Shown: one piece after another, positions 1-33,998 of the stretch | How the letters are laid out: every line of letters starts with the position of its first letter | Position numbering within the stretch: position 1 is the stretch's first letter | From: Cellulomonas hominis | GTDB lineage: Bacteria > Actinomycetota > Actinomycetes > Actinomycetales > Cellulomonadaceae | DNA: 33,998 bases | NCBI RefSeq assembly: GCF_005239125.1 | Contig: NZ_SZYE01000021.1 | Coordinates: 1-33,998 of the forward strand | Reading direction: 5' to 3' | Position numbers and translations under genes: made by a program | Notes under the pieces: model-generated | What the model was told of the DNA's origin: nothing | The model's input: only the letters and a program-made list of their open reading frames with translations | Database searches by the model: none

Positions 1-1442
1 TGCCCGTCGACGTAGGTGGTCACCGCGAGGTTGAACCAGGCGAACCCGATGACGTCGTCGTTCTGGCCGGGGTCGAAGCCCCGGAAGAACGACGTCACCC
101 AGGCGGGCTTGGTGCCGCCGATCTCCGACGCGCCGACCTCGGCCAGCAGGATCTTCTTGTCGGTGATCGCCCGGAGCTGGTCCAGCGTGCGGTCGTAGGT
201 GTACGAGAACGTCGCGTCGTTGTCCGCCTTGTAGGGCGGGCGCTGGTAGCCGGAGACGCCGACCCAGTCCACGTACGCGTCGCCCGGGTAGAGCGCCCGC
301 AGGAAGTCGGTGGTCTGGTTGGCGGCCGGCAGGTTGTTGACGATGTTCGGCGCCCAGACCCAGATGACGTACTGGTTGGCGCCGTTCGCCTCGAAGACGT
401 CGTGGACGTGCTGCCACATCTTCACGTAGTCGCCGACCGCGTTGCCGTTGATGGGGGCGCCGGAGCCGGTCTGCTCGGCCCACGGGTACCAGACGCCGTT
501 CATCTCGTGGTCCAGCCGGATGGCCAGCGGGAGGCCGGTCGCCGCGATGTCCTTGGCGTACTGCGTGAGGTAGGCGTCGAAGTCGCCGGCGATGATCTTG
601 GGCAGGGTGTAGTCCGGCTCGTCGACGACGTCGTTCTTGGACGCGATCGGCCGGGACTCCCAGGTGAGCATCGGCAGCATGCCGCGCTGCCAGGCGCGGG
701 TGACCGCGTTGGCGCGGTAGGACTCGTCCCAGCCGCCGAAGAACCCGACCATCGACTGCCGCCGGCCCACCTCGTCCGCCGCGTCGTCGAACGTGGCCCA
801 GTTGAACGGGGCCTGCTCGGTGTACATGCCGAAGTAGCGGCTGGTGGGGTTCACCAGCGCCGCCTTGCTCGGGGCGGTCGGCTGCGCGGGTGCGGCCGGG
901 GTGCTCGGGTTGTCCGGGCGCGGGGTCGTCGGGTTGGCCGCGCCGGCGCCGCCGGCGGCTGCCGCCGAGCCGCCGCGGCCGGGGCGGGACGACGAGCCCG
1001 ACGACGAGCCGGACGACCGCGAGGACCCGGACCGCGAGCCCGACGACCCGGAGGTCGCCTTCTCGTCGGACCCGGCGTCGGCCGCGGCGGCGGCGTCGGC
1101 CTCGCGCTGCGCCTGGTTCTGCGCCGCGGTCTCCTCGCCCTTCTTGCGGGCGGCCTGCTCGTCGCCCAGGACCTCGCGCAGGGCGTCGGCCTGCGCGCGG
1201 CTGGACTCGAGCTGGCCCTCGAGCTCGGCGTTCCGCTGCTGGAGCGCGAGCTCGGCGGCGGTGGGCTCGTCGGCCTCGGCGTTGACGATGGAGGAGACGG
1301 TCGGCAGGTTCCACACGACGGCGGTGACCGCGACGAGGGCCAGCACGATGACGGCGGTCGCGACGCGGGCGCGGAGGGTCATCCGGCCCATCGTGGGCGC
1401 CCACCAGTGCTTGCCGCTGGGGGTGATCGGTGCGTCAGACAT
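1..1442 (-). CDS. Membrane-anchored GH26 glycoside hydrolase (beta-mannanase family), 3' end off window
   Basis: 480 codons are visible and the frame is still open at base 1, so the C-terminus is missing. From the ATG at 1442 the protein has a short basic cytoplasmic tail, one membrane segment (about residues 20-42), a charged Glu/Gln/Ala-rich likely coiled coil (about 50-100), a Ser/Gly/Arg/Pro-rich linker (about 105-165) and then a GH26 domain. GH26 hallmarks are HEMNGVWYPW, with the likely acid/base Glu313, and LLAEVGASE, with the likely nucleophile Glu435; their spacing of about 120 residues fits the family. GH26 enzymes cut beta-1,4-mannans, beta-1,3-xylan or mixed-linked glucans. The start overlaps the end of the upstream glycosyltransferase gene by 8 bases, so the two are almost surely co-translated. 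Anchoring on a stalk outside the membrane, next to a polysaccharide synthase, suggests trimming or release of the polymer rather than foraging (inference). The substrate cannot be read from the sequence. Confidence 0.88.
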   Translation of the reverse strand, partial: MSDAPITPSGKHWWAPTMGRMTLRARVATAVIVLALVAVTAVVWNLPTVSSIVNAEADEPTAAELALQQRNAELEGQLESSRAQADALREVLGDEQAARKKGEETAAQNQAQREADAAAAADAGSDEKATSGSSGSRSGSSRSSGSSSGSSSRPGRGGSAAAAGGAGAANPTTPRPDNPSTPAAPAQPTAPSKAALVNPTSRYFGMYTEQAPFNWATFDDAADEVGRRQSMVGFFGGWDESYRANAVTRAWQRGMLPMLTWESRPIASKNDVVDEPDYTLPKIIAGDFDAYLTQYAKDIAATGLPLAIRLDHEMNGVWYPWAEQTGSGAPINGNAVGDYVKMWQHVHDVFEANGANQYVIWVWAPNIVNNLPAANQTTDFLRALYPGDAYVDWVGVSGYQRPPYKADNDATFSYTYDRTLDQLRAITDKKILLAEVGASEIGGTKPAWVTSFFRGFDPGQNDDVIGFAWFNLAVTTYVDG

Positions 1443-3078
1443 AGAGGAGGGCCTCCAGGGCGAACAGGACCACGGCGATCGCGTAGGGGATCGCCGCGAG
1501 CGGGTTGAGCCGTCGGCGGGGGCTCGCGGGGGCGGCGGCACGGGCGTGCCGGCGCGAGGGCTCGGGGGCGGTGACGGTCGCGACCGCGGTGTGCGCGGCC
1601 GGGGCCGCCGCCGGGGCGGCGGGCGCCGTGGCGCCGGCCTCCAGCGGGGCGTACCCGGCGAGGGCGTGCACCGGCTCGCCGTGCGCGCCGGGGTCGGTGG
1701 CGTGGTCGCGCTGCGTGGGGAAGGCACCGCGGTCGACGACGTCGACCGGTGCCGTGTCGGCGATCAGGCCGAGCTCGGCCTCGAGCGTGCCGGGCTGCGT
1801 GGTCTCCTCCGCGGCACCCTGGCCCGGGTCGCCGCCGGCGTAGGCACCGGCGCGGGTGCCCCATCCGGAGGCGTGCGCCATGCGCAGGAAGCCGAGCAGG
1901 CGGACCGGCATCAGGAAGAACGTCGAGACGATGATGAAGACCGGCAGCCGGAAGAAGTCGCCGGGGACCTCCTGGAGGTGCCGGATCTGCCGGATCGCCA
2001 TGGACAGCACGGAGGAGACGACCATCAGCCCGATGACCCAGAACCAGCCGGCCTGGGCGCCGTAGGTCTCGAGCATCGCCTCGTAGAGGTTCACGCCCGT
2101 GCCGCTGGCGGAGCGGTAGACCCAGCCCGCGATCGTCCCCACGAGCAGGAACGGCAGCAGGATGTCGGTGAGGAAGAAGATCGCCAGGATCGGCGCGTGC
2201 CCCAGCATCCAGGGGAGCATCCGCAGGGTGTTGTACTGCGAGCCGCGGGCCCAGCGGAGCTGCTGCTTGAACAGCTTCTTCACCTGCAGCGGGGCGTCGG
2301 TGTAGACGAGGCTCGTGTGCTGGTAGACGGTCCGGTAGCCCTGCTTGAGGGTGAGGTTCGTCAGCGTGCGGTCGTCGGAGACCTCGAGGAAGACGCCCAT
2401 GAACCGCTGGGTCATGAAGTCGTCCATGACGTCGATCAGGATGTGCCGGCGGAACGCGATGGTGCGGCCCGGCAGGCAGCCGACCTGGCCCAGCACGGAC
2501 TGCGCGGGCATCGAGTAGAGCGAGCGCGAGTTCTCCAGCCAGTCCGCCCAGCGGGTGATCCAGGAGCGCGTGGGCTCGAGGATGCGCTGGCGGGTCGTGA
2601 CGCCGCCGACGTTCGCGTCCTTGAACGGCTTGATCAGCTCGGGCAGGGTGCCCGGCGTCCAGACCGTGTCGGAGTCGAGCAGCACGGTGATGTCGTACGC
2701 CGACATCTCGGTGCCGATCTTGACGGCGTTGCGCTTGCCCGGGATCGGGGTGTGCACCCAGCGGACGAGCGGCGCGAACTCCTCGCACACCGCCTCGAGG
2801 CCGGGGTTGCGGGCGCCGTTGATGACGACGATGACCTCGTCGGGTCGCTGCTCGGTCACGCGGGTCAGCACGTCGCGGAACAGGTCGAGCGGCTCGTCGA
2901 CGACGGGCACGATGACGCTGGTGGTCTCGTGGTGCTCGGCGGTCCACGGGCGGTACCGGCGGGACAGGCCCACCTTGAGCAGCCACAGGGCCCAGACGAG
3001 CCCGGAGAAGATCGTGAAGAGGTACAGCTCGGCCTGCTCGTCGAGCATGTGCCGGATCTGCAGGATGAAGATGAACAT
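1435..3078 (-). CDS. Processive family-2 glycosyltransferase, hyaluronan/chitin synthase-like
   Basis: 547 aa. The ATG at 3078 follows a good ribosome site (GAGGTGA). The order is one N-terminal membrane helix (about 17-38), a cytoplasmic GT-A domain (about 52-290), several membrane helices (about 293-400), a long Ala/Pro-rich low-complexity stretch (about 415-520) and a last C-terminal helix. Motifs of processive synthases are present: GKRNAVK (114-120), metal-binding DSD (135-137), GRTIAFRR (204-211), the acceptor/base motif DDRT (235-238), QQLRW (272-276, the QxxRW motif) and WGTR (406-409), which is typical of hyaluronan and chitin synthases. No PilZ (c-di-GMP) domain is seen. Such enzymes polymerise a UDP- or GDP-sugar on the cytoplasmic face and extrude the chain. 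The product is unknown; the overlapping GH26 gene hints at a beta-linked hexosan (inference). The low-complexity insert before the last helix is unusual for the family. Confidence 0.88.
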   Translation of the reverse strand: MFIFILQIRHMLDEQAELYLFTIFSGLVWALWLLKVGLSRRYRPWTAEHHETTSVIVPVVDEPLDLFRDVLTRVTEQRPDEVIVVINGARNPGLEAVCEEFAPLVRWVHTPIPGKRNAVKIGTEMSAYDITVLLDSDTVWTPGTLPELIKPFKDANVGGVTTRQRILEPTRSWITRWADWLENSRSLYSMPAQSVLGQVGCLPGRTIAFRRHILIDVMDDFMTQRFMGVFLEVSDDRTLTNLTLKQGYRTVYQHTSLVYTDAPLQVKKLFKQQLRWARGSQYNTLRMLPWMLGHAPILAIFFLTDILLPFLLVGTIAGWVYRSASGTGVNLYEAMLETYGAQAGWFWVIGLMVVSSVLSMAIRQIRHLQEVPGDFFRLPVFIIVSTFFLMPVRLLGFLRMAHASGWGTRAGAYAGGDPGQGAAEETTQPGTLEAELGLIADTAPVDVVDRGAFPTQRDHATDPGAHGEPVHALAGYAPLEAGATAPAAPAAAPAAHTAVATVTAPEPSRRHARAAAPASPRRRLNPLAAIPYAIAVVLFALEALLYV

Positions 3079-3212
3079 CGCTCACCTCGGCGTCGGTCGG
3101 GAGGGTGCCGGCGGCGACGGTGACGCGGCGGAGGGCGGGGACGCAGATGTGCTGTCCCGGTCGGGAGGCGTGCGCCTCTGTGACAGGAGCGGGGGGCTTC
3201 GGGGGGAGAGGT

Positions 3213-3225
3213 GTCACCCGATCGG
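3213..3225. repeat. 13-bp direct repeat, copy 1
   Basis: GTCACCCGATCGG occurs here and again, identically, at 3568-3580 in the same intergenic region. This copy lies in the likely untranslated leader of the glycosyltransferase. The meaning is unknown; it could be a regulator half-site. Confidence 0.5.
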
Positions 3226-3348
3226 ACGGGCGGCGACGAGACGATCGGTGGAATCTGTGCGCCGGTTGTGCTCCCGGCCTCGAGTGGGCCCAGCGTGTTG
3301 GACGGGGCAGCCGCCGCGCAACTCGCTTCCGGCAAATCGGGCACTGTT

Positions 3349-3364
3349 TGTGAGATGGATCACA
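3349..3364. promoter_or_regulatory. CRP/GlxR-type cAMP receptor site
   Basis: TGTGA-N6-TCACA, a perfect match to the CRP consensus that actinobacterial Crp/GlxR proteins also recognise. It lies 271 bp before the glycosyltransferase start and 425 bp before clpB, so the polysaccharide operon is the more likely target. Confidence 0.7.
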
Positions 3365-3382
3365 GCAAGGGTGTCCGGATTG

Positions 3383-3412
3383 CCCATAAATGCGCAGATC
3401 ACAGTCGTGCAA
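3383..3412 (-). promoter_or_regulatory. Possible promoter of the glycosyltransferase-GH26 operon
   Basis: On the minus strand, TTGCAC (3407-3412) and TATGGG (3383-3388) are 18 nt apart and resemble -35 and -10 boxes. Transcription would start near 3377 and give a leader of about 300 nt. The CRP-type site would then sit just downstream of the start point, a position that usually represses. The -10 match is weak. Confidence 0.35.
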
Positions 3413-3414
3413 GT

Positions 3415-3442
3415 CGGACATGTCCGGAGCGGGAAGCGCTTC
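3415..3442. promoter_or_regulatory. Two adjacent palindromes, possible operators
   Basis: CGGACATGTCCG (3415-3426) is a perfect 12-bp palindrome next to the possible -35 box. GAAGCGCTTC (3433-3442) is a perfect 10-bp palindrome whose AAGCGCTT centre resembles operators of LacI-family sugar regulators. No such regulator is encoded in the window. Confidence 0.4.
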
Positions 3443-3516
3443 AACGCGTGCGCTGGTCAGCGCGCGTGTCGCGCGTTGCGGGGATGTGTCGTACGGGAGT
3501 CGGCGGCGTGAAGCCG

Positions 3517-3534
3517 GTCACAACACGTGGTGAC
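3517..3534. promoter_or_regulatory. Inverted repeat GTCAC-N8-GTGAC
   Basis: Five-base arms enclose the palindrome CACGTG. The site lies between the two divergent transcription units and could bind a dimeric regulator. No family assignment is possible. Confidence 0.3.
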
Positions 3535-3567
3535 GTGTGTCAGAGTCACGTCCTGCTATGACCCGAC

Positions 3568-3580
3568 GTCACCCGATCGG
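3568..3580. repeat. 13-bp direct repeat, copy 2
   Basis: Second identical copy of GTCACCCGATCGG, 355 bp from the first. Apart from the listed sites, the 710-bp region 3079-3788 shows no credible gene. Confidence 0.5.
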
Positions 3581-3663
3581 TCGCCGCCCGCACCGGGCCC
3601 GTCGGGGGCCGTGGCCGGGTGCGGACGGGCAAGGACGAGGGGGCTGCCGGGGTCGACGGCGAG

Positions 3664-3686
3664 AGTTGAGCGGAATAGGCTCAACT
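3664..3686. promoter_or_regulatory. HAIR element (HspR operator) of clpB
   Basis: AGTTGAGC-N7-GCTCAACT, a perfect 8-bp inverted repeat with a 7-nt spacer. It closely matches the actinobacterial HAIR consensus CTTGAGT-N7-ACTCAAG bound by the heat-shock repressor HspR. It lies about 100 bp before clpB, a classical HspR target in Streptomyces and mycobacteria. Confidence 0.85.
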
Positions 3687-3697
3687 TCGACGGCGTT
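3672..3697 (+). promoter_or_regulatory. SigR/SigH-like promoter of clpB
   Basis: GGAAT (3672-3676), 18 nt, then GTT (3695-3697) fits the consensus GGAAT-N18/19-GTT of the redox and heat ECF factors SigR (Streptomyces) and SigH (mycobacteria). Its -35 box lies in the spacer of the HAIR repeat, so bound HspR would cover it. Confidence 0.6.
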
Positions 3698-3788
3698 GCA
3701 CAGGACGTCCCGCACCGACCCGCGGGACGCACCAGCACGCACGCGCGCGGCCGACCGGCCGCCGCGACCCGGACGCACGGAGGGGACG

Positions 3789-6392
3789 TTGGACGCGAAG
3801 CTCACCACCAAGTCGCAGGAGGCGATCGGCGACGCCATCCAGCAGGCGTCGGCCGCGGGGAACCCGCAGCTGGAGCCGGCCCACCTGCTGAACGCGCTGC
3901 TCGCCCAGGAGGGCGGCGTCGCGAACGGCCTGCTCGACGCCGTGGGCGCCGACCGCCAGGCGCTCGGCCGGGCGGTGCGCGCGATCCTCGTCAACCTCCC
4001 CGCAGCGAGCGGCTCCTCCGTCGCCCAGCCGACCGCCTCCCGGGCCACCGCGTCCGCGATCGAGGCCGCGTCGGCCGAGGCACGCACCCTGGGCGACGAC
4101 TACGTGTCCACCGAGCACCTCCTGCTCGGCCTCGCCGCCGGCCAGACCGGCGTCGCCGACGCCCTGCGCGCCCAGGGCGCGTCCCGCGACGCGCTCGCCG
4201 CGGCGCTGCCGTCCGTCCGCGGCTCGGCGCGGGTCACCAGCCCCAACCCCGAGGGCACCTACAAGGCCCTCGAGCAGTACGGCGTCGACCTCACGCAGCG
4301 GGCCCGCGACGGGAGGCTCGACCCGGTCATCGGCCGGGACGCCGAGATCCGCCGCGTCATCCAGGTGCTGTCCCGCCGGACCAAGAACAACCCCGTGCTG
4401 ATCGGCGAGCCCGGCGTCGGCAAGACCGCCGTCGTCGAGGGCCTCGCCCAGCGCATCGTCGCCGGCGACGTGCCGGAGTCCCTGCGCGGCAAGCGCCTCG
4501 TGTCGCTCGACCTCGCGGCGATGGTCGCCGGCGCGAAGTACCGCGGCGAGTTCGAGGAGCGGCTGAAGGCGGTCCTGGAGGAGATCACCTCCTCCGAGGG
4601 CGAGGTCGTCACGTTCATCGACGAGCTGCACACGGTCGTCGGCGCGGGCGCCGGCGGCGAGGGCGCCATGGACGCGGGCAACATGCTCAAGCCGATGCTG
4701 GCCCGCGGCGAGCTGCGCCTGGTCGGCGCCACCACCCTGGACGAGTACCGAGAGCGGATCGAGAAGGACCCCGCCCTGGAGCGCCGGTTCCAGCAGGTGT
4801 TCGTCGGCGAGCCCTCCGTGGAGGACACCGTCGCCATCCTGCGCGGCCTCAAGGAGCGGTACGAGGCGCACCACAAGGTGACGATCGCCGACGCCGCCCT
4901 GGTCGCCGCCGCGACCCTGTCCGACCGGTACATCACCGGCCGCCAGCTCCCGGACAAGGCGATCGACCTGGTCGACGAGGCCGCGTCCCGGCTGCGGATG
5001 GAGCTCGACTCCTCCCCGGTCGAGATCGACGAGCTGCAGCGCGCCGTCACCCGGCTGGAGATGGAGGAGGTCGTGCTGTCCGAGGCGGACGACCCCGCCT
5101 CCCGCGAACGGCTCGAGAAGCTCCGCGCCGACCTGGCCGACCGCCGCGAGGAGCTCGCCGGGCTCACCGCGCGCTGGGAGAAGGAGAAGGCCGGGCACAA
5201 CCTCGTCGGCGACCTCAAGGCGCGCCTGGACGACCTGCGCTCGACCGCGGACCGGCTGCTGCGCGAGGGCGACCTCGCCGCGGCCGCGCGCCTGCAGTAC
5301 GGCGAGATCCCGGCGGTCGAGAAGGAGATCGCGGAGGCGGAGCGCAGCGAGCGGGAGGCCGACTCCTCCGTCGCGGCGGACACCCCGATGATCGCCGACA
5401 AGGTCGGCCCGGACGAGATCGCCGAGGTCGTCGCCATGTGGACGGGCATCCCCGCCGGGCGCCTGCTGGAGGGCGAGACCGCGAAGCTGCTCCGGATGGA
5501 GGAGGTCATCGGCGAGCGGCTGATCGGGCAGTCCGCGGCGGTCGCCGCCGTGTCGGACGCCGTGCGCCGATCGCGCGCGGGCATCGCCGACCCCGACCGC
5601 CCGACCGGGTCGTTCCTGTTCCTCGGCCCGACCGGCGTCGGCAAGACCGAGCTCGCCAAGGCGCTCGCGGACTTCCTGTTCGACGACGAGCGCGCCATGG
5701 TCCGGATCGACATGTCCGAGTACGCCGAGCGGCACTCCGTCGCGCGCCTCATCGGGGCGCCCCCGGGCTACGTCGGCTACGAGGAGGGCGGCCAGCTCAC
5801 CGAGGCCGTCCGGCGCCGCCCGTACTCGGTGCTGCTGCTCGACGAGGTCGAGAAGGCGCACCCCGAGGTGTTCGACATCCTGCTGCAGGTGCTGGACGAC
5901 GGCCGGCTCACCGACGGCCAGGGCCGCACGGTCGACTTCCGGAACGTCATCCTCGTGCTGACGTCCAACCTCGGCTCGCAGCACCTCGTGGACCCGCTGC
6001 TCGACCCCGAGCAGCGCCGCGCCGGCGTGATGGACGCGGTGCGCGCGGCGTTCAAGCCGGAGTTCCTCAACCGGCTGGACGACATCGTGCTGTTCGACCC
6101 GCTGTCGCTCGAGGAGATCGGCAGGATCGTCGACCTGCAGGTCGCGTCCCTCGCGGCGCGGCTGCGGGACCGGCGGCTCACGCTCGACGTGGAGCCGGCG
6201 GCGCGCGAGTGGCTGGCGATCGAGGGCTTCGACCCGGCGTACGGGGCCCGGCCGCTGCGCCGGCTCGTGCAGCGCGAGATCGGCGACAAGCTGGCCCGGC
6301 TGCTGCTCGCGGGCGAGGTCCACGACGGCGACACGGTGCGCGTGACCCGCGCGGCCGACGGGCAGGGCGGCCTGGAGCTGACCCGGGGCTGA
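3789..6392 (+). CDS. clpB: ATP-dependent protein disaggregase ClpB
   Basis: 867 aa, the usual ClpB length. ClpB is a cytoplasmic hexameric AAA+ machine that, with DnaK, pulls proteins out of aggregates. The domain order is: N-terminal double-repeat domain (about 1-145), first AAA+ module with Walker A GEPGVGKT (206-213) and Walker B FIDELH, a long charged coiled-coil middle domain (about 400-520) that separates ClpB from ClpC and ClpA, and a second AAA+ module with GPTGVGKT (about 612-619) and [10 protein letters not shown]. The start is TTG at 3789, preceded by GGAGGGG; the protein then begins with the [12 protein letters not shown] sequence typical of actinobacterial ClpB. The same frame is open further upstream, but that part is non-coding and holds the promoter and HAIR site. 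The gene is single, with a hairpin terminator after it. Control is probably by HspR plus a SigR/SigH-type factor. Confidence 0.97.
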
Positions 6393-6431
6393 CGCCGGGG
6401 CCCGGGCGCGGCGGCGTGCCCGCGACGTCCG

Positions 6432-6468
6432 GTGTGCGAGGTGTGCAGGACCTGTGCGCCTCGCACGC
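6432..6468 (+). terminator. Hairpin after clpB
   Basis: Arms GTGCGAGG (6434-6441) and CCTCGCAC (6459-6466) enclose a second short CAGG/CCTG stem. There is no T-run, as usual in this GC-rich DNA. Confidence 0.55.
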
Positions 6469-6508
6469 CCGACCCCGGGCACCGGGGGCCGCCCGCGGGG
6501 TCGCGTGC

Positions 6509-6514
6509 GACGAT
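6509..6514 (+). promoter_or_regulatory. -10 box of leaderless DedA gene
   Basis: GACGAT ends 8 nt before the ATG at 6523, and there is no ribosome site. This is the leaderless pattern seen at many genes of this window. Confidence 0.45.
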
Positions 6515-6522
6515 CGACCGCG

Positions 6523-7194
6523 ATGAACGCGACCCTCGCCCTGGCCGCCGCCCCCGCCGCCTCCGGCACGCCCGAGCTCACCGGCCTGGCCGGCTGGGTG
6601 GTGAGCGTCATCGAGACCATGGGCCCCACCGGGGTCGGCCTCGTCGTGGCGCTGGAGAACCTGTTCCCACCCATCCCGTCCGAGGTCGTGCTCCCCGTCG
6701 CGGGGTACGTGGCGAGCCAGGGGCAGATGAGCCTCGTGTGGGCCGTCGTCGCGGCCACGCTCGGCGCGGTCGCCGGCGCGTGGCTGCTCTACGGCCTCGG
6801 CGCCTGGTTCGGGCGGGCGCGGCTGCGCCGCTGGCTGGAGCGGATCCCGCTCATGGAGGTCGAGGACCTGGACCGCGCCGAGGCGTGGTTCGAGCGGCAC
6901 GGCGGCGCGGCGGTGCTGATCGGGCGGTGCGTGCCGATCGTCCGCTCGCTCGTGTCGATCCCGGCCGGCCTGGAGCGGATGCCGCAGACCCGGTTCCTGC
7001 TGTACACCGCGCTCGGCAGCGCGGTCTGGAACAGCCTGCTGATCGTCGGCGGGTACGTGCTCGGCTCCCAGTGGCAGGACATCGGGCACTACTCGGACTA
7101 CATCAACTACGCCGTGTACGCCGTGATCGTGGTGCTGGTCGTGCGGTTCGTCTGGACCCGGCTGCGCCGCAGGCGGCTCGCCGCCCGCGGCTGA
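6523..7194 (+). CDS. DedA-family membrane protein
   Basis: 223 aa, an integral membrane protein of the DedA/SNARE-associated family (PF09335). These proteins act as lipid flippases or transporters, for example of undecaprenyl phosphate and phosphatidylethanolamine, and support membrane homeostasis. Visible hallmarks are ENLFPPIPSEVVLPVAGY (about 40-60), the re-entrant loop with the conserved acidic and proline residues, and GRCVPIVRSLVSIPAG (about 133-150) with the essential arginine. A C-terminal hydrophobic segment is followed by an Arg-rich tail. I chose the ATG at 6523 because the first membrane segment follows soon after it and a -10 box sits 8 nt upstream. It is convergent with the flavoprotein gene, only 12 bp away. 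A second DedA gene lies at 16522-17280 and is clearly a different paralogue. The exact substrate is unknown. Confidence 0.88.
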   Translation: MNATLALAAAPAASGTPELTGLAGWVVSVIETMGPTGVGLVVALENLFPPIPSEVVLPVAGYVASQGQMSLVWAVVAATLGAVAGAWLLYGLGAWFGRARLRRWLERIPLMEVEDLDRAEAWFERHGGAAVLIGRCVPIVRSLVSIPAGLERMPQTRFLLYTALGSAVWNSLLIVGGYVLGSQWQDIGHYSDYINYAVYAVIVVLVVRFVWTRLRRRRLAARG

Positions 7195-7206
7195 CCGTCC
7201 CCCGCG

Positions 7207-8298
7207 TCAGCCGAACAGGGCACCCACCTTCGACGCGAACAGGTCCTCGCCCTTCAGGCGGCTCGTCGCCGCGGCGCCGACCACCCGGCGCACCCCGTCC
7301 TCGCCGACGAGCTGCGAGGCGCCACCCGCGCGGCCGAGCGGCAGCAGGATCCGCTCCGGCGCGGGGGCGTAGGTCGCGGTCGGCTCCCGGCCCTCGACGA
7401 GCGCCGTGATGTTCGCGGCCACCACCTCGGCGTGCGCGCGCGCCGCCGACGCGCGCTTGGACTCGGGCACGTCCGTGATGTCCCCGACCGCGAACACCGT
7501 CGGGTGGCCGGTCAGCGCGAGCGTCTCGTCGACCCGCACCTCGCCGAGGCCGTTGCGCGCGCCCGTCAGGTCGCCCGCCAGGTAGTCGCTCGCCGGCAGG
7601 TTGCCGTAGCAGCGGAACCACATCTGCGCCTCGACGCGGACGCCCGCCTCGGTCTCCACGACGAACGGCTCGTGCACGCCGACGTCCGACGGCGGCAGGT
7701 AGCCGAGCCGGGAGCCCAGCACCAGCTCCACCCGGTCGGCGAGCTGGGCGCGCACGGTCTCCCGCAGCTCCGGCAGGTAGTCGTCCGTGGTGAGCACGTC
7801 GTCGGCCTGGTCCACCACGGTGATCGACAGGTGCGGGTACGCGTCCAGCAGCTCGCCGACCAGCTCCAGGCCCACGGCGCCGGCGCCGACCACCAGGACG
7901 CGCTCCGCCCGGGCGAGCCCCTCGCGCATCCGGGCGAGCCGCGCCTGGGCGACCACCGTCTCGGACTCGATGAACTTGGCCGGGAACGGGTACGCCGTGC
8001 CCGTCGCGAGCACCAGGTAGTCGGCGTCCAGCGTGCTGCCGTCCGCGAGCCGCACCTGCCCGGACGTCGCGCGCTCGACCTTCTGGCGCAGCACCAGGCC
8101 GCGCTCCAGCAGGCGGTCGTAGCCGAAGAAGACGCGGTCCTCCCACGCGGGGTCCACCGCCGCGCGCAACGCCGCCGCGGCGTGCACGAACGCGTCCTTC
8201 GGGTCCACCAGGACGACGTCGGCGACGCCGTCCAGCAGCGAGGCCACCTGCGCCCCGCCGTACCCGCCGCCGACCACGACGACCCGCGGTGCTGCCAT
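7207..8298 (-). CDS. FAD-dependent pyridine nucleotide-disulphide oxidoreductase, NDH-2/AIF-like
   Basis: 363 aa. Two Rossmann folds are visible: an FAD-binding one at the N-terminus (VVVVGGGYGGAQVA, about 5-18) and an NAD(P)H-binding one in the middle (VLVVGAGAVGLELVG, about 145-160). A C-terminal FAD motif, VFAVGDITD, lies at about 287-295. There is no CxxxxC redox pair, so it is not a thioredoxin- or lipoamide-type reductase. Layout and length match type II NADH:quinone oxidoreductases and the AIFM2/FSP1 group, which pass electrons from NAD(P)H to quinones at the membrane surface. There is no membrane helix. The ATG at 8298 has an AGAGGGG ribosome site 8 nt before it. It stands alone, downstream of the GH3 gene's terminator. 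The electron acceptor is not predictable. Confidence 0.85.
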   Translation of the reverse strand: MAAPRVVVVGGGYGGAQVASLLDGVADVVLVDPKDAFVHAAAALRAAVDPAWEDRVFFGYDRLLERGLVLRQKVERATSGQVRLADGSTLDADYLVLATGTAYPFPAKFIESETVVAQARLARMREGLARAERVLVVGAGAVGLELVGELLDAYPHLSITVVDQADDVLTTDDYLPELRETVRAQLADRVELVLGSRLGYLPPSDVGVHEPFVVETEAGVRVEAQMWFRCYGNLPASDYLAGDLTGARNGLGEVRVDETLALTGHPTVFAVGDITDVPESKRASAARAHAEVVAANITALVEGREPTATYAPAPERILLPLGRAGGASQLVGEDGVRRVVGAAATSRLKGEDLFASKVGALFG

Positions 8299-8538
8299 GT
8301 CCGAACCCCTCTCGCCCCGACGCGACCGCCGGTCGCGGCCCGTGCCCCCGAGCCTGCCACCGCCCCGGGCGCGCGGGCTGGGACGCAGGACCCGCCCGCG
8401 CCGTGACGTGCGCGACGCCCGCCCGCGCACGTCCCGGTCCCCACCTCTTCGTCGCGCGGCCCCCTGATCGTCCGGGCGGTGGCGCGAGAACGGGGCGGGG
8501 ACCAGGGCGGTCCGCGTCTCCACCTCCGCCGTAGACGC

Positions 8539-8575
8539 CGCAGGCCCGCCGCGCGAGGTGCGCGGCGGGCCTGCG
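8539..8575 (-). terminator. Strong hairpin terminator after the GH3 gene
   Basis: A perfect 16-bp stem (8539-8554 with 8560-8575) and a 5-nt loop, GC-rich, without a T-run. It lies just past the GH3 stop codon. The rest of the 308-bp gap 8299-8606 shows nothing else I can name. Confidence 0.8.
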
Positions 8576-8606
8576 GGCGGGTGCGGCGTGCGGCGCCGCC
8601 GGTGGG

Positions 8607-10877
8607 TCAGGCGGCGGCCCGCGCGACCAGGTCGTCCAGGCCGGCCAGGTCGAAGCCGCCCATGCCGAAACCCGCGACGACGCGCATCGGCATGTCGCCC
8701 ATCATCGCCAGCATCGTCGGGTCGAGCGCCGCGGTGGCCTCGCCGAACGCGGCACCGAGCAGCTCGGCGCCCCGCGGGTGCGCGAGCCACTCGTTGACCG
8801 TCGAGTCCGCGGTGAGCGTGCCGTGGAGGGCCTCGCCGGTGACGGTGACCTCGGCCGTGCCGCGGATGTCCCGGGACGACGCCCCGACCTCGATGACCGT
8901 GCGGCCGCCGCCGACGGCCCACCGGCGCAGCGCCGGGTGCCAGTACGACAGGTCGCGGGCGTCGAGCGTGAACTGCAGCGTGCGGGACTCGCCCGGCTCG
9001 AGCGCCACCTTGGCGAACGCCTTGAGCTCGCGGGTCGGGCGCAGCACCGCCGCCTCGGGGTCGCCGACGTAGACCTGGACCGTCTCGGCGCCGGCGCGGT
9101 CGCCGGTGTTGGTCACCGTCACCGACACGTCGACGGCGGACGAGGCGCCCTCGCCGGACACGGACGCCGTGACGTCGGAGTAGCCGAAGGTCGTGTACGA
9201 CAGGCCGTGGCCGAACGGGTAGGCGACGTCGATCAGCCGGGTGTCGTACCAGCGGTAGCCGATGAGCACGCCCTCGCCGTACCGGACGTGCCCGTTGTCG
9301 CCGGGGAAGTTGCCGAACGCGGGGGTGTCCTCGACGCGGTGCGGGATCGTCTCGGCGAGCTTGCCGGACGGGTTGCGCACACCGAGCAGCAGGTCCGCGA
9401 CGGCCGAGCCGCCGGCCTGGCCGCCGAGCCAGGTCTCCAGGACCGCCGCGGCGGCGTCCTGCCACTCCACGGCCACCGCCGAGCCGTTGGCCAGCACCAC
9501 GACGACGCGGTCGTTCACCGCGGCGACGGCGCGCAGCAGCGCCACCTGGTTCGCGGGCAGGTCGAGGTGCGTGCGGTCGTAGCCCTCCGACTCGTCGACC
9601 GCGGGCAGGCCGAGGAACAGCAGCACCGTGCCGGCGCCGCGGGCGACCTCGACGGCCTCCGCGAGCAGCGCGGCATCCGTGGGCGCCGCGTCGCCGCCCG
9701 CGCCGGCGACGGCGAACCCGGCGGCGAACGGGAGCTCGGTGCCGGTCGCGGAGCGCAGGGCGGTCAGGGCGTCGTCCAGGCGGGTCGGGTTCACCTGGGA
9801 GGAGCCGGCGCCCTGGTACCGCGGGGTCCGGGCGAACTCGCCGATCACCACGGCGCGCGCGGCGTCGTCCGCCGACAGCGGCAGGACCGGGGTCCCGTCC
9901 ACCGGTGCGTTCTTCAGCAGCACCGAGCCGTCCGCGGCGGCCTCGCGGGCCAGCGCGTGGTGCGCCTCGACGTCGATCGAGCCGGGCTCCGCGAGCGCGG
10001 GCCGGGCGCGGGCGATCAGCGTGAGCACCCGGCGGACGGCGGTGTCGAGCACCGCCTCGTCGAGCCGGCCGTTCTTCACCGCGTCGACGACGAGCGCGTC
10101 CGTGCGGCCGCCGGTCGCCGGCATCTCCAGGTCCAGACCCGCGGCGACGGCGGCGACGCGGTCCACCACGGCGCCCCAGTCGGACACGACCAGGCCCTCG
10201 AAGCCCCACTCGTCGCGCAGCACCTCGGTCAGCAGCCAGTGGTCCTGGGAGGCGTAGGTGCCGTTGATCTTGTTGTACGAGCACATGACGGTCCACGGCT
10301 GCGCCCGCTTCACCACGCGCTCGAACGCGGGGAGGTAGATCTCGCGCAGCGTGCGCTCGTCGACGTCCGCGGAGACCCGCATGCGGTCGGTCTCCTGGTT
10401 GTTCGCGGCGAAGTGCTTGAGCGAGGTGCCGACGCCCTCGGACTGGATGCCGGACACGAGCGCCGCGCCGAGGTCGCCGGCGAGCGCCGGGTCCTCGGAG
10501 AAGTACTCGAAGTTCCGGCCGCACAGCGGCGAGCGCTTCATGTTGACGCCCGGGCCGAGCAGCACGGCGACCTCGTTGCCGCGGGTCTCGCGGCCCAGCG
10601 CGCGCCCGACCCGGTCGAGCAGGTCGACGTCCCAGGTCGAGGCCAGCGCGGCGGCGGGCGGGAAGCAGGTGGCGGGCACGGAGTTGCCGATGCCCAGGTG
10701 GTCGGCGCTCTCGGCCTGCTTGCGCAGGCCGTGCGGGCCGTCGGTCACCATCACCCGGGGGACGCCGAGGCGCTCGACGCCCTCGGTGTGCCAGAAGTCG
10801 GAGCCGGACGTCAGCGCGGCCTTCTCCTCCAGGGTGAGCTCGGCCAGGACGCGCTCGACGTCGAATGCGGCGGTCAT
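8607..10877 (-). CDS. Glycoside hydrolase family 3 beta-glucosidase
   Basis: 756 aa. GH3 enzymes remove terminal beta-linked glucose (or xylose and others) from oligosaccharides by a retaining mechanism. The N-terminal (beta/alpha)8 domain contains the KHFAANNQETDR motif (about 137-148) and the nucleophile Asp233 in GLVVSDWGAV. The second, alpha/beta sandwich domain and a C-terminal fibronectin-III-like domain (about 590-665) follow. A further tail of about 70 residues rich in Gly, Met and Ala extends beyond the usual end. There is no signal peptide and no PA14 insert, so it acts in the cytoplasm on imported cello- or other oligosaccharides (inference). The ATG at 10877 follows GAGGAGGTG, a very strong ribosome site. 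It is divergent from a TetR-family gene 159 bp away, the probable local regulator. No transporter is linked. Confidence 0.93.
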   Translation of the reverse strand: MTAAFDVERVLAELTLEEKAALTSGSDFWHTEGVERLGVPRVMVTDGPHGLRKQAESADHLGIGNSVPATCFPPAAALASTWDVDLLDRVGRALGRETRGNEVAVLLGPGVNMKRSPLCGRNFEYFSEDPALAGDLGAALVSGIQSEGVGTSLKHFAANNQETDRMRVSADVDERTLREIYLPAFERVVKRAQPWTVMCSYNKINGTYASQDHWLLTEVLRDEWGFEGLVVSDWGAVVDRVAAVAAGLDLEMPATGGRTDALVVDAVKNGRLDEAVLDTAVRRVLTLIARARPALAEPGSIDVEAHHALAREAAADGSVLLKNAPVDGTPVLPLSADDAARAVVIGEFARTPRYQGAGSSQVNPTRLDDALTALRSATGTELPFAAGFAVAGAGGDAAPTDAALLAEAVEVARGAGTVLLFLGLPAVDESEGYDRTHLDLPANQVALLRAVAAVNDRVVVVLANGSAVAVEWQDAAAAVLETWLGGQAGGSAVADLLLGVRNPSGKLAETIPHRVEDTPAFGNFPGDNGHVRYGEGVLIGYRWYDTRLIDVAYPFGHGLSYTTFGYSDVTASVSGEGASSAVDVSVTVTNTGDRAGAETVQVYVGDPEAAVLRPTRELKAFAKVALEPGESRTLQFTLDARDLSYWHPALRRWAVGGGRTVIEVGASSRDIRGTAEVTVTGEALHGTLTADSTVNEWLAHPRGAELLGAAFGEATAALDPTMLAMMGDMPMRVVAGFGMGGFDLAGLDDLVARAAA

Positions 10878-10915
10878 GCGGTGGCACCTCCTCGTGCGGT
10901 GGATCTGTTGCCGCC

Positions 10916-10921
10916 ACTGTA
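10916..10921 (-). promoter_or_regulatory. Possible -10 box of the GH3 gene
   Basis: TACAGT on the minus strand, 38 bp before the ATG, in the divergent GH3-tetR region. No convincing -35 box is found. Confidence 0.35.
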
Positions 10922-11036
10922 GCCGATGCCTACCGCCCGGTCGGGTTCTTCTCCCGGGTCTGCGGACCTCCTGTGAGAACCTGTCCACCACGCGCCGCCC
11001 GGCGCGCACGGAGCACGGTGACGGGGGCCAGGGACG

Positions 11037-11699
11037 ATGTCCGTCGAGACGCAGCAGCGCGGGTACGCGAAGGGGCGCGCGAAGCGCCGGGAGATCATCG
11101 ACCAGGCCACGGCCATGTTCGGCGAGGTCGGCTACCGGGGGGCGTCGCTCCGCGAGATCGCGGCACGGTGCGGCATCTCGCACCCCGGCCTGCTGCACCA
11201 CTTCCCGACCAAGGAGTCCCTGCTGCTCGCGGTGCTGGAGCACCGCGACCAGGTCGACATCGAGTGGCTGGACGCGGACAGCGCCGACGGCGTCACCACG
11301 CTGCGGCACCTGGTCGAGCTCGTGGCGCTCAACGCGACCCGGCGCGGGATCGTCGAGCTGTACGCCGTGCTCTCCGCCGAGGCCACCTCCGCGGACCACC
11401 CCGCGCACGTGTACTTCCAGGACCGGTACCGCCGGGCGCTCGACGCCGCGACCACGGCGTACGCGCGGGCCGCCGAGCAGGGCGCGCTCCGCGAGGGCGT
11501 CGACCCGGACGCCGCGGGCCGCCAGCTGATCGCGCTCATGGACGGCATGCAGATCCAGTGGCTGCTCGACGACGGGGAGACCGACATGGCCGGCGTGGTG
11601 CGCCGGCAGGTGCAGGACCAGCTCGCGGTGCCGCTGGACGCGGGGGCGGACGCCCCGCCGGCGGACGCCGCCGAGCTGGACGCCGGGGTCGAGCGCTAG
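11037..11699 (+). CDS. TetR/AcrR-family transcriptional regulator
   Basis: 220 aa, a one-component repressor type. The N-terminal helix-turn-helix (about 18-64) is clear: the segments TAMFGEVGYRGASLREIA and CGISHPGLLHHFPTKESLL match the TetR DNA-binding domain closely. The remaining 150 residues are the ligand-binding and dimer domain, which is variable and gives no ligand. It is divergent from the GH3 beta-glucosidase gene, the usual arrangement for a regulator controlling itself and its neighbour, so a sugar or glycoside effector is a reasonable guess. It ends on the palindromic CTAG at 11696-11699, which it shares with the stop codon of the gene on the other strand. The ATG at 11037 is preceded by GGGA a few bases upstream. 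Confidence 0.9.
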   Translation: MSVETQQRGYAKGRAKRREIIDQATAMFGEVGYRGASLREIAARCGISHPGLLHHFPTKESLLLAVLEHRDQVDIEWLDADSADGVTTLRHLVELVALNATRRGIVELYAVLSAEATSADHPAHVYFQDRYRRALDAATTAYARAAEQGALREGVDPDAAGRQLIALMDGMQIQWLLDDGETDMAGVVRRQVQDQLAVPLDAGADAPPADAAELDAGVER

Positions 11700-12364
11700 G
11701 CCGGCGCCGCCGAGCCGTCCAGCAGCGACCCCGTGACCGGGGAGGGCGGCACCGCCACGCACAGGCCGGTCCGGTCGCCGCGCGCCCACGACCCCTGCGT
11801 CGGCGCCCACGCGAGCATCCGCGTGCCCTGGTCCCGCTCGTCGGCGGTGAGGACGCAGGACGCCTCCACGCGCGCCGACGCCTCGGCGGGGCCGGGCCAC
11901 GACGAGCCCGGCTCGAACGCGTAGGACGACACCACCTGGGCGGCGTGCGGGTCGGCGCACGGCACGACGCGCACCCGGTCGACGGGGCCGTCCGCGGGGA
12001 CGTCCGCGAGGCACGCGCCCGGTACGAGCTGCACCGCGTGGGCGTCCACGGGCGCGGTCACGTCCGCCGGCAGCGGGCGCGCGGCGACGGCCGAGCCGAC
12101 GACCAGCGCGAGCAGGCCCGCCCAGGCCGCGGTGCCCAGCGCACCGAGCACCACCCCCGCCACCGCGAGACCCCGGCCGGCGCGCCGGTCCGGGGCGCCG
12201 GGGCGCGTGCGGCGCAGCCCGACGAGGCCGAGCACCAGGGCGACGGGCCCGGTGCCGAGGACGCCCGCGACCAGCGCCGCGACGGACACGCCGTCGGTGC
12301 GGGGGCGCGGCGGCGCCCAGCCGGGCGCGTAGAACGGCTCCGGGTAGCCGTAGGGGTCCGTCAC
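11696..12364 (-). CDS. DUF4190/septum-formation-domain membrane protein
   Basis: 222 aa. The N-terminus is short and Pro/Tyr-rich. Two membrane segments follow (about 26-48 and 64-92, DUF4190 type) around a small loop with Gly, Arg and Pro. The extracellular part has the GxCL...V.CxxxH pattern of the septum-formation domain (PF13845): PGACLADVP at about 114-122 and VVPCADPHAAQVVSSY soon after. Four cysteines outside the membrane could form disulphides. The start is GTG at 12364, one base after the stop codon of the upstream paralogue, so the two form an operon. The role is unknown; the domain name comes from actinobacterial proteins tied to division, but direct evidence is thin. It ends tail to tail with tetR, sharing CTAG. 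Confidence 0.75.
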   Translation of the reverse strand: MTDPYGYPEPFYAPGWAPPRPRTDGVSVAALVAGVLGTGPVALVLGLVGLRRTRPGAPDRRAGRGLAVAGVVLGALGTAAWAGLLALVVGSAVAARPLPADVTAPVDAHAVQLVPGACLADVPADGPVDRVRVVPCADPHAAQVVSSYAFEPGSSWPGPAEASARVEASCVLTADERDQGTRMLAWAPTQGSWARGDRTGLCVAVPPSPVTGSLLDGSAAPA

Positions 12365-12365
12365 G

Positions 12366-13250
12366 TCACACCTCCGCCGCCGGCCCGGCCGCGAACGTCC
12401 CGGCCAGCACCGAGCCCGTCGCCGCCAGGTCCGTGGACAGCACGCAGTAGGCCCAGCGGTCCCCGGCGGCCCACTGGTCGGGGTGCACGAAGTACACGTC
12501 CGCCCAGGCGTCCGCCGGGAGCGCCGCCGGGTCGACCAGGTGCGCGACCGCGGCCGTGCACCGGTCCAGCAGCGCGGTGTACGCCGCGTCCGGCTCCGCG
12601 ACGTCGGCGAGCACCGGCTCCGCCATCGCCAGGCGGTCCACCACCTCGGAGGTGTGGCCGGCGGCGCAGTCGACCACGCGGCCGTCGGACATGTCGTACG
12701 TCGCGGGGGCGGCCGCGAGGCAGTCGCCGGGGGTCAGCGCGTCGGTCAGCGCGAACCACGGCAGCGTGGTCGCCGACCCGCCGCCGGCGAGGTCGTCCGC
12801 GCCGGCCCCGGCGCCCGGGCCGGGGGCCCCGGAGGCGCTCGACGACCCCGCCGTCGCGACCGTGACCGCGACCGCGACGGCCAGGCCGCCCACCAGCAGC
12901 ACGGTCAGCACCCCGCCGATCCACGTCGCCGCGACCGCCAGGCCCCGGCCCGGCGCGCCCGTGCGGCGGACACGGCGCTGCGCGGCGATGCCGAGCCCCA
13001 GGCCGACCGGGCCCGTGAACAGGCTCACCAGGCCCGCCAGCGCGACCACGAACGCCGCGATCGCCAGCCCGTCGGTGCCGCGGGGCGCCGGGGGCGGACC
13101 CCAGGCGGGCGGCGGGGCGGTGACGTAGGGCGGTGGCGGCAGCGGCGCGCCGGGGGGAGCGGGCGACGGGGCCCACACGCCGGCGGACGGCGCGGGGGCG
13201 GTCGGCGCCGGGCCCGGCCAGGCCGGCGGACCCGGCTCGGGGGTCGACAT
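12366..13250 (-). CDS. DUF4190/septum-formation-domain membrane protein, larger paralogue
   Basis: 294 aa, same design as its downstream neighbour. It has a Pro/Ala-rich cytoplasmic N-terminus of about 58 residues, two membrane segments (about 62-90 and 103-133), a Gly/Ser/Ala linker and an extracellular domain. That domain contains TPGDCLAAAP (about 172-181), VVDCAAGHTSEVV (about 192-204) and further cysteines near DRCTAAV and WAYCVLS. These features match the septum-formation domain (PF13845). The pair is most simply a tandem duplication that has diverged. The ATG at 13250 has no ribosome site, but a TAGGTT -10 box lies 6 nt before it, so the transcript is probably leaderless. Its function is not known; an envelope or division role is only suggested by the family name. 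Confidence 0.75.
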   Translation of the reverse strand: MSTPEPGPPAWPGPAPTAPAPSAGVWAPSPAPPGAPLPPPPYVTAPPPAWGPPPAPRGTDGLAIAAFVVALAGLVSLFTGPVGLGLGIAAQRRVRRTGAPGRGLAVAATWIGGVLTVLLVGGLAVAVAVTVATAGSSSASGAPGPGAGAGADDLAGGGSATTLPWFALTDALTPGDCLAAAPATYDMSDGRVVDCAAGHTSEVVDRLAMAEPVLADVAEPDAAYTALLDRCTAAVAHLVDPAALPADAWADVYFVHPDQWAAGDRWAYCVLSTDLAATGSVLAGTFAAGPAAEV

Positions 13251-13256
13251 GCGCCG

Positions 13257-13262
13257 AACCTA
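13257..13262 (-). promoter_or_regulatory. -10 box of leaderless septum-domain operon
   Basis: TAGGTT on the minus strand, 6 nt before the ATG at 13250. Confidence 0.55.
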
Positions 13263-13321
13263 GCGGAGCCGTCGCGGCCGGTACGGCGCCCCCGCGCGGT
13301 TCCCCCGGACGGGCGCGGGCG

Positions 13322-14119
13322 TCACGCCGCGTCGGCGATGTCCAGCACCACGGGCACGTGGTCCGAGGGCGCCTTGCCCTTGCGCTCGACCCGCTCGATC
13401 GACACCCCGGTCACCCGCGGCGCGAGGGCGGGCGAGGCCCAGGTGAAGTCGATGCGCATGCCCTCGTTCCGCGGGAACCGCAGCTGCTGGTAGTCCCAGT
13501 ACGTGTAGGTGTGCTCGGCGGGCAGGTGCACGCGGGACACCTCGGTGTACCCGCCCGCGCCGAACGCCTGGAAGGCATCGCGCTCCGCGGGCGTCACGTG
13601 CGTCCGCCCGGCGAACACGCCGATGTCCCACACGTCGGTGTCGAGCGGCGCGACGTTCCAGTCGCCCACCAGGGCGACCGGGAGCGCCGGGTCCTCCTCG
13701 ATCCAGCGGCGCGACTCCTGCTGCAGGGCCTCCAGCCAGCGCAGCTTGTAGTCGAAGTGCGGGTCGCCGACCTCCCGGCCGTTCGGGACGTACAGGCTCC
13801 ACACCCGCACGCCGCCGCAGCTGGCCCCGAGGGCGCGGGCCTCGGTCACCGGGTCCTCGCCCCAGCCGGGCTGGCCCGCGAACGCGTGCTCGACGTCGTG
13901 TATCCCGACCCGGGAGGCGATCGCGACGCCGTTCCACTGGCTGAACCCGCTCGTGACCACCTCGTAGCCGGCCGCCTCGAAGGCCTCGCGCGGGAACTGC
14001 TCGTCCTTGCACTTGGTCTCCTGCATCGCCAGCACGTCCGTGCCCGTCCGCTCCAGGAAGGCGATCACGCGGTCGACGCGGGTGCGGACGGAGTTCACGT
14101 TCCAGGTGGCGAGGCGCAT
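13322..14119 (-). CDS. xth: Exodeoxyribonuclease III (AP endonuclease)
   Basis: 265 aa, the normal length for the Xth/ExoA family. The enzyme cuts DNA 5' to abasic sites and removes 3' blocking groups in base-excision repair, using Mg2+. The endonuclease/exonuclease/phosphatase fold shows its motifs in order: ATWNVNS (4-10), AMQETK with the metal-binding Glu, SLYVPNG, GDWNVAP with catalytic Asp and Asn, RIDFTW and the terminal SDHVPVV with the catalytic His. Start is ATG at 14119; a TACCGT -10 box lies 7 nt upstream and no ribosome site is present, so it is probably leaderless. It is divergent from the short-chain dehydrogenase gene by 90 bp. A monocistronic unit is likely. Confidence 0.95.
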   Translation of the reverse strand: MRLATWNVNSVRTRVDRVIAFLERTGTDVLAMQETKCKDEQFPREAFEAAGYEVVTSGFSQWNGVAIASRVGIHDVEHAFAGQPGWGEDPVTEARALGASCGGVRVWSLYVPNGREVGDPHFDYKLRWLEALQQESRRWIEEDPALPVALVGDWNVAPLDTDVWDIGVFAGRTHVTPAERDAFQAFGAGGYTEVSRVHLPAEHTYTYWDYQQLRFPRNEGMRIDFTWASPALAPRVTGVSIERVERKGKAPSDHVPVVLDIADAA

Positions 14120-14126
14120 GACCGGC

Positions 14127-14132
14127 ACGGTA
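14127..14132 (-). promoter_or_regulatory. -10 box of leaderless xth
   Basis: TACCGT on the minus strand, 7 nt before the ATG. Confidence 0.55.
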
Positions 14133-14197
14133 CCGGCCGCTCCCGACACCCGGGGAACCGGGCGCCCGGCACCCGGGCGACCGGGGGGTGGCGACCG

Positions 14198-14203
14198 TAG
14201 GGT
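14198..14203 (+). promoter_or_regulatory. -10 box of leaderless SDR gene
   Basis: TAGGGT, 6 nt before the ATG at 14210. The same hexamer precedes purD. Confidence 0.55.
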
Positions 14204-14209
14204 GGCCGC

Positions 14210-14986
14210 ATGGGAACCGCACTGATCACGGGCGCCAGCTCCGGCCTGGGGCTCGAGTTCGCGTGGCAGCTCGCCACCGCCCGCCACGACGTCGTCCTCG
14301 TCGCCCGCGACGCCGAGCGCCTGGAGCGCCTCGCCGCCCAGCTGCGCGCCGCCGCGGGCGTCCGCGCGGAGGTGCTCCGCGCCGACCTGACCGACCGGGA
14401 CGACGTGGAGCGCGTCGCCGAGCGGCTGCGCGCCACCGAGCGGCCCGTCGGCCTGCTCGTGAACAACGCCGGCATCGGCCTCGGCCAGCGGTTCGTGGGC
14501 AGCGACCTCGCGCAGCAGGAGGCGGCGCTCGACCTCATGGTCCGCGCCGTGCTCGTGCTGTCCCACGCCGCGGCCGGCGCGATGGTCGAGCGGGGGCGCG
14601 GCGCGATCCTCAACGTCGGCTCCGTCGCCGCCCTCATGACCTCCGGGACCTACTCGGCGCACAAGGCGTGGGTGCGGACCTTCACCGAGGGGCTCGCCGC
14701 GGAGCTCGCGGGCACCGGCGTCACGGCCACGGTCGTGTCCCCGGGCCTGACGCACACCGAGTTCCACGAGCGCGCCGGGCTGCGCGCCGGCGAGGCCTAC
14801 CCCGAGCTGGCCTGGCTGTCCGCCGACCGGGTCGTGGCGGCGGCGCTCGCGGACGTGCGCCGCGGCGCCGTGCTGTCGACCCCCAGCCTGCGCTACCGGG
14901 CCGCGTCCGGCGTGCTGCGGGTCCTGCCCCGCTCCGCCCTCCGCGCGCTCGCCACCCGCCGCCCGGACCGCGCCCCCGGGGACTGA
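14210..14986 (+). CDS. Short-chain dehydrogenase/reductase (SDR)
   Basis: 258 aa, classical SDR size. The NAD(P)-binding motif TGASSGLGLEF (about 7-17) is followed by VARD, whose Arg after the second strand favours NADP(H). NNAG (about 84-87), the catalytic Ser in NVGSVAA, and YSAHK with catalytic Tyr and Lys complete the active site. The proline-gly motif SPGLTHTEFH follows. The C-terminus is basic and hydrophobic (LRVLPRSALRALATRRP), which may bring it to the membrane. Sequence style is that of the DltE/YqjQ-like group, whose substrates are mostly unknown. It lies 31 bp before pyrE, but pyrE has its own -10 box, so an operon is possible and not required. The substrate cannot be predicted. 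Confidence 0.88.
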   Translation: MGTALITGASSGLGLEFAWQLATARHDVVLVARDAERLERLAAQLRAAAGVRAEVLRADLTDRDDVERVAERLRATERPVGLLVNNAGIGLGQRFVGSDLAQQEAALDLMVRAVLVLSHAAAGAMVERGRGAILNVGSVAALMTSGTYSAHKAWVRTFTEGLAAELAGTGVTATVVSPGLTHTEFHERAGLRAGEAYPELAWLSADRVVAAALADVRRGAVLSTPSLRYRAASGVLRVLPRSALRALATRRPDRAPGD

Positions 14987-15004
14987 CGCCCGGCACGGCC
15001 TCGC

Positions 15005-15010
15005 TACGCT
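15005..15010 (+). promoter_or_regulatory. -10 box of leaderless pyrE
   Basis: TACGCT, 7 nt before the GTG. A CTGACG 16 nt upstream is a fair -35 box. Confidence 0.55.
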
Positions 15011-15017
15011 GGCGGCC

Positions 15018-15596
15018 GTGACGACCTCCTCCCTCTCCCCGACCCCGCGCGAGCAGCTCCGCGACCTCATCGTCGAGCTGGCCGTCGTGCGCGGCCGGGT
15101 CACGCTGTCCTCCGGCCGCGAGGCCGACTACTACGTCGACCTGCGCCGGGTGACCCTGCACCACCGCGCCGCGCCGCTGATCGGCCACGTGCTGCTCGAC
15201 CGGCTGGAGGAGGTCGGCCTGGGCACGGCGGACGTCGAGGCGGTCGGCGGCCTGACCCTCGGCGCCGACCCGGTCGCGACCGCGCTGCTGCACGCCGCCG
15301 CGTCCCGCGGGCAGGACCTGGACGCGTTCGTGGTCCGCAAGGAGGCGAAGGCGCACGGCATGCAGCGCCGCATCGAGGGCCCCGACATCGCCGGCCGCCC
15401 CGTCGTCGTGCTGGAGGACACCTCGACCACCGGGGCGTCGCCCATCGCCGCGGTCGAGGCCGCGCGCGAGGCGGGCGCGGACGTCCGCGGCGTGGCCGTG
15501 ATCGTCGACCGCGCCACCGGTGCGCGGGAGAAGATCGAGGCGCTCGGCGTCCCGTACCACTACCTCTTCGACCTGACCGACCTCGGCCTGGCCTGA
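15018..15596 (+). CDS. pyrE: Orotate phosphoribosyltransferase
   Basis: 192 aa. PyrE joins orotate and PRPP to give OMP, the fifth step of UMP synthesis, in the cytoplasm as a dimer. The type I phosphoribosyltransferase fold is clear: SSGREADYYVDLR near the N-terminus (orotate site), the flexible loop with FVVRKEAKAHGMQRRIEG (about 110-127), and the PRPP-binding signature VVVLEDTSTTGASP (about 130-143). Start is GTG at 15018, supported by a -10 box 7 nt before it and by the family's N-terminus. It is followed by a large inverted repeat that separates it from the convergent HAD gene. pyrE lies close to purine genes in this window, but the other pyrimidine genes are absent. Confidence 0.96.
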   Translation: MTTSSLSPTPREQLRDLIVELAVVRGRVTLSSGREADYYVDLRRVTLHHRAAPLIGHVLLDRLEEVGLGTADVEAVGGLTLGADPVATALLHAAASRGQDLDAFVVRKEAKAHGMQRRIEGPDIAGRPVVVLEDTSTTGASPIAAVEAAREAGADVRGVAVIVDRATGAREKIEALGVPYHYLFDLTDLGLA

Positions 15597-15620
15597 CCCG
15601 CCCCGCGGGGGCCGGCGCCG

Positions 15621-15688
15621 CGCCGCCTACGCCTTCCCGCCCGACCCGGTGCCGCCGGGGGTGGCCCGGCCGGAAGGCGTAGGCGGCG
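15621..15688. terminator. 17-bp inverted repeat between convergent pyrE and HAD genes
   Basis: Perfect 17-bp arms at 15621-15637 and 15672-15688 (CGCCGCCTACGCCTTCC and its complement) enclose 34 nt that can themselves fold. It probably works as a two-way terminator. The long spacer is unusual for a simple one. Confidence 0.6.
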
Positions 15689-15700
15689 TGCGCGCCGGGC

Positions 15701-16525
15701 TCAGGCCTCCGGGGCTGCCGTGGCGCCCGGGTACGACTCCGCCCACTCCGGGACGCGGGCGACCAGGTCCGCCACCGAGTCGAGGACCTGGGTCGGGCGG
15801 AACGGGTACCGCACGAGGTCCTCGGAGCGGGTGGACCCGGTCAGCACCAGGAACGTCCGCAGCCCCGCCTCGATCCCGGCGACGACGTCGGTGTCCATCC
15901 GGTCGCCGATCATCGCGGTCGTCTCGGAGTGCGCGTCGATCCGGTTCAGCGCGGACCGGATCATCATGGGGTTCGGCTTGCCGACGAAGTACGGCTGCCG
16001 CCCGGTCGCCGCCGTGATCATCGCGGCGACCGCGCCCGTGGCGGGCAGGTCGCCCTCCTGGCTCGGGCCGGTGACGTCCGGGTTGGTCGCGATGAACCGC
16101 GCGCCGCCCTGGATCAGCCGGATCGCGCGGGTGATCGCCTCGAACGAGTACGTGCGCGTCTCCCCGAGGACGACGAAGTCGGGGTCCGCCGAGGTCAGCG
16201 TGTAGCCCGCCTCGTACAGCGCCGTGGTGAGCCCGGCCTCGCCGATGACGTACGCCGAGCCGCCGGGCTCCTGGTCGGTGAGGAACTGCGCCGTCGCCAG
16301 CGCGGACGTCCACAGCGACTCCTCCGCCAGGTCGATGCCCGAGGACGCGAGCCGGGCGCGCAGGTCCCGCGGGGTGAAGATCGAGTTGTTGGTCAGCACC
16401 AGGAACGGGTGGTCGCCGTCGCGCAGCGCCCGCACGAACTCCGGGGCCCCCGGCACCGCGACGCCCTCGTGCACGAGGACGCCGTCCATGTCCGACAGCC
16501 AGGAGGCGATCGGCCGGGCGGTCAC
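15701..16525 (-). CDS. HAD-superfamily phosphatase, NagD-like
   Basis: 274 aa. The nucleophile motif SDMDGVLV (about 11-18) with two aspartates, the threonine/serine motif VLTNNS (about 43-48), the lysine in GKPNPMM, and the final GDRMDTDV acidic motif mark a HAD phosphatase with the type IIA cap, as in NagD, AraL and p-nitrophenylphosphatase. Such enzymes dephosphorylate sugar phosphates, nucleotides or pyridoxal phosphate; the true substrate is open. The start is GTG at 16525, overlapping the stop of the upstream DedA gene by 4 bases (GTGA), which implies translational coupling. The pairing of a membrane lipid transporter and a phosphatase may be functional or just an operon of convenience. 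Confidence 0.88.
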   Translation of the reverse strand: MTARPIASWLSDMDGVLVHEGVAVPGAPEFVRALRDGDHPFLVLTNNSIFTPRDLRARLASSGIDLAEESLWTSALATAQFLTDQEPGGSAYVIGEAGLTTALYEAGYTLTSADPDFVVLGETRTYSFEAITRAIRLIQGGARFIATNPDVTGPSQEGDLPATGAVAAMITAATGRQPYFVGKPNPMMIRSALNRIDAHSETTAMIGDRMDTDVVAGIEAGLRTFLVLTGSTRSEDLVRYPFRPTQVLDSVADLVARVPEWAESYPGATAAPEA

Positions 16526-17280
16526 TGGTCGAACGCCTTGCGCTCGACGGCGGCGCGCTCGTCGGCCTCGTCGTACCGCTCGTCGCGGCCCTCGGCCGTG
16601 ACCTCGCCGCGCTTCGCCGCCCGGCGCCCGCGGAGCACCTCGACGGCGATCGGGATCACCGAGACGAGCACGATGAGGACCAGCAGGACCTCGATGTTGT
16701 CCTTCACGAACGTCACGTTGCCGAGCACGTAGCCGAGCAGCGTCACGCCGACGCCCCACAGCAGCGCGCCGATGACGTTGAACGACACGAAGTGCCGGTA
16801 GCTCATCTTCCCGACGCCCGCGGCCACCGGCGCGTAGGTGCGCACGATGGGCACGAAGCGGGCGACGATGATGGTCCGGCCGCCGTACTTGTCGAAGTAC
16901 TTGTACGTCTGGTCGATGTACTGCTGCTTGAAGATCCGCGAGTTCGGCCGGTTGAACAGCCGCGGTCCCACCTTGTTGCCGATCAGGTAGGCCAGCTGGT
17001 CGCCGAGGAACGCCGCCGCGAACAGCAGGGCGCAGAGCAGCCACAGCGGGAAGTCCAGCTCCTGGTGCGCCACGAGCATGCCCGCGGTGAACAGCAGCGA
17101 GTCGCCGGGGAGCAGCGGGAACAGCAGGCCCGTCTCGATGAAGACGACGATGACGATCCCGATCAGCGCGTACGAGCCGAACGAGGAGATGAGGTGCTCC
17201 GCGTCGAGCCAGTCCGGCAGCAGCGCCGGCTGGGCACCGAGGGCAGGGACGAGCGACACGAGCGCGGCTGACGCAGGCAT
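16522..17280 (-). CDS. DedA-family membrane protein (second copy)
   Basis: 252 aa. The protein has a short hydrophobic N-terminus, then the DedA core: FIETGLLFPLLPGDSLLFTAG (about 46-66, given in part), GDQLAYLIGNKVGPRLF, and VARFVPIVRTYAPVAAGVGKM (about 140-160, given in part) with the key arginine. Several membrane segments and a charged C-terminal tail rich in Glu, Arg and Asp follow. It belongs to the DedA branch with PGDS and FNRPNS-type loops, distinct from the copy at 6523. DedA proteins move phospholipids or undecaprenyl phosphate across the membrane. The ATG at 17280 has a TACGCT -10 box 7 nt upstream and no ribosome site. The downstream HAD gene overlaps it by 4 bases. Confidence 0.9.
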   Translation of the reverse strand: MPASAALVSLVPALGAQPALLPDWLDAEHLISSFGSYALIGIVIVVFIETGLLFPLLPGDSLLFTAGMLVAHQELDFPLWLLCALLFAAAFLGDQLAYLIGNKVGPRLFNRPNSRIFKQQYIDQTYKYFDKYGGRTIIVARFVPIVRTYAPVAAGVGKMSYRHFVSFNVIGALLWGVGVTLLGYVLGNVTFVKDNIEVLLVLIVLVSVIPIAVEVLRGRRAAKRGEVTAEGRDERYDEADERAAVERKAFDQ

Positions 17281-17287
17281 GGGCCTC

Positions 17288-17293
17288 AGCGTA
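17288..17293 (-). promoter_or_regulatory. -10 box of leaderless DedA-HAD operon
   Basis: TACGCT on the minus strand, 7 nt before the ATG at 17280; identical to the pyrE box. Confidence 0.55.
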
Positions 17294-17400
17294 CGGGGCG
17301 GGGGTCCGCGGGCGGACGGCCGGAGGTGCAGGTCCTGTGTGGGTACCCCGAGGGCCTGAGGTGGTGCGCGCACTGTGCTACCGCCGTGAGCCGGGTGCGG

Positions 17401-17406
17401 GAGGAT
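17401..17406 (+). promoter_or_regulatory. -10 box of purT
   Basis: GAGGAT, 7 nt before the GTG at 17414, nearly the same sequence context as purC. The overlapping GGGAGG (17399-17404) could instead be a ribosome site; both readings point to the GTG and not to the ATG at 17405. Confidence 0.45.
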
Positions 17407-17413
17407 GGCCGCC

Positions 17414-18637
17414 GTGACGACCTCCCCGCCCGCCGGCCGGCCCGGCGTCCTCGGCACCCCGCTCACGCCCGGCGCGACCCGGGTCCTGCTGCTCGGCTCC
17501 GGCGAGCTCGGCAAGGAGGTCGCGATCGAGCTGCAGCGGCTCGGCGTCGAGGTGGTCGCCGTCGACCGGTACCCGGACGCCCCGGCCATGCAGGTCGCCC
17601 ACCGGTCGCACGTCGTCGACATGCTCGACCCCGCGGCGCTGCGGGCCGTGCTCGACGCCGAGGCCCCGCACGTCGTGGTCCCGGAGATCGAGGCGATCGC
17701 CACGCACGTGCTCGCCGACGTCGAGGCCGCCGGGGTCCGGGTCGTGCCGACCGCCCGCGCCACCGTGCTCACGATGGACCGCGAGGGCATCCGGCGGCTG
17801 GCGGCGGAGGAGCTGGGCCTGCCCACCTCGCCGTACCGGTTCGTCGACGACCTCGACGCGCTGCGGGCCGCGGTCGACGCCGTCGGGCTGCCGTGCGTCG
17901 TGAAGCCCGTCATGTCGTCGTCGGGGAAGGGCCAGTCGGTGGTCCGCGCGGCGGACGACGTCGAGGCGGCGTGGGCCTCCGCCCAGCAGGGCGGCCGGGC
18001 GGTCGCCGACGACGGGACCGCGGTGCGGGTGATCGTCGAGGGTTTCGTGCGGTTCGACTCCGAGATCACGCTGCTGACCGTGCGGCACGCCGGGGGGACC
18101 ACGTTCTGCGACCCCGTCGGGCACGTCCAGGTCGACGGCGACTACCGGGAGTCCTGGCAGCCCGCGCCGCTGCCGCCGGGCACGCTCGCGGAGGCGCGGC
18201 GCGTCGCCGCCGCGGTGACCGACGCGCTCGGCGGCTGGGGCCTGTTCGGGGTCGAGCTGTTCGTCGTGGGGGACCGGGTGCTGTTCTCCGAGGTCTCGCC
18301 GCGCCCGCACGACACCGGCCTCGTCACGCTGGCGTCCCAGGACCTGTCGGAGTTCGCCCTGCACGCCCGCGCCGTGCTCGGCCTGCCCGTCGGGGACGTG
18401 CTGCCGCTCGGCCCGGCCGCGTCGTGCGCGGTGCTCGCCGAGGGCACGGGCGTGCCGCGGTTCTCCGGCGTCGACGCGGCGCTCGCGGTGCCGACCGCGC
18501 AGGTGCGGCTGTTCGGCAAGCCCGCCGTGGCGGGGCGCCGCCGGGTCGCGGTCACCGTCGCCCGGGGCGCCGACGTCGAGCAGGCGCGGGAGCGGGCCCG
18601 CGCGGCGGCCGCGGCGCTGACGGTCGACCTGGTGTGA
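17414..18637 (+). CDS. purT: Formate-dependent phosphoribosylglycinamide formyltransferase
   Basis: 407 aa. PurT makes formyl-GAR from GAR, formate and ATP, an alternative to the folate-dependent PurN in step 3 of purine synthesis. It is an ATP-grasp enzyme: the N-terminal preATP-grasp fold has [18 protein letters not shown] (about 24-41) and [17 protein letters not shown], the ATP-grasp centre has [16 protein letters not shown], and the metal-binding part has FGVELFV and [11 protein letters not shown]. Length and motifs match PurT and not PurK. The start GTG at 17414 is set by the upstream -10 box or ribosome site; the ATG 9 bases earlier has no room for either. The RNA methyltransferase gene overlaps its stop by 4 bases. 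PurT implies that the cell can use free formate for purines. Confidence 0.95.
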
Positions 18638-19329
18638 CCGTGGACCCGGCCGACCCCGTGGGCCCCGCCGACCCGCCCGACCCCGGCGCCCGCCCCGAGG
18701 AGGTCGGCGTCGGCCCCTGGCCCGGCGGCCCCGACGCCTGGCCCGACGACCCGCGGCTCGACCCCGGGCTGCTCGCCCACGGCGACCGCCGCAACGTGGC
18801 CGACCGGTACCGGTACTGGTCCGTCGAGGCCGTCGTCGCCGACCTCGACACCCGGCGGCACCCGTTCCACGTCGCGATCGAGAACTGGGCGCACGACCTC
18901 AACATCGGGTCCGTCGTCCGCACCGCCAACGCGTTCAACGCCGCCGGGGTGCACGTCGTCGGCCGCCGCCGGTGGAACCGCCGCGGCGCCATGGTCACCG
19001 ACCGCTACCTGCACGTGCACCACCACCCCGACGTCGACGACCTGCTGGCCTGGGCGGCGGCCGCGGGCCCGGGAGGCCGCGCGCTGCCGGTGCTCGGGAT
19101 CGACAACGTCCCGGGGTCCGTGCCGCTGGACGGCTACCCGGTGCCGCGGGAGTGCGTGCTGCTGTTCGGGCAGGAGTCCGCGGGCCTGTCGGAGGCCGCG
19201 CGGCGGGGCGCGGCGGCGGTGCTGCACATCGACCAGTACGGCTCCACGCGGTCGATCAACGCGGGCGCGGCGGCGGCGATCGCGATGCACGCCTGGGCGG
19301 TCCGGCACGCGGGACCGCCGCCGGCCTGA
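18634..19329 (+). CDS. SpoU/TrmH-family RNA 2'-O-ribose methyltransferase
   Basis: 231 aa. The N-terminal 45 residues are Pro/Asp/Gly-rich and likely disordered. The SPOUT domain follows with its three motifs: [20 protein letters not shown] (motif 1), [12 protein letters not shown] (motif 2) and [20 protein letters not shown] (motif 3). These bind S-adenosylmethionine in a trefoil knot, and the enzyme methylates ribose 2'-OH in tRNA or rRNA; which position is unknown. GTG at 18634 overlaps the purT stop in GTGA; another in-frame GTG lies 6 bases later. The purT-methyltransferase coupling has no obvious metabolic logic. An RNA methyltransferase of this type also sits near pyrE and clpB in M. 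tuberculosis (Rv0380c, from memory). Confidence 0.9.
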
Positions 19330-19354
19330 CCACCTCCGGCGTCCCGTGGGCAGG

Positions 19355-19383
19355 ACGTCCCGACCGGCCGGTCCCCGGGACGT
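19355..19383 (+). terminator. Hairpin between the methyltransferase and fba
   Basis: Arms ACGTCCCG (19355-19362) and CGGGACGT (19376-19383) enclose the palindrome ACCGGCCGGT. Likely terminator of the purT unit, directly before the fba promoter. Confidence 0.45.
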
Positions 19384-19385
19384 GC

Positions 19386-19391
19386 CAGACT
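19386..19391 (+). promoter_or_regulatory. Possible -10 box of fba
   Basis: CAGACT, giving a leader of about 36 nt with a GGAG ribosome site before the ATG at 19434. Confidence 0.4.
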
Positions 19392-19433
19392 TGGGGAGAA
19401 AGCGAAACCCCACTTCTCTTTGGAGCTGCTGCG

Positions 19434-20456
<1,023 letters not shown>

Positions 20457-20489
20457 TCCGCCCGGTCCCCGCACGGGGAGCGACGCGGC

Positions 20490-20524
20490 GAGGGCCCGGT
20501 CACCGTCACGGTGACCGGGCCCTC
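20490..20524. terminator. Strong hairpin between fba and the convergent STAS gene
   Basis: A perfect 15-bp stem (20490-20504 with 20510-20524) and a 5-nt loop. It can end transcription from both sides. Confidence 0.8.
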
Positions 20525-20547
20525 GTGCGTCCGGGGTCGTGCGCCGC

Positions 20548-20964
20548 TCAGGCCTGGTGGTCGTCCTCGACCACGTCGAGCAGCTCGCCGATCCGGGTGA
20601 CCTCGAGCAGGAACTGCACCGTCGGCGGCACGTGCAGCAGCCGGACGCGGTGCGGGGTCCGCATGGCGAGCCTGGCCAGGAACGCGACGCCGGACGAGTC
20701 CATGAACGTCACGTGGTGGGCGTCCACCTCGATGGGCAGGCCGGCCTGCTCGGCGTCGGTGGACGCCTGCGCCAGGTCCGGTCCGAGGTCCGCGTCGACC
20801 TCACCGGAGAGCACGATCGTGGTCCGGTCGGGGGACAGGATGACGTGCACCGAGCCCGGTTCCCCGGCGGCGTCGCCCGGAGCGGGTACGGTCGGCGCGG
20901 CCGAGGCATCCGCGCCCTGGTCCCTGGCGAGCCCGCCCGCGGGTGTGCTGTTACCGTCGCGCAC
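20548..20964 (-). CDS. STAS-domain anti-anti-sigma factor (RsbV/SpoIIAA-like)
   Basis: 138 aa. About 38 disordered residues come first, then a STAS domain: VILSPDRTTIVLSGEVDADL (strand and loop) and VTFMDSSGVAFLARL (about 85-99) with the serine that partner kinases phosphorylate. In partner switching the unphosphorylated STAS protein traps an anti-sigma kinase and frees its target; a PP2C phosphatase resets it. The GTG at 20964 has an excellent ribosome site (GGGAGGGAG), while upstream starts have none, so I use it. It is divergent, 113 bp away, from the gene for a combined PP2C phosphatase and kinase, its obvious partner. The end faces fba across a terminator. Confidence 0.88.
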   Translation of the reverse strand: MRDGNSTPAGGLARDQGADASAAPTVPAPGDAAGEPGSVHVILSPDRTTIVLSGEVDADLGPDLAQASTDAEQAGLPIEVDAHHVTFMDSSGVAFLARLAMRTPHRVRLLHVPPTVQFLLEVTRIGELLDVVEDDHQA

Positions 20965-21077
20965 GATGCTCCCTCCCGTCCGGGCGGCTGCCGCAGGGGC
21001 CGCCGCCGGTGATCGGCCCGTCCCGGCGGGCTGCTGCACCGGGATCTGTCGGGAACGCTAGACGATCGGAGGCGGTG

Positions 21078-23282
21078 GTGGTCAACTCCACGCCCGGCGA
21101 CGGTGCCGCGGACACCGTCGACTCGATCGGGCGCGCGGTCGGGCAGATCGTCGGCATGCCGGTCCTCGTGGTGGCCGCGGAGCCGCCGCGGTGGCCCGTC
21201 GTCTGGGTGAACCGCGCGTTCACCGAGGCGACCGGGCTCACGCTCGACGAGGTCGCGGGCCCTGCGGTGGACCTGATCGCCCTGTCCGCCGAGGACGCCT
21301 CCGGCCTGCACCAGCTCCAGGACGCCGTCCTGGACCGTCGCGCGACCTCCGCCCTGCTCCGGCTGCGCCGTGCCGGCGGCGACTGGTTCTGGGCGCGCGC
21401 GGTCGTCACCCCGGTGACCGCCGAGGGTGCGACGGAGCCGACGCACTGGGTGGCGGCGCTGGTCGACGTCACCGACCAGGTCGACCGCGACGCCGCGGTC
21501 GCCGCGGAGGTCGAGGTCGTCCGCCGGGAGAGCGAGGACCTCGCGCTGATCGGCGCGGTGTCCGACCTGGTGATGGACCTGGACGACCCGTACGGCCTGC
21601 GGGCCATCGCCGAGCTGCTCGCGCACCGGGTGGTCGCCTGGGCCGGCTTCTACGTGGACGACGACGGCCTGCAGGCGGCGGACGGCGTCGACGTGACCCG
21701 CGCGCCCCGCGCGTCGGGGCGCCGGCACGGCCCCGGCGGCACGGGCGTGCCGTTCGTCGCCCGGCGGGGTGCGCGTCCGCCCGGGGACGACCCGGTGCAG
21801 CGGCTCCTGGACGGCGAGGGGGAGACGCACCTCGTCCTGGACCTCGACACCGACGCGCCGGGCCAGCCGGGCACCGCCTCGGCGTGGCTGGCGGAGGACC
21901 TGCGCGCCCGCGTCCCCGACGGTGCGGCCGTCGGGCACGTCGCGGTCCTGCCGCTGCCCGGCCGGCACCGCGTGCTCGGCCTGCTGGCGGTGATCCCGCG
22001 CGCGACCGGCCCCGACCTGGTCCACGACGCCCCCGCCCGCGGCGGCGTCGACGAGCGCACCCGCACCATCCTGTCGCTCACGGCGCGCCGGGTCGGCCTG
22101 GCGATGGAGAACGTCCGGCTGTACGCCCGCGAGCACCGCGTGGCGGAGACCCTGCAGCGCGCGATGCTGCCGGAGCAGGCCGAGGTCGAGGGCCTGGACG
22201 TCTGGTCGTACTACGCGCCGAACGTCGTCTACGCGCAGGTCGGCGGCGACTGGTACGACGTCGTGCAGATCGCCCCGGACGTGGTCGGCGTGGTGATCGG
22301 CGACGTCGTGGGCCACGACGTCGAGGCCGCCGCGGCGATGGGCCAGCTCCGGTCGGTCGTGCGCGCGTACGCCTTCGAGGTCACCGAGCCCGGCCCGGTG
22401 CTCGAGCGCGTCGACCAGCTCGTCGGCGGCATGCGCATCCCGCGCTCCGCGGGGCTGGTGCTCACCACGCTCACCCGCCGGGACCCCGAGGACGGCGGCT
22501 GCCCGAGCTGGCACCTGGAGTACTCGCGCGCCGGCCACCTGCCCGCCCTGCTGGTGCGGGACGGCCAGGTCGTGCTGCTCGACGGCGCCGGCGGCGCGCT
22601 CATCGGGTTCGGCGACGGGCACCGGCGGACGGCGCGGCACGACCTGCTGCCCGGCGACGTGCTGGTGTTCTACACCGACGGCCTCATCGAGCGCCGGGAC
22701 CGCGCGCTGCCGGACGGCCTGGCCGCGCTGCGCGAGGTGGCGGCGGGCGCGTCCGCCGTCGACGCGGCGGGCATCGGCGAGGAGCTGCTCGCGCGGCTCG
22801 CGGACAGCCCCGAGGACGACGTCGCCGTCGTCGTCGTGCGGATCCCCGACCTCACCGACACCTCGGGGCACGGCGGCAACGTCCGCAGCCGGCGGTGGCA
22901 GCTGCCGAGCGAGCCGGGCTCCATCGCCCGCGCCCGGCACGCGGTGCTGCGGACCTCGCACGCGTGGGAGCTGGGCGACGCGTCGAACGCGGAGCTCGTC
23001 GTCTCCGAGCTGGTCGCCAACGCCGTGCTGCACGGCTGGGGGCGGGTCACCCTGCGGCTGCACGACACCGGCGACGGCCTGCGGATCGAGGTCGAGGACT
23101 CCAACCCGACGCCGCCCGTCGCGACCGAGGGCCACCCGGGCAGGATCGGCGGGTTCGGCATGCGGATCGTCGAGCGGCTCGCCGACTGGGGCTGGCGGCC
23201 GTCGCGCGGCGGCAAGGTCGTGTGGGCGCGGGTGCGGCCGTCGGAGCCCTCGGTGCTGCGCGGCCCCCGGGGCGGGGCGTAG
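21078..23282 (+). CDS. PAS-GAF-PP2C(SpoIIE)-HATPase fusion, partner-switching phosphatase/kinase
   Basis: 734 aa, soluble. Domains in order: a PAS sensor (about 15-135; PVVWVNRAFTEATGL, then WFWARAVVTPV), a GAF-like sensor (about 165-345), a PP2C/SpoIIE phosphatase (about 350-590) and an RsbW-like ATPase (about 605-720). The phosphatase motifs are complete: QRAMLPE, GGDWYDV, GDVVGHD, AGHLPALL, FYTDGLIERRD and DDVAVVVV, with metal-binding Asp residues. The ATPase has the N-box SELVANAVLHG, a G1-like VEDSNP and a glycine-rich GGFGMRIVERL. One protein thus carries the opposing activities that RsbU/P and RsbW share in Bacillus. GTG at 21078 is favoured by GGAGG five bases before it; GTG 21075 is too close. 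Its targets are most likely the STAS proteins encoded on both sides. Signals sensed by PAS and GAF are unknown. Confidence 0.92.
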   Translation: MVNSTPGDGAADTVDSIGRAVGQIVGMPVLVVAAEPPRWPVVWVNRAFTEATGLTLDEVAGPAVDLIALSAEDASGLHQLQDAVLDRRATSALLRLRRAGGDWFWARAVVTPVTAEGATEPTHWVAALVDVTDQVDRDAAVAAEVEVVRRESEDLALIGAVSDLVMDLDDPYGLRAIAELLAHRVVAWAGFYVDDDGLQAADGVDVTRAPRASGRRHGPGGTGVPFVARRGARPPGDDPVQRLLDGEGETHLVLDLDTDAPGQPGTASAWLAEDLRARVPDGAAVGHVAVLPLPGRHRVLGLLAVIPRATGPDLVHDAPARGGVDERTRTILSLTARRVGLAMENVRLYAREHRVAETLQRAMLPEQAEVEGLDVWSYYAPNVVYAQVGGDWYDVVQIAPDVVGVVIGDVVGHDVEAAAAMGQLRSVVRAYAFEVTEPGPVLERVDQLVGGMRIPRSAGLVLTTLTRRDPEDGGCPSWHLEYSRAGHLPALLVRDGQVVLLDGAGGALIGFGDGHRRTARHDLLPGDVLVFYTDGLIERRDRALPDGLAALREVAAGASAVDAAGIGEELLARLADSPEDDVAVVVVRIPDLTDTSGHGGNVRSRRWQLPSEPGSIARARHAVLRTSHAWELGDASNAELVVSELVANAVLHGWGRVTLRLHDTGDGLRIEVEDSNPTPPVATEGHPGRIGGFGMRIVERLADWGWRPSRGGKVVWARVRPSEPSVLRGPRGGA

Positions 23283-23292
23283 GCCGGAGGGG

Positions 23293-23664
23293 TCAGGCGG
23301 GGGAGGGCGCGTCCTGCGCGACCTGCTCCGTGCCGTCGCCCTCGGGCGCGGCGCACCGGTGGTCCGCGTCGATGCGGAACAGCTCGAGCGCCCCGCAGAT
23401 CTCCAGCACGAACAGGTCCCGCGGGTCGGCGCCGCGCAGCACCGTCGCGCCGCCGCGCTTGCGGCTCGCGTCCGCCAGCGAGATGAGGAACGCCGCGCCG
23501 GTCGAGTCCATGAACGTCACGTCGCACATGTCGATGACGAGCAGCTGGCGGCGCAGGCCCACGACGCGCGCGGCGATCTCGGGGAACTGGTCGCGCTCGG
23601 CCAGGTCGAGGTCCCCGGCGACGACGAGGGTCGTCGTCGCGGCCGAGGTGGCGATCTCGATCAT
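23293..23664 (-). CDS. STAS-domain anti-anti-sigma factor, second copy
   Basis: 123 aa, a nearly bare STAS domain. LVVAGDLDLAERDQF gives the first strands and helix, and LLVIDMCDVTFMDSTGAAFL contains the phosphorylation site Ser54. The C-terminus is acidic. The ATG at 23664 starts the domain directly, with AGGT 6 nt upstream as a modest ribosome site; longer in-frame starts would add a sequence with no family match. It converges on the PP2C-ATPase gene with a 10-bp gap. It differs clearly from the STAS protein at 20548, so the two are likely separate substrates or the two ends of a relay. No sigma factor gene is near. Confidence 0.87.
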   Translation of the reverse strand: MIEIATSAATTTLVVAGDLDLAERDQFPEIAARVVGLRRQLLVIDMCDVTFMDSTGAAFLISLADASRKRGGATVLRGADPRDLFVLEICGALELFRIDADHRCAAPEGDGTEQVAQDAPSPA

Positions 23665-23755
23665 GGGGGGACCTGTCGACGAGGGGCACGTGCTGGACGA
23701 CTGTAACCGCGTCCCCGGTGCCGACGCATGCCGAGGATCCCCGCCGGCCGCCTGC

Positions 23756-23761
23756 GACACT
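23756..23761 (+). promoter_or_regulatory. -10 box of leaderless DUF3151 gene
   Basis: GACACT, 6 nt before the ATG at 23768. Confidence 0.4.
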
Positions 23762-23767
23762 GTGGCC

Positions 23768-24190
23768 ATGACCGGAGCCAACCTCCTCGGACCCGAGCCC
23801 ACCCGCCTCCCGGACGGTGCCGACGCCGACGCGCGCGCCGTCCTCGCCGCCGGCGGCGACCCCCGCGACGCCGCGCGCCGCGTCCCCGCCTCGTCGCTCG
23901 CCTGGGCGCTGCTCGCCGAGCGGGCGCTGCGCGACGAGGGCGACCCGGTCGCCGCGTACGCCTACGCCCGCACCGGCTACCACCGCGGCCTGGACGCGCT
24001 GCGCCGCGCGGGCTGGCGGGGCCAGGGGCCGATCCCCGCGGACCACGAGCCGAACCAGGGGTTCCTGCGGGCGCTGCTCGCCCTCGCCGAGGCCGCCGAC
24101 GCCATCGAGGAGGAGGAGGAGGCCGCGCGCTGCGAGCAGTTCCTCGTCGACTCGGGGACCTCCGCCGCCGAGGTCGCCGGGCTCCGCTGA
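23768..24190 (+). CDS. DUF3151 family protein
   Basis: 140 aa, soluble, the usual family length. The protein is mostly helical, with LAWALLAERAL, the conserved AYAYARTGYHRGLDALRRAGWRG region (shown in part) and PNQGFLRALLALAEAADAIEE near the C-terminus, typical of the actinobacterial DUF3151 family. Its function is unknown. In M. tuberculosis the family member (Rv0360c, from memory) also lies between purA and fba, as here, so the link is old. A TPR-like helical-repeat fold is a guess from the alanine-rich helices. Start ATG at 23768 has a -10 box 6 nt upstream and no ribosome site. Confidence 0.88.
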   Translation: MTGANLLGPEPTRLPDGADADARAVLAAGGDPRDAARRVPASSLAWALLAERALRDEGDPVAAYAYARTGYHRGLDALRRAGWRGQGPIPADHEPNQGFLRALLALAEAADAIEEEEEAARCEQFLVDSGTSAAEVAGLR

Positions 24191-25662
<1,472 letters not shown>

Positions 25663-25663
<1 letters not shown>

Positions 25664-25740
25664 CCCGCCGCGGGGACTCCGCCGGACGGAGGACGTGGTC
25701 CGCGCAGATCCGTCGTCCCGACGACGCGGCGGGTCCCCGC
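25663..25740 (+). terminator. Nested inverted repeat after purA
   Basis: Outer arms ACCCGCCGCG (25663-25672) and CGCGGCGGGT (25725-25734), with an overlapping alternative pair GCGGGGAC/GTCCCCGC (25670-25677 and 25733-25740) and an inner hairpin CGTCGT-CCCG-ACGACG (25711-25726). Probably a terminator; the competing stems are odd. Confidence 0.4.
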
Positions 25741-25759
25741 GCCGGGGGACGGTGCCGGG

Positions 25760-26809
25760 GTGCGAACCACCCGTCACCGCCCCCGGACCCTGCTCCGCCG
25801 GACCGCGCTCGCCGTCGCGCTGACCCTCCTCGCCCTGCCGCTCGCCGGCGCCGGGTACGAGGCGTGGTCGGCCCGCGGCGCCGCGGACCGCTACCCGCCC
25901 CCCGGCCGCCTGGTCGACGTCGGCGGCCACGCCCTGCACCTGGACGTCCGTGGCACCGGGTCGCCGGTCGTCGTGCTCGAGGCCGGCAGCGGCGAGACGT
26001 CGCTCGGCTGGGAGTCCGTCGCCGACGCCCTGGCCCAGCGCACCACCGTCGTGGCGTACGACCGCGCGGGCTACGCCTGGAGCGAGCCGTCCGCGGAGCC
26101 GCGCACCGGTGAGGCCGTCGTCGCCGACCTGCGCGCCGCGCTCGACGCCGCCGGGCTCGCCGGCCCGTACGTCGTGGTCGGCCACTCGATGGGCGGGCTG
26201 TTCGCCCGGCTCCTCGCCGAGCGGGCGCCGGAGGACGTCGCCGGGCTCGTGCTCGTCGACGCCCGGCCCGAGGACGACGCCCGGGAGACCGCGGACGTGC
26301 TCGCGGCCGAGGGCCGGCCCGCCGACCCGCCCGCGTGGGCCCTGGGCGCGCTGCAGCGCACCGGCGTGCTCCGGCTGTTCGCCGACCAGCTCCTGGCCGG
26401 CATGGTGGACCCGGCGGAGCAGGACCGGTTCCTCGACGTCGTCGCCACCCCCGCCTTCTTCGCCGCGCGGCAGGAGGAGGCCGACCTGATCGGGTCGACC
26501 GAGGACGCCGTCCGCGGGCAGGACCTCGGCGACCTCCCGGTGCGGGTCGTCGCCCGGGGCGAGCCCCAGGACTACGCCGCCGCCGGCATCTCCGCGCGCG
26601 GCGGCGCCGAGCTGGAGCGGATCTGGCAGGACGGGCAGCGCCGCATGCTCGGGCTCTCCTCGCGTGCCGCGCTCGTCGTCGCGGAGGGGAGCGGTCACCT
26701 GGTGCCGCGCGACCGTCCGGACGTGGTGGTCGACCAGGTGCTCGAGGTGCTGACCGAGATCGGCGCGGACCGGGGCGCCCGGTCGGCGTGGACGGCCGGG
26801 CGGGGGTGA
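25760..26809 (+). CDS. Exported or membrane-anchored alpha/beta hydrolase
   Basis: 349 aa. A basic N-terminus ([13 protein letters not shown]) and a hydrophobic segment (about 15-33) form a signal peptide or anchor; there is no lipobox. The hydrolase domain shows VVLEAGSGE (oxyanion region), YDRAGYAWS, the nucleophile elbow GHSMGG with Ser143, LVDARPED and a final GSGHLVP with His313. The acid of the triad is probably the Asp/Glu in the RGEPQDY region. This is the large abhydrolase-1 family, including esterases, epoxide hydrolases and haloperoxidases; the substrate is unknown. Start GTG at 25760 follows a GGGGGACGG stretch. It stands between purA and purD but has no purine role that I can see. 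Confidence 0.85.
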
Positions 26810-26821
26810 GTACGACCTCGG

Positions 26822-26827
26822 TAGGGT
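26822..26827 (+). promoter_or_regulatory. -10 box of leaderless purD
   Basis: TAGGGT, 7 nt before the GTG at 26835; no ribosome site. Confidence 0.6.
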
Positions 26828-26834
26828 CGGCCCC

Positions 26835-28097
26835 GTGAAGATCCTCGTCGTCGGGACCGGCGCCCGCGAGCACGCCCTCACCCTGGCCCTGTCCCGCGAC
26901 CCGCAGGTCACCGCGCTGCACGCCGCGCCCGGCAACCCGGGCATCGGCGCGCTGGCGACCCTGCACGTGGTCGACCCCCTGGACGGCGCCGCGGTCGCGG
27001 CGCTGGCGACGTCCCTCGGCGCCGACCTGGTCGTGGTCGGCCCCGAGGCGCCGCTCGTCGCGGGCGTGTCCGACGCGGTGCGTGCGGCCGGGGTGCCGGT
27101 GTTCGGGCCGAGCGCCGAGGCCGCGCGGCTCGAGGGGTCGAAGGCCTTCGCCAAGGAGGTCATGGCCGCCGCCGGCGTGCCCACGGCCGACCCCGTGGTC
27201 GTGACCGAGGCGTCGGCGGCCGAGGCCGCGCTCGACACCTTCGGCGCCCCGTACGTGGTCAAGGACGACGGCCTCGCCGCCGGCAAGGGCGTCGTCGTCA
27301 CCGAGGACCGGTCCGTCGCTTTGGAGCACGCGCTCGCCTGCCTGGCGAAGCCGGGCGGCCGGGTCGTCGTCGAGGACTACCTGGACGGCCCCGAGGTCTC
27401 CCTGTTCGTGCTGTCGGACGGCACCCACGTGGTCCCGCTCGTCCCCGCCCAGGACTTCAAGCGCGTCGGCGACGCCGACACCGGCCCGAACACCGGCGGC
27501 ATGGGCGCGTACACGCCGCTGCCCTGGGCGCCGGAGGGGCTCGTGGCGGAGGTCGTCGCCCAGGTCGCCCAGCCCACCGTCGACGAGATGGCGCGGCGCG
27601 GCACCCCGTTCGTCGGCGTCCTGTACTGCGGGCTGGCGCTCACCAGCCGCGGGACCCGGGTCGTGGAGTTCAACGCCCGGTTCGGCGACCCCGAGACGCA
27701 GGTGGTGCTGGCCCGGCTCGCGACGCCCCTCGCGGGCGTGCTGCTCGCCGCGGCCACCGGCGGGCTCGGCGACCTGGCGCCGCTCGACTGGACCGACGAC
27801 GCGGCCGTCACCGTGGTCGTCGCGTCGGCGGGGTACCCGGAGGCGCCGCGCACCGGCGACGTCATCACCGGGCTCGACGAGGCCGAGGCGGTCCCCGGTG
27901 TCCACGTGCTGCACGCGGGCACGGCGGCCGGCGCGGACGGCGCGGTCGTCTCCGCCGGCGGCCGCGTGCTCTCGGTGGTCGGCGCCGGCCCGGACCTCGC
28001 GGCGGCCCGCGCGGCGGCCTACGCGGGCGTCGAGAAGATCGCCCTGCCGGGCTCCCACCACCGCTCCGACATCGCCCGGGCGGCCGCGGAGGGCTGA
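26835..28097 (+). CDS. purD: Phosphoribosylamine-glycine ligase (GAR synthetase)
   Basis: 420 aa, standard length. PurD joins phosphoribosylamine and glycine with ATP, the second step of purine synthesis. The N-terminal fold begins [14 protein letters not shown], and HAAPGNPGI follows. The ATP-grasp domain has [29 protein letters not shown] and [13 protein letters not shown]; the PurD-specific [12 protein letters not shown] (about 215-226) and [11 protein letters not shown] (about 275-285) settle the assignment. The C-terminal domain is complete. The GTG at 26835 gives the exact family start and has TAGGGT 7 nt before it. Its product GAR is the substrate of PurT, encoded 8 kb away. Confidence 0.97.
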
Positions 28098-28100
28098 CGG

Positions 28101-28172
28101 CCCGAGTTCGCCGGTTCCGCGGCTGGAGGGGCTGCGCAACCGGCGAACTGGCGCGCAACCGGCGAACTCGGG
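28101..28172. repeat. Intergenic element with 19-nt-period repeats, purD side
   Basis: GCGCAACCGGCGAACT occurs twice in direct order (28134-28149 and 28153-28168), exactly 19 nt apart. A 16-bp perfect inverted copy of the second unit's core lies at 28101-28116 (pairing with 28157-28172). It starts 4 bases after the purD stop. It could act as a terminator, but the extra unit and the period are more than a terminator needs. Compare 33458-33531. Confidence 0.75.
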
Positions 28173-28185
28173 GCTCGCGCCGGGG

Positions 28186-28191
28186 CATACT
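28186..28191 (+). promoter_or_regulatory. -10 box of leaderless small membrane gene
   Basis: CATACT, 7 nt before the ATG at 28199. Confidence 0.45.
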
Positions 28192-28198
28192 CGCCCGC

Positions 28199-28417
28199 AT
28201 GGAGCTGCCCCTCGCCTGGTCCCTCGTCCTGATCGTCGCCGGGGCGTGGAGCCTGCTCGTCTGGCCCCGGTTCGGCGCGCGCATCGCGAAGGACCCGCGG
28301 GCGCGGGACGCGCAGGGCCGGCCGACGCGGTTCCTCACCGTGCACCTCGTGCTCATCACGGTGTCGATGCTGCTGGGCGCGGCGGTCGCGCTGCTCGGCG
28401 TCCTCACGCTGCTCTGA
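28199..28417 (+). CDS. Small membrane protein, 72 aa
   Basis: Two hydrophobic segments (about 6-22 and 45-70) flank a charged loop, RIAKDPRARDAQGRPTRF, that should face the cytoplasm by the positive-inside rule. A short WPRFGARI motif follows the first helix. Similar short proteins of this two-helix form are common in actinobacteria, but I do not recognise a named family. It lies between purD and purC, each with its own start signals. ATG at 28199 has a -10 box 7 nt upstream. The steady codon use (G or C in third positions) supports a real gene. Function unknown. Confidence 0.75.
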   Translation: MELPLAWSLVLIVAGAWSLLVWPRFGARIAKDPRARDAQGRPTRFLTVHLVLITVSMLLGAAVALLGVLTLL

Positions 28418-28471
28418 CCGCCCCGCGCGCGACCGTCGCGGACGCCGCCCGGGCCACGCCCGCGCCTGCGG

Positions 28472-28477
28472 CAGGAT
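28472..28477 (+). promoter_or_regulatory. -10 box of leaderless purC
   Basis: CAGGAT, 7 nt before the ATG at 28485. An ATG overlaps it at 28476 in the same frame and cannot be the start if this box is used. Confidence 0.45.
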
Positions 28478-28484
28478 GGCCCCC

Positions 28485-29408
28485 ATGACCGCACCCACGC
28501 TGCCCGGCTGGACGCACACCTACTCGGGCAAGGTCCGCGACCTGTACGTCCCGGACACCACCCAGGAGGCCGGGGCCGCGGTGGCCGAGGCGCACGGCGA
28601 CGTCGTCCTGGTGGTCGCCAGCGACCGGGTCAGCGCGTTCGACCACGTGCTCAGCCCCGGGATCCCCGGCAAGGGCGTCGTGCTGACCCGGCTGAGCCTG
28701 TGGTGGTTCGACCAGCTGGCCGACCTGGTGCCGAACCACGTCGTGTCGGCCGAGGCGCCCGCGGTGCCGGCGGCGGTGCTCGGCCGGGCGATGGTGTGCC
28801 GGCGGCTGCAGATGTTCCCGGTGGAGTGCGTGGCCCGCGGCTACCTGACCGGGTCGGGCCTCGCGGAGTACCGCGCGACCGGCGAGGTCACCGGGATCCC
28901 GCTGCCGGCGGGCCTGGTGGACGGCTCGCGGCTGCCGGAGCCGATCTTCACGCCCGCGACCAAGGCGGAGCTCGGCGAGCACGACGAGAACGTCAGCCTG
29001 GACGTCGTCGCCGGGCAGCTGGGCCGGGAGCGCGCGGAGGAGCTCCGCGACCTCACGCTGGCGGTGTACGCGCGGGCCGAGGGCATCGCGCGGGAGCGCG
29101 GCGTCGTCCTGGCGGACACCAAGCTGGAGTTCGGCGTGGACCCGACGACGGGCGCGGTGACCCTCGGCGACGAGGTGCTGACCCCGGACTCGTCGCGGTT
29201 CTGGCCGGCGGACGCCTGGGAGCCGGGCCGGTCGCAGCCGAGCTTCGACAAGCAGTTCGTCCGCGACTGGCTGGCGTCGCCGGCGTCCGGCTGGGACCGC
29301 GCGGCGGACGCCGAGCCGCCGGCGCTGCCCGCGGAGGTCGTCGAGCGGACCCGCGCCCGGTACCTCGAGGCCTACGAACGGCTGACGGGGACGCCGCTCA
29401 CGGTGTGA
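28485..29408 (+). CDS. purC: Phosphoribosylaminoimidazole-succinocarboxamide synthase
   Basis: 307 aa, the longer form of SAICAR synthetase found in actinobacteria and yeast. PurC joins CAIR and aspartate with ATP, step 8 of purine synthesis. Visible motifs are YSGKVRDLYV (about 11-20), VASDRVSAFDHVL (about 42-54), FPVECVARGYLTGSG (about 110-124), the ATP-site ADTKLEFG (about 205-212) and DSSRFWP followed by SFDKQFVRDWL. These match the family in order and spacing. ATG at 28485 is chosen over the one at 28476 because of the -10 box and the family N-terminus. It converges on the siderophore lipoprotein gene with a 42-bp gap; no strong terminator is visible there. Confidence 0.96.
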   Translation: MTAPTLPGWTHTYSGKVRDLYVPDTTQEAGAAVAEAHGDVVLVVASDRVSAFDHVLSPGIPGKGVVLTRLSLWWFDQLADLVPNHVVSAEAPAVPAAVLGRAMVCRRLQMFPVECVARGYLTGSGLAEYRATGEVTGIPLPAGLVDGSRLPEPIFTPATKAELGEHDENVSLDVVAGQLGRERAEELRDLTLAVYARAEGIARERGVVLADTKLEFGVDPTTGAVTLGDEVLTPDSSRFWPADAWEPGRSQPSFDKQFVRDWLASPASGWDRAADAEPPALPAEVVERTRARYLEAYERLTGTPLTV

Positions 29409-29450
29409 GCGACGCCCCCGCCGGGGCCGCGCCGGGAGGTGCGACGGGGC

Positions 29451-30458
29451 TCAGGAGCCGAGCGCGTCCTCGATGAGCGGCACGAGGTTGTCGAGCGCGT
29501 ACTGCTGCGCGCCGACCGTGCCGAGCGAGTACGCCGACTGCAGCTCGCTGCCGAGGATCACGGCGCGGCCGTCGGCGACGGCCGGGACCGCCTGCCACTG
29601 GGGGTCGTCGGTGATCTCGGCGGCGTCGAGGTAGATCGGGAACGCGACGATCAGGTCGGCGTCGAGCAGGTCGAGCTGCTCGGAGGAGATGTCGACGCTG
29701 AAGCCGGAGGAGGACACCGGCAGCCCGGCGATGGTCGGCGACTGCTCGAACCCGAGGTTCTCCATGAACTGGACCCGCTCGCTGCCCTCGATGTACGCGC
29801 CCCAGCCCTCCGAGGTCCGGGCGGCGGCGGTGAACGTCTTGCCCTCCCAGTCCGGGTGGTCGGCCCGGGCCTGCGCGAAGGCGTCGTCGAGGCCGGCCTG
29901 GAGCTCCTCGCCCTTCTCCGGGACGCCGAGCGCGGCGGAGATCAGCTCGAGCTGCTCCTCGCCGGTGGTGAGCCAGGAGTCGCCGCCCTCGGGCACGCCG
30001 ACGGTCGGGGCGATCTCGGAGAGCCGGTCGTACCGGTCCTGGTCGCCGGAGGACTTCACGTCGAGGATGAGGTCGGGCTCGAGCGCGGCGATCGCCTCGT
30101 AGGACGGCTCGAGGGTGTCGATGATCTCGGGCGACTCGTCGTACTGGCCCTCGGCCCACGGCCCGACGCCGTCGCCCCCGAACGCCAGCCAGTCGGACGC
30201 GCCGACGGGCTGGTAGCCGAGGGACAGCGCGGTCTCGGCGTCGCCCCAGCCGAGGGCGACGATGCGCTCCGGGCGGGACTCGACGGTGATCTCGCCGAAC
30301 TTGGTGTCGACGGTCGCGGGGAACGTGCCCTCGGCCGCGGGGCCGGAGCCGCCCGCGGCGGTAGTCTCGCCCGAGCCGGCGGCGTCGTCGGTGCCGGAGC
30401 ACGCGCTCAGGGCCAGGACCGCGACCGCCGCGACGGCGGCGACACGCATGGACTTCAT
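29451..30458 (-). CDS. Fe3+-siderophore-binding lipoprotein (FecB/FepB family)
   Basis: 335 aa. The signal peptide ends in the lipobox LSAC with Cys20, so the mature protein is tethered to the outer face of the membrane. A Ser/Gly/Thr/Ala-rich linker leads to a class III periplasmic-binding fold: RPERIVALGWGDAETALSLG, ALEPDLILDVKSSGDQDRYDRL (in part) and a second lobe from about 185, joined by a long helix. This is the typical iron-siderophore receptor of a Fep/Fhu-type ABC importer. ATG at 30458 has AAAGG upstream; ATG 30449 is also possible. It is divergent from its permease genes and shares their iron box at 30522-30540, so iron starvation should raise all of them. Which siderophore binds is unknown. 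Confidence 0.92.
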   Translation of the reverse strand: MKSMRVAAVAAVAVLALSACSGTDDAAGSGETTAAGGSGPAAEGTFPATVDTKFGEITVESRPERIVALGWGDAETALSLGYQPVGASDWLAFGGDGVGPWAEGQYDESPEIIDTLEPSYEAIAALEPDLILDVKSSGDQDRYDRLSEIAPTVGVPEGGDSWLTTGEEQLELISAALGVPEKGEELQAGLDDAFAQARADHPDWEGKTFTAAARTSEGWGAYIEGSERVQFMENLGFEQSPTIAGLPVSSSGFSVDISSEQLDLLDADLIVAFPIYLDAAEITDDPQWQAVPAVADGRAVILGSELQSAYSLGTVGAQQYALDNLVPLIEDALGS

Positions 30459-30521
30459 CGAAGGCCTTTCGTGGAGGGGGCCCGCGGCGACTTCGGGAAC
30501 GGAGTCACGATCGGGATGCCG

Positions 30522-30540
30522 GAAGGTTAGCCTAGCCTCA
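30522..30540. promoter_or_regulatory. Iron box (DtxR/IdeR/DmdR operator)
   Basis: Read on the minus strand the site is TGAGGCTAGGCTAACCTTC, 15 of 19 matches to the consensus TTAGGTTAGGCTAACCTAA. It lies between the divergent lipoprotein and permease genes and covers the permease -10 box, so iron-loaded repressor would block it. Confidence 0.85.
30533..30538 (+). promoter_or_regulatory. -10 box of the permease operon, inside the iron box
   Basis: TAGCCT, 6 nt before the GTG at 30545; a leaderless start is implied. Confidence 0.5.
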
Positions 30541-30544
30541 TGAC

Positions 30545-31609
30545 GTGCGGGAACCCCGGGTGAGCGCGGTCGGCGCACCGCACCCCGCGACGGCCCGCCC
30601 GGCGACGCCGGCGCCCGCCCGCCGCGGGCTGGCGCTGCTGCTGGTCGCGGGCCTGCTCGTGGTCGCGCTGGCCCTGAGCCTGGCCGTCGGCTCGCGCCCC
30701 GTGGGGCTGTCGACGGTGTGGCACGCGCTCACGGGCGGGGAGGTGCCGGCGGCGGACCACGCCGCCGTCGTCGGGCTGCGGCTGCCCCGCACCGTGCTGG
30801 CGGTGCTGGTCGGCGCGGGCCTGGCGGTCGCCGGCGCGCTGATGCAGGCGCTGACCCGGAACCCGCTGGCGGACCCCGGGATCCTCGGCGTGACGAGCGG
30901 CGCGGCGTTCGCGGTGGCGGTCGGCGTGGTCCTGCTGGGCGTCACCCGGCCGTCGGGCTACGTGTGGTTCGCGTTCGGCGGGGCGCTGCTCGCGACGGTC
31001 GCGGTCTACCTGGTCGGCTCGGCGGGGCGGTCGAACGCGGGGCCGGTCCAGCTGACCCTGGCCGGCGTGGCGCTGAGCGCGGTGCTGACCGGCGTGGTCG
31101 GCGCGCTCCGGCTGACGGACCAGGAGCGGTTCGCCGTCCTGCTGACCTGGGAGTCGGGGTCCCTCCAGGCCCGCGGCTGGGACGTGATCGTGCCGGTGCT
31201 GCCCTTCGTGCTGCTCGGGCTGGCGGTCGCGGGGGTCGTGGCCGGGGCGCTCAACACGCTCGGGCTGGGGGAGGACCTGGCGACGGCGCTGGGCGCCTCG
31301 GTCGGCCGGACGCGGGTGCTGTCGGTGGTGGCGATCACGCTGCTGGCCGGTGGCGCGACCGCGATGGCCGGGCCGATCACGCTCGTGGGGCTGATGGTGC
31401 CGCACATCGTGCGCTGGCTGGTCGGCCCGGACCAGCGGTGGATCCTCGGGCTGTCCGCGCTGGCGGGCCCGGTGCTGGTGCTGCTCGCGGACGTGGCGGC
31501 GCGGGTGCTGCTGTGGCCGGGGGAGCTGCCGGTGGGCGTGGTGACCGCCTTCGTGGGCGCGCCGGTGCTGATCGCGCTGGTGCGGCGGCGGAAGGCGACG
31601 GGGCTGTGA
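30545..31609 (+). CDS. Siderophore ABC transporter permease, FepD-like
   Basis: 354 aa, FecCD/BtuC-type integral membrane protein with about ten helices. Visible family marks are LRLPRTVLAVLVGAGLAVAG (about 78-97), ALMQALTRNPLADPGILGVTSGA (about 98-120, shown in part) and near the end AGPITLVGLMVPHIVRWLVGPD (in part), the loop that meets the ATPase. The N-terminal 35 residues are Ala/Pro-rich and cytoplasmic. Start GTG at 30545 lies 6 nt after a -10 box within the iron box; a later GTG at 30560 would be the alternative. The next gene overlaps it by 4 bases (GTGA). It forms a heterodimer channel with the next permease. Confidence 0.93.
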   Translation: MREPRVSAVGAPHPATARPATPAPARRGLALLLVAGLLVVALALSLAVGSRPVGLSTVWHALTGGEVPAADHAAVVGLRLPRTVLAVLVGAGLAVAGALMQALTRNPLADPGILGVTSGAAFAVAVGVVLLGVTRPSGYVWFAFGGALLATVAVYLVGSAGRSNAGPVQLTLAGVALSAVLTGVVGALRLTDQERFAVLLTWESGSLQARGWDVIVPVLPFVLLGLAVAGVVAGALNTLGLGEDLATALGASVGRTRVLSVVAITLLAGGATAMAGPITLVGLMVPHIVRWLVGPDQRWILGLSALAGPVLVLLADVAARVLLWPGELPVGVVTAFVGAPVLIALVRRRKATGL

Positions 31610-32643
31610 CCGGCGTGCGGGTGGCGACGACGCCCGGTGCGGCGCGGCGCCCGCCGGCGGATCCGCGGCGCCGCAGCCGGGTCGCCGTGGCGGGTCTCGC
31701 CGTGGCCGCGGTGCTGCTCGCGCTGGTGGCGCTGGGCCTCGGCGACTACCCCCTGGGCGTCGTGGACGTGGTCCGCGCGCTGGTGTCCGACCAGGGCTTC
31801 GCCACCACGATCGTGACCGAGTGGCGGCTGCCGCGGGTGCTGGTGGCGCTGGCGTTCGGCGCGGCGCTCGCGGTGTCGGGCGCGCTGTTCCAGTCGCTGA
31901 CCCGCAACCCGCTGGGCTCGCCCGACGTGATCGGCTTCTCGACCGGGTCGTACACCGGGGTGCTGGTCGTGACGACCGTCCTCGGCACCGGCACGCTCGG
32001 CGTGTCCGCGGGGGCCCTGGTCGCGGGGCTGCTGACCGCGCTGGTGGTGTACCTGCTGGCGTACCGGGACGGGGTGCAGGGGTTCCGGCTGATCGTGGTC
32101 GGCATCGGCGTGACGGGGATGCTGCACGGCGTCAACGTGTGGCTGCTGCTGCGGGCGAAGACCGAGGTCGCGCTGGCGGCCTCGATCTGGGGCGCCGGGT
32201 CCATCTCGCTGGTCGGCTGGTCGCAGGCGCTGCCCGCCTTCGCGGTGCTGGTGGTGCTGACGCCCCTGGTGTGGGCGCTGCGCGGGCCGCTGCGGCAGCT
32301 CGAGCTCGGCGACGACGCGGCGGGGTCGCACGGCGTGCGCGTCGAGGCGTCCCGGCTCGCGGTGGTCGTGCTGGGCGTGGCGCTGATCGCGACGGTGACG
32401 GCGACCGCGGGGCCGATCGCGTTCGTGGCGCTGGCCGCGCCGCAGATCGCCCGCCGGCTGGCCGGCTCGGCGGGGCTGCCGCTGGTGGCGTCGGCGCTGA
32501 CCGGCGCGGTGGTGCTGCTGGCGGCGGACGTGCTCGCGCAGCACGTGCTGCCCACGGCGCTGCCGGTGGGCGTGGTGACGGTGGTGCTCGGCGGGGTCTA
32601 CCTGCTGGCCCTGATCGTGCAGGAGGCGCGGCGACGATGGTGA
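31606..32643 (+). CDS. Siderophore ABC transporter permease, FepG-like
   Basis: 345 aa, second FecCD-type permease, the partner half of the channel. Motifs are EWRLPRVLVALAFGAALAVS (about 74-93), FQSLTRNPLGSPDVIGFSTG (about 98-117) and, near the end, AGPIAFVALAAPQIARRLAG, which forms the coupling loop for the ATPase. About nine to ten hydrophobic segments are visible. GTG at 31606 overlaps the preceding stop in GTGA. The ATPase gene starts 7 bases before this gene ends. Tight coupling of all three genes fits equal production of the complex. Confidence 0.93.
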   Translation: MTGVRVATTPGAARRPPADPRRRSRVAVAGLAVAAVLLALVALGLGDYPLGVVDVVRALVSDQGFATTIVTEWRLPRVLVALAFGAALAVSGALFQSLTRNPLGSPDVIGFSTGSYTGVLVVTTVLGTGTLGVSAGALVAGLLTALVVYLLAYRDGVQGFRLIVVGIGVTGMLHGVNVWLLLRAKTEVALAASIWGAGSISLVGWSQALPAFAVLVVLTPLVWALRGPLRQLELGDDAAGSHGVRVEASRLAVVVLGVALIATVTATAGPIAFVALAAPQIARRLAGSAGLPLVASALTGAVVLLAADVLAQHVLPTALPVGVVTVVLGGVYLLALIVQEARRRW

Positions 32644-33440
32644 GTCAGGACCGGCTGCGGGCCGACCGGGTGACCCTGGGCTACGAGCGGAAGACGGTGT
32701 CGACCGACCTCAGCCTGGCCGTCCCGGACGGCTCGTTCACGGTGGTCGTCGGCCCGAACGCGTGCGGGAAGTCGACGCTGCTGCGCTCGCTGGCCCGGCT
32801 GCTGCGGCCGGCGGCCGGCGAGGTGGTGCTCGACGGCACGTCGATCCACCGGATGCCCACCAAGGAGGTCGCGCGCCGGGTCGGGCTGCTCCCGCAGACG
32901 GCGGTCGCGCCGGAGGGCATCACGGTGGGCGAGCTGGTCGCGCGCGGCCGCTACCCGCACCAGAACCTGTTCCGGCAGCAGTCGGACGCGGACCGGCGGG
33001 CGGTGGCGGACGCGATGGACGCGACCCGCGTGACCGACCTGGCGGCGGTGCCGGTCGACGAGCTGTCGGGCGGGCAGCGGCAGCGGGTGTGGGTGGCGAT
33101 GGCCCTCGCCCAGGAGACCGGGATCCTGCTGCTGGACGAGCCGACGACGTTCCTCGACATCGCGCACCAGATCGAGCTGATGGACCTGTTCGCCCGGCTG
33201 CACGCGCAGGGCGCCACGCTGGTCGCGGTGCTGCACGACCTCAACCACGCGGCCCGGTACGCGACGCACCTGGTGGTGATGAAGGACGGCGCCGTGGTCG
33301 CCCGGGGCCGGCCGGCGGAGGTGGTGACGGCCGAGCTGGTCGAGGAGGTGTTCGGGCTGCCGTGCCTGGTCATCCCGGACCCGCTGGCGGGCACCCCGCT
33401 GGTGATCCCGCGCGGCTCGGCGCACACCGCGGCGGACTGA
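32637..33440 (+). CDS. Siderophore ABC transporter ATPase, FepC-like
   Basis: 267 aa. It powers siderophore import from the cytoplasmic face. Walker A is GPNACGKST (about 38-46), with Ala in place of the common Gly, a substitution also found in other siderophore ATPases. The Q-loop is LLPQTAV, the signature LSGGQRQR (about 143-150), Walker B ILLLDEPTT (about 162-170), and the switch His lies in LHDLNHA. The region GRYPHQNLF is typical of the FepC/FhuC group. ATG at 32637 overlaps the permease by 7 bases; the GTG at 32640 is the only close alternative. It is the last gene of the operon, followed by an element of 19-nt-period repeats. Confidence 0.94.
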   Translation: MVSQDRLRADRVTLGYERKTVSTDLSLAVPDGSFTVVVGPNACGKSTLLRSLARLLRPAAGEVVLDGTSIHRMPTKEVARRVGLLPQTAVAPEGITVGELVARGRYPHQNLFRQQSDADRRAVADAMDATRVTDLAAVPVDELSGGQRQRVWVAMALAQETGILLLDEPTTFLDIAHQIELMDLFARLHAQGATLVAVLHDLNHAARYATHLVVMKDGAVVARGRPAEVVTAELVEEVFGLPCLVIPDPLAGTPLVIPRGSAHTAAD

Positions 33441-33457
33441 CCGGGGCGCCACCGGCC

Positions 33458-33531
33458 GCCGAGGTCGGTGCTTCCGCCCGAGATCGGTGGTCGCAGGCAC
33501 CGATCTCGGCGCGGGGCACCGATCTCGGCGC
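33458..33531. repeat. Intergenic element with four 19-nt-period units, siderophore operon side
   Basis: GGCACCGATCTCGGCGC is repeated exactly at 33496-33512 and 33515-33531, period 19. Before it stand two inverted units, with cores CCGAGGTCGGTG (33459-33470) and CCGAGATCGGTG (33478-33489), again period 19. The whole can fold as a double-arm hairpin. It fills the gap between the ATPase stop and the end of the next gene. It shares the design, but not the core sequence, of 28101-28172. Confidence 0.75.
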
Positions 33532-33545
33532 TCCGTGGGGCCGCG

Positions 33546-33998
33546 TCAGGCGGGGGCCAGGACCACCACGGGCTCGCTCGTCGGCTGCTCCGAGCCGCCC
33601 TCCGGCTCCACCGTGAGCGCGAGCGCGTCGCCGGTGCGGTAGGCGTCGGTGCGGATCTGCAGCGTGCCGTCGGTGACCCCGGTGGTGGCGTCCGGGACGG
33701 GCGAGCCGTCCCGCATGACCCACAGCTGGTAGACCTCCCCGGCGCCCGGCGCGTCGACGCCGGTCGCGGTGACCAGCGCGGCGTCGGCCGTGACGACGGC
33801 GACGGCGGTGCCGCCGGACGTGACCGGGGCCGACACGACCTGGGCGCCGGGCTCGGCGAGCAGGGCGGTGATCCGGTCGGCGCGGGCCTCGGCCTCGGCG
33901 GCCCGCTGCGCCTGCCGCCAGGCGACGGTGCTGGGCACGGCGATCGCCACGAGCAGGGCGAGGGCGGCGACGGCGGCGGACCAGCGGCGGCGCGCGGG
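33546..33998 (-). CDS. RskA-like anti-sigma factor, C-terminal part (5' end off window)
   Basis: About 150 residues are visible; the frame stays open to the right edge, so the N-terminal zinc or sigma-binding domain is missing. The visible part begins with basic residues, then one membrane helix (WSAAVAALALLVAIAVPSTV), a short helix rich in Ala/Arg/Glu and an extracellular RskA-type domain with GEVYQLWVMRDGSPVP followed by a Thr/Gly-rich strand pattern. This matches the C-terminal anti-sigma-K domain (RskA, PF10099). Such proteins hold an ECF sigma factor until regulated proteolysis frees it. The matching sigma gene should lie just beyond the right edge. The ORF ends 105 bp after the siderophore ATPase, on the opposite strand. 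Confidence 0.83.
   Translation of the reverse strand, partial: PARRRWSAAVAALALLVAIAVPSTVAWRQAQRAAEAEARADRITALLAEPGAQVVSAPVTSGGTAVAVVTADAALVTATGVDAPGAGEVYQLWVMRDGSPVPDATTGVTDGTLQIRTDAYRTGDALALTVEPEGGSEQPTSEPVVVLAPA

Follow-up and report, generated by a model that had tools for sequence, protein, structure and literature searches.

A conserved synthase-GH26-dehydrogenase gene unit of actinobacteria that probably directs a glucuronate-containing surface polysaccharide

The window analysed here is a stretch of 33,998 nucleotides of the Cellulomonas hominis genome, and its first base is the end of contig C133. On the minus strand, at 1435..3078, lies a gene for a processive GT2 polysaccharide synthase of 547 residues which resembles hyaluronan synthases (HAS), these being all five of its PDB matches. 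The DSD, DDRT, QxxRW and WGTR motifs that a sequence-only reading of this DNA had reported can be located in it, DSD at residues 135-137, SDDR at 234-237 followed by T, QQLRW at 272-276 and WGTR at 406-409, and the class I HAS motifs DxD, QxxRW and WGTR are all present. The next gene on the same strand, at 2..1442, encodes a GH26 glycoside hydrolase, truncated because the window begins at a contig end; the reading frame is incomplete there and 480 residues are seen. Its protein has, in order, a single hydrophobic helix (residues 25-43, at 1314..1370 on the minus strand, predicted as a membrane helix by a hydropathy scan), a charged stretch that by eye resembles a coiled coil, a Ser/Gly/Pro linker and the GH26 domain, which matches PF02156 at 50.3 bits (cut-off 20.2) and has as its best PDB match the lichenase CtLic26A (Endoglucanase H, E 2.7e-33). 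The earlier description of an enzyme carried on a membrane helix and a linker thus holds.

The 8-base overlap of the two genes described in that reading is also borne out. The shared bases, ATGTCTGA, lie at 1435..1442 on the minus strand, with the GT2 stop codon at 1437-1435 and the GH26 ATG at 1442, and the sequence suggests that translation of the two genes is likely coupled through them. An ATG or GTG that would allow the identical overlap is found in 50 of 95 pairs and no GH26 start lies within -30 to +10 in 43 of the 95, counts in which same-genome duplicates are still included. Genes were called with a simple codon-composition script, which leaves their starts uncertain.

The pair is no peculiarity of this C. 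hominis strain. Its spread is judged from 201 stretches encoding relatives, of which 80 were kept, and from a sample of 100 genomes from the phylum. Once same-genome duplicates from two collections had been collapsed by GT2 sequence, 90 distinct GT2 loci were examined. A co-oriented GH26 gene directly follows the synthase in all 84 loci that have at least 900 bases downstream (6 have less and were left out), so restriction to one strain, which would have told against the sequence-only reading, is ruled out. The second gene after the synthase is a UDP-glucose-dehydrogenase-like gene in 70 of the 75 loci with at least 2.9 kb downstream, 15 shorter ones being left out. The dehydrogenase is not adjacent in loci L052 and L053, and at the tandem second copy in L036 it lies upstream instead. 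This triad, shared by actinobacteria of soil and plant habitats, among them Cellulomonas, Curtobacterium and Leifsonia, occurs in differing neighbourhoods, and our literature search found no description of it. Mantel correlations among the three genes are 0.88-0.91, values that shared species history would also give.

In C. hominis itself the dehydrogenase is invisible in the window because it is located on another contig of the same genome. Contig C46 opens in a Pro/Thr tail resembling the GH26 ends of relatives and continues with a UDP-glucose-dehydrogenase-like gene (C46:193-1620) whose product is 97% identical to that of a relative. The best PDB match of this third gene is the UDP-glucose dehydrogenase 4a7p (E 2.7e-102), and it exceeds the cut-off of the nucleotide-sugar dehydrogenase model TIGR03026. 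It falls below the cut-offs of its two best UDP-glucose-dehydrogenase equivalog models (401.6 of 700 for TuaD, 351.4 of 670 for AglM), and since both are missed we infer its substrate. A GDP-mannose 6-dehydrogenase, which would have suggested an alginate-like product, was not adopted, since the match to that enzyme is far weaker (E 4.2e-59). Further precursor genes accompany the unit in some lineages: GalU follows the triad in 5 loci, all Leifsonia (5 of the 70 with room), and a phosphoglucomutase gene (PGM) stands on the opposite strand beside 12 of the 90 loci, the models TIGR01099 (GalU, in L091) and TIGR01132 (pgm, in L040) being matched over cut-off. A route to beta-1,3-xylan was considered, since GH26 includes xylanases, and set aside, since no UDP-GlcA decarboxylase was seen among the neighbouring genes read.

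What does such a unit make? We think it rather likely that the GT2 and GH26 genes belong to a conserved actinobacterial operon for a glucuronate-containing beta-glycan, made by the synthase and trimmed or released by the hydrolase. These precursor genes correspond to the sets found in the operons for hyaluronan and for the pneumococcal type 3 capsule, so glucuronic acid is probably a constituent of the polymer, which would then be no plain mannan. Operons of that kind likewise set a single processive GT2 beside a UDP-glucose-dehydrogenase-like gene, an arrangement shown by 70 of the 75 loci long enough to reveal it, if the dehydrogenase substrate read from sequence is right. The streptococcal hasABC operon (class I HAS, UDP-glucose dehydrogenase, GalU) shares with our unit a GT2 with DxD, DDR, QxxRW and WGTR and a dehydrogenase in the operon, and the five Leifsonia loci add the GalU; in the actinobacteria, however, a GH26 gene sits between synthase and dehydrogenase, while hasABC to our knowledge has no hydrolase gene. 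The Firmicute type 3 locus resembles the unit in gene content, through its single synthase with a dehydrogenase and through the GalU or PGM that some loci have near the triad. In that locus (ugd, wchE/cps3S, galU, pgm) synthase and UDP-glucose dehydrogenase are essential and galU and pgm are helpers, and the descriptions on which we draw mention no GH26 (PMC3182177, PMC12220298).

In the mechanism that we propose, the window holds the first two genes of an operon GT2-GH26-UDP-glucose 6-dehydrogenase, with GalU added in some Leifsonia. The dehydrogenase would supply UDP-glucuronic acid, and the membrane synthase would polymerise it, most likely in alternation with a second UDP-sugar, and extrude the chain as a class I HAS or the synthase of the pneumococcal type 3 capsule does. 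The GH26 enzyme, anchored by its N-terminal helix at the external surface of the membrane, would cut the emerging chain and thereby set its length or release it. The sequences themselves show the gene order and its conservation, the relationships in fold and motifs and the intact GH26 catalytic residues; that UDP-GlcA is the donor, that the GH26 domain faces outward and that the polymer is its target are all three things that we infer.

Could the polymer simply resemble hyaluronan, with the synthase alternating GlcA and GlcNAc and the GH26 enzyme evolved to cut that chain? Every PDB match of the synthase points this way, and the gene set resembles hasA-hasB-hasC as reported from streptococci and from a plasmid of Bacillus (PMC10939387). 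Lys115 and Arg275 of the synthase, invariant in the 42 sequences aligned, stand at the positions of Lys177 and Arg341 of CvHAS, and lie in GKR and QxxRW motifs found also in synthases that do not use GlcA. In CvHAS these two residues hold the GlcA carboxylate (PMC12987647), which speaks for our glucuronate reading. The same source gives Gly300 of the GDD motif as conserved in hyaluronan synthases and Arg348 as conserved across bacterial and eukaryotic ones; in the actinobacterial GT2, however, they are replaced by Ser234 and Tyr282, both invariant in the 42 sequences. Since these two positions differ, we do not call the enzyme a hyaluronan synthase. Moreover, no UDP-GlcNAc gene was seen among the loci whose neighbours were read, and the GH26 activities listed in PMC8565777 are on mannose, glucose and xylose polymers, so that a hyaluronan-like product appears unlikely to us.

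The GH26 domain is itself informative. Its catalytic acid/base Glu313 (504..506, minus strand; CtLic26A chain position 109) and nucleophile Glu435 (138..140, minus strand; chain position 222) align with the catalytic pair of the lichenase and are Glu in 85/85 distinct linked and 6/6 unlinked domains, and together with the catalytic Tyr they are retained in all 85 linked ones. The lichenase-branch pair of Trp residues, at chain position 187 and in WEPW, is kept in CtLic26A and the 6 unlinked relatives but not in the linked domains. The first of these is Arg401 in C. hominis (240..242, minus strand), two residues past the conserved active-site Tyr399, and is Arg in 84/85 linked and Trp in 6/6 unlinked domains; the WEPW Trp is replaced in 85/85, most commonly by Arg (56), Val (11), Ala (10) or Leu (3). 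Seven lower-scoring unlinked GH26 proteins (L188_02, L175_02, L052_04, L183_02, L176_02, L185_01, L186_02) were excluded from this comparison. In our tree the linked domains form one clade, with support 0.993, apart from the 6 unlinked ones, and an AlphaFold2 model of the domain of L061 has alternating strands and helices in a (beta/alpha)8-like arrangement (mean pLDDT 91). Beyond these substitutions, the enzyme differs from CtLic26A of Clostridium thermocellum, the closest solved structure (PDB 2bv9 and others), in being membrane-tethered and tied to a synthase.

Tethering and cotranslation with the synthase would also suit a GH26 protein that passes the chain on to an acceptor, or assists translocation, rather than trims, as would its faster divergence (mean distance 0.47, against 0.23 and 0.25 for the partner proteins). 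The catalytic Glu pair and Tyr are, however, intact in all 85 linked domains, as in retaining GH26 hydrolases, and we regard this role as improbable. Retaining glycosidases are able to transglycosylate. The other reading, that the pair makes and trims a neutral beta-mannan or mixed-linkage glucan while the dehydrogenase serves another wall polymer, draws on the mannanase and lichenase character of GH26, on the lichenase as nearest structure and on the fact that adjacency by itself proves no common pathway, but seems quite unlikely given the near-constant position of the dehydrogenase, its recurrence beside two distant GT2 relatives and the loss of both lichenase-type Trp residues. Thus, of the sequence-only proposal of a beta-linked hexosan, mannan-like or mixed-linked, the synthase-hydrolase pair is real; the neutral product is not supported, as the conserved dehydrogenase and the GalU or PGM of some lineages point to glucuronate.

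The two distant relatives, from the 100-genome sample and 39% and 33% identical to the GT2, both lie near a UDP-sugar-dehydrogenase-like gene; beside them is no GH26 gene, and right-handed beta-helix proteins are found there instead, so the wider synthase family does not require GH26.

Returning to a glucuronate-containing polymer, we tentatively suggest glucose as the second sugar, in alternating beta-1,3 and beta-1,4 links. The suggestion follows from the closeness of the GH26 enzyme to a lichenase and from the precursor genes seen, all of which serve UDP-Glc and UDP-GlcA. A lichenase cuts the beta-1,4 bond adjoining a 3-substituted sugar. More speculatively still, the unit may be a previously undescribed acidic exopolysaccharide system of Micrococcales. 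Its HAS-related synthase would produce a cellobiuronan-like chain in which Glc and GlcA alternate, and its GH26 enzyme would be the first member of a new GH26 specificity, as endo-hydrolase of a uronic-acid polymer, the conserved Arg401 taking the place of the lichenase Trp to bind carboxylate. We know of no GH26 enzyme with a uronic-acid substrate.

Precedents exist for a synthase whose product can be cleaved by a partner enzyme, since the cellulose and alginate machines co-encode BcsZ and AlgL, although these belong to other hydrolase or lyase families, to other synthase types and to a Gram-negative envelope. The wps-1 cluster of Actinoplanes missouriensis is likewise an actinobacterial polysaccharide cluster with a GH26 protein (WpsE); unlike our synthase operon it is of Wzx/Wzy type, with sulfation genes, and its authors state that no Wzx/Wzy cluster with GH26 had previously been characterised (PMC13390465). 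If our reading is correct, many Cellulomonas, Curtobacterium, Leifsonia and their relatives would possess a compact operon that makes an acidic polysaccharide of the cell surface. This operon would be comparable to those for hyaluronan and the type 3 capsule, yet lie outside pathogen loci and include a hydrolase of its own. It would offer a new synthase for studying donor alternation, possibly a new GH26 specificity and a glucuronate polymer from a non-pathogen source. Several of the carrier genera are plant-dwelling, and surface polysaccharides there affect attachment.

Some smaller points concern individual genes. The low-complexity stretch before the last synthase helix had been proposed as a contact site, an idea we dropped: conservation within the GT2 is lowest over residues 416-520 (the commonest residue averages 53%, with 37% gaps), while residues 51-290 average 91% with zero gaps. 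A joined GH26-dehydrogenase reading frame in L126 crosses a run of N and was not adopted as a true fusion. Finally, a CRP-like palindrome, TGTGAGATGGATCACA, lies between genes upstream of the GT2, at 3349..3364 on the plus strand; it is a candidate regulatory site and could also serve the divergent clpB.

Our analysis indicates that the glycosyltransferase and hydrolase genes at the start of the window, which spans contig C133 from end to end, belong to a conserved three-gene unit. Its sequences suggest that this is probably a synthase operon for an acidic polysaccharide, with a GH26 enzyme built in. The family 2 glycosyltransferase (GT2; 1435-3078, minus strand, 547 residues) is overlapped at its end by 8 bases by the GH26 gene, which starts at 1442 on the minus strand and runs off the contig end. 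Among 58 genomes of relatives, the window's own included, we found 21 strong GT2 matches (>600 bits) in 19 genomes, 18 of the 36 inside the genus and 1 of the 22 outside it. A GH26 match adjoins 20 of the 21; the remaining GT2 abuts the end of its contig, and a separate contig of the same genome opens inside a GH26 gene, followed by a dehydrogenase. Scanning 84,980 species genomes gave 201 stretches encoding relatives, and the best 80 of these, which we retained, come from Cellulomonas, Actinotalea, Curtobacterium, Leifsonia, Xylanimonas, Frigoribacterium and other Microbacteriaceae. When both sets were pooled and identical GT2 sequences collapsed, 90 distinct GT2 genes were left, and in all 84 loci with at least 900 bases downstream the next gene is a co-oriented GH26. 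The overlapping pair picked out by the sequence-only reading is thus real and conserved.

The second gene after the GT2 is a nucleotide-sugar dehydrogenase in 70 of the 75 distinct loci where 2.9 kb or more of downstream sequence is available. Two of the five exceptions (L100 and L126) do contain the dehydrogenase reading frame, a spurious intervening frame having been called or the frame having run across an N gap; in two others (L052 and L053) no dehydrogenase is adjacent, and in L036 the exception is a tandem second GT2-GH26 copy placed after the dehydrogenase (GT2-GH26-dehydrogenase-GT2-GH26, 6316-15011). A dehydrogenase followed by a GT2, matching this tandem order, is also seen in Cellulomonas sp. 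ACRRI (L088). In the distant family of L053, the pair is immediately preceded by a gene for an acyltransferase-SGNH membrane protein (13114-15306), a hint that the polymer of that family may be O-acylated. For the window's genome the dehydrogenase gene stands at the start of another contig, C46, with 97% identity to a relative's, and by eye a Pro/Thr/Ser tail closely like the end of the relatives' GH26 can be read, in a different frame, from the first bases of C46. Its closest PDB matches are UDP-glucose dehydrogenases (4a7p, 2.7e-102), GDP-mannose 6-dehydrogenase being much weaker (4.2e-59). The protein passes the general nucleotide-sugar dehydrogenase model and falls below the cut-offs of both UDP-glucose-dehydrogenase equivalog models that it approached; because of these two misses we can only infer that its substrate is UDP-glucose.

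What polymer might such a unit make? The GT2 carries all the motifs reported earlier (DSD, DDRT, QxxRW and WGTR), and its PDB matches are solely hyaluronan synthases (5 distinct sequences; best E-value 1.5e-16 with the protein alone as query and 4.2e-19 with a profile built from 42 relatives). Work on the hyaluronan synthase of Chlorella virus describes a glucuronate carboxylate held by Lys177 and Arg341, and Gly300 and Arg348 as conserved in hyaluronan synthases (PMC12987647). Lys115 and Arg275 of the GT2 align with the first two and are invariant (n=42 sequences), both residues lying within widely shared motifs. Gly300 and Arg348 are replaced by Ser234 and Tyr282 in 42 of 42 aligned sequences, and we therefore do not call the enzyme a hyaluronan synthase, proposing by analogy that it would work like the hyaluronan and type 3 synthases. 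The literature describes the pneumococcal type 3 capsule as needing ugd and a single synthase, galU and pgm being dispensable (PMC3182177), the type 3 polymer as alternating glucose and glucuronic acid (PMC12220298), and hyaluronan operons as pairing the synthase with UDP-glucose dehydrogenase and a pyrophosphorylase (PMC10939387). Both kinds of operon share the gene logic of the present unit. Lichenases cut beta-1,4 bonds that follow a 3-substituted sugar, and every GlcA-beta-1,4-Glc bond of a chain like type 3 would be such a site; because of this match we tentatively favour a Glc/GlcA polymer over a GlcA/GlcNAc one. The system first proposed is real and wider than had been thought, its aim probably being an acidic polysaccharide in place of a mannan-like or mixed-linked hexosan.

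The GH26 protein has one hydrophobic helix (residues 25-43), after which come a charged stretch and a low-complexity linker. Its catalytic domain exceeds the Pfam cut-off and has the Clostridium thermocellum lichenase CtLic26A as closest PDB relative. The structure predicted for one GT2-linked domain shows alternating strands and helices (mean pLDDT 91). Both catalytic Glu residues and the Tyr of the active site are invariant across all 85 distinct domains linked to a GT2, so that enzymatic activity is probable. In a tree with 6 unlinked lichenase-like relatives, one of which is encoded in the window's own genome, these linked domains group as a single clade (support 0.993). At the position of CtLic26A Trp187, two residues beyond the Tyr, linked domains have Arg (84/85) or Tyr (1/85) whereas the unlinked have Trp (6/6), and a second lichenase Trp (WEPW) is likewise replaced in the linked domains. 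From these changes we infer an altered specificity, such as would suit an acidic sugar; a new GH26 specificity is possible, if assays agree. Contig C405 of the window's genome encodes a second GH26 (L003, 10298-11233), apparently secreted, with the lichenase-type Trp residues kept and no adjoining GT2.

In searches of the open-access literature we found no description of the GT2-GH26-dehydrogenase unit. A Cellulomonas genome paper counts GH26 with the enzymes that degrade mannan and also names curdlan and EPS genes (PMC3544764), an Actinoplanes study notes GH26 within a Wzx/Wzy cluster (PMC13390465), and the main text on the nearest Gram-positive mixed-linkage glucan synthase makes no mention of GH26 (PMC10374906).

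The three genes have diverged together (Mantel r 0.88, 0.90 and 0.91 over 69 triads; 0/999 permutations as high), as shared species history would also produce. GalU follows the unit in 5 Leifsonia loci (all by similarity to that of L091, which exceeds the GalU model cut-off), and 12 loci from Cellulomonas or the window's genus have a phosphoglucomutase next to it on the opposite strand, that of L040 exceeding its model cut-off. In a phylum-wide sample of 100 actinobacterial genomes, 3 have a GT2 match at 1e-30, namely that of the window and two distant relatives (L139, 1518-7394; L140, 8320-11690) with identities of 39% and 33%. Each of the two distant GT2s has a UDP-sugar-dehydrogenase-like gene nearby, along with right-handed beta-helix proteins; in L140 a single called reading frame joins a beta-helix to the GT2. 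GH26 is absent from both loci; the association of synthase and dehydrogenase therefore looks older than GH26, whose place may be taken in these relatives by a different surface enzyme.

The intergenic region that separates the GT2 from the divergent clpB contains a CRP-like perfect palindrome, TGTGAGATGGATCACA (3349-3364), 286 bases upstream of where the GT2 starts. Such sites precede 23 of 89 distinct GT2 genes (9 exact, 14 with one mismatch). Of 445 random stretches taken from these loci, 5 contain one (0 exact, 5 with one mismatch), an imperfect control since such stretches are mostly coding. Elsewhere in the window, the minus strand encodes, at 5.5 kb from the GT2, a GH3 enzyme that includes a fibronectin-like domain (8607-11810), and a single protein with PAS, SpoIIE phosphatase and histidine-kinase-like ATPase domains (21075-23282) is likely a stress-signalling regulator.
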